Origin: an uncultured Clostridia bacterium
Lineage (GTDB): Bacteria > Bacillota > Clostridia > Christensenellales > Borkfalkiaceae
Assembly (NCBI GenBank): GCA_945638575.1
Contig: CALZDP010000001.1
Coordinates: 62,001-126,000, forward strand
Direction of reading: 5' to 3'
Length of the DNA stretch: 64,000 nucleotides
Part shown: piece after piece, positions 1 to 64,000 of the stretch
Numbering within the stretch: the stretch's first letter is position 1
Layout: every line of letters starts with the position of its first letter
Notes under the pieces: generated by a model
The model's database searches: none
What the model saw: the letters and a program-made list of their open reading frames with translations, nothing else
What the model was told of the DNA's origin: nothing
Translations under genes and position numbers: made by a program

Positions 1-180
1 GGGAGTCAAACTTAGTATGTCGTAAATTTTATCGATATCTTCATCGCTAAAAGGATCGCTGCAAAAAGGTAAGACCTCTAAAAGACGATTTTTGACGTAG
101 AAAATATTTCGTTCGTCCAACTCTAAATTTTCTTTGGCGTATTGGGTAAGTTTTTCTGCTTCGGTTAAATATTCTTTCAT
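1..180 (-). CDS. N-terminal fragment (60 aa), possible galactose-1-phosphate uridylyltransferase; truncated by the left window edge
   Basis: ATG on the minus strand at 180; translation MKEYLTEAEKLTQYAKENLELDERNIFYVKNRLLEVLPFCSDPFSDEDIDKIYDILSLTP is open to position 1. The 'YVKNRLLEVL' segment resembles Gram-positive GalT N-termini. Confidence 0.45.
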   Translation of the reverse strand, partial: MKEYLTEAEKLTQYAKENLELDERNIFYVKNRLLEVLPFCSDPFSDEDIDKIYDILSLTP

Positions 181-270
181 AATTTTACTCTGTCATTATC
201 GCCTATTGTAAAGATAATTACATCCAAAAAAGGGCGATAACGGACTTATAGCCCCACTTTTTTTAAATAT

Positions 271-729
271 CTATTTATCCGTATCGTCCGATGCGGAAGA
301 TTGGCTTTCAAAAAGAATCTTTTTGTTTTTACTTCTTAAGGCGTCGACTATATCCATTGTGTTGACGTTTGCAACCGATATTATCATAAAATTATCTTCG
401 CCGAAAAACACCGTCAATTTATCTTTGTCGGGGTCGTAAAGGGTTTTTGTTATTTCCTTAACCGGGATAACGTTTTTCAATATTCCCCAACGCAAAACAA
501 AGTTTAAGTCGTTTACTTCGTAATAGGAAGATACAAATATTGAAACTATTAGCACGATTATCAAAATCGATACTAACAATGTGGTAATTAGACCTATTAT
601 ATGGCTTGGGTCGTACCCTGTTTTTATAAGGCGGTAAACGGACATACCGATAGTTAAACAGGCAAGCAAAAGTGCCGCCGCCATCAAAAGGTAAACGTAA
701 TTTTTGAATTTATACTTAAATCTTTTCAT
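271..729 (-). CDS. small membrane protein with two TM segments and a PH-like C-terminal domain
   Basis: ORF of 152 aa; two hydrophobic stretches followed by 'YYEVNDLNFVLRWGILKNVIPVKEITKTLYDPDKDKLTVFF', a bacterial PH-domain-like pattern. Confidence 0.6.
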   Translation of the reverse strand: MKRFKYKFKNYVYLLMAAALLLACLTIGMSVYRLIKTGYDPSHIIGLITTLLVSILIIVLIVSIFVSSYYEVNDLNFVLRWGILKNVIPVKEITKTLYDPDKDKLTVFFGEDNFMIISVANVNTMDIVDALRSKNKKILFESQSSASDDTDK

Positions 730-760
730 ATTTGCCTTATATTTGCCTTGTTTTGCGCCG

Positions 761-1081
761 TTAAAATTCGATGTGGTTTACGCCGGGTTTTTCGCTTCTT
801 CTGTATAAAACTATTTTCTTACCGATTACGCAAACTACGTCGGCTCCTGTTTTTTGGGAAAGTTCTTCGGAAAAAGCAACCGCTTCGTCGCCTGCGTTAT
901 CTAATACGGAAATTTTTATAAGTTCCCTTTTGTCAAGGGCTTTTGTAACCGTTTCTATTAAGGCGTCGGAAACACCGCCCTTGCCTATCTGGGTTATGGG
1001 GGTAATGTTTTGCGCCATGCTTCTTAAATTGCTTCTTTGTTTTGACGTGAAATTCATATTAAAAACCTCTTTACTAATCAA
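761..1081 (-). CDS. yhbY: YhbY/CRM-domain RNA-binding protein
   Basis: 'LTSKQRSNLRSMAQNITPITQIGKGGVSDALIETVTKALDKRELIKISVL' is typical of YhbY. The likely start is the internal Met (MNFTSKQ...). Confidence 0.88.
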   Translation of the reverse strand: MISKEVFNMNFTSKQRSNLRSMAQNITPITQIGKGGVSDALIETVTKALDKRELIKISVLDNAGDEAVAFSEELSQKTGADVVCVIGKKIVLYRRSEKPGVNHIEF

Positions 1082-1119
1082 TAATCGGATTTTTTTATTA
1101 CCGACCTAAAAATCGAAAA

Positions 1120-2385
1120 CTAATCTAAATAATCGAATTCTACTTCGCCGATGACAACCGTGTCGCCATCCTTTACGCCCATATTTTTAAGGGCTTTGAA
1201 AACACCTTTGTCGCGCAAGGTCTTTTGCATATAGGAAAGAGAATCCATATCGTTTAAAACAACGTTTCTCGTAAGCAAGTCCACCAACGGACCGATAACA
1301 ACGTAAGCGCCGTCCTCGTCCCTTTCGATTTCAAATGAGTTTTCATCCTTTTTTTCATAGACGAATTCTTCGTATTCGATGGGCTTTACGGGGGGCAGGG
1401 TTTTAAGGGTTTGGTAAACTTCGTCCAAAAGGGCTTCTATACCCTCGCCCGAAATTGCCGAAATGGGAAAGATTTTGTACTTTTTGCCAAACTTTTTGAT
1501 AAACTTTTTACAGTTTTCTTCCGCACCGTACATATCCGTTTTGTTTAAAGCCACTATTTGCAAAAGATTTGCGACTTCTTCATCGTAGGCTTTGAGTTCT
1601 GCGTTCAATTTATTAAAATCTTCGATAGGGTCTCTGCCTTCCATGCCGGAAATATCCACAATGTGCACAAGCATTCTCGTCCTTTCGATATGGCGCAAAA
1701 ATTCGTGTCCTAAACCTGCGCCCTCGCTTGCGCCTTCAATAAGCCCCGGTATGTCGGCAACGACGAAGTTATCGTCGTAATGGTTTACCACGCCGAGATT
1801 AGGCGACAGCGTTGTAAAATGGTAGGCGGCAATTTTGGGTTTTGCGCCTGAAATTTTGGATAACAAGGTGGACTTTCCTACGCTCGGGAAGCCCAAAAGT
1901 CCGACGTCGGCGATGGTTTTTAACTCTAAGGTAAGCCTTACCGGTTCGGTCATAACTCCCTTTTGAGAAAAATGGGGGGCGTGGCGTGTGGACGTACAGA
2001 ATTTTACGTTGCCTTTACCTCCCTTTCCGCCTTCCAAAACCAACTTCTTTTCGCCGTCATAGAAAATATCACAGACGATTTTGCCTGTGCTTCTGTCCTT
2101 TATAACAGTACCGAGCGGTACGAAAATTTCAAGATCTTCGCCCTTTTTGCCATAACACTTTTTAGGACCGCCTTTGGTACCGTTGCCGGCAAAATACTTC
2201 TTTTTATAGTAAAAGTCAATTAGACTCGACTTTCTTTTATCGCCAACAAAATAGATGTCTCCGCCGTCTCCGCCGTCTCCGCCGTCAGGTCCGCCGTTGG
2301 TAACCCCTTTATAGTGGATAAATGAGGTTGCGCCGTCGCCGCCGTTCCCTGCTTTTATAATTATACTTTCCTTATCAACGAACAT
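1120..2385 (-). CDS. obg: Obg/CgtA GTPase
   Basis: Glycine-rich Obg fold (GGDGATSFIHYKG...GGPDGGDGGDGGDIYF), G1 GFPSVGKST, G3 DIPGLIEGASEGAGLGHEFLRH, NKTD, C-terminal OCT domain. Confidence 0.97.
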   Translation of the reverse strand: MFVDKESIIIKAGNGGDGATSFIHYKGVTNGGPDGGDGGDGGDIYFVGDKRKSSLIDFYYKKKYFAGNGTKGGPKKCYGKKGEDLEIFVPLGTVIKDRSTGKIVCDIFYDGEKKLVLEGGKGGKGNVKFCTSTRHAPHFSQKGVMTEPVRLTLELKTIADVGLLGFPSVGKSTLLSKISGAKPKIAAYHFTTLSPNLGVVNHYDDNFVVADIPGLIEGASEGAGLGHEFLRHIERTRMLVHIVDISGMEGRDPIEDFNKLNAELKAYDEEVANLLQIVALNKTDMYGAEENCKKFIKKFGKKYKIFPISAISGEGIEALLDEVYQTLKTLPPVKPIEYEEFVYEKKDENSFEIERDEDGAYVVIGPLVDLLTRNVVLNDMDSLSYMQKTLRDKGVFKALKNMGVKDGDTVVIGEVEFDYLD

Positions 2386-2422
2386 ATAAAATACTTCCGA
2401 TTTTCTATTTTTGACAGTCTTT

Positions 2423-3058
2423 CTATTTTTGACTGTCTTTGTAAAATTTGCACAAAGATTTTAAATTGCAATTTTCGCAGTCCGGCTTACGCGCGTGGCA
2501 GACCTCTCGACCGTGGTTTATCAAAAAATGATGGGCGTGTCGCCATAAATGTCGGTCTATAAGCCCGTTAAGTTGCAATTCTGTATGTAACGGGTCCTTT
2601 GCGTCGCTTAAACCCAAGCGGTGTGAAACCCTGAATACGTGGGTGTCGACCGCAATAGCCTGTCCGTTAAAACCGACCGAATAAACTACGTTTGCGGTTT
2701 TTCTTCCGACGCCCGCCAAAGTCTGCAATTTTTCGACAGTATCGGGTACTTTGCCGTCAAACTTTTCAACTATATCTCGGCTGGCTTCCAAAATGTGCCT
2801 TGCCTTTGAGTGATAAAATCCGCAACTGTGAATGTAAGTTTCCAACTCTTCAAGAGAAAGGGTTAACATCTTTTCGGGGGTATTGTAATTTTTGAAAAGT
2901 TCTTTGGTAACGATGTTGACACGCTTGTCCGTACACTGCGCCGATAAAATGACCGCGACTAAAAGTTCGTAATTGCTTTTAAATTCCAATGCGGTTTCGG
3001 CGTCGGGATAAGCGTTACTTAAAATTTCAATTATTTTTGACGCTTGTACTTTGTCCAT
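2423..3058 (-). CDS. nth: endonuclease III
   Basis: HhH 'LAGVGRKTANVV', catalytic 'VDTHVFRVSHRLGL', [4Fe-4S] C-x6-C-x2-C-x5-C (CHARKPDCENCNLKSLC). Confidence 0.96.
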   Translation of the reverse strand: MDKVQASKIIEILSNAYPDAETALEFKSNYELLVAVILSAQCTDKRVNIVTKELFKNYNTPEKMLTLSLEELETYIHSCGFYHSKARHILEASRDIVEKFDGKVPDTVEKLQTLAGVGRKTANVVYSVGFNGQAIAVDTHVFRVSHRLGLSDAKDPLHTELQLNGLIDRHLWRHAHHFLINHGREVCHARKPDCENCNLKSLCKFYKDSQK

Positions 3059-3173
3059 AACATACCGTGGCTATACTTTTTATTATATACTTACGATATA
3101 TTTTAGCACAAACAGCGCCAATTTACAATTAAATTAAGTAAGTTATTTATTTTATAGAACCTTAAATATGCTT

Positions 3174-3437
3174 TTAAGGGTATGCGCGGAAGGTCGAAAC
3201 CCTGCCGTCGACTCTTTTAACTTTGTAAATTCCGTAAAAACCGTCGAAACCGCCATGCTTTAAAATTCTTAAAGCGAGCGAAAAATGCCTTTCGTCAAAC
3301 TTGGCGGATAAACCGCAACCGATATGGGCTTCCTTCGGGGTAGCAACTGTTTCGACTATGGCGCCGTTATATTTTAATGCGTTTATAAAGGTGAAAAGAT
3401 CTGTTTTAGACCTGAAAACTGCAATACATTTTATCAT
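3174..3437 (-). CDS. DUF3343 domain protein (putative S/Se carrier-like)
   Basis: 87-aa protein with 'VETVATPKEAHIGCGLSAKF'; family assignment by pattern and by its position next to a class V aminotransferase. Confidence 0.75.
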   Translation of the reverse strand: MIKCIAVFRSKTDLFTFINALKYNGAIVETVATPKEAHIGCGLSAKFDERHFSLALRILKHGGFDGFYGIYKVKRVDGRVSTFRAYP

Positions 3438-3486
3438 TTTAACCTACGATATGAATTTTTAACCTATGTAAAAAATATAATTTAAT

Positions 3487-4614
3487 ATGATATATTTTGA
3501 TAACGCCGCAACCGGCGGATTTAAACCGAATATTGTTAAAGAAAGTGTAAAAAGTCTTTTAGACGATTATCAAGTAAACGTCGGCAGAGGCAGTTACGAT
3601 ACCGCCGTTTTTGCCGAAGAAAGAGTTTTCGAGTGCAGAAGATTTTTATCAAATAACCTTAATAACGGGCATATAGGCAGACTTTTGTTTACCGCTAACT
3701 GCACACAGGCGTTAAATTTTTGCGTGTTCGGATTTAAAGGTTTGGGAAGCGAAATCGTTACAACCGTTACCGAACACAACAGCGTTTTAAGGCCTATTTA
3801 TAAACTTGCCAAAGATAAAAATATGACTATACGATTTGCCAAGCCGGAAAACTACGGCGGAGTTAAAGCGGAAAGCGTATTAAATCTTGTTAACGACAAA
3901 ACGGCTTTCGTTATCATGAATGCGGTTTCCAACGTTACAGGATATAAAAATCAATTTGAAGAGGTCGGGCAAAATTTAAAAGGGAAAATTCCGTTTTTTG
4001 TCGACGGCGCGCAGGCAGGCGGTCATATTAACTTTGACATTATGGGCGACAATATTTCCGCACTGTCGCTTGCAGGGCATAAAGGGCTTTATGCCTATCA
4101 AGGGGTCGGGGTGCTTGCAATAAATAAAAATTATGATTTAGAGCCTACAAACTTTGGCGGAAGCGGAACGGAAACTTTTAGCGAAGTCCCGTTTTCCTAT
4201 CCCGAAAAATTAGAAGCAGGCACTTTAAATTACCCTGCAATATGCTCTTTATATCATGGGGCAAAGTTTGCTTTTGATAATATGGCTTACCATAACGAAA
4301 GGTTAATTTACCTTAGTAACAGGCTTATAGGCGGACTTTTGGAAATTAAAGGGATAAAAATCTATTCCGAAAAAAACCCTTACGGGATAGTTTCCTTTGC
4401 GGCGGAATGTCCGTCGCAGATTTTGGCAGATGTTTTGGGCAAGGTCTATAAGATTGCGGTACGCGGAGGATTCCACTGCGCGCCCCTTATGCACAAACAC
4501 TTAAAAACCGACGATAACGGGCTTATACGCCTATCTTTATCCCCTTTTAACACCGAAGATGAAATTGATTGTTTTTTAAATCATTTGCCGGACGCTATGT
4601 CACTGTGTCTTTAA
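3487..4614 (+). CDS. class V aminotransferase, cysteine-desulfurase family
   Basis: 'MIYFDNAATGGFKP', PLP-lysine region 'ALSLAGHKGLYAYQGVGVL', 'VRGGFHCAPLMHKHL'. Confidence 0.88.
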   Translation: MIYFDNAATGGFKPNIVKESVKSLLDDYQVNVGRGSYDTAVFAEERVFECRRFLSNNLNNGHIGRLLFTANCTQALNFCVFGFKGLGSEIVTTVTEHNSVLRPIYKLAKDKNMTIRFAKPENYGGVKAESVLNLVNDKTAFVIMNAVSNVTGYKNQFEEVGQNLKGKIPFFVDGAQAGGHINFDIMGDNISALSLAGHKGLYAYQGVGVLAINKNYDLEPTNFGGSGTETFSEVPFSYPEKLEAGTLNYPAICSLYHGAKFAFDNMAYHNERLIYLSNRLIGGLLEIKGIKIYSEKNPYGIVSFAAECPSQILADVLGKVYKIAVRGGFHCAPLMHKHLKTDDNGLIRLSLSPFNTEDEIDCFLNHLPDAMSLCL

Positions 4615-4887
4615 TTTTTTGATAATTAAATCAAGTTCTGACCGCTGAGTTTCGTCTAACATCGGGCGTAACATATCGGCAAAATTATCGAGATCGCCGT
4701 CGCTTAGTTTACCTTCGCGACGGTTTTTTTCGGCAACTTTTACAATTTCGGATACGATATCGGATTGGCTTTTTCCCTCGTAATCTTTTACGAAGTTACG
4801 AAGCAGTCTTTCCGCATTTTTGTCCATTTTTTGATTGTTAGTTTGCTTTTTGTTACTGCTGTTTTGCTTATAATCGGAAAATTTCAA
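4600..4887 (-). CDS. hypothetical protein (95 aa, charged, probably helical)
   Basis: Intact ORF in a gap between genes, minus strand, with ATG; no family recognised. Confidence 0.6.
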   Translation of the reverse strand: MKFSDYKQNSSNKKQTNNQKMDKNAERLLRNFVKDYEGKSQSDIVSEIVKVAEKNRREGKLSDGDLDNFADMLRPMLDETQRSELDLIIKKLKTQ

Positions 4888-4953
4888 ATATCTTACTCCA
4901 CATAAATATTTTATGTCGGTAAACGCATATAATGTTAAAGAGAAGTTTCAATT

Positions 4954-5358
4954 ATGGATTTTAGCAAAATTTTTTCTTGGATAAAAGAAATGTTTTCGGG
5001 CGGGGCGTTGGACTTTTTATCCGATGTTGACGAAGAAACTTTGTCGCCCGTTGCCGCCTTACTTAATATAAACAGCAAGTCGCTTTGCTCTCTTGTCAGG
5101 GTTTTACCGCCCCTTTTTAAAGGGGAAATTTCCCTTTCCGAAGCCCTGCCGTCGCTTTTACCGATTGTGTTATCATTTTTACTTTCCTCTAAATTAAAAA
5201 GCGAAGTAAGCGTTGAGAAAACCGATGAAAACCTTGAAAAACCGACCTATAGCCCTACTTTTGAACAAAATGAAACCGCAAACGAATTTTGTTCGTTTGC
5301 GGATAACGATATAAGTTATTCTATAAATGCCTACTTGCAAAGCGATAGCGCGTCGTAA
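4954..5358 (+). CDS. hypothetical protein (134 aa)
   Basis: ORF divergent from 4887; 3' end overlaps the S41 protease stop by 28 bp (tail to tail). Confidence 0.6.
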   Translation: MDFSKIFSWIKEMFSGGALDFLSDVDEETLSPVAALLNINSKSLCSLVRVLPPLFKGEISLSEALPSLLPIVLSFLLSSKLKSEVSVEKTDENLEKPTYSPTFEQNETANEFCSFADNDISYSINAYLQSDSAS

Positions 5359-6605
5359 AAAGCCCCCTTTTCCGATTCCGGTAAAATCCTTTTGTCAAGG
5401 CTCGGGGTTAAACCTACGCCGTGAATGGAAATTTTGGATTTGGGCCAGAAAATTTTTGCCGTAGTAAGTTTTATGGCATCGCCTTGCACTCTTGTATAGG
5501 TGGTCTGCATTATTCCCTTGCCGTAACTTTTATAAACTTTGTTTCCGTTACCAACAGTCCCTTCCAAAATAACGTTGACGATATTATCTTTGTCGTAATC
5601 TAAAACCGCGCCCATTAAGGCCTCCGAAGCGGAAGCACTGCCGTTATTTGCCAAAATTACTATCTTCTCGTAATTGTAACGGTTATAATCGGTTGCGGTA
5701 CTGTAAAATTCGCTTTTTGCGCCGTCTTTGTATTCGGCGTATGAAATAAGATTTTTACTGCCGTCCGACGCATTTATAAGATGTGATGATACGGCTTCCA
5801 AAATATTCATATAGCCACCGCCGTTATTGCGCAAATCCAAAATCAAACAGGTTTTATTTGTTTCGCGAAAACGATCGAGCGCCATTTGAAACTGCGTAAC
5901 CGAACCTTCTGTTCCGTTAGATAAGCCGTTAAAACCCGAATAACGCAAAAATGCCGTTTTTTGCTTGCCTTCCATTGGGTAAACTGTGTTGTCGGCAAGC
6001 CTTTCAAAACTCATTTTTCCGCTTTGATCGGTAAATCCGTATTCGCCCGTTTCGTCATAATAACTTACGTAAGTTTGAGTGTATTCCTTTTTTGAAACCG
6101 TGTGATTTACAACTTCTTCACCGTACTGTACCTGAAAAATAAAGTCGGTGTTTACGGGGATATCGGATAACAGGTTATCGACTGTGTTGTCCGACGTGCT
6201 TGAAATGGTGTCTGCGGTTAAGCCGATGCCTACGATTTTACCCCCTTCAGTAACGCCCCCTTTTTTAGCCGGCGAATTGCCCAAAACCTGCGTTATAACG
6301 TTAGTGTTTACATCGTAAGAAAACCCCACGCCCTCACGCCTTCCGAGAGAGGTCTTTTTTATTACTTCGTATTCTTCCTTGGTATAATAGTTTGAATACT
6401 TGTCTAAAAGTACACCTTCGATTAAACCTATAATGTCGTCGGATTCTTCGTAATAATACTTTTTATACATCGTGATGATGTAATTTAGGGTTTGTACGTC
6501 TTTATCCAAAGCATTACGCCCCGTCAAAAAGCCGGCAAAAAACACACCGCACGCTACTATAACCGAACACACGCTTATAAGCGTTATTTTAACTTTTTTG
6601 TTCAT
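5331..6605 (-). CDS. S41 family C-terminal-processing peptidase
   Basis: N-terminal TM, PDZ-like 'NSPAKKGGVTEGGKIVGIG', 'LDLRNNGGG', Ser region 'ANNGSASASEALMGAVLDY', 'YGKGIMQT'. Confidence 0.9.
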   Translation of the reverse strand: MNKKVKITLISVCSVIVACGVFFAGFLTGRNALDKDVQTLNYIITMYKKYYYEESDDIIGLIEGVLLDKYSNYYTKEEYEVIKKTSLGRREGVGFSYDVNTNVITQVLGNSPAKKGGVTEGGKIVGIGLTADTISSTSDNTVDNLLSDIPVNTDFIFQVQYGEEVVNHTVSKKEYTQTYVSYYDETGEYGFTDQSGKMSFERLADNTVYPMEGKQKTAFLRYSGFNGLSNGTEGSVTQFQMALDRFRETNKTCLILDLRNNGGGYMNILEAVSSHLINASDGSKNLISYAEYKDGAKSEFYSTATDYNRYNYEKIVILANNGSASASEALMGAVLDYDKDNIVNVILEGTVGNGNKVYKSYGKGIMQTTYTRVQGDAIKLTTAKIFWPKSKISIHGVGLTPSLDKRILPESEKGAFYDALSLCK

Positions 6606-6673
6606 AAATTCTCCTTAAAGCCTGCAAAAGTCGGGCTATAAGCCTGTTATCAACCATTTTTACTTGTACACTT

Positions 6674-7711
6674 TCAGTCTGAAATCTTTTTGATAACCGA
6701 CAACAGCCTAAAAGTTAAAGCATCGGAAAACCGTCTTATGTCGAGATTTGCCACTCGTTTTATTTTATCAAGACGGTAGGACAAAGTGTTGCGGTGGGTG
6801 TAAAGCTCCCTGCTTGCCTCACTCAAATTAAGGTTGTTTTCAAAAAAGACTTCAGCGGTTTTCGACATTTCGGGGTCGTCGAATAGGGCTTTGGCTTCCT
6901 CGGTTAAAAGGTTTGAAGTTAATTCCTTCAATTTATATTTGGGAACGTCTTCAATCAACCTTATCATCAAAAAATCGGTAAAAGTACGAACAAATGAATT
7001 GTTACACAAAAAACCGTTCATCTTCATTGCTGCAAGCCCCTCTTTATAGGATAAAAAGACCTTGTTCACGCTTTCTTTATAGGTACCGCAACCTATTACC
7101 ACCTTTGCGCCGGTAGCGCGCAAAATTTCGGTGTGCAGGCTTTGAGCAAAGTCCTTAACTGAAGGTTTTTCTGCTTCCGGTTCAACCATTTGAATATAAG
7201 CAAGGGTGGTATCGTCTATTACCGTAACCAAATTTTTGTTTTGCTGTTTTGTGCTTAAATAATTTTTTACCGCCTCACACATACGCTTGTCGGAAGATAT
7301 GGCAAGACAGAAGCAAAGTCCGTCTATAATACCGTTTTCCTTTAAAAATGCCTGAATTCCTTCAGAAGAAATTTCGTCAAGAAGTATGCGTTTTAAAACT
7401 TCGGAAGGGTTTAATCCGTTAGTTTCATCCTTAAAATTTTCGATAATGGAAGTTATTAAATAGGCATAGTTTTCGGTCGTTTTACCTGCTCCGTCGATAC
7501 TTCCGATAAAGTTAACGCCCGAATAACGAAACCTGAAAAAGGTCTTATTTTGCTTTTGAGAAGCATATATTTGGGAAAAATCGGTGCGGTTAGGCATTAC
7601 GGGCGGAGTATTGCTTCCCGTTATAACGTACTTCATATTGTCGGAAAACGCAGTTACTTCTATACCTGTGCGTTGGGTTACGGAATTTAAGATTGCGGAT
7701 AATTTTTTCAT
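6674..7711 (-). CDS. PucR/CdaR-type helix-turn-helix transcriptional regulator
   Basis: C-terminal HTH 'FFENNLNLSEASRELYTHRNTLSYRLDKIKRVANLDIRRFSDALTFRLL' is diagnostic of the PucR C-terminal HTH. ATG at 7711 preferred over the ORF-track start at 7729. Confidence 0.85.
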   Translation of the reverse strand: MKKLSAILNSVTQRTGIEVTAFSDNMKYVITGSNTPPVMPNRTDFSQIYASQKQNKTFFRFRYSGVNFIGSIDGAGKTTENYAYLITSIIENFKDETNGLNPSEVLKRILLDEISSEGIQAFLKENGIIDGLCFCLAISSDKRMCEAVKNYLSTKQQNKNLVTVIDDTTLAYIQMVEPEAEKPSVKDFAQSLHTEILRATGAKVVIGCGTYKESVNKVFLSYKEGLAAMKMNGFLCNNSFVRTFTDFLMIRLIEDVPKYKLKELTSNLLTEEAKALFDDPEMSKTAEVFFENNLNLSEASRELYTHRNTLSYRLDKIKRVANLDIRRFSDALTFRLLSVIKKISD

Positions 7712-7755
7712 AATACACCATAGGCGCAACTTCGCCTTTGCTGATTTTTTAAAAC

Positions 7756-7782
7756 ATCATTTGTGCAACTTGCACAAATGAT
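7756..7782. promoter_or_regulatory. perfect 27-bp palindrome (13-bp arms, 1-nt centre), candidate operator of the PucR-type gene
   Basis: ATCATTTGTGCAA-C-TTGCACAAATGAT, directly downstream of a minus-strand promoter TTGCAA (7813-7818) - 17 bp - TAAAAT (7790-7795). Confidence 0.75.
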
Positions 7783-7900
7783 TTATTTAATTTTACAACC
7801 TTTATCCCCTTTTTGCAAGCGTTTTTTGAAAATTTTTAGTGCGAAAAATGCAGTTTAAAATATAACTTTGTAAATTTCACACATTCACCGAAATTTTGCA

Positions 7901-7929
7901 TTGAATTTTAATAAAATACGTGTTATAAT
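7901..7929 (+). promoter_or_regulatory. sigma-A-type promoter upstream of the 7994 ORF
   Basis: TTGAAT (7901-7906) - 17 nt - TATAAT (7924-7929). Confidence 0.6.
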
Positions 7930-7993
7930 GATATTGTAACTGATTGCGTTTTGTTCCAGACGCAAATAAAAAAATAATTTTAAAGAGAATAAT

Positions 7994-8194
7994 ATGCATT
8001 ACGGAAAAGATGTACCAATTAAAGTATGGGGCTTAAATGAACAACTAATCAACAAGGCATTTGACGCTTATTTTGAAAAAAGCGGAGAGAGTTTAAACTA
8101 TATTGTCGATACCGCACCAATACCTGAATTGCGCGAAATATTTCAAAAAGCAAAATTTACGGAAGTTTTAAATGCGTCTGTAGTATTGTTGTAA
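7994..8194 (+). CDS. hypothetical small protein (66 aa), possibly a truncated 5' gene fragment upstream of the RHS remnant
   Basis: ORF with ATG 64 bp downstream of a good promoter; no family recognised. Confidence 0.45.
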   Translation: MHYGKDVPIKVWGLNEQLINKAFDAYFEKSGESLNYIVDTAPIPELREIFQKAKFTEVLNASVVLL

Positions 8195-8293
8195 TTAAAT
8201 TGTGCTTGCTTCATTGCTCCGTCAGGTGTAAAACAGGAAGTCCCGACGTTATCAGTAAAAACGTTTATTACGATAACACGGATACCGTGCATT

Positions 8294-9567
8294 ATGTCCT
8301 GCGCCTACCGTACAAGTAGCGTAATCATATACATTAGTTTCTGTAAGTGCACATCAGTAAGTTATAGCTATGACGGGCGAACACTTGTATCCACAACCGA
8401 TGCTTGGCACGACCAATTAAAATGTTTCAACAACACCGTTATTAGTTACGTTGCTTCCGGTAACCCCACAAACTATTTGGGTAAAGAAATGACCTGGCAA
8501 GGGCCTTTACTTAAAACAATTGCCGGCGTTGCCATGACCTATGACCTTAACGGATTAAGAACAACTAAGGGTAACAAACGTTATTATTGGCAAAACGGCA
8601 ACCTTATTATGGAGTGTTGGACCGATAACGGCGTTGAAAACTACATTTATTATTATTACGATAACAGCGGTGTGTGCGGTTTCAAGTATAACGGCGAAGA
8701 ATACTATTACCGCAAGAATATTTTTGGTGATATTATTGCCATATACGATAACTTTGCCAACTTAAAGTGCCGTTACGTATATGACGCTTGGGGTAACTGC
8801 AAATTGTATGACGAATACAATAATTTACTTACCGAAGAATCGCAAAATATAGGAAACATAAACCCCTTGCTTTACCGTAGTTATTATTGGGATAAAGAGT
8901 TTGGCTTATATTATCTGCAAACAAGATACTACGATCCTGTTTTAGGTAGGTTTTTATCCCCCGATAATGTGAACTATTTGGATCCCGAAACAATAAACGG
9001 ATTAAATCTATATGCATATTGTAATAATGATCCGATAACTGTTAATAATAGCAAATTTAAAGTATCACCATTTGTGAGTAATACTATTATTAACAGTACT
9101 AATCTCAATAAGACTAATAGTGCGAGCTTTCATAGTATCAAAAAGCGCCAAATAAATCCACTTGGCTTTTCAATTGGACTTATAACACCCGAAAACTATG
9201 ATATGCCATTATGGATGTCTGCGTATGCATGCTATATTAAAGGAACATTGGGTTGGGGATATACTTTAGGTGATGGTTATTCATTTGCATCATTTAGCGC
9301 AGGGGTTTTAGATGCGGTATTTCAAACACCCAAATGGTTTAATTTTTTACCAGATGAACATTTGCTAATCCAAATATATATTTTGGCGTTGGAACTTGGA
9401 CGCTCAATGCTTCAGTTGGACTTGGTATATCAGGAACAGCCGAAATTATTTCGGGTACCGTTGGAATTCAATTCGGCGATGTTGTAAGTATACAGGCAAA
9501 AGGTTATGTTGGTGCCGGAATTACCTTTGATTTTACTAATGGTATTAAATTCGGTATAGGATATTGA
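8294..9567 (+). pseudogene. RHS/YD-repeat protein C-terminal remnant (5' truncated and frameshifted)
   Basis: RHS core 'PLLYRSYYWDKEFGLYYLQTRYYDPVLGRFLSPDNVNYLDPETINGLNLYAYCNNDPI' in the 8294-9487 frame. The tail continues in another frame from about 9358: 'FANPNIYFGVGTWTLNASVGLGISGTAEIISGTVGIQFGDVVSIQAKGYVGAGITFDFTNGIKFGIGY*', stop at 9565-9567. Confidence 0.85.
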
Positions 9568-9771
9568 ATAAAAAATGGGATGATTTAACAAACGTCTAAT
9601 TTTCTACTTAATCTATAGCAAAGCAACAAGAAAAACTTGATAGAGTTTACTTAAAAAAGCGCAAAAAGAAAGATAAAAAAATCGTAAACATTAATAAAAA
9701 GTTAATGAAGAATGGTATTTGTCTATGCACGACACTGATTTTAACGACAAACAATAAAACAACTTCATAAA

Positions 9772-9804
9772 ACTACGGCGAACCCTTTTCGGGTTCGCCG
9801 TAGT
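9772..9804. terminator. bidirectional rho-independent terminator between the RHS remnant and the hydrogenase operon
   Basis: ACTACGGCGAACCC-ttttc-GGGTTCGCCGTAGT (14-bp perfect stem) followed by TTTTT. Confidence 0.85.
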
Positions 9805-9854
9805 TTTTTAATTATATTATATTTTTGAGATACGTTATAATTTCACTTTATATT

Positions 9855-11282
9855 TTAAAATTGCTTTGTGACGGAAGTGGCGTCTAAAATGGACTTTTCA
9901 TAGGCTTCCCTGCCGTATTTGTCTACCTCTGCCTTGTTCTTTTCGCCGTGAGTTAAACAGCCTGCGCCGCCGATACAACCGCCTATACACGCCATACCTT
10001 CGATAAAGTTTGCGTCTAACAGGTTCTTGCTCTTTTTAAGCAAGGCTATCTTACAAGCCTCGATACCGTCGCAAACGCAAGGTTTTGCCTCGAAGTCGAT
10101 ATTCTGTTCCTTTATGGCTTGCGCTACAGCGTCGGAAAGACCGCCGGAACGGGCGAAAATTCTGCCAAAATATGAAGCGTTATCCAAAACGTCTTCGGGA
10201 AGAGTGGTTATATCTTCGTCTAAACTATCGAAAAGGGCTTGGAGTTCTTCAAAGGTCAAAACGCCGTCAACGTAAGGTTTGACTTCTTCATGCTGGGCTT
10301 CCGACTTTTTAGCCGTACAAGGGCCGATAAAGACTACTTTTGCCTTCTCATCTATACTCTTTATGTATTTAGCGATAGCCGTCATAGGCGACGGATTATG
10401 GGATATAAAAGGCACTAAGTCGGGGAAAGCAGACTTAATATATTTAACGAATGCGGGACAGCAGGAACTTGTCAAAAAGCCTTTTTGGGCGAGTTCTTGA
10501 GATTCTGCCTCGGCAACCATATCTGCGCCGAGAGCGGCTTCGATTACGGTATGGAAGCCCATAAGTTTAAGTCCGGATATTACCTGCCCTAATTTGGCGT
10601 AGGTAAACTGACTTGATATAGACGGCGCAACCACCGCGTACATTCTGTAATCCTTGCCTGCTTTTGCCTTTTTAAGGAGTTCTATGACGTTTACAATGTA
10701 AGATTTATCCATAATTGCCCCAAAAGGACACTGGTAAACACAAGCACCGCAGGAAATACACTTTTCGTTGTCGATTTTTGCCGCTTTGTTTTCGTCCATG
10801 GAAATTGCTTTAATTTTGCAAGCAACCTGACAAGGACGTTTTCTGCCGACAATTGCGGTATAAGGACACACTTTTGAGCAAGCGCCGCATTCCTTACACT
10901 TTGACTTGTCGATGTGAGCAACGTGGTTTTCGTCAAAAGAAATTGCGCCGAAACGGCAAACGTCTTCGCAACGGTGCGCTAAACAGCCTCTGCAAGCGTT
11001 AGTAACTTCGTAACCGCCGACGGGACATTCGTCGCAAGCAATTTTGATGACTTGGATAACGTTTTTGTTTTCTTTATCGCCGCCCATGGCAAGTTTTACC
11101 CTTTCGTTTACGATTGCCCTTTCCTTATAAATGCAACAACGCATTGTGGGAACGGGCCCCGGAACGATGATTTCGGGAATTTCCAAAATACGGTCAAAAA
11201 GTTGGCCCTTCCACGCAAGCCTTGCTACTTCACGCAAGACCTTGTATTTAAGATGTTGTACTTTTGTATCGAATTTACGCAT
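9855..11282 (-). CDS. [FeFe] hydrogenase catalytic-type subunit with N-terminal 4Fe-4S clusters (group-B-like)
   Basis: H-cluster motifs L1 'TSSCCPAF', L2 'IGPCTAKKSE', L3 'EGMACIGGCIGGAGC'; multiple CxxCxxCxxxC ferredoxin motifs. Confidence 0.9.
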   Translation of the reverse strand: MRKFDTKVQHLKYKVLREVARLAWKGQLFDRILEIPEIIVPGPVPTMRCCIYKERAIVNERVKLAMGGDKENKNVIQVIKIACDECPVGGYEVTNACRGCLAHRCEDVCRFGAISFDENHVAHIDKSKCKECGACSKVCPYTAIVGRKRPCQVACKIKAISMDENKAAKIDNEKCISCGACVYQCPFGAIMDKSYIVNVIELLKKAKAGKDYRMYAVVAPSISSQFTYAKLGQVISGLKLMGFHTVIEAALGADMVAEAESQELAQKGFLTSSCCPAFVKYIKSAFPDLVPFISHNPSPMTAIAKYIKSIDEKAKVVFIGPCTAKKSEAQHEEVKPYVDGVLTFEELQALFDSLDEDITTLPEDVLDNASYFGRIFARSGGLSDAVAQAIKEQNIDFEAKPCVCDGIEACKIALLKKSKNLLDANFIEGMACIGGCIGGAGCLTHGEKNKAEVDKYGREAYEKSILDATSVTKQF

Positions 11283-11291
11283 TTTTTACCT

Positions 11292-12467
11292 CTAAAAGTA
11301 ACTTACCTTGACGCGCTTTCCCATTTTAATAAGACAGCGGGAAAGTTCTTCGACAAGATTCATTTTTATATTGAAATTTATGGGAAGATCGGGGTTTTGG
11401 TGTGCCGGGTTTACCGCCCTGCCCACGTAAAAGTTTATGTCGGTGGCTTCTTCAAACAAAAACCTGCAGATAAGCGACGCGCCGTCCCGTTTGAAACCCC
11501 ACTGTTCGTAAGACTTGTTGTCCGCAAGGTAATCTTTTGCATAGGTCAAAACCTTGTTCACCGTGATTACGCCTTCGGTAACTAAGTCAACGCCTTCGAT
11601 TTCAGCAATGGGCGGAACGTCAGAACGCTCGAATTTAAGGCTGGCTTTTAAGGGCTTATTGAGATATTTTGCCGCTATGGTAGAAGTAGTACCGCCGCAA
11701 ACGATGTGTTTACCTTCTTTAGAAAAGAACAAATTCATCATTCGCGTGCAGTCGTCTCTGTTGGAAGGAGGTCCGAAAAGTATGTTCATGGGAACACGTT
11801 TTCTTATTTTTACCACGCAAGCGGTGGCGTCGTCGCCGGGGCGGTTGCCGTAAAGTTTATTACACTCGTCAACAAGCATGGTTGCTAAGGTTTTTGCGGT
11901 GTAACCGCCTGCGTTTACCGCTTCCATAAACGAAACTATATCGCTATGTTTCCAACCGAAGTTAAAGGCGGTGCCGATACCCGCGTGCGGACAGCCGTCG
12001 CTCATTAAAACGAAAGTGTCGTCAACTTGAAGTTCGATTTCCGAACGGTATATCTTTTTTCCGCCGATAACGGTTTCTATGCGAGGATAATCGTAATTAA
12101 ATCCGTCTCGAAGAAGGATCGCTTTAGGATTGTCGTATTCGATAAGTTCTGCAATTTTGTTTGATTTGATATGCAAAATCGTGAAAGTGGAATAAGCAAC
12201 TCCCCTTACCGAGCATATAGGCAGAGTGCCGGCAATAGTCGCAACACAGTCCTCAAGCGGAAGCCCTTCCGCCATCATGGTAGATATGATTTTTGAAGTT
12301 AAAGTCGACAAAATACTTGCTTTTACGCCCGAGCCCAAACCGTCGGCTAAGACTATTACGACGGAATCGTAATCTTCGTTTTCGATAATATCTATATGGT
12401 CGCCGCACAGTTCTTCGCCGTAATGGTTTACGCTTTTATAACCTATGTCGGAGCAAAGATCATTCAT
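11292..12467 (-). CDS. SpoIIE/PP2C-type serine phosphatase
   Basis: 'VIVLADGLGSGVKASILSTLTSKIISTMM', 'FVLMSDGCPHAG', 'GDDATACVVKIRKR' PP2C signatures. Confidence 0.85.
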   Translation of the reverse strand: MNDLCSDIGYKSVNHYGEELCGDHIDIIENEDYDSVVIVLADGLGSGVKASILSTLTSKIISTMMAEGLPLEDCVATIAGTLPICSVRGVAYSTFTILHIKSNKIAELIEYDNPKAILLRDGFNYDYPRIETVIGGKKIYRSEIELQVDDTFVLMSDGCPHAGIGTAFNFGWKHSDIVSFMEAVNAGGYTAKTLATMLVDECNKLYGNRPGDDATACVVKIRKRVPMNILFGPPSNRDDCTRMMNLFFSKEGKHIVCGGTTSTIAAKYLNKPLKASLKFERSDVPPIAEIEGVDLVTEGVITVNKVLTYAKDYLADNKSYEQWGFKRDGASLICRFLFEEATDINFYVGRAVNPAHQNPDLPINFNIKMNLVEELSRCLIKMGKRVKVSYF

Positions 12468-14133
12468 CGGAAATACTCTCCTTTAACTTATAAAGGGCGG
12501 TTTTGGTTTCGGCAACCGTTTCGCCTAAAAGGGAAGCGATTTCCTGTACGACGCGCATTTGCTTATCTATAACTTTATCGGCGATTTCAACCGTTTGAGT
12601 TTCGATATTTTCCTTTTTGGTACGTACCGTTTCCACGTCTGTTACGTCCCTTAAAATGCAGATTAAAATTCTGTAATCTTTATCGAAAACGATCGTTTCT
12701 TCAACGTGTTTATTGTATTCGGCAAGATATCTTCTTCTGTCCCTTATTGCTTTTCCGGTAGATAAAACTTCCATAAAGTCCTTAGGGTCGAGTATGCGGA
12801 CTATCTGATCGCCCAAAACGTCGGAAGCCGATTTGATATTCATAATTTTTCTTGCCGCTTTATTTATCTGCTGAACTTCTAAATCTTCGTTGAGTACGAT
12901 TAGTCCGTTAGGCGTGTTGTTTACGATATTGTCCGAAAAACTTTCCGCTTTATCCTTTAAGTAAGGCAAACACATAGAGATTTCCGCCTTACCCTGATAT
13001 ACGGCAATAGCCTTTTCACGGCAACTGTTGTAACCGCAACTTCCGCAATTTAACTCGTCGGAAGGCTTATTTTTACCCATACGGCGCAAAATATCGGCGA
13101 TTTCCGCTTCGCTTGGCATAGAGGATTTTTTGTCGATTACGCTGAAACTTTTTCTTAATTCTATACGGTCGTGGCTGTCTATCGGGAAGTCTTTATTTCC
13201 TGCGTAATTAGCAACCGCAAGATAATCTTTAACCGGAGAACGGTGGAATTTTTCCATAACCGGACCGCCGACGCAACTGCCGACGCAGGCTGACATTTCG
13301 ATAAAACAATTATGTATTTTGCCTTCCTCCAACTCCTTTAAAACGGCAATGCAGTTTTCTACGCCGTCGATGGCAAGGTATTCATAACCGACTATGTTTG
13401 ACATGGTCTTTAATATACCGCCCGTCGTCGGAAAAAACCTTGCGCGACTTTCATCGTTACTGTCGCTTTCCTTATCGATGACGATATTTTCCGCCGCCAG
13501 CCATTTTGTTAATTCTTCAAAGGTCATCGCCACGTCAACGTAGCCGTCATATGCTTGCGCTTCGTCCTTTTTGGAAAGACAGGGACCTATGAATACCACT
13601 TTGGCGTTGGGGTTGCGCTTTTTAATATCCATTGCGTGCGCCTGCATGGGGGAAAGTACGTCTGCAAGATACATAAGTTCTCTCGGATAATACTTTTGAA
13701 TAAGCAAATTTACCGTATGACAGCAAGAGGAAATTATGACGTCGCGAGATTTATCGCGCATCATGTTTTCATACTCGGTTTTAACTATGGTTGCGCCGAT
13801 TGCCGTTTCTTCAACGTCGTAAAAGCCTAACTGTTTCAGCGCTTTCGTCATGGCTTTGACGCCGATGCCGTCGTAATTTGCAATAAATGAAGGCGCCAAA
13901 CTTACGTAAACGGGATCGCCCGATTGGATAAGCACTTTTACCTTTTCGGTATCGTCAACTATCTCCTTGGCGTTTTGCGGACATACAACGAAACAGTGTC
14001 CGCACAATATACATTCGTTACCTATAATACGCGCCTGATTTCCTGAAAATTTAATGGATTTTACAGGGCAGTAACGTATACATTTGTAACAGTTTTTACA
14101 GTTCGATTTCTTTAAAGTAAGACAATCCGCCAT
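12460..14133 (-). CDS. [FeFe] hydrogenase-like sensory protein: ferredoxin domain + H-cluster domain + Cys-rich 4Fe-4S domain + PAS
   Basis: 'CKNCYKCIRYCPVKSI', 'CILCGHCFVVCP', L1 'ISSCCHTVN', L2 'IGPCLSKKDEA', L3 'EMSACVGSCVGGP', 'LNCGSCGYNSCREKAIAV', PAS-like 'NTPNGLIVLNEDLEVQQINKAARKIM'. Confidence 0.88.
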   Translation of the reverse strand: MADCLTLKKSNCKNCYKCIRYCPVKSIKFSGNQARIIGNECILCGHCFVVCPQNAKEIVDDTEKVKVLIQSGDPVYVSLAPSFIANYDGIGVKAMTKALKQLGFYDVEETAIGATIVKTEYENMMRDKSRDVIISSCCHTVNLLIQKYYPRELMYLADVLSPMQAHAMDIKKRNPNAKVVFIGPCLSKKDEAQAYDGYVDVAMTFEELTKWLAAENIVIDKESDSNDESRARFFPTTGGILKTMSNIVGYEYLAIDGVENCIAVLKELEEGKIHNCFIEMSACVGSCVGGPVMEKFHRSPVKDYLAVANYAGNKDFPIDSHDRIELRKSFSVIDKKSSMPSEAEIADILRRMGKNKPSDELNCGSCGYNSCREKAIAVYQGKAEISMCLPYLKDKAESFSDNIVNNTPNGLIVLNEDLEVQQINKAARKIMNIKSASDVLGDQIVRILDPKDFMEVLSTGKAIRDRRRYLAEYNKHVEETIVFDKDYRILICILRDVTDVETVRTKKENIETQTVEIADKVIDKQMRVVQEIASLLGETVAETKTALYKLKESISDE

Positions 14134-14137
14134 TATA

Positions 14138-14389
14138 TTATCCCCTTATTTTAGATAAAACTTTGTCGTTGAAAAATTCTTGAAAGCCTTCTACGGTAAC
14201 CCCCGTATACACGGTATCGTCAACGGTTACGGTTACACCGATACGGTTACACTTTCCCATACAAAAACTGCCTGCAAGGGTGATATCGTTATCAAGACCG
14301 TTTTCTTCAATGGCTTTTTGAAAAAGCTCGACTATCTCTTGCGAACCTTTTAAGTGACAGGAACTGCCTACGCATATCTGTACTATCAT
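14138..14389 (-). CDS. thioredoxin-like [2Fe-2S] ferredoxin (NuoE-like), copy 2
   Basis: C-x4-C (CVGSSC) and C-x3-C (CMGKC) ligand pattern. Confidence 0.85.
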   Translation of the reverse strand: MIVQICVGSSCHLKGSQEIVELFQKAIEENGLDNDITLAGSFCMGKCNRIGVTVTVDDTVYTGVTVEGFQEFFNDKVLSKIRG

Positions 14390-14391
14390 AT

Positions 14392-14634
14392 TTATTTTAC
14401 CTTTGCCAAAATTTCGGTATTGAAGAATTCTTCAACCGTTTCGGGCTTAACCGAATACAAAACTTCGTCAACGGTAACGCATACGCCCTTTTGGCAGTTG
14501 CCCATGCAAAAAGTACCGGATAAGTCTACAGATTCGTTAAGGTTATTTGTTTCTATAAGGTTTTGAAGTTGTTCTACAACCTGTCTGGAACCTTTAATAT
14601 GACAGGAACTTCCGATGCAAACTACTACTTTCAT
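14392..14634 (-). CDS. thioredoxin-like [2Fe-2S] ferredoxin (NuoE-like), copy 1
   Basis: 'CIGSSCHIKGSRQVVEQLQNLI...GTFCMGNCQKG'; paralogous to the adjacent gene. Confidence 0.85.
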   Translation of the reverse strand: MKVVVCIGSSCHIKGSRQVVEQLQNLIETNNLNESVDLSGTFCMGNCQKGVCVTVDEVLYSVKPETVEEFFNTEILAKVK

Positions 14635-14654
14635 TTTTATTATCCCCTTTTTTA

Positions 14655-15401
14655 TTATTCAAAGTCAACAACTTGCGCCCAAGAAAGTAAAAATTCTCTT
14701 TCTTTTGCATTACCCGTTGCCGATTGCGAAGCCGCAACCAACGGCATCCATTTTTGTACGTATTGCTTTTTTGTACCGCTCTTTTCACAGAAAAGATCGA
14801 GATATTTTTTTGCCCCGTCAAAATCGCCGGACAGCCAAAATAGCAAGTAAGTCCTTGCCGCGTCCGCCGAAGCATTACCCTGTGTGGCGTGCGCCCAATC
14901 GATGATATAGGCGCCGTCTTCGGCAATTATTACGTTGGACGGATTATAGTCGCCGTGGCATAGTTTGTTATGCTTGGGCATGGATTCAAGCCTTGTGCAA
15001 AGGTCATAACGGGTGTTTGCGTCAAAGTCGGCTTCCGCTATTTTACGGCTCATTTTGTCCTTTAACTTGTTAAGTAGCGGATTTGTTTTTGAATGCATTT
15101 CTATCTGCAAATCCACGAAAAGTTCAAGGTATTCGTCCTTTTTATCGGGGTTTTCGGTCATAAGTTGCTGTAAAGTTTTACCTTTTATATACTTGGAAAC
15201 TATAGCCCACTTGCCGTCGATGGTTAAAACTTCTTCGATTTTCGGAATTTTTAAGCCGGTTTCTTCTACCCTTGCCTGATTTAAGGCTTCGTTTAATACG
15301 TCCGCCTTGGAATATTCTTTGTTAAATACTTTTATACAAAGTTCGCCGTCACGGTATACGGTTTTGGTGTTTCTAACCGCTATTACTCTGTCAAGATTCA
15401 T
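14655..15401 (-). CDS. aminoglycoside-phosphotransferase (APH)-like kinase
   Basis: Kinase motifs 'LCHGDYNPSNVII' (Brenner-type) and 'YIIDWAHA'; 'WAIVSKYIKGKTLQQLM' hinge. Confidence 0.8.
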   Translation of the reverse strand: MNLDRVIAVRNTKTVYRDGELCIKVFNKEYSKADVLNEALNQARVEETGLKIPKIEEVLTIDGKWAIVSKYIKGKTLQQLMTENPDKKDEYLELFVDLQIEMHSKTNPLLNKLKDKMSRKIAEADFDANTRYDLCTRLESMPKHNKLCHGDYNPSNVIIAEDGAYIIDWAHATQGNASADAARTYLLFWLSGDFDGAKKYLDLFCEKSGTKKQYVQKWMPLVAASQSATGNAKEREFLLSWAQVVDFE

Positions 15402-15411
15402 AAATTCCTCC

Positions 15412-18123
15412 TTATATCCTCTTGCCTCTGTGGGCTTTTACGTACTGAATTTTAGTGCTTTCGGCATCGACCGATTTAACGTCGGTATCGCGGTAAGGCA
15501 TTTCGGTTTCGGTGTATTTTAGCCCGTAATAGGCGTTTAAATACATTTGTTTAATTTCGCTCATCAAAGGATAACGCGGATTTGCGCCCGTACATTGGTC
15601 GTCAAACGCCTGTTCGGTCATTTGGTCAAGACGGTCTAAAAAGTCCTTTTCGTCAACGTTGTAATCTTTGATGGTTTCCTTTATGCCGACCTGCTTTTTA
15701 AGGTCGGAAATTGCTTTGATTAAGCCCTGAACCTTTTCTTTGTCGGTTGAGCCTTTTATGCCTAAATAGTCGGCGACTTCGGCATAACGCTGTAAGCCCT
15801 GCGGATGGTCGTATTGAGAGAATGTTCCCATTTTAACGGGGGTTTCGCAGGAGTTGAACAGAATAACCTGTTCTATCATTAAAGCGTTTGCTATGCCGTG
15901 AGGCAAGTGATGGAAAGCACCTAACTTGTGCGCCATCGAGTGGCATACGCCCAAAAATGCATTTGCAAACGCCATACCTGCCATAGTGGCGGCGTTAGCC
16001 ATCTTTTCACGCGCGACGACGTCGTTTTGTCCGTCGTTGTAAGCCCTTGGCAGATAGGTAAATATCATCTTTAAAGAGCGTAACGCTAAGCCGTCGGTAT
16101 AGTCGGTTGCCATTACCGAAGCGTAGGCTTCTAAGGCGTGGGTTACCGCGTCGATACCGGACGCCGCGGTCAAGCCCCTTGGCGCGCTCATATGATAATC
16201 GGTATCGATAATAGCCATGTCGGGAAGAAGTTCATAGTCTGCCAAAGGATATTTTATACCGCTTTGTTCGTCTGTGATAACCGCGAAAGGAGTTACTTCG
16301 GAACCTGTGCCTGCGGATGTGGGAATAGCGATAAAATAAGCCTTTTCACCCATCTTGGGGAAAGTGTAAATACGCTTTCTTATGTCGCAGAAACGCATTG
16401 CCATGTCCATAAAATCAACTTCGGGATGTTCATATAATACCCACATGATTTTGCCTGCGTCCATGGCAGATCCGCCGCCCAAAGCGATAATGCAGTCGGG
16501 CGCAAACGCCGTCATCTTTTTAGTTCCTTCCCTTGCACATTCAAGCGTCGGGTCGGGCGCAACGTCGTAAAATGTATCGTGCGCGATACCCATTTCGTCA
16601 AGTTTGTCCGTAATGGGCTTTGTGTAACCGTTTTTATATAAGAAACTGTCCGTTACGATAAAGCAACGCTTTTTACCCATAACGTTTTTAAGTTCGTCAA
16701 GCGCAACGGGTAGACAGCCTTTTTTAATGTACACCTTTTCAGGCGTTCTGAACCAAAGCATATTCTCTCTCCTTTCCGCTACCGTTTTGATATTCAATAA
16801 ATGTTTTACGCCGACGTTTTCACTGACGGAATTACCGCCCCACGAACCGCAACCGAGGGTTAACGACGGCGCAAGTTTGAAGTTGTATAAATCGCCTATA
16901 CCGCCTTGCGAGGAGGGAGTGTTTACCAAAATACGGCAGGTTTTCATTCTGCTTTGGAAACGGGAAAGTTTTTCCTGTTCGGTTGCAATATTAAGATATA
17001 TGGACGACGTATGTCCGTAACCGCCGTCCGCAACAAGCCTTTCAGCCTTGTTTAACGCGTCGGAAAAATCTTTTGCACGATACATAGCAAGTACCGGCGA
17101 TAACTTTTCGTGTGCAAATTCTTCGGAAAGGTCAACGCTTTCTACTTCGCCGATAAGAATTTTTGTTCCGACGGGAACGGTTACGCCTGAAAGTTCGGCG
17201 ATTTTCGCCGCTCTTTGACCGACGATTTTTGCGTTAAGCGAGCCGTTTATAAGTATGGTCTTACGCACCTTTTCCTTTTCGGCTTCGTTTAAAAAGTAGC
17301 AACCCCTTGCCATGAATTCGCTTCTTACGCCATCGTAAACCTTGTCGAGAACTATAACAGACTGCTCTGAAGCGCAAATCATACCGTTATCGAATGTTTT
17401 GGAGTGAATTATGGAGTTTACCGCCAAAACGACGTCTGCGGAATCATCGATGATTGCAGGTGTATTTCCCGCGCCTACGCCGAGCGCCGGCTTACCGCTT
17501 GAGTACGCCGCTTTTACCATTCCCGGACCGCCTGTTGCCAAAATTATATCGACTTCCTTCATAAGAAGGTTTGTTAAATCAAGACTTGGAACGTCTATCC
17601 AACCGATAATGCCTTCCGGCGCACCGGCTTCTACAGCGGCCTCTAAAACCACCTTAGCGGCCTCTATAGTGGACTTTTTGGCGCGCGGATGGGGGCTTAT
17701 GATTATACCGTTACGGGTTTTTAAAGAAATTAGCGTTTTGAAAATCGCCGTCGAAGTAGGGTTGGTGGTGGGGATTACCGCACCGACTACGCCGATAGGT
17801 TCGGCAATTTTTTTGATACCGAAAGATTTGTCTTCTTCCAACACGCCGCAGGTTTTTGTGTTGCGGTAGGCGTTATAAATGTATTCGGAAGCAAAGTGAT
17901 TTTTGATAACTTTGTCCTCTACTACGCCCATGCCGGTTTCTTCTACGGCAAGTTTAGCAAGAGGAAGCCTTGCCTTGTTTGCTGCCGTTGCGGCGGCTAA
18001 AAAGATTTTGTCTACCGCTTCCTGAGAATAGGTGGAAAATTCCTTTTGAGCCTCTCTTACTTTGGACAGTAATTGTTCGAACTTTTCGACCGAGTCGACT
18101 ATCCCGTAAGTTTTGTTTGCCAT
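15412..18123 (-). CDS. adhE: bifunctional acetaldehyde-CoA/alcohol dehydrogenase
   Basis: 903 aa; N-terminal ALDH 'FDNGMICASEQSVIV', C-terminal Fe-ADH 'ALGGGSAMDAGKIMWV', 'AIPTSAGTGSEVTPFAVI', 'GVCHSMAHKLGAFHHLPHGIANAL'. Confidence 0.97.
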   Translation of the reverse strand: MANKTYGIVDSVEKFEQLLSKVREAQKEFSTYSQEAVDKIFLAAATAANKARLPLAKLAVEETGMGVVEDKVIKNHFASEYIYNAYRNTKTCGVLEEDKSFGIKKIAEPIGVVGAVIPTTNPTSTAIFKTLISLKTRNGIIISPHPRAKKSTIEAAKVVLEAAVEAGAPEGIIGWIDVPSLDLTNLLMKEVDIILATGGPGMVKAAYSSGKPALGVGAGNTPAIIDDSADVVLAVNSIIHSKTFDNGMICASEQSVIVLDKVYDGVRSEFMARGCYFLNEAEKEKVRKTILINGSLNAKIVGQRAAKIAELSGVTVPVGTKILIGEVESVDLSEEFAHEKLSPVLAMYRAKDFSDALNKAERLVADGGYGHTSSIYLNIATEQEKLSRFQSRMKTCRILVNTPSSQGGIGDLYNFKLAPSLTLGCGSWGGNSVSENVGVKHLLNIKTVAERRENMLWFRTPEKVYIKKGCLPVALDELKNVMGKKRCFIVTDSFLYKNGYTKPITDKLDEMGIAHDTFYDVAPDPTLECAREGTKKMTAFAPDCIIALGGGSAMDAGKIMWVLYEHPEVDFMDMAMRFCDIRKRIYTFPKMGEKAYFIAIPTSAGTGSEVTPFAVITDEQSGIKYPLADYELLPDMAIIDTDYHMSAPRGLTAASGIDAVTHALEAYASVMATDYTDGLALRSLKMIFTYLPRAYNDGQNDVVAREKMANAATMAGMAFANAFLGVCHSMAHKLGAFHHLPHGIANALMIEQVILFNSCETPVKMGTFSQYDHPQGLQRYAEVADYLGIKGSTDKEKVQGLIKAISDLKKQVGIKETIKDYNVDEKDFLDRLDQMTEQAFDDQCTGANPRYPLMSEIKQMYLNAYYGLKYTETEMPYRDTDVKSVDAESTKIQYVKAHRGKRI

Positions 18124-18187
18124 TTTTTATATCTCCTAAAAAAAATTATTTCTTAATTTATGTTTGGCGGAAATTTGTCGTAATAAC

Positions 18188-18808
18188 TTAATCCTGCCTT
18201 AATGTGGTTAAGTGCGCAAGCGATAAGGCTAAATCTTCACGCTTGTAGGCAACCGATTTAGGTACTTTTAAATCAATGGGGGCGAAAGACCAAATGGCGG
18301 TTATATTGTTTTTAACCATCATATCGCACACCTTTTGCGCCTCGGTTTCGGGTACGGCGATTATGCCCACTTTTATATCGTTGCGGTAACAGAAAAGGTC
18401 GAATTCCGAAACGTCGTAAATGTTTTTTGATGATGAATGTTCGGATACAACCTGCGTATTTTTATCGAATAGGGCTACGATTTGTATGCCGTATAACGAA
18501 AACCCTTTGTAACCGTACAGCGCAAGCCCTAACTTGCCTGCGCCGACTATTACCGCAGGACAGTCTGTTTTGACGTTTACATAGTCTTCAAGACAACTTA
18601 TTAAATCTTTGGTTATGTAACCGACTTTGGGTTTACCGTTTCCGCAAGCGGCGGAAAGGTCCTTTCTTACCTGAACCTCTCCAAACGAAAGGGCTTTGGC
18701 TATGAAGGTTGCGGAAATAGTCTTTTTATCCTTAACGGTCTTTAGATAAGCGAGATATTGCGGTATTCTGCCGAGCGTTGCTTTTGAAACGGATAAGTTC
18801 ATAACCAT
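18188..18808 (-). CDS. rex: redox-sensing transcriptional repressor Rex
   Basis: Winged helix 'ISATFIAKALSFGEVQVRKDLSAACGNGKPKVGY', Rossmann 'AVIVGAGKLGLALYGY'. Confidence 0.95.
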   Translation of the reverse strand: MVMNLSVSKATLGRIPQYLAYLKTVKDKKTISATFIAKALSFGEVQVRKDLSAACGNGKPKVGYITKDLISCLEDYVNVKTDCPAVIVGAGKLGLALYGYKGFSLYGIQIVALFDKNTQVVSEHSSSKNIYDVSEFDLFCYRNDIKVGIIAVPETEAQKVCDMMVKNNITAIWSFAPIDLKVPKSVAYKREDLALSLAHLTTLRQD

Positions 18809-18826
18809 TCCCCCTTTTTCGACAAA

Positions 18827-18855
18827 ATTATAACACAGTGATTTTTATTTGTAAA
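18827..18855 (-). promoter_or_regulatory. promoter of rex (and probably of the downstream redox operon)
   Basis: Minus strand TTTACA (18855-18850) - 17 - TATAAT (18832-18827), followed by a GGGGG SD-like sequence and the rex ATG. Confidence 0.75.
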
Positions 18856-19104
18856 CTAATTTTAAGGCATTTCGATAATATATTTATCGATATAATATTT
18901 ACCTGTTAAAAATCCTGCATTTTATCTATGATTTTTATTAAAAAATTTTTATTTTAAAAGCCGAAACGGTACAATTTGATAAAGTTTTTTGCTAAAAACA
19001 ACCTTTTTTGAAACAACTTTTTCGATTTTTATCAAACTTTGTCTTTTGGATAATTTTTCCGTTTACAAATAAAAAACTTACTTGATAAATTTACTATAAT
19101 TTTA

Positions 19105-19133
19105 TTGATTTATTTAAAGATTTTTGATATAAT
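19105..19133 (+). promoter_or_regulatory. promoter of the tyrosine phosphatase gene
   Basis: TTGATT (19105-19110) - 17 - TATAAT (19128-19133). Confidence 0.6.
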
Positions 19134-19186
19134 ATATGAGCGTAAAAGGGCGTTACCTTTATTTTTTATCGGCTACAAGGAAAACA

Positions 19187-20053
19187 ATGAAAAAACAGAA
19201 TAATAACCCCGTTTTTCTGGTGGCGGACACCATTGATAAAGGGTATTACGACATTTACAACTTTGAAAAGGGCGGACTTGCAAATTGCAGGGATTTGGGC
19301 GGTCTTAAAACCAACGACGGAAGAATGGTTAAGTCGCTTAGATTTATAAGAAGCGGTAAACTTTGCAAACTTAAGAAAAAGGACGTTAAAGGCTTAAAGG
19401 ACGCTAAAATTAAAACGATTGTAGACCTTAGAATGGAAAACGAAAAGGTCAACCGTCAAGACACGGTTATAGAAGGCATTAAATACATTAACATACCTAT
19501 AGTTTGCGCAACCTTGCCCGGTATCACTCGTGAAAAAAGTATGTACCGCATTATGAAGGACGAATCGGAACTGCTGAAAAAACAGTATGCTACCGCAGAC
19601 GATTACATGATGGGACTTTACGACCTTATACTTTTCTCGCCTGCCACCCAAAAACAGTTAAAACACTGCCTTGACGTTATTATGAATACCAAAGGTTGCG
19701 TTTTGTGGCACTGCTCTGCGGGTAAAGACAGGGCAGGTATTGTGTCTATGCTGGTTTTAGGTATGCTTGACGTTACCGATTACGACATTATTAGCGACTA
19801 TTTGACGTCTAATAAAGCGCAAAAATTTAAAAAGGCAATGCAAAGATTTGCGCTTATCGTTTATACTATTTTTACTTTCGGGTATAAGTTCAGAAACATC
19901 CTTTTTGCTATGCTTGACGCAAAAGTCGAGTACATCACCCACCTTTTGCAAGGCATTAAAAGTAAGTACGGTTCTATTGAAAACTATTGCGTTGAGGCTT
20001 TAAAGATTTCTAAGGAAAGCATAAACGAATTCAAAGAAAAAAATCTAATTTAA
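19187..20053 (+). CDS. tyrosine-protein phosphatase (Y_phosphatase3-like)
   Basis: P-loop 'HCSAGKDRAG', 'GLANCRDLGGLKTNDGRMVKSLRFIRSGKL'. ATG at 19187 preferred over the track start at 19136 because 19136 sits next to the -10 box. Confidence 0.88.
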   Translation: MKKQNNNPVFLVADTIDKGYYDIYNFEKGGLANCRDLGGLKTNDGRMVKSLRFIRSGKLCKLKKKDVKGLKDAKIKTIVDLRMENEKVNRQDTVIEGIKYINIPIVCATLPGITREKSMYRIMKDESELLKKQYATADDYMMGLYDLILFSPATQKQLKHCLDVIMNTKGCVLWHCSAGKDRAGIVSMLVLGMLDVTDYDIISDYLTSNKAQKFKKAMQRFALIVYTIFTFGYKFRNILFAMLDAKVEYITHLLQGIKSKYGSIENYCVEALKISKESINEFKEKNLI

Positions 20054-20080
20054 TTATATTTATCTTAATTTACAAGTAAA

Positions 20081-20102
20081 ACCCCGTCGGAGCAGACGGG
20101 GT
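20081..20102. terminator. rho-independent terminator
   Basis: ACCCCGTC-ggagca-GACGGGGT followed by TTTTT. Confidence 0.85.
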
Positions 20103-20154
20103 TTTTTGATTTTTGTTTAATTCGATTTTAAAGTTTTACTTTTTTAAAGTTTTT

Positions 20155-21252
20155 CTATTTTTTAACGGTTTTATTGGTTTTTAAAATAAATTCAGTTATC
20201 CTTTGATAGCCGGTTTCGTTGGGGTGAAGCCCGTCGCCAAAGCAACTTGCCAAATCCTTAGTGGTGAAAAGTTTAAAGGTGTTAAGAAGCCTTGCGTTGT
20301 ACCTATTTGCGCCGAGGGCTAAAGCCTCGTTATAATTGCTTAACTTAATCGAACCGAAGTTTGACGGGTCCCTTACCATAATGTTCATTATGATTACGTC
20401 GACGTCGGGGTTTTGATTATATATCTCGGTCATGCCGTAATTTAAACCGGAATAGAAGTTTTGGTCGGTTTTTCCGTCGGCAACCATTACATCGTCCGGG
20501 TTACCGATGGGAACTTGCTCCCATAAATCGTTGGTGCCGTACCAGACGAAAATTACTTCCGCATTTTTTATATCTTCCTTATGGTCGGACACTGCGCCCG
20601 GAAAGGACTTGTATACAAACCTTTCATCGGAAGTTGGCAAATAAGCCATTGTACCACCCGACCAAGCGGTGTTTACTATGCTTGAAAAATGACAAACCTC
20701 GTTTAACATTGGTACGTGGTTATAGCCGAGACTATCGGAAGAAGGTGTTTCCTGATAATCGCCGTTTGGATATTTTGCCCAGTTATGCGTAATACTGTCG
20801 CCGAAAAACATTACCCTTTTGCCGTAAAGATAGCCTGCGTCAACGGTGTTTAGCCTTGCGCCGTATTTTTGACGGTTTACAACGTGTACCATTACCTTTT
20901 CCGTTTTGTTATCGGAAAATTTAACTGTTGCTTCTTCAGACGTAATGTCTTTGCAAGAAGCGGTGGTAATAATAAAATCTTCCATCGTAAAGGACGTAGC
21001 GGTGGTTTCGACCGTAGCGTTAACGGTGGAAATTTTTTCATATTTATACTGCTGTTTAAGATTATATACAGCGTTTTCATTTATGTAAATAACGCGGTCA
21101 TATCCTTTGTCAATCTCTTGCAACTGCTCTTCCATAGTCTTTGGGGGTGTTTGATCTTCACCGGTAGATCCGCTATTCAAACTTGGGTTGCAACCGCAAA
21201 GAAGGCTTACGCCCAAAATGGATGTAATGACACAACAAATAAACTTTTTCAT
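20155..21252 (-). CDS. SGNH/GDSL-hydrolase lipoprotein
   Basis: Lipobox 'LLCGCN', 'VMFFGDSITHNW', 'WYGTNDLW', 'DGLHPNETGYQRI'. Confidence 0.88.
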   Translation of the reverse strand: MKKFICCVITSILGVSLLCGCNPSLNSGSTGEDQTPPKTMEEQLQEIDKGYDRVIYINENAVYNLKQQYKYEKISTVNATVETTATSFTMEDFIITTASCKDITSEEATVKFSDNKTEKVMVHVVNRQKYGARLNTVDAGYLYGKRVMFFGDSITHNWAKYPNGDYQETPSSDSLGYNHVPMLNEVCHFSSIVNTAWSGGTMAYLPTSDERFVYKSFPGAVSDHKEDIKNAEVIFVWYGTNDLWEQVPIGNPDDVMVADGKTDQNFYSGLNYGMTEIYNQNPDVDVIIMNIMVRDPSNFGSIKLSNYNEALALGANRYNARLLNTFKLFTTKDLASCFGDGLHPNETGYQRITEFILKTNKTVKK

Positions 21253-21310
21253 ATTTTTACCCTTCTCATTATATTATATTGACAGAACTACCTTTCTGCC
21301 GAAACTATCG

Positions 21311-21376
21311 CAAATAAAACCCTTCCCTTCAAGTTTTATTTGTTATAATTATATCACAGAATTTTTGTCCCTTCAA
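21311..21376 (-). promoter_or_regulatory. promoter of the SGNH lipoprotein gene with a 10-bp inverted repeat at the start site
   Basis: Minus strand TTGAAG (21376-21371) - 17 - TATAAT (21353-21348); CAAATAAAAC (21311-21320) / GTTTTATTTG (21333-21342). Confidence 0.65.
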
Positions 21377-21445
21377 TACCTTTTGAAAAAAATTTTCATA
21401 ATTTATAAAAATAATTTTCAAAAATAATGGGTAAGATGTAAAAAA

Positions 21446-21470
21446 GGCGTTGCCGTATAGCAACGCTTTT
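21446..21470. terminator. probable terminator of the opp operon
   Basis: GCGTTG-ccgtatag-CAACGC flanked by A- and T-runs. Confidence 0.7.
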
Positions 21471-21472
21471 TA

Positions 21473-21754
21473 TTATGCACAAGTAGGAATAACAATTATA
21501 ATAAGGTATAACACCGCTAAAATGCCCAAAACCACGCACATCGGCAATATCATAAGTTTTACCGTAGACCAGTAAGTATTCCACTTGTCGCGGAACCTTG
21601 ACGGAACTTTAGGCGTGTTATTTTTGCTTTTTTGAGAGTTGTTCGGCAACATACCGTTAAAGGTACTGCCAACACCGCTCATATCGCTTATAGTGGAATT
21701 ATCGTCGTAATAAACAACCTTTTCCTTATTTTTTTTTGACTTTTTCTTACTCAT
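21473..21754 (-). CDS. small single-TM protein at the end of the opp operon
   Basis: Lys-rich N-terminus and one C-terminal TM (LMILPMCVVLGILAVLYLIIIVI); starts just inside/after the oppF stop. Confidence 0.65.
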   Translation of the reverse strand: MSKKKSKKNKEKVVYYDDNSTISDMSGVGSTFNGMLPNNSQKSKNNTPKVPSRFRDKWNTYWSTVKLMILPMCVVLGILAVLYLIIIVIPTCA

Positions 21755-22853
21755 CTTGATCATCTACAAAGTGGCAAGCCACGAAGTGTCCTTTGGAATA
21801 TTCCTTATATTCGGGACAAATATGCTTACAGATTTCCTGTGCTTTGGGGCATCTTGTGTGGAACTTACAACCTTTGGGCATATTTGCAGGCGAAGGAATA
21901 TCTCCTTTTAATATAACCCTTTTGGACTTTGCTTCGGGATCGGGATTAGGTACCGCAGAGAAAAGCGCTTTGGTATACGGATGCAAAGGCTTACTGAAAA
22001 TATCTTCCTTATTTCCGAATTCTACCATAGAACCTAAGTACATTACGCCGATTTTATCGGAAATGTACTTAACGACGGATAAATCGTGTGAAATAAATAG
22101 GTAAGTTAACTTTCTTTCCTTTTGAAGTTTCTTTAAAAGGTTGATTATCTGCGCCTGAATGGATACGTCAAGCGCGGAAACAGGTTCGTCGCAAACGACA
22201 AGTTTCGGGTTTACCGATAACGCCCTTGCTATACATATACGCTGACGCTGACCGCCTGAAAATTCATGCGGATATCTTTCATAATAATAGTCGCGAAGTC
22301 CGCAGGATTCCATTAAGTCCAAAACATAATCTTTAACCTTTTCTTCGGGAACGATTTTGTGGACTAAAACAGGTTCAGCCAAAATACCGCCGACGGTACT
22401 TCTTGGGGGAAGCGATGAATAAGGGTCCTGAAAAACGATTTGCATTTCCGTCCTTAACGAACGCATTTCCTTTGAAGAATAACTTGCGATGTCCCGTCCT
22501 TTGAAAAAGATTTGTCCGGAAGTAGGCTGGTGAAGTTTTAATATGGTTCTGCCCATGGTAGTCTTACCGCAACCGGATTCGCCGACTATACCTAAAGTTT
22601 CCCCTTCGTGAAGGACAAAAGATACGTCGTCAACCGCTTTTAGTACGGATAAGGGTTTGCCCATTACCGTCTTTTTTAAGACGAAGTGCTTTTTTAAGTG
22701 TCTGACTTCCAAAATGGCGTCGGGGTCGGGTGGCAAAAGTTTATCTTCTTCAGCCTTATTGTCCCTTTCCGCCTGTTCTTTTAAGGCTTCTTCCTCATCG
22801 TTAAAGGAGGCAAATTCCTCGGTATTGAGTTTTTCGTTAATGTTTTGTTCCAT
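21747..22853 (-). CDS. oppF: oligopeptide ABC transporter ATP-binding protein
   Basis: Walker A 'GESGCGKTT', 'SGGQRQRICIARAL', C-terminal oligo_HPY region. ATG at 22853 preferred (avoids the 35-bp overlap with oppD). Confidence 0.95.
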   Translation of the reverse strand: MEQNINEKLNTEEFASFNDEEEALKEQAERDNKAEEDKLLPPDPDAILEVRHLKKHFVLKKTVMGKPLSVLKAVDDVSFVLHEGETLGIVGESGCGKTTMGRTILKLHQPTSGQIFFKGRDIASYSSKEMRSLRTEMQIVFQDPYSSLPPRSTVGGILAEPVLVHKIVPEEKVKDYVLDLMESCGLRDYYYERYPHEFSGGQRQRICIARALSVNPKLVVCDEPVSALDVSIQAQIINLLKKLQKERKLTYLFISHDLSVVKYISDKIGVMYLGSMVEFGNKEDIFSKPLHPYTKALFSAVPNPDPEAKSKRVILKGDIPSPANMPKGCKFHTRCPKAQEICKHICPEYKEYSKGHFVACHFVDDQDE

Positions 22854-22854
22854 G

Positions 22855-24171
22855 TTAATCTTCCTTAGATTCGTATAAATGACATGCAACGAAGTGCGTG
22901 GGACTTACCTGACGCATGCAAGGGTATTCTCCCGAGCATTTATCCGTACAGTAACGGCACCTTTCCTTAAAATAGCAGTAGTTTGGCATATTGATAGGAT
23001 TGGGAACGTTGCCCGGTATATTGTATAAAGTGTCCGTCGACGAATTCATGGTAGGCTTGGATTTTTGTAAACCTTTGGTGTAAGGATGCATAGGATTACG
23101 GAAAATTTCAAGCGCAGTACCTTGTTCGATTATCCTGCCTGCGTACATTACGACAACGTAATCCGCCATTTCGGCAATAACGCCAAGGTCGTGTGTTATT
23201 AGCAAAATCGAGCCGTTTATGCGGGTTTTCAGGTCATTAAAAAGGTCCAAAACCTGTGCCTGAATGGTTACGTCAAGCGCAGTTGTAGGTTCGTCCGCTA
23301 TTATCAAACGAGGTTCGCACGCAAGAGCCATTGCTATCATAACACGCTGACGCATACCGCCGGAAAGTTCATGCGGATAAGAGGCATAAACCCTGTCCGG
23401 CATGGCGATACCGACCATATCGAGCATTTCGATTGAACGCTTTTTTGCGGTTTCTTTTGTGGCGCCGGGGATATGTAATAAAGTTACTTCGTCAAGTTGG
23501 TTGCCGATGGTAAATACCGGATTAAGACTGGTCATAGGTTCTTGGAAAACCATGGAAATCTGTCTTCCGCGAAGTTTATACATTTCTTTAATCGGCATTT
23601 TTGCTATGTCGTAGACGGCTTCGACCTTTTCGTAACCCTTAATTACGGGTTTATGAGTTTCTTTGCCGTTTTTATCGACAACGGTTTCGTAAACAATTTC
23701 ACCGTTTTCGTCGGTTTCGTAAGTGGGAACAGGTCTGCCTTCTTCGTCCGTTTTATAGTCATAGGCTTTAAACCTGATACTGCCGTCAACGATTTGACCT
23801 GACGGGCCTTGCAAAAGACGCATAACGGACATTGCCGTAACCGACTTACCGCAACCGGATTCTCCTACTACGCCTACGGTGGAGTTAACGGGAATGTTGA
23901 AGGTAACGCCGTTTACCGCTTTAACTACGCCTTGGTCGGTGAAAAAGTAGGAATGAAGATTTTCAACTTCCAAAACGTTGTTTTCGTCCTTCATAACGGA
24001 CATATATTCTTCCGGCGGAACTTTACGGTTTTTAGCCTTTTCAAGCCGACGCATTTCCTGGGCGTTGGCTTTTGCGATTACCTTGATTTCTTTACCGGTA
24101 AGGTAATGCTTTTTGGCTTCTTCCTGCCTTTCGTTTTTTTTGAATTTACTAAGAATGCTTTTGAAACCCAT
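22855..24171 (-). CDS. oppD: oligopeptide ABC transporter ATP-binding protein
   Basis: 'GESGCGKSVTAMSVMRLL', 'LSGGMRQRVMIAMALACEPRLIIADEPTTALD'. Confidence 0.95.
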   Translation of the reverse strand: MGFKSILSKFKKNERQEEAKKHYLTGKEIKVIAKANAQEMRRLEKAKNRKVPPEEYMSVMKDENNVLEVENLHSYFFTDQGVVKAVNGVTFNIPVNSTVGVVGESGCGKSVTAMSVMRLLQGPSGQIVDGSIRFKAYDYKTDEEGRPVPTYETDENGEIVYETVVDKNGKETHKPVIKGYEKVEAVYDIAKMPIKEMYKLRGRQISMVFQEPMTSLNPVFTIGNQLDEVTLLHIPGATKETAKKRSIEMLDMVGIAMPDRVYASYPHELSGGMRQRVMIAMALACEPRLIIADEPTTALDVTIQAQVLDLFNDLKTRINGSILLITHDLGVIAEMADYVVVMYAGRIIEQGTALEIFRNPMHPYTKGLQKSKPTMNSSTDTLYNIPGNVPNPINMPNYCYFKERCRYCTDKCSGEYPCMRQVSPTHFVACHLYESKED

Positions 24172-24174
24172 TTG

Positions 24175-25239
24175 TTATCTCCTCTGCTTGGGATCGAGAG
24201 CGTCTCTTAATCCGTCGCCGATAAAGTTGAAGCCCAAAACCGCTATAAATATACAGATTCCCGGAGGCCCCCATACGTTAAAATGGTTCTGTAAAATATC
24301 GTTACGTTTGGAAATGATTTCTACCATGGTACCCCAGGACGACAGCGGTGCAGGAACACCGAGGTTTAAGTATGACAAAGTGGATTCATACAAAATCATA
24401 CTGCCGAGCGATAAGGTCATGGAAACCAAAATCTGCGGTAATATATTGGGGATTAAGTGTTTGAAAATCTTCCTCGGGGTGGAAAAGCCCATTGCTTCGG
24501 CGGCAACCATATACTCTTGCTCTCTTAAGAAAAGTATTTGACCGCGGACAAGCCTTGCCATACCCGTCCAGGAAAACAGCGACAAAAGCCCCATAAGTAC
24601 GTAAATGTAATATTCCGAACGGACGCCGATAGCCTCTAAAACGGTACCTAAAATCAACATTAGCGGTAAGGTAGGCAGACACATAAAGATATCGCATATC
24701 CTCATTATGATGTTATCGACGATTCCGCCGTAATAACCTGCCAAACCGCCCATAATAATGCCGAGTGCCGAAGTTAAAAATACCGCCAAAAAACTTATCA
24801 TAAGCGAACGTCTTCCGCCGTACATAAGCCTTGCAAAGATATCCATACCTGCTTCGTCTGTACCTAAAAAGTGGGTTGAGGAGGGGTCTGCAAGTTTGTT
24901 GATATCGTTACCGGAAACTACTATTTGAACGAATTCGTTACCGGCTTCGTCGGTTACATCGTAAGTAAAATAGTCTTTTGCTCCCGTTCTGTCGGAATCG
25001 GTTTCCCCCCATTCGTTATAGAAAACGGGACCGAGCCAACAGAAGGCAAACAGCGCTATAAGCATTATTAGGCCCGCGATGGATAGTTTGGAACGTAAGA
25101 AACGTCTTACGACCATACGACCGGGCGACATTAACTTGATATTTTTATCAAGCGGCTTATCGGTGTCTACGGATAAATCTTCATCCAAAACTTCTTGTTC
25201 TAAAATCTTTTCTTCTTCCATAGTAACACCTTTAAGCAA
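24175..25239 (-). CDS. oppC: oligopeptide ABC transporter permease
   Basis: 'HFLGTDEAGMDIFARLMYGGRRSL', BPD_transp 'EAMGFSTPRKIFKHLIPN'. Confidence 0.93.
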   Translation of the reverse strand: MLKGVTMEEEKILEQEVLDEDLSVDTDKPLDKNIKLMSPGRMVVRRFLRSKLSIAGLIMLIALFAFCWLGPVFYNEWGETDSDRTGAKDYFTYDVTDEAGNEFVQIVVSGNDINKLADPSSTHFLGTDEAGMDIFARLMYGGRRSLMISFLAVFLTSALGIIMGGLAGYYGGIVDNIIMRICDIFMCLPTLPLMLILGTVLEAIGVRSEYYIYVLMGLLSLFSWTGMARLVRGQILFLREQEYMVAAEAMGFSTPRKIFKHLIPNILPQILVSMTLSLGSMILYESTLSYLNLGVPAPLSSWGTMVEIISKRNDILQNHFNVWGPPGICIFIAVLGFNFIGDGLRDALDPKQRR

Positions 25240-26221
25240 GTTTTACGCGCGGATCGACTACCGCATACATTAGGTCGGCAAGTAATACGCCTATTACGCT
25301 TAATACCGCAAGGAACATATTGTACGTCATAATGACGGGAATATCCCCTTGCGTCATGGCATTAAGCGCGTAACTGCCGATACCCGTTAAGTCAAAGACC
25401 GACTCGGTTATCATTGCGCCTGAAAATAGGGACGGGATAAGCCCTGCTAAACTTGTTACCAAAGGAATCATGGTATTACGGAAAGCATGCTTATAGATAA
25501 CTTTGGATTCCTTTAATCCCTTTGCCCTTGCTGTACGTATGTAATCGGCGTTTAAGACTTCGAGCATGTTGGTTCTCGTCATTCTCATACGGGAACCTAT
25601 GCTCAAAATAACTACCGTCAAAATAGGCAGGAACATATGCTTCAGGAAATCGGAAATTTCCATAAACTTATTCGTATAGTTGATATTAGGGTCCTTCATG
25701 CCCGATACGGGGAACCAACCGAGTTTGTTGGCAAACAGGTTTTTAAGCATCTGTCCAAAGAAGAATGACGGAAGCGATATACCTATAAGTACCAATACCG
25801 TAACCAAATAGTCGCGGAAGGAATACTGGTGGGTTGCCGCCGTTACGCCTAAAGGGATAGCGATTAAAAACTCGAACACGGTTGCGATAGCCGCTACGAA
25901 GAAAGAGGTACCGATTCTGTCCGCGTTGAAGATTTCGCTCAAAACGGGACGGTGGTTTATAAAACTGGTACCAAAGTCCAGACGGAGCACGTTGCCGAGC
26001 CAGGTAAAATAGCCCTGCAAAATACTGCCGTCAAGACCGTACGAGCGGTACATTTCCTTAACGAATTCTTCACTGACCGTAATACCCGTTTGCGCCAAGT
26101 TTGCGATTTTGGATTCGATAAAATCGGCAGGCATACAACGGAGTAATGCGTAAAGAATCATGGAAACCCCTAAAAGTATTAAAATGGAAATTCCAATTCT
26201 TTTTAGTATATATTTAAACAT
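25232..26221 (-). CDS. oppB: oligopeptide ABC transporter permease
   Basis: 'MFKYILKRIGISILILLGVSMILYALLRCMPAD', 'RTARAKGLKESKVIYKHAFRN'. Confidence 0.93.
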   Translation of the reverse strand: MFKYILKRIGISILILLGVSMILYALLRCMPADFIESKIANLAQTGITVSEEFVKEMYRSYGLDGSILQGYFTWLGNVLRLDFGTSFINHRPVLSEIFNADRIGTSFFVAAIATVFEFLIAIPLGVTAATHQYSFRDYLVTVLVLIGISLPSFFFGQMLKNLFANKLGWFPVSGMKDPNINYTNKFMEISDFLKHMFLPILTVVILSIGSRMRMTRTNMLEVLNADYIRTARAKGLKESKVIYKHAFRNTMIPLVTSLAGLIPSLFSGAMITESVFDLTGIGSYALNAMTQGDIPVIMTYNMFLAVLSVIGVLLADLMYAVVDPRVKLA

Positions 26222-26263
26222 TTTTTACCTAATTTCGCCGAAAATCGGCGGTGATTTGTTTTA

Positions 26264-28852
26264 TTATTTAACTAATTCGAGTTCCCAAACTTTTTCTAAG
26301 GGAGAAGTGTACGGGTTGACGTTTGTCTGGAAGCCCTTAACGGTGCTCGAATTATACGCGTAAAGATTTTGACGTTGATATACAGGCATTTCTACCGCTA
26401 ATTCGAGAACGTACCACATTGCCTGTTCGTAAAGTTCGGTACGGGTATCTTGATCGGTGGTTTCACGCGCTTCGTCGATTATATTGCTGAGTGCGTTGAT
26501 GATACGGTTTTCTTTACTATAGGTGGTTGTATCGGCTTTGATTTCACGATAGCCCCAAGCGTAAACGGAGGTTGCCGAGGAATTTTTGTGGTAAACCTGA
26601 TACATATCGGGATCGATTGTGGAACCCCATGCAGCCGCCCATACGGAAAGTGAACCGGTTGCAAGTTTTGTTAATGCGTAAGAGTCCGCTTTAACTTCGA
26701 TATCGAAACCGCAACTGTCTAAAATTTCTTTAGCCTGTAAGAATACGGGGTAGCAAGGGTGCTCGGATATAGAAGAACCTGCGATGGTGAAGGTTATCTT
26801 TAAGGAGGAATCCCCTTCCGATACGCCTGCGGCGTTCATATACTTTTTAACCTTTGCTACAGCATCGTCTCTATTTATCCACTGAGTGTAATCGTGTCCG
26901 TTCTGTTTGGACTTTCTTTCTGCTTTGTTATCCCAAGGATAAGCCCAGCTTTCCATTGACATAGGCCAATCGATGTTGAATGCGGTACCTCTCTTGTAAT
27001 ATTCAAGTGCAAGACTTGTCTGCATAGCGCTCATTATAGCCCTACGAATGTCGATATCCGTAACCTTACCGGCGTTAATGCCGATATAGCCGTAACCTAA
27101 CTGCCATGAGAACATGGATTTGATGCCCTTGGATTCTAAACCTTCCAATCTTTCGGAGTTGTCGATTGTAAACTGCGGAGTGATATAGTCTACTTCGCCG
27201 TTGGCAAGTTTATCGATTGCGTTGGTTGAACTTACTACTTGGAAACGAACTTTTTCCGTTTTAACGGGGAACATAAAGTTATTGTTTGCCTTGAAGTAAA
27301 CAACTTTGCTGCTTACGAAATCTTCACCATTGGGGTTATCGCTGTTGTTGATGTCGCTTGCCTTGTAAGGACCTGCGCCCATAGGGATTTCTTGATTACG
27401 CTGAGACTGAATGGTCTTGCTTTGGAAGTCGGAATCGCCCCATTTAACGCCGAATTTGTTGTTTACGATATCAACCTGCTGGTCGCTGTAATAGTGAACG
27501 GGCGCAACCGTGAAACCGAAGTTGTAAATTGCCTTGGGGTCAACGCCGTTTACGGTTATTTGTAATACGTCGTAAGTGTTGGCTACGGTAGGTACGCCTT
27601 CAGCGCTATGTTCACGTGCAACGTTATAAGTAGTGCCGTTAATGATAACTTGCCGGTCGCTTCCGGTGTGTCCTAAAGATACGATACCGGAAATGTTGGG
27701 AATGGGAAGTTCGCCTTCCTCTAAGTTTGCGTGGAGCAATACGTCTTTTGCGTCAGCGGTAAACTGAGTACGAAGCGTACCCGAAGTACCCCATTGAGTT
27801 AAAATGTTTATAAACTCGGTTTTAACGTTATCGTTGTAGATAAGGTTAATGGCTTCCTGTTCGGTTTTTTCACGATCGCCGTTTTTAGCCGCTACTTCGT
27901 TTTCAAAACGTAAAATCTTGTTTTTATCGTCACGGCTGGTGCCTTCGATTTTAGCGTATACGGGGGTGATTTTGCCTTCGTAAAGAAGGAACTTAAAGAC
28001 GTCGCTTTCGAGTTTTGCGGAATGTTCTTTGTAAGGTTCCTTAGTTAAATCGAAAGATTCTTTAGCGGCGTTAAAGTCGGACTGAAGTTCTTTTTTGAAG
28101 GTTTCAAGCGCGAATTCATAGTCTTCTTTAAGTTTTGCGTTAAAGTCGATGGAGTCCCATTTGCTTTCGTTGGCAACTGCCTGTTTGTAACCGATGGATA
28201 CAGACCAATTATCGATAGCGTTCTTCATTGCGGTTTCGTCTAAACTGTAAGAGTTTTGACTGCCCTGAATAAGACCGTTATCCATATAAACGTTTTGGAG
28301 TTCCAAAAGTCTGTTTACGGCGTAAGCGTCGGCAGTAAGAGATAAAGTAGTTTCCGCTTCTTCACCGCCGCTTGATAGGTTTTGTTGTGTTCTGTATTCG
28401 GTAAGACCTTTAATGTCGATGGAATACATAGTAGAAGAACCTGTGTAAACGGGGTCTAAATATTCGTACATATTGAAGAGTACGTCGTTCATTGTTAAGG
28501 GCTTACCGTCGGAAAATTTAAGACCGTTTTTAATAACGAACGTGTAAACGGTTTCGTCGGCTTTCTCCTCTACTTTATAATCCTTTACGACTGTTGCGTA
28601 ATCGTCGCCGGCAACCGTTTTACCGTTACTGTCGGTAGAAAGCATGCCGATTTGAGTCATACCGATTACGTCTTGGTCGGCACCGGAAGTTGCGTAGAAC
28701 GGGTTATATAAACCGCTTAATTCTTCGCACATTAAGGTTATAGTATCTTTGGTATTGCCTTTACCGCAAAATACCGCGGTTAAGGTAATACTTGCAACCA
28801 AAACAACCGCTACTGCAGATGCGATGATGGCAATAAGTTTCTTTTTACTCAT
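26264..28852 (-). CDS. oppA: oligopeptide-binding lipoprotein with a large insertion (about 862 aa)
   Basis: Lipobox 'TLTAVFC', SBP_bac_5 pattern 'VYTFVIKNGLKFSDGKPLTMNDVLFNMYEY', 'DIRRAIMSAMQ'. ATG at about 28852 preferred over the TTG at 28909. Confidence 0.9.
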   Translation of the reverse strand: MSKKKLIAIIASAVAVVLVASITLTAVFCGKGNTKDTITLMCEELSGLYNPFYATSGADQDVIGMTQIGMLSTDSNGKTVAGDDYATVVKDYKVEEKADETVYTFVIKNGLKFSDGKPLTMNDVLFNMYEYLDPVYTGSSTMYSIDIKGLTEYRTQQNLSSGGEEAETTLSLTADAYAVNRLLELQNVYMDNGLIQGSQNSYSLDETAMKNAIDNWSVSIGYKQAVANESKWDSIDFNAKLKEDYEFALETFKKELQSDFNAAKESFDLTKEPYKEHSAKLESDVFKFLLYEGKITPVYAKIEGTSRDDKNKILRFENEVAAKNGDREKTEQEAINLIYNDNVKTEFINILTQWGTSGTLRTQFTADAKDVLLHANLEEGELPIPNISGIVSLGHTGSDRQVIINGTTYNVAREHSAEGVPTVANTYDVLQITVNGVDPKAIYNFGFTVAPVHYYSDQQVDIVNNKFGVKWGDSDFQSKTIQSQRNQEIPMGAGPYKASDINNSDNPNGEDFVSSKVVYFKANNNFMFPVKTEKVRFQVVSSTNAIDKLANGEVDYITPQFTIDNSERLEGLESKGIKSMFSWQLGYGYIGINAGKVTDIDIRRAIMSAMQTSLALEYYKRGTAFNIDWPMSMESWAYPWDNKAERKSKQNGHDYTQWINRDDAVAKVKKYMNAAGVSEGDSSLKITFTIAGSSISEHPCYPVFLQAKEILDSCGFDIEVKADSYALTKLATGSLSVWAAAWGSTIDPDMYQVYHKNSSATSVYAWGYREIKADTTTYSKENRIINALSNIIDEARETTDQDTRTELYEQAMWYVLELAVEMPVYQRQNLYAYNSSTVKGFQTNVNPYTSPLEKVWELELVK

Positions 28853-30413
28853 TTTGTCCTCCAATAGAAATTGTGTAACTTTCCTGATCGTATTTATTGA
28901 TTCCGCCAACGGCGATATTCAGATAACCATCGCTGTCTACGGTAACTTCCTTTTTAAAGTTGTAATTGTATTCCGGCGGATTAGAGCCGTAACTTAACTT
29001 ACCGTATATGGTAAGAGTAATGTCGTTTTCGTTGTATGTAAGTCCTGTAACGTCGCCGCCTGCCAACACGTTTATGGTTGATTTTGCGTTACCTACGGTG
29101 TTTAAAGAAATTGCGCCTATTTTAAGGTTTAACGCCCCCGCTAAGGTAATGCTTACGTCTGCACCGTTACTTATATCGCCTGCGACCAAACCGTAACTTC
29201 CGCCGTTTATACGGCCGGTAGCGGCATAGTCGAAAGTAAGATTTTCAATAGTTAAGTCTTTGATAACGGCACCGCTTGCGATACTGCCGAACAGTCCGCC
29301 GCATCTTGCGCTTGCAGAATTAAACGTAACGTTTAAATTACTGATTTTGTGCCCGTTGCCGTAAAATTTACCTTCAAAGGCGTTGTACTTTAAGGCGTTC
29401 GGCCATTCAACCGAAGTAAAATCAAGGTCGCTGTTTATGTAATAAATCCCGTCGGCATCGCCGTTTTTGCTTAATTCTTCGGCGGTTTGAATTTTATAAA
29501 TAACGCCGTCTAAAAACTTAACGTAAATGTTTTGTACGCTGTTTACCGCCTTACCGCTTTCTAAATCGACGCTTCCTTGATGTGTAAAAGATTGGTCGAT
29601 TTTTTGAGTACATTGGGAATCTAAATAAGCGGAATCGAAGGTGTAGCCTTCTCTTTGGGGGAAGTCGTAACTTCTTCCGTCCGAGTAAGCGGTTTTATAG
29701 TTCATTGCACCGCTTTCGTACTTAGGCATAAAAATGGTATCACGGTCGGAAGTAGTGCTTCCTTCGGCATTTGTCGCCTTGTAGTCGAAACTTGTGGTTG
29801 CATACTTAGTCCATTGACCGTCCTGTTGATAATAGTAATCGAAGGAATAGTAAGGAACCCAACCTGCGTAAAGGGTGATAGAAACCTCTTTATCACCGTT
29901 TAAATCTACATCAATGGTGTCGGTTTCAAAGTCCCAATAATCGGAATAGGAAGTACAAGCGGGATAACCGGCTGCCAAAGGGTCGGTCCCCTTAACGTAG
30001 TAGATACCGTCGATTTCTTCCAATACCCTGTCATTCCAGTCGAGAACGTTGCCGTCGGCGTCCTTTTTGAGTTCCCTCGATTTATACCAGCCTGCAAAAA
30101 AGTAGCCCTGCATGGATAAAGTTACGGGGTCGCTTCCGCCCGAAGGACGAAGTTTTGAAGTAGGTTCGGTAAGTTTTATATGTACTTTGCCGTCGCTGTC
30201 TGCCGTAAATTTATCGGGATTGAACATATCGACTAAGGATACTGCCTGACTTCCGATATAGTTTCCGCCGTTGCCGTTATAGGTTACCTGTACGGTATAA
30301 CCCATTTCCTTGTATTTGTCGATTTCGGTCATGTCAGAACACCCGATAAGCGCAATTGAAAACAGCATAGCGAATATTAAGATTAAAATAACCTTTGAAT
30401 TTTTCATTGTCAA
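28845..30413 (-). CDS. lipoprotein with InlB/Flg_new-type and GLUG-like segments
   Basis: Lipobox 'LIGCSD'; 'VQVTYNGNGGNYIG...FFAGWY'; 'CGGLFGSIASGAVIKDLTIENLTF...GLVAGDIS'. Confidence 0.75.
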   Translation of the reverse strand: MTMKNSKVILILIFAMLFSIALIGCSDMTEIDKYKEMGYTVQVTYNGNGGNYIGSQAVSLVDMFNPDKFTADSDGKVHIKLTEPTSKLRPSGGSDPVTLSMQGYFFAGWYKSRELKKDADGNVLDWNDRVLEEIDGIYYVKGTDPLAAGYPACTSYSDYWDFETDTIDVDLNGDKEVSITLYAGWVPYYSFDYYYQQDGQWTKYATTSFDYKATNAEGSTTSDRDTIFMPKYESGAMNYKTAYSDGRSYDFPQREGYTFDSAYLDSQCTQKIDQSFTHQGSVDLESGKAVNSVQNIYVKFLDGVIYKIQTAEELSKNGDADGIYYINSDLDFTSVEWPNALKYNAFEGKFYGNGHKISNLNVTFNSASARCGGLFGSIASGAVIKDLTIENLTFDYAATGRINGGSYGLVAGDISNGADVSITLAGALNLKIGAISLNTVGNAKSTINVLAGGDVTGLTYNENDITLTIYGKLSYGSNPPEYNYNFKKEVTVDSDGYLNIAVGGINKYDQESYTISIGGQNE

Positions 30414-30444
30414 ATTCCTTTAAAATGCCAATTACTTGTAACCC

Positions 30445-30470
30445 ACCGTCCCCTTTTTATCGGGGACGGT
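30445..30470. terminator. GC-rich hairpin between the subtilase and the next lipoprotein (terminator/attenuator candidate)
   Basis: ACCGTCCCC-ttttatc-GGGGACGGT; weak T-tract. Confidence 0.5.
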
Positions 30471-30481
30471 TAGGTTGTTTG

Positions 30482-33400
30482 TTATTCAGCCTTTTTATCG
30501 GCCTTTTTGTCAGATTTTTTACCGCTCTTTTTTTGCCAGAGAACGTAAACCAAAATTGCGATACCTAAGCCGAGGATAACACCTGCCGCCGTCATTATTG
30601 CAACGAAGTAAGGCGTTTCGGTGAAAGGCTTTTTCTGCGGTGTGGGATCAACGGGATTTACGGGTTCTTGCTGTTGACCTTTAAGGTAGTTTAGAACGGA
30701 TTCTGCTTGAGTAAGTTTGCTGTAGTTTGTAACTAAGGACTTTTGTTCGGTTGAAGCAATCGCGTCGTACGCCGTCCTTGCGGTTCCTATGACTTCTTCT
30801 GAACTTAGTGAGATGCTTTCCGGAATAGCGTCGATAAGTTTTATTACCTGTTCGGTCTGTTCCGTCTTTGCAGGACTGCCCTTAGAGAAGTTGCTGAAGT
30901 ATTTGTTGAATATGAATGTGTCGTAATACTGTCCGTTAGAGGGCGCAACCATGGTAATGTTTTGGGTTACGTGTCCTACGTAATCGGCAAAGTTTGCGCC
31001 GAAGTAGAAGTTGTTAAACCTTGAAGTTACGTTCCACATATAGTAATCGGTGATGCCGATACCTTCGTGGTTACCGAGGTTACCCGATATTGGCAGGTTG
31101 TTGTAGGTTAATACGCTTTCGTCGTAGGCTTCTTCCAAAATAGGAGCGGTTAAGCCTAAGAAGGTTACAACGGAAAGATTTTCCATGTCGTAGAAGGCTT
31201 TATGTCCTATCGATTTTAAGGTTGTGGGAAGAACTACGCTTGAAAGTTTAGATCCTGCAAAGGCGTTTGCGGTGATTCTTGCGGTGCCTTCCAAAACGGT
31301 GTAGGAGCCGCGTTCGCTTGCGACAGGGAAAGATACGAGTTCAAAACTGCCGTTGGGGAGTTTTTGATAAAGCACGCCGTCGCGAACGAAAACGGTTTCG
31401 GAAATATCGTAATCGTTTTGATATTCCTGACCGATAACCTTTCCGCCGAACTCGATATCAACTGCTTTGCCGTAAGATTTAATTTGACAGCCGCTAAAGG
31501 GGTTTTCACCGAGAGAAGCGAGCGCTTCACCCAAAGTAACTTCGGTCAAAGCGGAATCTTCAAAGGCAAAATCACCGATAGATTGAATACTTTCAAGGTT
31601 TATCGAAGTAAGTTTTGTACCTGCAAAAGCACTTTCGCCGATAGCGGTTACCATGTCTAAATTTTCAACTGCGGTTAAGCCGTAGTTATAGGCAAAAGCG
31701 AAGTCGCCAATCGTTGTTAAGGATGCGGGAAGGGTAACTGTTTTTAAGGTTGCCCTTGCAAACGCACCTGCGCCTATCATAGTTACGTTAGATAAATCCA
31801 TTTCCGTAACGGAGGCTTTTACGAATGCGTAATCGCCTAATTCGGTAACGGTTTCGGGTAAATCGATTTGTTTAAGGGACGTGCAGTATGCAAATGCCGC
31901 TTCGCTGATGGCGGTAAGATTTTGATTGAAGATAACTTCGGTTAACGCATCGTTGTAAGCAAATGCGCTTACGCCGATTTCTTCAACGTTTCGAAGATCT
32001 AAGGTCTTGATACGCGGTGCGTAACTTGAATACATATAACCGGTGATTTTTACTTCGCCGTCTACGTACTGCCTTTCGTAAGCGTTACGCCAAACACTCT
32101 TACTGAGCCAGAAATCATTCATTCTGTTGCCGGAGAATGCGTAGTCGCCTATCTTCTTTACGGTTGAAAAATCTACTTCCGTTAAAGCGGTGTCGTTATA
32201 GAAAGCCCTTACGCCGATCTCTACATCCTGACCGAAGGTCAAGTTTTTAAGATTGATGTTATTTGCAAAAGCAGCCATACCGATTATCGCATTATCGCCT
32301 ATCTCAACCGTTTCGAGTTTGGAGATCGAACTTGCTTCCACGTTGTAGCGGTAATATGCATAAGTTTCCAAAACGTTGCCCTCGTCGTCCTTAACGACGT
32401 AGTCATACCTGGTGTAGTAATTTTGATTCAAACTACCGGTACCCTCGTAACTGTTGTCGTTCATAGGACAGAAGAAAGCGCCTTCACCGATAGTTACGTT
32501 ATTGCCGATGGTAACCTTTCTGAGGTCCGGCATAAGCGCGAACGCATAATCGTCTATAAAGCAGTTGTCGGGAATGGTAAGTTCTTTGATGTAAGTTGCA
32601 TAGAAAGCGTACTTACCTACCTTTTTAAGACTGCTTAGGTTGGGTGAAACTTTCAAGTTTTGGTCACCGAAGAATGCGTAATCGCCTATCGCGGTTGCAC
32701 TGTTTAATGCGACTTCACCTAAGTTTGCACAACGCGCAAAGGCATAGTTTGCAATGGTTTGTACGTTGTTTGCGATAATTTTGAATACCTTTTGGTTGCC
32801 GGCAAACGCGCCAACCGCAATGGAAGTAGCGTCAGTTTCGATAACGTTTGCCCTACCGTCGATGACGCTTCCGCCAAACTTAGGAGCAACCAAAACAAGT
32901 TCTTTGCTGTCCCCTGTAACTTTATAGATTATTGCGCCGTCGTTACCGAGGGTTAAGGTCTGGTTAAGCGGACTTAAATTGAATTTAGCAACGTTGGTGC
33001 CTGCGAATGCGTATTCGCCGATAACCGCTACGTCTTTACCGAGCGTTACGTCGGTAAGTTTCGTGCAGTCTGCAAACGCATAGGATGAAACAACCGCCGC
33101 GTTGATGTTGATGGATTCTAAGTTGTCGCAGTTTGCGAAAGCGCTTGCACCGATTTTAATCTTTTCCGCGGCAAACTGAACGTCGACCAAAGCGTCGTTA
33201 TTTAAGAATGCCCCGATGCCCAACGATTGAGAGGACTGCGGTAAAGAAACGTAGTTTAAAGTGCAGTTTTCAAAGGTGTAGTTACCTATTGATACTACGC
33301 TTGCAAGGTTTATCTCTTCCAAAGGACAGTTGTAGAAAGCCTTTTCGTTGATAAACTTAGCCTTTTCAAGGTTAATCTTCTTCAAAGAAGTGCAGTTATA

Positions 33401-36400
33401 GAATGCGCCGACGCCTATCCTTGTTAAGGTTGAAGGAAGGACGACTTCTTCAAGTGCGGTAAGGTTTGCAAATGCGTAGGAGTTAATGTCGGTTACGCCT
33501 TCGGGGATAACTACTTTGGTAATGGTGTCTTCACCGATAAACTGCTGTTTGATAAGATAAGGATCTTCTTCGTCGATAACGTCGGTTTCGGGGTCCTTAT
33601 CAACGTATTCGTAATTAGAGAATGCGTAGTCGTAGATGGTGGTAATACCACGGTCGGAAGGAATAACAACCTCTCCGCCCAAACCTTTGTAGTTGTTAAG
33701 ATATATTGCGTTGATAATGAAAGGATCTTTTACGGTGATGGCAACCCTTTGAGAGAACAACGTGGACTTGCCGTCAAAGTAAATGTTTACCATTACGTTG
33801 GTATTACCCTTTGTTTGAGCAACTATAGTACCGTCTTGGTCGATGGTGGCGATCTTTTCGTTACCGACCGAGAACCTTACTTCCGTACTGTCGGGGAAGT
33901 AGGAATCGAGCAAGTAATTTAAGGTTACGCTTTCGGACGGATACATAGAAAGGGTGTAACTGTCGCCGAAAGAATATTCACCGCCGGTTAAACCGATTTC
34001 CCTTTCGTCCGAGGATAAACCGTAATAGGCTTTATTAGTTTTGTAGCCCGTTAAGGTGAATTTGTTGACCGAAGGTACGGTATAACCGCCTACGTAACCC
34101 TCGTCGCCTTCCGCCAAAACAACTACTTCGACGTCGGCGGAAACGGTGTTGCCGTCTGCGTCTTTGCCGATAGCGGTTACGATTGCGGTACCCGATGATT
34201 TTGCGATAATGGTTTGGTTAACTACGTCGCAAACGTTGTCGTCGGAAGCGGTAAAGTCTAAAGTTTCAATCCAACTTGACGACGGATAAATATTGAGTAT
34301 GGAAGATAATTCTTTAGTTTCGTTGGGGCTTAACTTTAAAGTGTCCTCTGCAAAATACATGGCTTTAACTTCATCGGGAAGTTGAAGTTCGTAAGTAGCG
34401 GAGTTCATTGCGTAGTCGTAGCAAGTTACCGTATAAGAATTGGTGTTTTCAACCACTTCCAAAGTTCCGTCGGCTAAATATCTTGCGCCTATGGATTCTT
34501 TGATTCTGGAAACGTAGTCGGTAAGTTCGACGGTTACTAAAGAAGTAGAGTTAAACGAGGAGTATACCGGCGTTACGTATTTGCCGAAAGAGTTCATGCT
34601 GAAAAGGTACTTAGGATCTTCCGAAGGAATGATTTGACCTATTTGCATACCCATTGAGTAATGGTTGTCGTATACGTAAATGTCGGCAAAAAGTTTGGTC
34701 TTTTTGGTGCTTCTGTCGTATTCGGTACGGTAGTTTACATCGGTAATAACAGGCGCTTCAAAGTCAATGTATAGAGGGAATTCAAAAGTGTTTCTTACGT
34801 TCTTTTGATCTTCTTTTTCGCCATAGTCGATATAGGCTTGTACCGTAACGGTGTATTTTGTGTTGTTTTTAAGTTCGTGTTCCAAAACGCTGAACTCGGT
34901 ATCTATCGAAGAAGCATAAATGGTCGTTCCCTTGCTGAATGACTTCATTTGATTGTATTCCGTTCTGTTGAAAATCACTCTGCCGGTTGCGTCTTCCGTA
35001 ATGGTTATGTCAACCTGTTTTGCGTTACGTAAAAGTCCCGCATTGATGCTTCTTATGGTGTTAACCGTCCAGTTGCTGTCCCCCGTTTGGTTGGACAAAG
35101 AGATATGTTCCTTAGAAGCGGCAATTTTGACTGCCCTTGGATCCTGTACGAAGTAGTAACTGCCAAGTGTACTGATATAGTCGCTGTAAAGACCGCCTAT
35201 AACCCTTGTTGCGTAGGCGTCCGGCATCATCTTGTCGTTATCGTCAAGACCTTCGTTGAGTTCGTCCTTGTTGGTGTCGTAATATTCTTCGTCGAAGATG
35301 GGCGCTTCCGTCCAGTCGCCGAAGAATGCGAGCATAGGAACGTTCATGTTTACTTCGGTACCGGAAACCGCTTCCATGGTGATGAAGCCTTCAACGTACA
35401 TACCGTATGCGAAAGAGTCGAGCATGTACTGTTTGTCGTCTTCGGAAAGGACTATTTTTACGGTAACTTTTGCGGTTTGACCTGCGGAAACGCTGACGTT
35501 GTTGCCTTCTTTTGTTCCGCCGTTTACCGAAGTAACTTCAAACTTGGTACCGTTAAGCAGATAGCCGTCTTGCGTAACCGTGGTTTCGTCATGTCCGGTA
35601 TAGGTGGAACTTACGCCTTCGGTCATCATAATAGCGTCAAGGGCGTAGGTTACGCTTGAAGCGCTTATGTTGGTGATGTCGAAAGTCATTTCGTAAACGC
35701 CTGTTTTTTGCTTGTCGTCGCCGAGTTCGAGTTTGGTTTTATCCATTGCGTCACCCTCTTTATCGTAAGTGGTAACGTAGGACGCGGTGTTGGTTGCGTT
35801 GTTGATGTTGATAAGACCGGCACCCTGCTTTCTTACCGCATAGGGAAGCCCGTTTTTATTCATAACGATATCCGCAGTGGACATCATAAGTTTGTTTACT
35901 AAAGAGTTGACCGTTTTACCGGTTAGGTTTTCACCGAAAGTACCGCTGTAAATTACGTACTGACGAATAAGCGCTGCCGCACCTGCTTGGTTAGGCGCCG
36001 CCATTGAAGTACCGGATAATCTTTCGTAATCCTGACCGGGAACAGCCGATAAAATTTCACCGCCGTGGGAAGTGATTTCCGGTTTAATCTTTAAGTCGGA
36101 CGTCGGACCCCATGACGAGAAGTCGGACATGAAAGGACCTGCGGTATTCTTTTTGGAAACGGTAATGATACCGGTGGAGGCTTTTGCAAGTTTTTCGCCT
36201 TCGTCCTGAGAAATCGAGCAGACCGCACCGATATCGGCGCCGACCGACATGGATATCGTACCGGAAACGTTGTTGTAAATGATTATGCCCGCCGCTCCCT
36301 TTTCTTTTAAAGCGATTCTTACCTTGTCTTCAAAGGTGGTGATACCCCTTTTTACGAGGACGATTTTGCCGGCGTAATTATCTTCGGAATAGTCGGAAGA

Positions 36401-37846
36401 TTTACCGATGCCCGGAATGGTTACGTACGGGAAGTCATAACTTTCGACGTCGCCTACTTCTTTTAAGATGTCGTTAACGAAACTCTTTTTCTGTTCGGCG
36501 TCGCTGGTGGAGGCTTCGGTGAAGTAAATTATGTCGCCGTCGTGAAGCAAATACGGGGTTTCCACACCGTCGACGGAAGCGACGGATAAAGGACCTACGT
36601 ACGTGGACGGAGAACCTACCGTACCGGAATCCGGATTGGAAGTAAGCGGATTGCTACCGTTTTTATCCGAACCGAAGGTTGCGTTGTAGTCGTTGGAAGC
36701 GGCTGCGATAAGGGTTATGCCTTGTTCGTAAATCTTGTCGTAAATGTTGTTTACGTTTTCTTTATCCACTTCCCTCGTGAAACCGCAACTGGTACCTAAG
36801 GACATGTTGATTACGTCGACTTCTAATTTAACGCAGTCTTCTAACGCCGCTAAAATCCAACTTGTTTTTGCGCCCGTTTGGGTGTCGGAGAAAACCTTCA
36901 TTATAGCAAGTTGAGCATTTGGCGCAACGCCTGTAATCGTATCGTCCTTGCCGGCGATGATGCCTGCAACGTGGGTGCCGTGTTCGGAGTTTATGGGAAG
37001 TACGTCAGGGTCCTTATCGCCGTAGTCATAGGCAAAAGGTACTTTTCTGTTTAAATAAACGTCTTCCGCAACAAGACCGCGAGTGGTTTCGGACGCCCTT
37101 GTACCGTCGATTTTTTCGGCAACGTAATTTATATCGAATCTTTCGTTGGTGGTCGTAAAGTTTTCTTCAGAAGAATCGAAAGCGGTATGAGTGTAGTCAA
37201 GACCGGTATCGAGCACCGCAACGACTACGCCGTCGCCTTGGTAATCGCAAGAAGAACTGTCGAAAATACCCGTTTCATATACGTCAACTATGTTTTTGAC
37301 GATGACAGATTCTGCAGGGTTATAAACTTCGCCGACCATTAAAGTGGCGTAAGAACCCAAAAGATTGTTCAATCTTTCAAAATCCTTGGCTTTAATGGTT
37401 ACTTCGAATCCGCCGAACAATGTGTCGTAGGTCAAGCCCATGGCATAGGAAATACCCGAACTTTTAATCATTCTTAAAAGTTTGCTTCTTTCTGCGTCGA
37501 TTGCGCGTGAAGCCTTTCTGCCTTCTTTTTGATTAAAATAGTCCGCTACACTGCCGCTGTTGGCGTTTTTATTGTAGGAATCAAGCATACCGTCAACGTC
37601 CATTTCGACGATAACGGAAATATCGTCGTTATCTTTAACGGCGGAAGGTAGTTTGGTAACTACGGAATTATCAAAATAATTCTCGATGCCGGTGTCAACT
37701 GGCACATCGAGTTTGGAAATTTCCTGCGTGGGAAGATATTCTGCTTTAACCTTCTTTTCGGGCACTTCGGTGAAAAAGGCAAACGCCATTACCAGTACCA
37801 ATGCAAAGGATAATATCTTCGGTAATAATCTTTTGGTCTTAAACAT
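30482..37846 (-). CDS. S8 (subtilisin-like) protease + PA domain + Big_2-like + BspA-type LRR_5 repeats + C-terminal TM
   Basis: Triad regions 'VVAVLDTGLDYTHTAF', 'EHGTHVAGIIAG', 'LSGTSMAAPNQAGAAAL'; PA-like 'GKIVLVKRGITTFEDKVRIALKEKGAAGIIIYN'; many LRR_5 units; C-terminal 'FVAIMTAAGVILGLGIAILVYVLWQKKSGKKSDKKADKKAE'. Confidence 0.93.
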   Translation of the reverse strand: MFKTKRLLPKILSFALVLVMAFAFFTEVPEKKVKAEYLPTQEISKLDVPVDTGIENYFDNSVVTKLPSAVKDNDDISVIVEMDVDGMLDSYNKNANSGSVADYFNQKEGRKASRAIDAERSKLLRMIKSSGISYAMGLTYDTLFGGFEVTIKAKDFERLNNLLGSYATLMVGEVYNPAESVIVKNIVDVYETGIFDSSSCDYQGDGVVVAVLDTGLDYTHTAFDSSEENFTTTNERFDINYVAEKIDGTRASETTRGLVAEDVYLNRKVPFAYDYGDKDPDVLPINSEHGTHVAGIIAGKDDTITGVAPNAQLAIMKVFSDTQTGAKTSWILAALEDCVKLEVDVINMSLGTSCGFTREVDKENVNNIYDKIYEQGITLIAAASNDYNATFGSDKNGSNPLTSNPDSGTVGSPSTYVGPLSVASVDGVETPYLLHDGDIIYFTEASTSDAEQKKSFVNDILKEVGDVESYDFPYVTIPGIGKSSDYSEDNYAGKIVLVKRGITTFEDKVRIALKEKGAAGIIIYNNVSGTISMSVGADIGAVCSISQDEGEKLAKASTGIITVSKKNTAGPFMSDFSSWGPTSDLKIKPEITSHGGEILSAVPGQDYERLSGTSMAAPNQAGAAALIRQYVIYSGTFGENLTGKTVNSLVNKLMMSTADIVMNKNGLPYAVRKQGAGLININNATNTASYVTTYDKEGDAMDKTKLELGDDKQKTGVYEMTFDITNISASSVTYALDAIMMTEGVSSTYTGHDETTVTQDGYLLNGTKFEVTSVNGGTKEGNNVSVSAGQTAKVTVKIVLSEDDKQYMLDSFAYGMYVEGFITMEAVSGTEVNMNVPMLAFFGDWTEAPIFDEEYYDTNKDELNEGLDDNDKMMPDAYATRVIGGLYSDYISTLGSYYFVQDPRAVKIAASKEHISLSNQTGDSNWTVNTIRSINAGLLRNAKQVDITITEDATGRVIFNRTEYNQMKSFSKGTTIYASSIDTEFSVLEHELKNNTKYTVTVQAYIDYGEKEDQKNVRNTFEFPLYIDFEAPVITDVNYRTEYDRSTKKTKLFADIYVYDNHYSMGMQIGQIIPSEDPKYLFSMNSFGKYVTPVYSSFNSTSLVTVELTDYVSRIKESIGARYLADGTLEVVENTNSYTVTCYDYAMNSATYELQLPDEVKAMYFAEDTLKLSPNETKELSSILNIYPSSSWIETLDFTASDDNVCDVVNQTIIAKSSGTAIVTAIGKDADGNTVSADVEVVVLAEGDEGYVGGYTVPSVNKFTLTGYKTNKAYYGLSSDEREIGLTGGEYSFGDSYTLSMYPSESVTLNYLLDSYFPDSTEVRFSVGNEKIATIDQDGTIVAQTKGNTNVMVNIYFDGKSTLFSQRVAITVKDPFIINAIYLNNYKGLGGEVVIPSDRGITTIYDYAFSNYEYVDKDPETDVIDEEDPYLIKQQFIGEDTITKVVIPEGVTDINSYAFANLTALEEVVLPSTLTRIGVGAFYNCTSLKKINLEKAKFINEKAFYNCPLEEINLASVVSIGNYTFENCTLNYVSLPQSSQSLGIGAFLNNDALVDVQFAAEKIKIGASAFANCDNLESININAAVVSSYAFADCTKLTDVTLGKDVAVIGEYAFAGTNVAKFNLSPLNQTLTLGNDGAIIYKVTGDSKELVLVAPKFGGSVIDGRANVIETDATSIAVGAFAGNQKVFKIIANNVQTIANYAFARCANLGEVALNSATAIGDYAFFGDQNLKVSPNLSSLKKVGKYAFYATYIKELTIPDNCFIDDYAFALMPDLRKVTIGNNVTIGEGAFFCPMNDNSYEGTGSLNQNYYTRYDYVVKDDEGNVLETYAYYRYNVEASSISKLETVEIGDNAIIGMAAFANNINLKNLTFGQDVEIGVRAFYNDTALTEVDFSTVKKIGDYAFSGNRMNDFWLSKSVWRNAYERQYVDGEVKITGYMYSSYAPRIKTLDLRNVEEIGVSAFAYNDALTEVIFNQNLTAISEAAFAYCTSLKQIDLPETVTELGDYAFVKASVTEMDLSNVTMIGAGAFARATLKTVTLPASLTTIGDFAFAYNYGLTAVENLDMVTAIGESAFAGTKLTSINLESIQSIGDFAFEDSALTEVTLGEALASLGENPFSGCQIKSYGKAVDIEFGGKVIGQEYQNDYDISETVFVRDGVLYQKLPNGSFELVSFPVASERGSYTVLEGTARITANAFAGSKLSSVVLPTTLKSIGHKAFYDMENLSVVTFLGLTAPILEEAYDESVLTYNNLPISGNLGNHEGIGITDYYMWNVTSRFNNFYFGANFADYVGHVTQNITMVAPSNGQYYDTFIFNKYFSNFSKGSPAKTEQTEQVIKLIDAIPESISLSSEEVIGTARTAYDAIASTEQKSLVTNYSKLTQAESVLNYLKGQQQEPVNPVDPTPQKKPFTETPYFVAIMTAAGVILGLGIAILVYVLWQKKSGKKSDKKADKKAE

Positions 37847-37993
37847 ATCGAGTTCCTTATATAAATGCTTAAAAAGTTTTACTAAATCGGTTTGACCGCA
37901 AACGTTTTTTAAGTTCGGTTATTTAAAAATCACCGCAGTCAATGAAACACGACAAAAGAGCATAGTACACCCTTAGCGATATCGTGCTTTATT

Positions 37994-38023
37994 ATTTTAC
38001 AACAAAAAAATAAAATTGTAAAA
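37994..38023 (-). promoter_or_regulatory. promoter of the subtilase embedded in an inverted repeat
   Basis: Minus strand TTTACA (38022-38017) - 17 - TAAAAT (37999-37994); TTTTACAA / TTGTAAAA arms (37995-38002, 38016-38023). Confidence 0.65.
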
Positions 38024-38160
38024 CAATTAAACTAAGTTTTTTACAACTATATTATAAGTATTATAATATATAATTATAATTCACTAAATTTTCACACTTT
38101 TTCGGGGTGATTTGTCACCCTTTTGGAAAAAACAGGAAGTTTGGTTTGATTACGGAAAAA

Positions 38161-38181
38161 CGCCGAGGCAAAGCCTCGGCG
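38161..38181 (-). terminator. terminator of the long MoxR-VWA-lipoprotein operon
   Basis: CGCCGAGGC-aaa-GCCTCGGCG; on the minus strand it is followed by TTTTTCCG. Confidence 0.8.
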
Positions 38182-38244
38182 TAAATCGTTGTTTCAGATT
38201 TTTTAAATCTATATGTTTTTGCTGTTAACGTGAAACCGAATAAA

Positions 38245-41200
38245 TTATTCTTGAACGACTTCGGTAATGGTTGCCTCGTTTTCGTTTACGGTAACGGTGT
38301 AAACCTTGTTATTGCCGACTGTTACGGTGTAACTGCCGTCGTCATTATTCGTACATTCCCTTGCGAACATATAGGAATAAGAATGTGTACCGGAACTTGA
38401 AGTAGTCTGTCTTACGATAGCCACAACTTTACCGTCGTACATTTCCACATAATTGGTCTTATCTGCGTTATAGTAAACGGTGTTTACTCTCTTTTCGACA
38501 GTAACCGATTCGTAAGGAAGAACGGTGGTTTTTTCATCGCCGACAACGGGCTTTTCGCTGAAAGTAATGTTGTAATGTGTTGAAGATGTAACGTTACCGT
38601 CTTCACCCGTTTCGTTTACGATGCAAATTATAGTACCGTTAACGATGTAACCGCCGCCGTACTCTATTTCGGTATCGTTTTGGTAAAGGTGGAATTCATA
38701 GAACACGCCTGCCTGATAACTATCGGAAGCGATAATGCGTCTTGCGAGCACTTTGTATTCGCCGAAGGTTAAAGTTTCATTTCTGATAAAGGCGATAGTT
38801 TGATAGCAACCGGCATTAAGGAAGGTACCTGCTTCCATAATGAGATCATAAGTATAACCGTCGGCCATTACGGTAGTAATCGTGTAAGTAGCCTTTGCGG
38901 AATCGTAAACGTAATCGGATTTTTCAATGGTTAAAAGGTTACCGAGAGAATCTACAAAGCCCGAACTTTGACCGAAAGTACCGTCTGCATAGTCGGCCGT
39001 AACATTGCCCTGTTCGTTGTATTCGGTAATGAATGAAATTTCGCCGTAATCGTTTTCAATGTATACGCCGCTGAAAATACCCATTACGAAGGAATACATA
39101 TAACGGTAGGACAGTAAGGAGGTTACACGGCTCATGCTGTTGATCGTGTAAGAGGAATTGGTGATTCCTTGATATTTTAAGGTGATATCAAATACGTAAT
39201 CCGCTATGCCGTCGGCAATGGTTAAGTGGAAACCTTCGGCGTCTTTGACGATAGTGCCGGTAACTTCCGTGCCGTCTATCATTACGGTTGCGGAAGTTCT
39301 GTAACTGTCGCCGCCGTTGGGGGCAAACTTTAAGGAAGTTATCGCCTTGCCGTCGATAGGATATTTTTCGGCATTGTCGGCAGGTCTTGCGAATTCCGCG
39401 CCGTAACCGCCGTCGGTATAGTAATATTTATTTTCAAAAACAATAGTGCTTTCGGATAAGTTGAAAGCGTTTTCTTTGATGACGAAGCCGTATCTGTTGG
39501 CATCGGGGTTGTCTTCATCATAACGATAAGTGGTCGCATAAGAACCGTTTGTCGTATAGTAGCAAATGTTAACGCCGTCTTTAATTACGAAGCCGTATTT
39601 TGTGAACAGCAAGGTATTCATCTTTTCGGAATAGAAGTTTCTGGGGTTTGCCTTGCTTAAAATCACGTTGCCGTTTACGGGGTCGAGTTTGTAAATACAA
39701 GCGTCTGAACTTTCGTCGTTTACATAGTAAATAAGTTCATCGGTGATACGTTTGTAAGTACCGGTTTCCTTTTCGCCTTGACCGCGGTATCTTACCGCTT
39801 TACCTACGTCGTCTAAGACAAGTACCGTCCAGTCGGAATCCTGTACGTAAACCATAACGATGGAATCGGTGGTTTCGCCTAAAAGTACGAAGGTGTTGTA
39901 ATATCTTCCGGAATATTCGAAGTAACTTATCTTGCCTATGTAAGAAGCGTCTGCGTCGCCGTCTTTGTAACTTACTGTGATAACTTGGTCGGTTACCGTG
40001 TAAGTAGCGTTTTCGTCAATGTATCTGACTTCTCGCGCTTCGGAACCTTCCGGTGTGTAATATTCAAAAATCTTAGCGTTGCCGTAACCGTCGAGGTGAA
40101 TGTATCTGCCGACGATTGACTGGTTGTCGAATATAATGTACGCGCCGTTTACGCTGCCGGGGAATTCCTCTCCCCTCTTGGTGAAGGAACCGTCTTCATC
40201 GTTAACGTCGAAGTAAAGATAACCGTACTGAGTGGTAAGTCTTACTAAGTTATCGCTTGCGGCATACCTGCCGTCGTAACTGTTACCTTCGGTATCGGTG
40301 TAGTTTGCGCCGTAACCGAAACCGTCAAGGGTAAGGTTACCGAATTTACCCGAATACATTTTACCTTCACATTCGAGGTCGTCGTATTCGTATACGGAGA
40401 ACAATACCTGTGAGGAAGTGGAAAGTTGAATAAATTTGAAGTTTATAGTGTCCGAATTAAACGCCATTACGGGCGAACCGTAGTTGGAAGTTAAACCGGT
40501 TGAGGAAATCGTACCGGCGGTTTCGGTCTTTGCGGTAGATTCTTCCTGCGTATCGGGATCGGTTGTAACGGTAACAACGGTGTAAACCGCGTTGCCCTTT
40601 CCGTCCAATACCATGTATACGTTGGTATCCGCCGCACCGCTGGAAAGATATTTTACGGTGGTGAAAGGTAAATGTTGAAGTCTTTCGAAAGTTAATTCTT
40701 CTTCGTTAATTTCAAAGTATAAAGTTCCGCCGCTCATTTGAACGGAAGCATAGGGACGTTCTGCGGTAGGCGCGGTGTATAAACCGATAAGTACCTGTCC
40801 GTTGGAAGGATCGGTGTAAACCGCCATGCCGTTTGCTACAACTAAAGTAGAACTTTCGGCTCCGTTGTACATCGTATTCATGGTCTGAACGTTACCGCTA
40901 TTATCGGTTACCTGATACCAATAGGAAATGCGCATGGTAAGGGTTGCGTCGTCAAGTACCAATAAAACAGACTGAATATCGTTAAAGTTATAGTCGCCTA
41001 CGTAAATGGATTGGTCTATAGTTTCAACCGATTCAACGGTCAAAGTATATGTTGCTACGCCGGAAGCGTCGCTTATAACTTCCACTTGTTCATAAGCGCA
41101 AGTTGCGACCTTAACAAAATTCCTTGCGGAGTCAACGCCGTAGATGTTTGCTTTGCCGACTTGTTCGTCGTCAAGTACGACTAACGGCGCGATATAAACG

Positions 41201-43221
41201 TTATCTGCGGTTTTATAGTAGAATTCTGCATAAGAAAGTAACTTTTCGGTAAATTCATATACCGTTTTGGTGTCTTTGGTTGCGTTGCCTTCTTCGTCTA
41301 AAACGGCTTCTTCATGACCTAAAACAAGGAACTTTTTGGCGTTGCCGTTTAAGTTGGTGGAAATTATATATCCGCCCCTGTAAGAAGATTGCGAAGTGTA
41401 AGCGCCTTTGTATTCGGTGGTGCCGTCAAAGTAGGTTAAGTTATACAAACCGTCGGTGGTCAACTTTGTTCCGTCTGCGTTTTCGATAGTGATATCGAGC
41501 GCTTGGTTGTAAATCATATAGCCGAGGCTTCCTTTATATTCAAATACCTTGGCAACTAATTGAGACTGTCCGTCGGATAAAGTTAAAATACCGTCGCTGT
41601 AAACGTAGGATAACGTTTGGGTTGCGGTAGGATCGGTTGCACTTGTATGCATGGTGGCGGTAAAGAAGCCGTCAAGTTCGATTTGCGCCGCAGTTGCTTC
41701 GCCGATTTGAGCGCCGCTTAAAATAAACCTCTTTAACGTGCCCATGGCGTATTGTTCTTGATTGCGTTCAAGGAATACCAAATTGCCGTTACCTGTCTTC
41801 GCTATAACGAATTCAAGGGTGGTACCCTGCTTGGGGCCTTCCATAAATTCAACATAATAAACGTTGCCTTCCGTGGTATATAAGCCGAGCGATTTTTCGC
41901 CGTTATCGTCGTATGTAATGCCGTTGCCTTTGTCGAATTCGATGGTAACTTCTTGCTTGACGCCTTCGCCCTGAACAAACTTGGTGTAGGAGCCGATTCT
42001 TCTGTCTTCGTCGTAATAGATAAAGGAACCGTTATTGTTTACCCTGCCGCGTAAGAAAATACGATCGTCGCGGTTAACTTCAAATTCAAAGTTGTGTTGG
42101 TTATACGAAGCCTTGGGTAAATAGGTGCCTTTAAAGTAGCAACTGCCGCGCTTTAAGTATGCAACACCGCGGTTGGAATTTTCTTCCGCTTCAACGAAAA
42201 TGGTATCGTTACCGCCGAGCATATCGTAATAACCTTTTTGCCATACGGCGTAAAGGGTAGTGGTTCTTAACGGGGTTACTTTGTCGTTTTCCAAAGTCTT
42301 GTCTCCGCCGTACACAGCACGATCGATAAAGTTAGACTTATAAACGATTTCACCCGTAGCCGAAGTCGCCCAACCGCTTAAATAGTAGCCGTCGAGTTCA
42401 AAATAACATTCGTCGGTAAGAGTGGTTTCGACGCCGTAGTAGGTGTTGATACGTACCGATTGAGAGGTACCGTTGGGATTATTTGAAGTAAAAGTTAAGT
42501 TTACCGCGTTTCTGTTGTAGTAACCCTTTAAAACGCTTCCTTCGCCTGCCGTTACGGACAAAACTTGGTCGGCATTATCCGCAAGGGAAAAACCTTCGTA
42601 CTTGTTATTTAAAGTCAAAGTTTCGCCGACGTAAGCGTATAAGGTTTCGCCGTCCTGCTTATCGTAGCCGTCTAAGGTATTGTTTTGAAGATAAACTTCT
42701 ACCTTGCAAGGCGCTTTGTATTTTGCCGTCAAGTTAAGCGCCGTTTCGGACATTCTTAAATTTTTGGCAAGTTCTTTGCTGCCGTTAAACCATGCGCCGA
42801 ATTCGTAACCGCTTTTAGTAGGCTTTAAATCTTTTAACGCATCGTATACGTTAGCACCCTTTTTAAGGTAAACTTTATCGGTGGAAAGGCTTCCGCCGTC
42901 TACGTTTAGGTTGACAGCGTAAAGTTGTTCCCACTTAGCGTAAACCACCGTGTCTTCGGTAAGGGTTACTTGGGTAACCGCACTGCCCGAAAAGTCGGCG
43001 TTTAAGTACCAACCTTCAAAACTGTACTCCGCCCCACGGGTAGGCGTGGGAAGGGTAAAAGACTCTTCTTTATTGATTGTTTCTTCGGCGATTGGCGTTC
43101 CGCCGTTTACTTCGAAGGAAAGTTTTGCCGTTTTACCGTTGCACGCAACCGCAAATATGGATAATGCGGTTACCGCTACGGAAAGCAATACCAAAATCAA
43201 ATTCTTTCTCAGATTCTTCAT
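38245..43221 (-). CDS. giant lipoprotein (1658 aa) with InlB/Flg_new repeats and a long beta-rich repetitive region
   Basis: Lipobox 'IFAVACNG'; 'LSFEVNGGTPIAEETINKEESFTLPTPTRGAEYSFEGWYLNADFSGSAVTQVTLTEDTVVYAKW'. Confidence 0.8.
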   Translation of the reverse strand: MKNLRKNLILVLLSVAVTALSIFAVACNGKTAKLSFEVNGGTPIAEETINKEESFTLPTPTRGAEYSFEGWYLNADFSGSAVTQVTLTEDTVVYAKWEQLYAVNLNVDGGSLSTDKVYLKKGANVYDALKDLKPTKSGYEFGAWFNGSKELAKNLRMSETALNLTAKYKAPCKVEVYLQNNTLDGYDKQDGETLYAYVGETLTLNNKYEGFSLADNADQVLSVTAGEGSVLKGYYNRNAVNLTFTSNNPNGTSQSVRINTYYGVETTLTDECYFELDGYYLSGWATSATGEIVYKSNFIDRAVYGGDKTLENDKVTPLRTTTLYAVWQKGYYDMLGGNDTIFVEAEENSNRGVAYLKRGSCYFKGTYLPKASYNQHNFEFEVNRDDRIFLRGRVNNNGSFIYYDEDRRIGSYTKFVQGEGVKQEVTIEFDKGNGITYDDNGEKSLGLYTTEGNVYYVEFMEGPKQGTTLEFVIAKTGNGNLVFLERNQEQYAMGTLKRFILSGAQIGEATAAQIELDGFFTATMHTSATDPTATQTLSYVYSDGILTLSDGQSQLVAKVFEYKGSLGYMIYNQALDITIENADGTKLTTDGLYNLTYFDGTTEYKGAYTSQSSYRGGYIISTNLNGNAKKFLVLGHEEAVLDEEGNATKDTKTVYEFTEKLLSYAEFYYKTADNVYIAPLVVLDDEQVGKANIYGVDSARNFVKVATCAYEQVEVISDASGVATYTLTVESVETIDQSIYVGDYNFNDIQSVLLVLDDATLTMRISYWYQVTDNSGNVQTMNTMYNGAESSTLVVANGMAVYTDPSNGQVLIGLYTAPTAERPYASVQMSGGTLYFEINEEELTFERLQHLPFTTVKYLSSGAADTNVYMVLDGKGNAVYTVVTVTTDPDTQEESTAKTETAGTISSTGLTSNYGSPVMAFNSDTINFKFIQLSTSSQVLFSVYEYDDLECEGKMYSGKFGNLTLDGFGYGANYTDTEGNSYDGRYAASDNLVRLTTQYGYLYFDVNDEDGSFTKRGEEFPGSVNGAYIIFDNQSIVGRYIHLDGYGNAKIFEYYTPEGSEAREVRYIDENATYTVTDQVITVSYKDGDADASYIGKISYFEYSGRYYNTFVLLGETTDSIVMVYVQDSDWTVLVLDDVGKAVRYRGQGEKETGTYKRITDELIYYVNDESSDACIYKLDPVNGNVILSKANPRNFYSEKMNTLLFTKYGFVIKDGVNICYYTTNGSYATTYRYDEDNPDANRYGFVIKENAFNLSESTIVFENKYYYTDGGYGAEFARPADNAEKYPIDGKAITSLKFAPNGGDSYRTSATVMIDGTEVTGTIVKDAEGFHLTIADGIADYVFDITLKYQGITNSSYTINSMSRVTSLLSYRYMYSFVMGIFSGVYIENDYGEISFITEYNEQGNVTADYADGTFGQSSGFVDSLGNLLTIEKSDYVYDSAKATYTITTVMADGYTYDLIMEAGTFLNAGCYQTIAFIRNETLTFGEYKVLARRIIASDSYQAGVFYEFHLYQNDTEIEYGGGYIVNGTIICIVNETGEDGNVTSSTHYNITFSEKPVVGDEKTTVLPYESVTVEKRVNTVYYNADKTNYVEMYDGKVVAIVRQTTSSSGTHSYSYMFARECTNNDDGSYTVTVGNNKVYTVTVNENEATITEVVQE

Positions 43222-43391
43222 TTTAAATCTCCTGTAGCAATAAAACTGGTATTTTGTCGATTAAATAAGTTATATTGGAATGTTAGTATATATAAATATA
43301 CCACCTTTCTACGCCCGTTGTCAAACATAAATAGGCTTAGAAAAGTGGTAATTTTTAATCTTTGCTATTTTTATTTCTTCTGTAATTTAAG

Positions 43392-43580
43392 TTTTGAGTT
43401 GTACGCCGTAAAAAAGCGATTATTTGCCGTCTGTGGTCATTTATACGCCGATTGCAAGCGTTTATACGCCACAGACAGACAATTTTTTGCCCTAAAAAGT
43501 CATTTATACGCTGACGGCGTACAGACTTTGCGTCGAATAAAGGCATTTATGCGCACACCGCAAACACTTTTTTACAAAAA
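43392..43580. repeat. degenerate 21-nt tandem repeat array (about 9 units)
   Basis: In-register 21-mers, e.g. TGGTCATTTATACGCCGATTG / CAAGCGTTTATACGCCACAGA / AAGTCATTTATACGCTGACGG / AAAGGCATTTATGCGCACACC. Confidence 0.75.
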
Positions 43581-43586
43581 TCCACC

Positions 43587-46523
43587 TTACGCTACTTGAT
43601 CCGCAGGAGGATTTTCGTCGGGTACGGGCTCCGGTTCGGCTTCCCAAACGGCGTATAGCACTGTGCCGTCGGAAAGGTTTGAAAGTTCGCTTGCCGAGTA
43701 TTCAGGCGTAACTCCGCCCTCGGTTAAAGTATATCCTTTGAAGATATATCCCCTTCTCGATGGCGCGGATATGATATTGTATTCGTTTCCGTAATATATC
43801 GAATCCGCCTTTTTGGTAACGGAAACAACGTAATTGTTGTCTTCGGACAAAGTTGCAGACCAAACTATCGGACGGTAAGAAGGATTGATTCTTCCGCTCC
43901 AATTAGGCATAAAAGCGTCGGCGTCGGTGTAGATTGTGGCTAAGTTGCACTGGAAAAACGCCCATGAGCCTATCCATTCCACGTTCTTACTTAAGTTTAT
44001 CGACCTAAGACTTTCACAACCGGAAAAGGCATAATTGCCGATATATTTTAAGTTTTCGCCAAATTCTACGTCGGTAATTTGGTTGAGACCGCAGAAAGCG
44101 TTTTCGCCGATATAAGTCAAAGCCGAACTTAACTGCAAGTTTTCAACCGAAACACAGCCGTAAAAAGCGGCTTTACCGATAGTTTGTACGGTATCGGGAA
44201 TTACAACTTCCTTAAGGGTGTAACACTGATAGAAAGCGGAATCGCCGATTTCGGTAAGTTTATCGCTGCCCGTTTCATTCTGTTCAAAGGTCAAAGTTTC
44301 CAAGGCAAAGCAACTTGCAAAAGCCTCTTGTCCGATAGAAGTAATGGTATCCGGAATGGTTACTTTTTCAAGCATATTACAGTAATAAAATGCGTAGTCT
44401 GAAATATTTTCCAAAACCCCGTATTCGGGAAGGATAACTTCGGAAAGGTGCTGACAGTATGCAAACGCAGATTGACCTATAGATTCAAGTCTATACAAAC
44501 TTGAAAGGTCGATATTTTTCAAAGAACTACAACCATAAAATGCCGAACGGCCGATTCTTTCCAAGTTAAGAGGAGTACCGATATCTTTAAGGTTTTTACA
44601 ACCGTAGAACATAAAATCGGGTACTTCTATAATGTTGTCGGTAATTACGAAAGTAGTTAAGTCTTCACAGCCGTAAAAGGCGCCTGCGCCGATGTATTTA
44701 ACGCTGTTGGTATTATTTACGGATAGTATAGACGCGCCCATAGAAACATTGGAAAAAGCATAATCCGCTATACCGATGGTATCGTCTTTTAAAGTTATGT
44801 TTAAAGAAGTTTGGAATAAATCTTCAAGAACTTTGATACCTACAACCCATTTACCCGCGTAAACTTCTTTGTTGACTGAGGCTACGTTCCACAATTTGGT
44901 TCTTAAAAATGCTTGACCGCCGATTTTTCTTATCGAGTCGGGAACGAGAAGATGATAGTTTTCCTCGGAAGGAACGTCTAAACCGCTGCACATATAGAAA
45001 CAGTAAGCGCCTATTTCTTTTACCTTTTGCCCCATTCTGACATTGGTAAGATTTGTACATTCATAAAAGGTACTGTTACCGACAACAAGCAATTCATCGT
45101 CGTCGTAAGCGTCGAATTTATATAGTTTAGGGCATTGCGAAAAGGCTGCGCCGCATACGTATTTTACAGTACGCGGTAAAATAACCGACTGCAATAGTTC
45201 TGCCTTTGCAAATATGTATTGACACAAGCCTACAGTGCCTTCCGCAATATCGATACGCTTTGCGGGGGTTCCGTCTTCTTTCGGAGGAACACTGCCGTCC
45301 CCTATCGATTCAACGGTGATTTTAAGGGGTTGAGAAACGCCCACCAGCCAATTATCGGCATAGAAAAGTTTTTCGCCGTAATTCACTTCTTCTTCGGGAC
45401 AAATTTTTGTTTTGTAAAACACCGAAGCACCAAGGTTGGTAAGACTGTCCGGAAGGTCAACCGTTTCAAACTTGGGACAACTTGCAAAACAGTTGGTGCC
45501 GATATACTGCAAACCCTCGGGCAAAACTACGCCGGTAAGATTTTTACTGTAAGCAAATACCCTTGTATCAAGTTCGGTCAAACTGCTGTTCGGCGAAAAA
45601 GTTATGCCTTTTGATAAAGAACAACTTGCAAAGGCTTGATCGTAAATGGTTTTTACGCCGCTGCCGATAGTAACAGACTCTAATGCCGAACAGTAGTAAA
45701 ACGCCTTTTGGTATATAGCCGTAACGGAATCGGGAATTACAACTTCGGTTAAAGCGGTACAGTTTATGAAAGCGGATTCGTATATAGTATTAACGTTGTC
45801 GGGAATGGTTATGGATTCGAGCGACGGACAATAAGCGAAAATATATTCGTTAAGTTCGGTTATGCCTGCGGGAATGTTTACAACTTTAAGAGAGTTGCAC
45901 GACATAAAGCAAGCATTGCCTAAAAAAGTAATATTATCGGAAAGGACTACCTTTTCCAAATTAACGCAATTTGCAAAGGCGCTTTCGCCGATAGAAGTTA
46001 CGTTTTTACCTACCGTAACCGAAGTTATAGTCTTACTTCTATAAAATGCGCTGTCGGCGATAGCGGTTACGGGTTTGCCCCTGTAAACGTCTTCGATGGT
46101 GAATTCGCCTTGGGCTCTTCCTACCCTTGAAATCTGGTATTCTCTTTCATTGTTGATAAGCGTATAAACACAGCCGGTTTCATAAATTTTGTGGAAGAAA
46201 ATGGTTTCGGACCAATCGGATTCTTCTTTCATACGGCTTGAAGGTATGGCTTTTATCCTTATGTCGTAGTCGCCTTCGGAAAGGTCGGCTAAAGAACATA
46301 AAGGTTTCCTAAGGTTTGCGGACAAAACTACTTCTTTAGTAACGTAATCGGTTACTTCGACAACGTAATTTTTTGTGTCCGCTACCTCCGTCCAAGTCAT
46401 ATTGTTATCTTCGTCAAAGACTATTCCTTTCGGCGTGCCGATCTTATCGGTATTACACGCCGTGAACAGGAAAAGCGATGTAACGAAAAGGCAGAAAAGT
46501 ATGCCTATAGTCGCTTTTTTCAT
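43587..46523 (-). CDS. BspA-like LRR_5 lipoprotein (978 aa)
   Basis: Lipobox 'FLFTACNT'; repeated 'ITSIGESAFANCVNLEKVVLSDNITFLGNACFMSCNSLKVV' LRR_5 units; C-terminal Flg_new. Confidence 0.9.
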   Translation of the reverse strand: MKKATIGILFCLFVTSLFLFTACNTDKIGTPKGIVFDEDNNMTWTEVADTKNYVVEVTDYVTKEVVLSANLRKPLCSLADLSEGDYDIRIKAIPSSRMKEESDWSETIFFHKIYETGCVYTLINNEREYQISRVGRAQGEFTIEDVYRGKPVTAIADSAFYRSKTITSVTVGKNVTSIGESAFANCVNLEKVVLSDNITFLGNACFMSCNSLKVVNIPAGITELNEYIFAYCPSLESITIPDNVNTIYESAFINCTALTEVVIPDSVTAIYQKAFYYCSALESVTIGSGVKTIYDQAFASCSLSKGITFSPNSSLTELDTRVFAYSKNLTGVVLPEGLQYIGTNCFASCPKFETVDLPDSLTNLGASVFYKTKICPEEEVNYGEKLFYADNWLVGVSQPLKITVESIGDGSVPPKEDGTPAKRIDIAEGTVGLCQYIFAKAELLQSVILPRTVKYVCGAAFSQCPKLYKFDAYDDDELLVVGNSTFYECTNLTNVRMGQKVKEIGAYCFYMCSGLDVPSEENYHLLVPDSIRKIGGQAFLRTKLWNVASVNKEVYAGKWVVGIKVLEDLFQTSLNITLKDDTIGIADYAFSNVSMGASILSVNNTNSVKYIGAGAFYGCEDLTTFVITDNIIEVPDFMFYGCKNLKDIGTPLNLERIGRSAFYGCSSLKNIDLSSLYRLESIGQSAFAYCQHLSEVILPEYGVLENISDYAFYYCNMLEKVTIPDTITSIGQEAFASCFALETLTFEQNETGSDKLTEIGDSAFYQCYTLKEVVIPDTVQTIGKAAFYGCVSVENLQLSSALTYIGENAFCGLNQITDVEFGENLKYIGNYAFSGCESLRSINLSKNVEWIGSWAFFQCNLATIYTDADAFMPNWSGRINPSYRPIVWSATLSEDNNYVVSVTKKADSIYYGNEYNIISAPSRRGYIFKGYTLTEGGVTPEYSASELSNLSDGTVLYAVWEAEPEPVPDENPPADQVA

Positions 46524-46535
46524 AATATTTTACCT

Positions 46536-49535
46536 TTATTTTTTGTGATTTTTGAACCTTTTATCTTTTCTTTCACGAATGATTTCGTGCAACCATTTGA
46601 ATTTGAACTTACGAACGGCAATATCCAACAAGAACATTACTATTATAAGTATCGCAAATAAAATCCTCGGATCGTATTCGTTATGGATGACTAATTCAAC
46701 GTTTTCAAAGAATACGTTCAAGTTCAAAACGTCGTCGTTGTATACGCCGTTTCCGCCGTCCGCCAACAAACCGAGTTTAGTGGTTATCTCTTCTTGGGTA
46801 GCGGTGGTTGCATCGTATTCTTTGGAATATGAGAAAGATTTATAGAAGGTGTGAACTTGTTTTTCACTGCCGTCGGCGGCTAACTTCTTTAATGTTATCG
46901 TGTAAGTACCTGTGTTTTTGGCGACAAATGAGAACCTGCTGTAGTTGTTTGAGGCTTCAAGCGGTAAAGTAACGTAAACCGTAGGATCTGGGTTTTTGGA
47001 AATCGAGTCTAATGACACGGTTTTTTCGACGTTACCTTCGCGCCAACTGATGGTACCTGAAATCCTTTCGTCTTCTTCAAGCGAAGTCATAACGCTTACG
47101 GTATTGTGATAGTTGTCTTCCGTTATGGTGGTTTCGATACCGCTTGTCGATAAATCCCTTAGCGGTAACAATTCCTTAACCACGTTAAGAATAAGTGTCT
47201 TGCCCTGTTCGGAATCTATTAAATCTTGTGAAAACTGACCGTATAGGTCGATTGCAAACGAGCCTACTTTACCCTTACCGTAATTCCACTGTGCATAAAT
47301 GGGGACTTCATACTCCCCTTTTATAAGCAGTTTTGCGCTTGGACGAATTTTCGTCCCGTAAAAGCCCGATAAAACTATCGGCAATTTGTCCGAGAAAGTT
47401 TCGCCGGAAGTATCAAGCACACCGCTGAAAATCGGCGATACGATGTCCGCTGAAACAGGATAAAAGTCGGTAAGTTCTACCTGCTTAATATCGGGGGCGG
47501 AAACGTCTGCCCTAAGTTGCGGTAAAATATCGCTGGGTTCGACAGACATCATCAATTTCTTGAAAACGTTTAATCTTTTACTTTCGGTGGCTTGAGGATT
47601 ACCTGAGACCTCTTGCGTATCGTTGGAAAGCCAAACGACGCGCATCAATCTTTCATAGTTATCATCTGAACCTTCGCCCGGAACTAATTTAAGTTCGCCG
47701 CGCAAAAGTCTGTTATTAAAGTCTGTTACGTCATGATATTCCTGTCCGGTTATAACGATTGAGAAAGTTATACCGTGTTCTTTGTATGCTCGCGACGCCA
47801 AATCTTCTATGGTCATAAGGTCTTGTATTTGACCGTCGGTAAGCATGATAATATGACGCTTTTTAATCTTCGTGTTGTTTGAAAGGTGAGCAATGGCAAG
47901 CCTTACGGAATCTGCAAACGCCGTTCCGCCGGTAGGTTCGGGCATGTTTCTTATTGCCTTGTTAATAGCCGATCTGTTGGTTACCGAAGTAAGCGGAAGT
48001 ACCATATGCGCGGCATCGTTAGTGGCAATTATACCGCAATAGTCGCGCGGGGAAAGCGTGCTGTCCTCGTCTTCGCCTACTTTATCCAAAGCGTATTCGA
48101 TACCTCTTTTTGCGTAAGCCCATTTGGAATTGTTATTTTCGTCGTATTCTCCGCCGCCGCCCATAGAGCCTGAAATATCGATTAAGAACATTACGCCGAC
48201 CGGTGGCGTATATGCAACGGACTGAACGGGAAGCATTTGCTGATACAAAGTTTCCTGCGAGAAACCGCTATACATATCCTTTCTGTTATACGCGTGCGCG
48301 ACAGGATGGGGTATGTTGAGTTCGTCTAACTCTTCCCCGTCGCTTCCGCCGGTGGTAATTAAAGAACCGCCGTAATCGTATACGTAGGACTGAAGCATCT
48401 CGTCAAAGCCTTCTTGCGTTTGCATATCGGCGTTGGAAATGTTGTTTAAAATTACCTGATTATATTCGCGTAATTCCTGCAACGTATCGGGACAATCGGG
48501 GTCGCCGAATGTGGTGCTTGTTACGTTGTATAAATTGTCTTCGCTTAAAAGGTCATTAAGGAATTGCGATTCCTCTTCAATGGCGTCTTTAGAACGAGAA
48601 ATAAGCAAAACTTTATTGTAACGCTCTAAATCGTAATAGGTGCTGAATTTATTGTTTTGTTCCACTCCGTCATTGTCTACCGTCATGGTAACGTCGATTT
48701 TGTGTATACCGTCGGCGGTAAATGTGTGGGGGAAGGAGCATTGAGTTACGCCTTCCGATACCGCAAAAGGCAAATTTTCTTTTTCGCCGTTATTGTCGAT
48801 CATCGAAATTACGGCGTCGGTTGCAAAATTGGAAGCGATAGTTATCGTTATGTTGCAAGAAACGTTTAACTGAACATTAGTTTCGGGGAAAGTAATTTCG
48901 GTTATACGCGCGTCTTTACCGGTGTATTCCGACGGAATATACATAACGTCTAACTTAGTGTTTTGCGCCGTTACGTATTTTACGGCATTTACGGAATTTT
49001 CGTCTGTTTCTTTACCGTCGGTAACAAGTATTATCTTTGCGGTTTCCGGATTTTTGAATATACCTGCGGTATACTTTATTGCGGCTTCTATATCGGTTGC
49101 CGAAACGTCCGGTTTTTTAGCGTTAAGATAGTTGTCATAAGTTTGGGTAATATCCTTGTTGATTTCGGAAGCGTAAACTTGATCAAAACCAAAGGTTACA
49201 ACGCCTACGCCGAAACCGTTATTGGCGCCTTCGTTAACGATATCCCTTACGAACATATCTCTTTCGGTTTCGGAATAGTTTTCGGAATCGGACATGTCGA
49301 CAAGGACTATCATTTCGTTTGTGGTTAGCGATACGTTATACTCGAAACGCATTCCCGCAAGCATCAATATGGCAAGCGTCATTGCCGTAACGTGTAAAAT
49401 TATGGAAACGATACGGTTTCTTGTATTCCTGTACTTTTTGTTTATCATAAAGTAAGGAATTAAAACTGCCAAAAGTACGGGGATTATCGCAAAAAGCAGC
49501 CAAGGGTATGAAAAACGAATTGCAAAACTTGTCAT
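46536..49535 (-). CDS. membrane VWA-domain protein (999 aa) with two MIDAS-like motifs
   Basis: TMs at both termini; 'IVLVDMSDSEN' and 'MFLIDISGSMGGGGE'; BatA/B-like layout with a GATase-like middle. Confidence 0.85.
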   Translation of the reverse strand: MTSFAIRFSYPWLLFAIIPVLLAVLIPYFMINKKYRNTRNRIVSIILHVTAMTLAILMLAGMRFEYNVSLTTNEMIVLVDMSDSENYSETERDMFVRDIVNEGANNGFGVGVVTFGFDQVYASEINKDITQTYDNYLNAKKPDVSATDIEAAIKYTAGIFKNPETAKIILVTDGKETDENSVNAVKYVTAQNTKLDVMYIPSEYTGKDARITEITFPETNVQLNVSCNITITIASNFATDAVISMIDNNGEKENLPFAVSEGVTQCSFPHTFTADGIHKIDVTMTVDNDGVEQNNKFSTYYDLERYNKVLLISRSKDAIEEESQFLNDLLSEDNLYNVTSTTFGDPDCPDTLQELREYNQVILNNISNADMQTQEGFDEMLQSYVYDYGGSLITTGGSDGEELDELNIPHPVAHAYNRKDMYSGFSQETLYQQMLPVQSVAYTPPVGVMFLIDISGSMGGGGEYDENNNSKWAYAKRGIEYALDKVGEDEDSTLSPRDYCGIIATNDAAHMVLPLTSVTNRSAINKAIRNMPEPTGGTAFADSVRLAIAHLSNNTKIKKRHIIMLTDGQIQDLMTIEDLASRAYKEHGITFSIVITGQEYHDVTDFNNRLLRGELKLVPGEGSDDNYERLMRVVWLSNDTQEVSGNPQATESKRLNVFKKLMMSVEPSDILPQLRADVSAPDIKQVELTDFYPVSADIVSPIFSGVLDTSGETFSDKLPIVLSGFYGTKIRPSAKLLIKGEYEVPIYAQWNYGKGKVGSFAIDLYGQFSQDLIDSEQGKTLILNVVKELLPLRDLSTSGIETTITEDNYHNTVSVMTSLEEDERISGTISWREGNVEKTVSLDSISKNPDPTVYVTLPLEASNNYSRFSFVAKNTGTYTITLKKLAADGSEKQVHTFYKSFSYSKEYDATTATQEEITTKLGLLADGGNGVYNDDVLNLNVFFENVELVIHNEYDPRILFAILIIVMFLLDIAVRKFKFKWLHEIIRERKDKRFKNHKK

Positions 49536-49549
49536 TTCTTTTTACCCCC

Positions 49550-51568
49550 TTACATATTGTCACGGAGTTGCAGTAACCACTCCGCAAACATGAATACGGT
49601 AAGCCCTATAGCAATGTATAACAGCCAATCCGCATAGTAATCCCTTGCGGCGGCGTTGATATAAGGATTGTACAAGCCTTCCGCATCGGGTGAAACATCG
49701 CTTTCGGCAGACGGCATTTTTACATAAATGCTGTTGGTTAATTCCTTACCGCTAAAAGTCTGCTGTGTTATGGTGTAACTTCCCTGCATGTTAAGTTTAA
49801 TGGTTGCGGGGAAATATTCTATCTTTTGAGAATACCCGTTACCTTTTATGTCGAGAAATCCGCCAAGCGATTTTAAAATGATATCTTCATTTACTTCAAA
49901 AGCGTCCTTTTCAACGGTAGCAGGATAGAAATATTCAAATAAGTTGTAGAAAAACAGCGGAAAATCAACAACCAACGGGAAGTTTGTGTAATGTATGCTG
50001 AAAGTAAAATACACAACCTTCATTTGATCGTCGTTGGCAACCAAAATAAGAGGCTTTTCCATAACCGACAAAATACATTCGTAACGGTTGGTGTCGTAAC
50101 TTACAACTTCATTATATGCATTAAGAAAAATATGTTCAGGCGTTATATTATTCAACAAAGGATGGCGAACCTCTATTTCCGGCGAAAGCCCTCCCGGCAC
50201 ATCGATACTGCGAAGTCCGCCGATATTTACGCCTGAGCCGTTTATGGAACCTTGGGGCGATAATATCAAAACCACGCCGTCGGTAGGAAGTACGGTAGGC
50301 ATTTCTGCATGTTCGAAAATATAAAGGTCGTAACCGGAAATTTCTTCTCCCAATTCTTCTATAAAGACCTCTTGTTCGATAGTGATATCCCAATTTTCTT
50401 CGTAAATCTTTTTCATCGTCAAAAGCGCCTGATTAACGAAGGTGTTGGGCAACGTGCTGACGTACATTACCTTTAACGGGGTTTTTGTTCCGCCGTAAAT
50501 ATAAAAGTCGTTGTCTTCGTATAATGCGTCGTCATAGTAAATCAAACGGTCTCTGAAACTTTCGGCAGAGCCGTCTTCCAAAATAGAAACGTGAATACTT
50601 TCGTACGAATAGATTTGCGTGGTTTGGTCCACTATTATCATATTGTCGGGCGGGGTTTGTCCGTCCGGTAAAGTGTTATGTCTGAAGGCTATCGTATAAA
50701 CGGTATCCTGCATAATGTCCAGTTTGCCGGTAGGCTTTAAAACTTCGTTTTGAGTCTGAGTTTCGTCCGCTTCCGCATTTACGCCGTATACGTCGAGAAC
50801 AAGTTGTAAATCTTCAAAGTTTCTGCCATAGCAAGCAACGTCCACGAAAAAGTTGTAATAACCGTCGTCGTAACTTGTGTAAGCATTCAAGATGGCAACA
50901 TTCCAATCTTCCTCGACAGACACGTCTTCAACGGTAACTTTTTCCGGCACGTGAATGTATTTGTTATCGGTGTAAACGAAAACGTTGGCATACTCGTTTA
51001 TGGCGATGATATCTTCGCAAAGGGCGAGCGCGCCGTCGATATCGGACTTACCGAAAGTGCAGGCGCTGTTACCTTCCATAAGTCCGTTTACCGTATCAAC
51101 GAACTCATTTGACTTGTCGGGTGTTATTCTCGAAATAAGAAAATCAGGATCTTCATCCGCCAAAATCAAAGAAACTTTACCGCTGTTATTGAAAGTAAAG
51201 TTTGCCAAATCGATAGAGTCTTTTAGCGCCCTTTCAAAACGGGTTTCGCCGTCGGACTGCATACGCATACTTGCCGAGCAGTCAACGATAATTATTGCTT
51301 CTTCACCGCTTTCTTTTGCTAAAAGTTCACGGCTGGGACGGGCTAAAACCGCAGTACAGCACAGTAATACCAAAATTTGACATAAAATTAAAAGCAAATT
51401 CCTAAGTTTACTGATAGGAACACGCTTTTTTTTGTATTTTAAACTTAACTGCCAAATAAACGTACTTGAAATTATGCGTTGTTGGTAGTTAGGTCTGATT
51501 ATATAGATTATCAAAAGGACTATTAAACTTATTAAGCCTAATAATCCCAATGGCATTAGTAAAGTCAT
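49550..51568 (-). CDS. BatA-like membrane VWA protein (672 aa)
   Basis: N-terminal 'MTLLMPLGLLGLISLIVLLIIYIIRPNYQQRIISSTFIWQLS' (BatA-type), 'AIIIVDCSASMRMQ', C-terminal TM. Confidence 0.85.
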   Translation of the reverse strand: MTLLMPLGLLGLISLIVLLIIYIIRPNYQQRIISSTFIWQLSLKYKKKRVPISKLRNLLLILCQILVLLCCTAVLARPSRELLAKESGEEAIIIVDCSASMRMQSDGETRFERALKDSIDLANFTFNNSGKVSLILADEDPDFLISRITPDKSNEFVDTVNGLMEGNSACTFGKSDIDGALALCEDIIAINEYANVFVYTDNKYIHVPEKVTVEDVSVEEDWNVAILNAYTSYDDGYYNFFVDVACYGRNFEDLQLVLDVYGVNAEADETQTQNEVLKPTGKLDIMQDTVYTIAFRHNTLPDGQTPPDNMIIVDQTTQIYSYESIHVSILEDGSAESFRDRLIYYDDALYEDNDFYIYGGTKTPLKVMYVSTLPNTFVNQALLTMKKIYEENWDITIEQEVFIEELGEEISGYDLYIFEHAEMPTVLPTDGVVLILSPQGSINGSGVNIGGLRSIDVPGGLSPEIEVRHPLLNNITPEHIFLNAYNEVVSYDTNRYECILSVMEKPLILVANDDQMKVVYFTFSIHYTNFPLVVDFPLFFYNLFEYFYPATVEKDAFEVNEDIILKSLGGFLDIKGNGYSQKIEYFPATIKLNMQGSYTITQQTFSGKELTNSIYVKMPSAESDVSPDAEGLYNPYINAAARDYYADWLLYIAIGLTVFMFAEWLLQLRDNM

Positions 51569-52464
51569 GAAATCATACCTACCTTCAATAATTCGCCGAA
51601 AAGCACCTTTTCAATAGGGTCTTCGGTATTGACCGTGATATAGTCGACACCGCGCTTTTTGGCAAAAGTTCTGATATCCGCATAAAAGTCTTTTAAAGCC
51701 TCTCTGTAAGCGGACTGTGCGGAACGGGTTATTCTTATCTTCATGTTTTTTTCGTCAACAAGGTCTAAGGATTCGGAGTCGATAAGATTTACCCTGCCGT
51801 CAAACGTAGGTTCGACTTCGGCAGGCGTTAAAGGCTGTAAAAGCATTACCTGACGCTTTTTGTAACAAAGGTAGTCAACAGCCTTCTTCCAGTCGCTATT
51901 GGTAAAAAAGTCGGAAATAATGACCGTAAGACCGTTGTTGTTTCCGGTTTCCGGACAGGAAGTGATACACTTTTCGATATCGCTTTCACCGTCGAAAACC
52001 AAATCTTCAAGTTGACCGACCGCCCTGAAAAAAGCGTTTTTGCCCACTATGGTACCGAAAGGATTTTCGGTAGTGTTTCCCTTCATAATGTGGAAGGAAA
52101 CTTTATCCATATTATGAACCGCCAAAAAGCCTAAAGCGGCAGCCGCCGCAATGGCGTATGCCGCCTTTTCAGGGTTATCTTTACCCATAGAAGCCGAACA
52201 GTCCACAAAGATTTGGACGTGCATTTGTCTTTCATCGGTAAATAACTTGATAAAATACTTTTCGAAACGACTGAAAAGATTCCAGTCTATACGCCTTATA
52301 TCGTCGCCGAGTTGATATTCGCGAAAGTCCGCAAACTCAACCGTCTGTCCGTAAGTCGATACAAGGTGCTTACCGCCGAAATACCCTAACAAGTGTGATT
52401 TTAAGTTGAATGCAAGGGTTTCAAGCCTGCTGAAAAATTTGTCGTTTAATAAAGAGTCCTTCAT
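51565..52464 (-). CDS. DUF58 domain protein
   Basis: 'FADFREYQLGDDIRRIDWNLFSRFEKYFIKLFTDERQMHVQIFVDCSASM'. Confidence 0.93.
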   Translation of the reverse strand: MKDSLLNDKFFSRLETLAFNLKSHLLGYFGGKHLVSTYGQTVEFADFREYQLGDDIRRIDWNLFSRFEKYFIKLFTDERQMHVQIFVDCSASMGKDNPEKAAYAIAAAAALGFLAVHNMDKVSFHIMKGNTTENPFGTIVGKNAFFRAVGQLEDLVFDGESDIEKCITSCPETGNNNGLTVIISDFFTNSDWKKAVDYLCYKKRQVMLLQPLTPAEVEPTFDGRVNLIDSESLDLVDEKNMKIRITRSAQSAYREALKDFYADIRTFAKKRGVDYITVNTEDPIEKVLFGELLKVGMIS

Positions 52465-52500
52465 CTATAATCCTTAAAAACAAGAGTTTTCAAAAAAACG

Positions 52501-53517
52501 TTATTTTATCTTTAACTTTTTGGTTAGTTCCGCTAAAATCATATCGATAACTTGGTCGGTGGAAATTCTTTCCGCAATAGCCTCGAAGTTAAGTTTGATA
52601 CGGTGGCGTAATACGAAGTGCGCTAAGTCGTTGATATCGGAATAAGCAACGTTGTACCTGCCTTTTATAAGGGCAAGAACTTTACCTGCGGAAATAAGCG
52701 CCTGACCTGCACGAGGGCTGGCGCCCAAACGCACGTACTTTTTGGCGGTTTCCGTAGCACATTCGCTGTCGGCGTGGGTTGCGGAAGTCAAAGTCATGGC
52801 GTAGCGCAAAACCTCTTGCGATACGGGAATTTGATTGGCGATTTCACGCATTCTTAAAAGTTCGTCGCCGGTACAAGCGCGGTCGGCTACTTCCGCCATG
52901 GTCTTTTGAGTCATGGTAACGATGTCCATGAGTTCGTCAAGGCTGGGGTTGGGTACCAACAGTTTAAACATAAACCTATCCATCTGCGCTTCGGGAAGCG
53001 GATAAGTACCGTCTTGTTCGATAGGGTTTTGGGTTGCCAAAACGAAGAAAGGTTCTTTTAACTTTCTTGAAGTACCCATAACGGTAACTGTATGTTCCTG
53101 CATTGCCTCGAGCAGCGCCGACTGTGTTTTAGGCGTAGCACGGTTGATTTCGTCCGCAAGGATAATATTACTGAAAACAGGACCTTCTTGGAATTTAAAG
53201 GAGGAATTGCCGTTTTCGTCTTTTACGATGATATTCGTACCCGTAACGTCCGCAGGCATTAAGTCCGGCGTGAACTGTATACGAGAGAAAGGTAAATCGA
53301 ATACCCTGCCGAGAGTTCTTACAAGCCTTGTTTTACCAACGCCCGGAACACCTTCGAGTAATACGTTACCGCCTGCGATCATAGCGATGATAGTACCTTC
53401 TACTACTTCTTGCTGACCGATGACGTCCCTTCTTATCTGCGCAAATATATCCTGAATTTGTTTGCTGAATTGGTCGATATCCTGTTGATTGATTGCCTTA
53501 ACGTTTTCTGTTGCCAT
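52501..53517 (-). CDS. MoxR-family AAA+ ATPase
   Basis: 'GNVLLEGVPGVGKTRLVRTLGR', 'ILADEINRATPKTQSALLEAMQEHTVTV', 'ATQNPIEQDGTYPLPEAQMDRFMF'. Confidence 0.96.
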   Translation of the reverse strand: MATENVKAINQQDIDQFSKQIQDIFAQIRRDVIGQQEVVEGTIIAMIAGGNVLLEGVPGVGKTRLVRTLGRVFDLPFSRIQFTPDLMPADVTGTNIIVKDENGNSSFKFQEGPVFSNIILADEINRATPKTQSALLEAMQEHTVTVMGTSRKLKEPFFVLATQNPIEQDGTYPLPEAQMDRFMFKLLVPNPSLDELMDIVTMTQKTMAEVADRACTGDELLRMREIANQIPVSQEVLRYAMTLTSATHADSECATETAKKYVRLGASPRAGQALISAGKVLALIKGRYNVAYSDINDLAHFVLRHRIKLNFEAIAERISTDQVIDMILAELTKKLKIK

Positions 53518-53572
53518 TTTAACTTCCTTTAATGTATATCTTATTTATTTGAATGTTTTAAATACCAAAATA

Positions 53573-54622
53573 TTATTTTTTTATGCCGGTCAGATAATCG
53601 GTTATAATTTCGCTTGCCTTATCGCCGTAAACGGAGCCGTTACCAAGTTGGGTTTGCGCCTCGGAAACCGCGTCGCTATACAACTTTCCGCCGTAATCGG
53701 TTTCGCCGTCTATAACCGAGTCGCCGTCCTGTCCGGGAGGAACGTTTTTATTATCATCTTCATCGCTCGGCGGTAAATCCCAATGGTCTTGCCATTCTCT
53801 ATTGTCACCGATTTCACCAAACTTCTCGGGATCGCCCGGGACGCCGATGCCGTCACGATATTCGGAACTATCGACAACATTTTTGTCCGGTTCGAAAATC
53901 GCAGTCAAAATCATGTCTCCCTTAACGTTTTCATCTTTACGATAAGGTTCGGTATAACCGTCGGACCACTTTACGAAAGCATAGCCGTAATCTGCAACAA
54001 CCATAACAGCGGAAGCGGATTCGCCTGCTTTTAAAACTTGAGTTTCTTCACCGAAAACGGTACCTGAACCCTCGATAACGTAATAAACGTTGTAATAGGT
54101 ATCGGGAACGGTGTTTATATCTTCTATTATCTGTTTGCCGGATCTAATTACGCCTGCGGAGGACAAAGCGTTTACGGTAATCATACCGCTTCCGAGAAGC
54201 AGTGCGAAAGCCATACCGATACAAAGAGGTATGGAAACCGCAAACTTGATAAGGTTGCTGTTAACGGAAGCGCTCTTTTTGTTAGCGTCCTCACGCTGTA
54301 ACTTAGCAATGAATGAATCATCGTTTTCATATTCCGTCATGGTAATCAACCTTTCCTCAAGGCCTAAACTGTCCAACTTTACAGCCATCTCTTTAGCCTT
54401 AGGCTTGAAAACGGTTTTGTTAAACAGCACTGTCATTCCTGCCGTAACCGCTATGGCAACGGGAATGGTTATCCAATAGGCTTTAACGCCGTAAAACCAA
54501 AAAATAGCGGCAAGTATGACTGCAACGGCAAAACCGACTGTAGTACCCAAAAGTATCGATTTTACTATGCTGTTTTTTTGAAATTTTGCATAATGTTTGT
54601 CAAATGCTTGTTTCGTGTTCAT
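53573..54622 (-). CDS. multi-TM protein at the head of the MoxR operon
   Basis: TM pairs plus 'KAKEMAVKLDSLGLEERLITMTEYENDDSFIAKLQREDA' typical of MoxR-associated membrane proteins; Flg_new-like 'YGYAFVKWSDGYTEPYRKDENVKGDMILTAIF'. Confidence 0.7.
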   Translation of the reverse strand: MNTKQAFDKHYAKFQKNSIVKSILLGTTVGFAVAVILAAIFWFYGVKAYWITIPVAIAVTAGMTVLFNKTVFKPKAKEMAVKLDSLGLEERLITMTEYENDDSFIAKLQREDANKKSASVNSNLIKFAVSIPLCIGMAFALLLGSGMITVNALSSAGVIRSGKQIIEDINTVPDTYYNVYYVIEGSGTVFGEETQVLKAGESASAVMVVADYGYAFVKWSDGYTEPYRKDENVKGDMILTAIFEPDKNVVDSSEYRDGIGVPGDPEKFGEIGDNREWQDHWDLPPSDEDDNKNVPPGQDGDSVIDGETDYGGKLYSDAVSEAQTQLGNGSVYGDKASEIITDYLTGIKK

Positions 54623-54722
54623 AAAACTTCTCTTTTCATTAATTTTTTTGATAGTGTTAAGATAAGTGTTTAACTAAAACCAAGATGCCGCAAAAGTGTG
54701 TAGTCAACCCTTTTTGTTAACA

Positions 54723-54751
54723 ATTATACTACACTTGTATGCGCCTGTCAA
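54723..54751 (-). promoter_or_regulatory. consensus sigma-A promoter of the MoxR-VWA-LRR operon
   Basis: Minus strand TTGACA (54751-54746) - 17 - TATAAT (54728-54723), immediately followed by the palindrome TTGTTAACAA (54714-54723). Confidence 0.85.
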
Positions 54752-54946
54752 ACATTTATGACAATATTTTTTAAAGAAATGACTGCAAATTTAAGAAAAA
54801 ATGTGAAAAAATTGCTTTTATCATTATAGAGTAAGATAATTTTAATGGGAAAAGTGTTTGTTTGTTGGGCGGATTACCCGACGGAACAATGTGGAATTTA
54901 ACGGTCAGCGTATGGCGACATCCCCCCAATAAGTGCGAGGATAACT

Positions 54947-55138
54947 CAGAGGCACAACCCCTCTGTCGGCGTTGCCGACATCTCCCCTTGCACAGGGGCG
55001 ACATACGTGGATAGTTCGATGCCCGATAGTATTTGGGCTTACGTAGTAATGGGCAAAAAATGCCGATAACGGGCTTATATGCATAGTTTTACCAATCCCT
55101 CAGGCACTACGTGCCAGCTCCCTTTGCACAAGGGAGCC
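54947..55138. repeat. two related double-hairpin intergenic elements
   Basis: Element A: GTCGGC-gtt-GCCGAC (54965-54979) + CCCCT-tgcac-AGGGG (54983-54997). Element B: GGCAC-tac-GTGCC (55103-55115) + GCTCCCTT-tgcac-AAGGGAGC (55117-55137). Same order and same TGCAC loop. Confidence 0.75.
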
Positions 55139-55166
55139 TAATAAGGTCGGTAAAAATTTATATGTA

Positions 55167-55199
55167 AAACGCCGACTCGTGAAACACGGGTCGGCGTTT
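55167..55199 (-). terminator. terminator downstream of the giant LRR gene
   Basis: AAACGCCGACTCGTG-aaa-CACGGGTCGGCGTTT. Confidence 0.75.
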
Positions 55200-55267
55200 G
55201 TTTGTGAAATTATAACTTTACATCTAAGTTACTAAAAACTTTTCAATTAAGTTACAGTTTAATTTAG

Positions 55268-58200
55268 TTAAGCTTCAACATAGTCCCAAATAATATTAGC
55301 GTCACAGTTATAGAACCATACACCGTCTATTTTTGAAGTGTTAAGCGCCCAACCTTTGGAAACAGTGCCATAGAAGCAGAAGCAAATGGTCTGATCTTTC
55401 GTCCAACCGTCGAATGCGCCGTTTCCGACATTTTCAGGAGGTTGTCTGAAAATTATCTTCTTAATGGACGTACAGTTGTTGAAAGCGTTGAAATTTACCT
55501 TGGTAACGTTTTCGGGAATTGTTATCTCGCTAAGAGAGGTACAATCATTAAATGCGTTATTGCCGATATTCGTTAACGATTCGGGTAAAACCACCTTTGT
55601 AAGAGCGGTACAACCACGGAATACAGCGGTAGAAAGTTCGGTAACGCCTTCGGGAACAACGAAAGACTCCAACGAAGTACAATTCTGGAAGATGTACATC
55701 GGTAAAACGGTTAAGTTGTTAGACAAAGTTACGTTTTTAAGACTTGAGCAACCATCAAACATATAAGTGCCTAATGTTGTTACGCTGTCCGGGATAACGA
55801 CGGATTCCAAAGCGGTACAGCCTGCAAACGTGTAGTTTGAAAGTTTGGTAACCCCTTCTTCGATCGTAACGCTTGCAAGACTTTCGCAACCTTTAAACAC
55901 ATAAGTGCCTAAAGTTGTTACGCTTGCGGGTACGGTTACAGATTCAAGTCCGCTTCCGCTGAATGCATAGTTACCGATAGAGGTAAGCGCTTCAGGGAAA
56001 GTAACCGATTTAAGGTTAATAGCGTTCTGGAATACGTAAGTACCGATAGTAGTTAACGTTGAAGGAAGAGTAATAGACTGAATTCCGCTGTTTTGGAAAG
56101 CGTAATTGGTTATCGAAGTAACACCTTCGGGAAGAACGACGTCTTTAAGAGAAGTAGTGTTTCTGAATACGTAAGTCGATGACGTGCCCGTACCGATAGC
56201 GGTTACGCCTTGAGGAATAACTACGGTTTCAAGAGCGGTTGCGCCGTCGAAAGTGTAATTGGGGATTTCGGTTATGCCGTCAGGTAAGGTTACGCTTACG
56301 AGATTTAAGCAGTTTTGGAACATATAGGTACCGAATGCAGTAACGCTGTTCGGGATAACCATAGATTCAAGTCCGCTTCCGCTGAATGCATAGTTGCCGA
56401 TATCCGTTAAGGTTGACGGGAAGTTTACGGTAGTTAATGAGGTACAGCCTTTGAAGGTCTTTGCACCTATGCTCGTAAATCCTTCGCCGAATGTTACTTC
56501 CTTAAGACTTGTGCAGTCTTGGAAGATAGGCGTAGACGCCGACAAAGTGTATTTTGCAGTTGCGCTGGTCGTAAACTGCTTAACCGAACCGGGGATGGTT
56601 ATAGACTTCAAACCGGAACCGCTGAAAGCGTTGTTACCGATATAGGTAAGCGTTTCGGGTAAGGTAATGGTTTCAAGCGATCTGCAATTCTGGAAAGCGT
56701 AATTGCCGATAGCGGTCAAACCTTCGGGAAGGGTTACCTCGGTTACGCACGATAAAGCAAAGGCATAATTCGGTAAACCGGTCATGTCGGAAGGAAGAAC
56801 AACTTTGATATCGCTGCAGCCCATGAACGCATAAGCGCGAATAGTTATACCCATGTTATCGGGAATGGTAACTACGCCGTTATCGCCCTTTAAGCCTGCG
56901 GGATAGCAAATAACTTCGCCCGTCATAGAAACGAGTGCGCCTGAAGTTTCATCTACCATAACGGAAGTATTGCCGTCCGCTACTGTGATAGAGGTAAGAT
57001 TTTGACAATAGCCGAAAGGAGCGTTACCGATGTTTGCCGCGGTAAGTCCCTTAGGAATGGTGTAAGAAGTTGCAGGTGAATAAGCAAAAGCGTTTACACC
57101 TAATAAGGTTACCGTTTCCGGAATATCCATATAAAGACTGTCGCAACTAAAGAAGGCATACCCGCCGATAGCGGTTAATTTACCCTTAAAGGTTACGCTT
57201 TCAAGTCTGTCGCATTCACGGAATACGTTAACGCTTGAACCTATCTTGCATGCAGTTGCGCTTGTACCGAGTTTGGTAACACCCTTAGGAACTTCGATTC
57301 TGATTAAACCGGAATTAAGGAAGGTGTTGGTACCGAGGAAGTTAAGTTTGGAGTTTTCACCGAAGGTTACTTCTTCCAAAGCGGAGCAGTTTTGGAACAT
57401 ATAGTTACCTAATGCAACAACTAAGTCCGGAATAGCAATGGTCTTTAAAGAGGTTGCTGCATCGACTGCAGGCATAGGATTGCTAATTGAAGTGCTGCCG
57501 TTATAATTCGAGAAAACGTAAGTGCCAAACTTATTAAGTTTTGACCCTGCGCCGAAGTTAACGTTTTCCAAAGCGGTACAGCCGGAGAATACGTATTGAT
57601 TAATGGTCGTTACGCTGTCCGGAATATCGATGGAAACAAGACTTGAACAGTCATAGAAGGCATAGTTCGGTATAGTCGTAAGCGCGCCGGTGGGAAGGTT
57701 AACGGAGGTTAAAGAAGTACAACTTTGGAATACTTGAACGCCTAAAGTCTTTAAAGAGGTACCCAAGAATTCAATTTTTTCAAGAGAAGTACAATCACCG
57801 AAAGCCAACTTTTCAACGTTCGTAACAGGTTGAGGTATCTTAATCGAGGTCAACGACGAACAGTGTTGGAAAGCGTTTGCGTTAATCTTTGTAAGTTTTG
57901 TAGCGGCTTCTAAGTTGATAGAAGTAAGATTCTTACAATTTAAGAAAGCGTTTGCGTTAATAGTCGTCAGTTTGGAGCCTTCTTCGATAGTTACGGTAGT
58001 AAGATCCGCACAATCTTTGAAAGCGTCTTTGTCGATTGTCACTACGTTTGCGGGAATGGTAATGCTTGTAATAGCAGAACCCGCGAAAGCGCTTGTCATT
58101 TTTGTAAGTTTGGAACCTTCTTCGAAAGTTACCGTCTTAAGGTTCTTCATATTACTGAAGGAACTTGCATAAAGGTTGGTAACAGACTTGGGAATCACAA

Positions 58201-61200
58201 CGCTTTCGATAAGTTGATTTGCGCCTGCTTCCGCTCCGCCGAAAGTGCTGCCGTAAATGGAAGCAAGTGAAGAATTTCCGTTAGCGTCCTTTGCAAAGGT
58301 AACTTTAGTTAACGTAGGAACGTACTGGAATGCATACGCATCTATCGTTACAACAGAATGAGGAATCGTTAATTCTTCAAGAGCCGTGTGTTGGAATGAG
58401 TATCCGTCTATAAGCGTTAATTTACCATCTTCGGCAAATTCGACTTTAGTTAAGTCATAACAGCCTGCAAATGCATAATCGGATATAGTTTTGACGCTTG
58501 CGGGAATCTTTATCGAAGTAAAACCGGAGCGCATGAACATATACTTGGAAATCGTATCGAAACCTTCGGTATCGGGAAGTACGACTTCAGTAAGATTTAT
58601 ACAGTTTGCAAACGCACTTTCACCGATTGTCTGCAATGCGCTGGGTTTATCGGGAGTGTTTTGGAAGTTGACTTTGGTAAGACCTAAACAACTGTCGAAA
58701 GCACCTGAGCCGATTCTGCCTACCGTGTAAGGAATGGTAACTTCGGTAATTCCGACGTGTGCTTTATAAACATAGGCGGCAATAGCGGTAGTGTCTTCGG
58801 GAATCACAACGTGTCCTTTGGGTGCTGCGCCGTAAAGCAACAAGATTTCTTCACCGGTCTTATTGTAAATGTAAGGCTGACCTTCTTTTGTGGTGAAACT
58901 GTCGTTATCGTCTGCGATAATTATGTTATCGATTGAAGCACAGTCTTCCAATACGTATTCGATATCGGTAACGGATTTAGACAACGTAACGGCGGTAAGG
59001 TTTTTACAACCCTTGAACAATCTACCCTTGCTGGTAGTAGAACCGTCTAAGTTAAGCGCAATAGAATTCTTTACGGATACAGGGAAAGCAAATTCGGAAA
59101 TAGCGGTATATGAAAACGCTTGATAGCCGATAGATTCAATACTGCACATGCCCTTATTTTCACCTTCGGCGTATGTTGCAAAATTAATGGTTGCAAGCGA
59201 AGTACAATTAGCGAATGCCTGATAACCGATAGTTTGTACGGTTGCGGGAATCGTGATGGATTGAAGGGAAAGCAAACCTTTGAAAGCATTGTAACCGATA
59301 GTCTTTAAACCTTCGGGAAGCGCAAGATTGTCAAGTATCTTACAACCGTCAAAACTCGATTTAACGATTTCAAGTTTACTGCCTTTACGGAAGGTCAAAG
59401 TTTCTAATCCTGAGTTATTATTGAAGGCATATTCTACCGATTTAACGCTTGCAGGGATTTCAAGAGTCGTAAGATTGGTCTTTACGCCGCTGTAACCCAT
59501 AGAGAACGTATAGTACAGCGAATAACCTTCTTCAGTAGAAGATTCAGGAAGGTTTTTAACTTCACGTAAGGCTGTACAACCATAGAAAGTGTTATCAAGT
59601 GCGGCACCGTTATCATAACTTGAAATCTTTTTGCCGTCTTTAAGAGTTGACACGCCGTCGCCTACGAATTCTACCGTTTCAAGGGCTTTACAATAATAGA
59701 AAGCGCCTTTACCGATAGTGTCGATAGTAGAAGGAATAGAAACACTCTTTAAGGTGTTATTGTTGGTAGCGCTGCCGCCGCTGCCGCCGCTATAGTAACC
59801 CATTAAATAGGAACCGATTTCTTTAGTTCTTTCGGGGAAGCGAAGTTCTTCGATTTTTGTGTTATAGAACACACCGTAATACCAAGAACCTTCGGAACTG
59901 CCGCTTGATATATCGGCATTGGCAATGGTTAACGGATGGATATAATTGCCTTCGGCATCCTTTTCACTGCCTTCTTTGAAAGTTAAAGAGGTAAGTTTTG
60001 AACAAGACGAGAATGCCATTTTACCAATAGTTTCAACACTGTTGGGAATAGTTACGCTTGTTAGTGAAGAACAAGTGTAGAAAGCCTTTTCGTCAATAAC
60101 GGTTACGGAATCGGGAATAACAACAGATTCGAGCGCTTTGCAGTAATAGAAAGCTTCTTTGCCGATTCTGGTTACCGTGTCGGGAACGGTAACTTTTACA
60201 AGTTCTTCGTTCCAATAAAACATTTTATCCGCGATTTCGGTAAGTCCCTTAGGAAGTTCGATTTCGGTAAGTTCGCTGTTGTAGAATACGCTTTGTCCGA
60301 AAACAAGCGTAGCGCCTTCTTCAATACCTTCGCTGAACATAAGTTTGGTTGCATGTGAATAAGCAAATGCCTTAGGTGCGATATAAGTAACAGTCTTAGG
60401 TGCGTCAATCGTACCCGTCTTGCCGCTGGGGCAGTAAACGAGGGTTGCAAGTGCACCGTCTTCGTTCTTTTCGTATAAAAGACCGTTATATGACGCATAT
60501 TTGGGGTTTGCTTCCGCAACAACGATTTCGCTTATATCAGCAGAAGAGGTCGCCGGGAACATATTAAAGATGTCCATCTTTAAAGTGGAATCATAGCCGT
60601 ATTTAACGGTTACAAGGGTTGAAGGCAAGTAAACGGTAACTAAATCGAAACAGGAAGCAAATAATTCGGAACCAACTTCGACAGTCCTTTCGGGAAGAGC
60701 GATTTCGGTAAGAATACTGCAGTTTTTAAATACCGCTTCGCCTAAAACCAAATCCTCCGTTCCGCCGGCTTCGAATTCGACGTATTTAAGGGATTTGCAA
60801 CCGACGAAAGCGTTATCGCCTATCGTTTTAACGTTTTTACCGATGGTAACGCCGGTAAGACCGTTTCTGTCTCTGAAAACGTTTGCGCCGATGTTCGTTA
60901 CCGTTTCGGGCGTGGTGTATGCGCCTTGTTTTTCGGCAGGATAGAACAATACGGAAACGATTGCTTTATCATAAACGACGTTGTCTAAAACAGCGTAGTT
61001 CGGGTTGTCGGGATCTACTTCAACCTCTGCAAGTTTAATACCGAATACGCCGGAAATTTCGATTGCGCCGGTATTTTTGCCGATGTTAAGGGTAGTTACA
61101 TAGTAAGTAAAGTTACTTACAATACCTGCAGTGTTGTATCCGAAAGCGCCGGTCTGGAAGTCTGCACAGTTTACGGAATTAAGGTTTACCGTAACAAGAT

Positions 61201-64000
61201 AAGTACAATAACCGAACGCGCTTACGCCAAGATAAGTAAGGTTTTCGGGAAGGGTTACTTCGACAAATTCAGAATTGGTTATTCCGTAGAAAGCATTGTC
61301 TTTAATTGTCAATGCGTTATCGGAAGCCTTACCCAAGAAATTAATTTGCTTAATATTGGTACAAGATCTGAAAGCGTTTTCGCCGATATAAGTTACATAT
61401 GCGGGAATGGTTATAACTTCGATATTCTTGTTACCGTAATAGGTGTAAGGTGCGGTTGACGTCGCGGAATTTTCAAACCTTGTGGTAAACGCGAAGTCGT
61501 CAATCTTAGTGATACCGTTAGGTATACTGTAGTTACCGCTTCTGCCGACGGGATACCAAACCAAAGTTTGGGTGCCGTCTTCTTCGGCGGAAATAACTAC
61601 ACCGTCTAAAGACCGGTACTTACCGCTGTCGCTTGTGAACCAAACGGAAGACAAATTACTGCAAGACCTAAACATATTTCTGTTAAGGGTTTGCATACGG
61701 GTCGGTAAAGTTACTTCAAGTAAGTTAGAGCAAAGGTAGAATGCGGAATCTTCGACTTCGACGTCTTTTACTTCTTCGTCTTCTGCGGGTTCGGCAAAAA
61801 TAACATTTGTTAAGTTACTGTTGGAAGCAAAAGCCTTTTCTTCGATATAGGTTACGGAAGCAGGAATCGTAATACTGCTCATCTTTGCGCTTTTAAAAGC
61901 ATTACCGCGGATTTCCTGTACGCCGTCGAGAATTGCATAGTCGCCTTTCTTTTCGGTAGGATATGCGTAAAGTTCCTTAGTGGTATCGTCAACATAACGA
62001 TACAAAACGCCGTCATCGGAGAAATATCTGCCCTTGGAAGGAGATTCGACTTCGGTTTCATAAACATTGAGCGCTTGCAAATAATTTGTGCTTTCAAAAG
62101 ATGAACCGGTTGCTGTAAGACCGTCGACGCTGATAAACATATCGTTTACGGTGTCGGGGATATTCAATACCAAGAGTTTAGAGCACGAAGAGAACGCTTC
62201 AGGTTTAATACTGAGAACGGGAAGTCCTTTATACGTAGCGGGAATGGTTACTTCGCTTACAAGGTTGATGTAATCGCCCTTTTTCACAGCATAACCGGTA
62301 CCGTCGTTTAAAAGTTCGAACTTCAAAACTTCTACGTAAGTGGCTTCTAAAGTAACGTCGTCAATACGGTCAAAGGACAATAATGATTTACCGTTTTGAT
62401 CGGTGTATTTAATGGAGCCTAAATACCATCCGCCGAATACGTAACCGTTAGGTTCGCTTTCGGGAGGCATCGGTAAAGTGAAGGGTTGTTCGTAATATAC
62501 TGTTGCGGTGTCGGTCAAGGTTTGATCGCCGTCCTGCCACTTCATGGTAACTTTGATGGGCTTAGGAGTCCAACTTGCATACATAGTTACGTCGGAAGAA
62601 TAATCGAACTGTCCGTCAGCGTATTTTTTACCGTTGGTTTCCGCACCGCCGATGGTGTTGTACCAACCTTCAAATTCGTAACCGCCTTTAGCGCTTTCGG
62701 GAAGAACTAAGTAGTCGCCTTTCGCTACGTACTCGGTTGATACGACGGTACCGCCGTTAGATTCGAAATATAAGGAGTAAATGCTTACGTCGATGGTAAC
62801 CGAACCGGTTATGCCTTCACCAAACGCCGATACCCTAATGGTGTATTCACCGCTTGACGTGATGTTTAAAGCATAACTGTGTACATCACTATCAAGGCTT
62901 GCGGTTTCGCCGGGATTAACTTCGACACGGTAACCGACTGCACCGAATACGTTGCCCCAAGTTACTACGCCGTTGGCATAGGAAACGATATCCTCGGTAA
63001 GTTTGGAAGTAACCGCGGAGGGATCGGAATACAGCGACATCGAAGTGCCGACTATTGCCTGAACGGATACCGTTCTGTCGGAATCGGTGAAATAGGATTG
63101 CTGTAAAACCAAAGAATTGGTATTCGTCTTATAAACGTTTGCGCCGATTTTGACGTTGTAGGTTGCGCCTTCAACGGCGTCCCAAGTTAATGTGTTATTG
63201 TTTAAAGTAATATTCTTCGGCGACGCCAAAGTAACTTTTTGATAGGTTAATTCGGTCGCTTCGGGTGAATAATAGTTATCTGCAACAGGTTTTACGGTAA
63301 AGGTCATTGCGCCTACGCCGTATTCCTTAAGAGACATTTCATTGGTCTTTACGGGAACGGAAGTTGGTTCGCCTTCGCCTACTTTAACGGTTACAAGATA
63401 ATACTGTGCGTTTTTAACTTCGTTCCAAGTAAGTTTGCCGTCATCGGTTGCTTTTAAGCCGGTAACTTGATCCAAACCCTGCTCGAATACGTATTCCGCG
63501 GAAACGGAAGAAAGATATCCGTCTGCTTTTGCGGTTACGGTAAATTTGATACCGCCTTTTTGCATATCGCAGTTGGCAAAGTCGTAAACAGTGGAACTTC
63601 CGATCGAAAGAGCGTCGTGTTTGTGGTTTTTGTTACCGCATTCGATTTTGAGTACGTATTCTTCCGCATTGGGAACGGCTTTAAAACTTAAAACGGTTCC
63701 GTTGTATACATCGAATAGCGATACCTTCGCCAAGGCTTTATTTTTAAGGTATGCGTTACCGCTTTTGCCTCTGTAAGATACCCTGACATTGTACTCGCCT
63801 GCTTTTTGCGCGGAAAAATCAAAGTCGTATTCAAAACTTTGAGTTTGAGTGGAAGCAAGAAGTTTGTCATTCGCGCCGTAAACGTATACGTTGTATGTAC
63901 CTGTACCTTCGTTCGTCCAAGTAATCTTATTGCCGTAAACGGATACAACGGGAACGTCGCTGTCCCAAACGCCGTAAAGTACGGTGTTTTGGTAAAGTGT
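55268..64000 (-). CDS. giant BspA-like LRR_5 surface protein, at least 2910 aa, 5' end beyond the right window edge
   Basis: Dozens of LRR_5 units ('LTSIGNYAFSGSGLESVTVPASVTTLGTYVFKGCESLASVTI'); frame stays open to 64000 (TLYQNTVLYGVWDSDVPVVSVYGNKITWTNEGTGTYNVYVYGANDKLLASTQTQSFEYDFDFSAQKAGEYNVRVSYRGKSGNAYLKNKALAKVSLFD...). Confidence 0.93.
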   Translation of the reverse strand, partial: TLYQNTVLYGVWDSDVPVVSVYGNKITWTNEGTGTYNVYVYGANDKLLASTQTQSFEYDFDFSAQKAGEYNVRVSYRGKSGNAYLKNKALAKVSLFDVYNGTVLSFKAVPNAEEYVLKIECGNKNHKHDALSIGSSTVYDFANCDMQKGGIKFTVTAKADGYLSSVSAEYVFEQGLDQVTGLKATDDGKLTWNEVKNAQYYLVTVKVGEGEPTSVPVKTNEMSLKEYGVGAMTFTVKPVADNYYSPEATELTYQKVTLASPKNITLNNNTLTWDAVEGATYNVKIGANVYKTNTNSLVLQQSYFTDSDRTVSVQAIVGTSMSLYSDPSAVTSKLTEDIVSYANGVVTWGNVFGAVGYRVEVNPGETASLDSDVHSYALNITSSGEYTIRVSAFGEGITGSVTIDVSIYSLYFESNGGTVVSTEYVAKGDYLVLPESAKGGYEFEGWYNTIGGAETNGKKYADGQFDYSSDVTMYASWTPKPIKVTMKWQDGDQTLTDTATVYYEQPFTLPMPPESEPNGYVFGGWYLGSIKYTDQNGKSLLSFDRIDDVTLEATYVEVLKFELLNDGTGYAVKKGDYINLVSEVTIPATYKGLPVLSIKPEAFSSCSKLLVLNIPDTVNDMFISVDGLTATGSSFESTNYLQALNVYETEVESPSKGRYFSDDGVLYRYVDDTTKELYAYPTEKKGDYAILDGVQEIRGNAFKSAKMSSITIPASVTYIEEKAFASNSNLTNVIFAEPAEDEEVKDVEVEDSAFYLCSNLLEVTLPTRMQTLNRNMFRSCSNLSSVWFTSDSGKYRSLDGVVISAEEDGTQTLVWYPVGRSGNYSIPNGITKIDDFAFTTRFENSATSTAPYTYYGNKNIEVITIPAYVTYIGENAFRSCTNIKQINFLGKASDNALTIKDNAFYGITNSEFVEVTLPENLTYLGVSAFGYCTYLVTVNLNSVNCADFQTGAFGYNTAGIVSNFTYYVTTLNIGKNTGAIEISGVFGIKLAEVEVDPDNPNYAVLDNVVYDKAIVSVLFYPAEKQGAYTTPETVTNIGANVFRDRNGLTGVTIGKNVKTIGDNAFVGCKSLKYVEFEAGGTEDLVLGEAVFKNCSILTEIALPERTVEVGSELFASCFDLVTVYLPSTLVTVKYGYDSTLKMDIFNMFPATSSADISEIVVAEANPKYASYNGLLYEKNEDGALATLVYCPSGKTGTIDAPKTVTYIAPKAFAYSHATKLMFSEGIEEGATLVFGQSVFYNSELTEIELPKGLTEIADKMFYWNEELVKVTVPDTVTRIGKEAFYYCKALESVVIPDSVTVIDEKAFYTCSSLTSVTIPNSVETIGKMAFSSCSKLTSLTFKEGSEKDAEGNYIHPLTIANADISSGSSEGSWYYGVFYNTKIEELRFPERTKEIGSYLMGYYSGGSGGSATNNNTLKSVSIPSTIDTIGKGAFYYCKALETVEFVGDGVSTLKDGKKISSYDNGAALDNTFYGCTALREVKNLPESSTEEGYSLYYTFSMGYSGVKTNLTTLEIPASVKSVEYAFNNNSGLETLTFRKGSKLEIVKSSFDGCKILDNLALPEGLKTIGYNAFKGLLSLQSITIPATVQTIGYQAFANCTSLATINFATYAEGENKGMCSIESIGYQAFSYTAISEFAFPVSVKNSIALNLDGSTTSKGRLFKGCKNLTAVTLSKSVTDIEYVLEDCASIDNIIIADDNDSFTTKEGQPYIYNKTGEEILLLYGAAPKGHVVIPEDTTAIAAYVYKAHVGITEVTIPYTVGRIGSGAFDSCLGLTKVNFQNTPDKPSALQTIGESAFANCINLTEVVLPDTEGFDTISKYMFMRSGFTSIKIPASVKTISDYAFAGCYDLTKVEFAEDGKLTLIDGYSFQHTALEELTIPHSVVTIDAYAFQYVPTLTKVTFAKDANGNSSLASIYGSTFGGAEAGANQLIESVVIPKSVTNLYASSFSNMKNLKTVTFEEGSKLTKMTSAFAGSAITSITIPANVVTIDKDAFKDCADLTTVTIEEGSKLTTINANAFLNCKNLTSINLEAATKLTKINANAFQHCSSLTSIKIPQPVTNVEKLAFGDCTSLEKIEFLGTSLKTLGVQVFQSCTSLTSVNLPTGALTTIPNYAFYDCSSLVSIDIPDSVTTINQYVFSGCTALENVNFGAGSKLNKFGTYVFSNYNGSTSISNPMPAVDAATSLKTIAIPDLVVALGNYMFQNCSALEEVTFGENSKLNFLGTNTFLNSGLIRIEVPKGVTKLGTSATACKIGSSVNVFRECDRLESVTFKGKLTAIGGYAFFSCDSLYMDIPETVTLLGVNAFAYSPATSYTIPKGLTAANIGNAPFGYCQNLTSITVADGNTSVMVDETSGALVSMTGEVICYPAGLKGDNGVVTIPDNMGITIRAYAFMGCSDIKVVLPSDMTGLPNYAFALSCVTEVTLPEGLTAIGNYAFQNCRSLETITLPETLTYIGNNAFSGSGLKSITIPGSVKQFTTSATAKYTLSASTPIFQDCTSLKEVTFGEGFTSIGAKTFKGCTSLTTVNFPSTLTDIGNYAFSGSGLESMVIPNSVTAFGTYMFQNCLNLVSVTLPDGITEIPNYTFDGATALETVVIPQGVTAIGTGTSSTYVFRNTTSLKDVVLPEGVTSITNYAFQNSGIQSITLPSTLTTIGTYVFQNAINLKSVTFPEALTSIGNYAFSGSGLESVTVPASVTTLGTYVFKGCESLASVTIEEGVTKLSNYTFAGCTALESVVIPDSVTTLGTYMFDGCSSLKNVTLSNNLTVLPMYIFQNCTSLESFVVPEGVTELSTAVFRGCTALTKVVLPESLTNIGNNAFNDCTSLSEITIPENVTKVNFNAFNNCTSIKKIIFRQPPENVGNGAFDGWTKDQTICFCFYGTVSKGWALNTSKIDGVWFYNCDANIIWDYVEA

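Follow-up and report, generated by a model that had tools for sequence, protein, structure and literature searches.

A degenerate 21-bp tandem array in the spacer between two lipoprotein genes of an uncultured Clostridia bacterium

Why should the spacer between two genes for large lipoproteins carry a sequence that recurs every 21 nt? The question is raised by positions 43392-43580 of the window (the whole stretch of DNA analysed, 64,000 nt from an uncultured Clostridia bacterium of the Borkfalkiaceae), in which the first-pass annotation had described nine in-register 21-mers, suggesting either iteron-like sites on one face of the DNA or a peptide built of heptads.

The locus and its 21-nt periodicity

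The spacer between the two minus-strand genes extends from 43222 to 43586 (365 bp). The features of the locus are as follows.

38245-43221, minus strand: gene for a giant lipoprotein of 1658 aa with Listeria-Bacteroides repeats, downstream of the array
43229-43233, minus strand: AGGAG, resembling a ribosome-binding site in sequence, ahead of the giant lipoprotein ATG at 43221
43294-43355, unstranded: imperfect inverted repeat spanning the promoter, with 22-nt arms (82% complementary) and 18 nt between them
43295-43324, minus strand: sigma70-type promoter match of the giant lipoprotein gene, TTGACA-18-TATATT (11/12), with TG before the -10 box
43399-43524, unstranded: array core of six 21-bp units in the best register, TTGTACGCCGTAAAAAAGCGA ... 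TTATACGCTGACGGCGTACAG, from autocorrelation, scans and leave-one-out scoring
43422-43483, unstranded: imperfect inverted repeat inside the array, with 15-nt arms, forming an extended stem in the predicted fold
43495-43523, minus strand: weak intrinsic-terminator-like hairpin followed by TTTTT, where the transcript of the LRR gene ends
43525-43580, unstranded: units 7-9 of the first description (there starting from 43518), with weak A/T phasing, unsupported as repeat units by leave-one-out scoring
43587-46523, minus strand: gene for a BspA-type LRR lipoprotein of 978 aa, its stop codon 6 nt from the array as first delimited
46536-53517, minus strand: VWA, VWA (BatA-type), DUF58 and MoxR-type AAA genes, in the same gene run as the LRR gene

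The MoxR-DUF58-VWA-VWA-LRR gene run thus ends with the BspA-type LRR lipoprotein gene, whose stop the array adjoins, and the array occupies the minus-strand spacer from this stop to the promoter of the 1658-aa lipoprotein. The neighbours of the array are LRR, VWA, DUF58, MoxR, subtilase and lipoprotein genes, and no regulator gene was recognised among those examined. Decay of the C-terminal part of the LRR gene does not account for the array, since the LRR protein has an intact C-terminus and ends like its orthologues. Separately, the gene order VWA, VWA, BspA-type LRR lipoprotein, giant lipoprotein (38245-53517; loci L069-L080) was found to be conserved, with MoxR and DUF58 upstream within the window and two copies in some genomes (G005 and G022); this order is possibly that of a MoxR-VWA system with surface partners.

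The 21-nt periodicity itself is real. Autocorrelation over 43392-43580 gave z=4.6 at 21 nt, 5.1 at 42, 4.3 at 63 and 4.2 at 84, and its maximum was reached by none of 1000 dinucleotide shuffles. When periods of 7-44 were scanned in 441 kb of the same genome (the window and about 377 kb of further stretches, which is part of the genome), the array locus had the highest score of all (z=8.1). It also ranked first, with 8.3 vs 6.4 for the runner-up, in a scan confined to the non-coding parts of these 441 kb and of 400 kb from the nearest relative, G002. The other 21-nt signals that were inspected are weaker and resemble coding sequence, several of them being coiled-coil-like.

The nine 21-mers are present in the sequence as first written, but nine is an overstatement, only six being statistically supported. 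By leave-one-out scoring units 1-6 are each supported at p<=0.01 whereas units 7-9 are no better than background (p=0.32, 0.09 and 0.38), which limits the supported part of the array to about six units in 43392-43524. Even among units 1-6 only 8-16 of the 21 positions are identical in pairwise comparison, and for this reason Tandem Repeats Finder did not detect the array at its lowest threshold. Some columns are nevertheless invariant in these six units (TT.T..GC; p=0.02 for column heterogeneity, under a star model and with the register picked post hoc), which hints at selection on a core.

Other copies, relatives and a dispersed element

Searches of the same genome with the array DNA returned matches of chance length only and no second copy. 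The core shows no genome-wide enrichment (14 sites with up to one mismatch vs 14 for the reversed control), and exact two-unit patterns were found neither there nor in viral contigs. No similar array was detected in phages, in plasmids (by blast) or in viral contigs, Rfam gave no match to the array at gathering or relaxed thresholds, and nothing directly comparable was found in the literature.

The same was true of relatives. Of the two outcomes that the first-pass annotation had named as counting against it, autocorrelation no higher than in shuffles did not occur, but a lack of similar arrays in relatives did. Searches of 60 related genomes with the array DNA gave short matches (best E 5e-4 per genome) and no array at the loci inspected. 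Orthologues of the giant lipoprotein occur in seven other genomes and those of the second VWA protein in eight; scanning the remaining genome contigs with the lipoprotein revealed no relative. Gene order is kept wherever both orthologues share one contig; the 21-nt signal is absent from all nine orthologous spacers examined, and the G002 spacer aligns with that of the array no better than shuffles do. This absence leaves room for a species-specific function, because the flanking proteins share no more than 45-51% identity with those of the nearest relative.

The spacer plan, a transcript end followed by a promoter, appears from sequence comparison to be older than the array, which would then be a local addition, since the relatives G001 and G003 keep a TTGACA/TATACT promoter match in the equivalent spacer, and G001 also a strong terminator (13-bp stem) immediately after the LRR stop, with the array absent.

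A dispersed element of about 40 nt, unrelated to the array and more striking than it, was also noticed in this genome. Its consensus is AAAARGTSSGSCTATARGYCSRTTATCG-N5-TTTT, and its 14-base core CTATARGYCSRTTA has 279 exact copies in the genome vs 2 for the reversed control. The core was counted 350 times in G002, 240 times in G006 and 92-100 times in two further genera of this family, and is near zero in most other members of the family. In the window the copies are at 224-271(-), 2544-2584(+), 3648-3688(-), 4311-4348(-), 4501-4540(-), 5228-5269(-), 6620-6663(+) and 55053-55093(-). The two strands are used about equally and spacers are enriched (34 of 54 copies in 13% of the sequence). Copies within genes lie nearly always in one open frame, a bias partly explained by the fact that in one orientation only that frame lacks a stop. 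We take the element to be a candidate REP-, RPE- or DNA-uptake-sequence-like repeat. Decayed copies of this element do not account for the array, as the best match to the element profile in the spacer had E 0.38.

Readings of the array

We favour, with moderate confidence, the reading that a 21-bp unit in a terminator/promoter spacer was tandemly duplicated in this lineage and has since eroded, and that the result affects the promoter mildly if at all. We infer that slippage or unequal tandem duplication produced the units, which later diverged, and all that is said here on function is of the same conditional kind. The spacer as a whole would consist of the transcript end, with its weak terminator hairpin, and of upstream promoter DNA, and the repeat would lack a dedicated partner and would influence the binding of RNA polymerase, through its helical phase, no more than mildly, perhaps slightly favouring the downstream lipoprotein promoter. 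An eroded duplication is consistent with a periodic signal that is unique in 441 kb of this genome and 400 kb of the relative, with the lack of a second copy in the genome and with the absence of similar arrays from relatives despite the kept gene order. Against it stand the invariant core columns, a fold stronger than that of column-permuted arrays and a strict 10.5-bp phasing of A/T runs, which exceeds what a uniformly decaying duplication needs. If the array is a worn tandem repeat, its main lesson is that periodicity may be both striking and real without a conserved function.

The phasing is one argument for a regulatory role. The A/T runs are in phase at 10.5 bp to a degree reached by 0 of 3000 dinucleotide shuffles of 43392-43580 and by 1 of 3000 of the core, and A/T power at this period is among the highest in the 441 kb, which supports the suggestion that the two-turn spacing places the units on one face of the DNA. 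The units could be protein sites, or curving phased A/T tracts, that set the activity of the lipoprotein promoter through an oligomerising protein or the wrapping of RNA polymerase. This is a possible reading, although we hold it to be unlikely. Besides the phasing and the invariant columns, it is favoured by position, the array starting about 75 bp upstream of the -35 box, and by a copy of the core with 2 mismatches, CCTTTCTACGCC, at 43304-43315 inside the promoter spacer. This copy also lies within one arm of the inverted repeat at 43294-43355, which encloses the -35 box and has one arm overlapping the promoter spacer and the -10 box; judged from its sequence, the inverted repeat may be a strong hairpin (z about -5) or a candidate operator. 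However, the core lacks enrichment genome-wide, the array is missing from orthologous spacers that retain the promoter, no regulator gene was recognised nearby, and the predicted net curvature, matched by 5.7% of shuffles, reaches only the 73rd-86th percentile among non-coding DNA. Strongly curved DNA can thus be set aside: the phasing is present, but the wedge model used predicts no large bend. A more specific form, in which an oligomerising protein reads the six 21-bp sites on one helix face together with the inverted pair around the -35 box, as a species-specific operator switching the giant surface lipoprotein on or off, we judge rather improbable. If true, it would reveal how giant surface proteins are controlled in a little-studied lineage of bacteria.

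It is also improbable that the array acts at the 3' end of the LRR transcript, its units pairing into nested hairpins that end or protect the RNA. The minus-strand fold of the array has a z of about -4, beaten by 0 of 200 shuffles, and none of 200 arrays whose letters were permuted inside each column folds as strongly; moreover a terminator-like site is found on this strand, and in one relative the equivalent place is occupied by an evident terminator. Yet the array hairpins are ordinary for this genome, since 29% of its spacers have z <= -3.9 (the array -3.8), the terminator stem is short and weak, and hairpins need no 21-nt direct repeat. In addition there is no Rfam family, nor a homologue from which covariation could be read. 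As a separate observation, the spacers 37919-38247 and 55089-55270 are predicted to be strongly structured on either strand (z about -5.7 and -6.4).

The coding alternative of the first-pass annotation, a heptad-repeat peptide from the plus-strand ORF 43318-43599, is scarcely credible: the frame does stay open through the array, but it has a TTG start with no ribosome-binding site and no in-frame ATG ahead of the array, its codon score of -0.17 is below that of every real 93-codon gene piece (0.43 +/- 0.14), pN/pS between units is 0.83 with no clear purifying signal, neither Pfam nor a six-frame search of relatives gave a match or a convincing homologue (best E 3e-3 per genome for the ORF protein in the 60 related genomes), and its end overlaps that gene end of the LRR lipoprotein which is 3', in antisense orientation.

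Comparison with known systems

The array shares with iterons and partition sites (plasmid origins, parC-type 20-21-bp repeats) direct repeats spaced at about two helical turns. It differs from them in being chromosomal, in its strongly diverged units, which at 8-16/21 are far from near-identical, and in its lack of relatives; among the neighbouring ORFs given to Pfam, none was recognised as a gene for replication or partition. An iteron-like function, as first proposed, does not fit a chromosomal run of surface-protein genes, a core without enrichment and the absence of similar arrays from relatives.

Phased A/T tracts upstream of sigma70 promoters in low-GC bacteria are a second point of comparison, as the A/T runs of the array are phased at 10.5 bp and a good promoter match lies downstream. 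These runs are however a mixture of A, T and TTTATA and not uniform A-tracts, their predicted net bend is unremarkable, and a GC-containing core also recurs every 21 bp.

Intergenic minisatellites, or VNTR loci, of bacteria consist of head-to-tail units of tens of bp, are lineage-specific and have no conserved partner. The array resembles them in all these respects, with significant head-to-tail periodicity over six units in a spacer, as befits a degenerate tandem repeat. Its units are far more diverged than those of variable-number loci, and for this reason the array, to judge from its sequence, is old and probably frozen.
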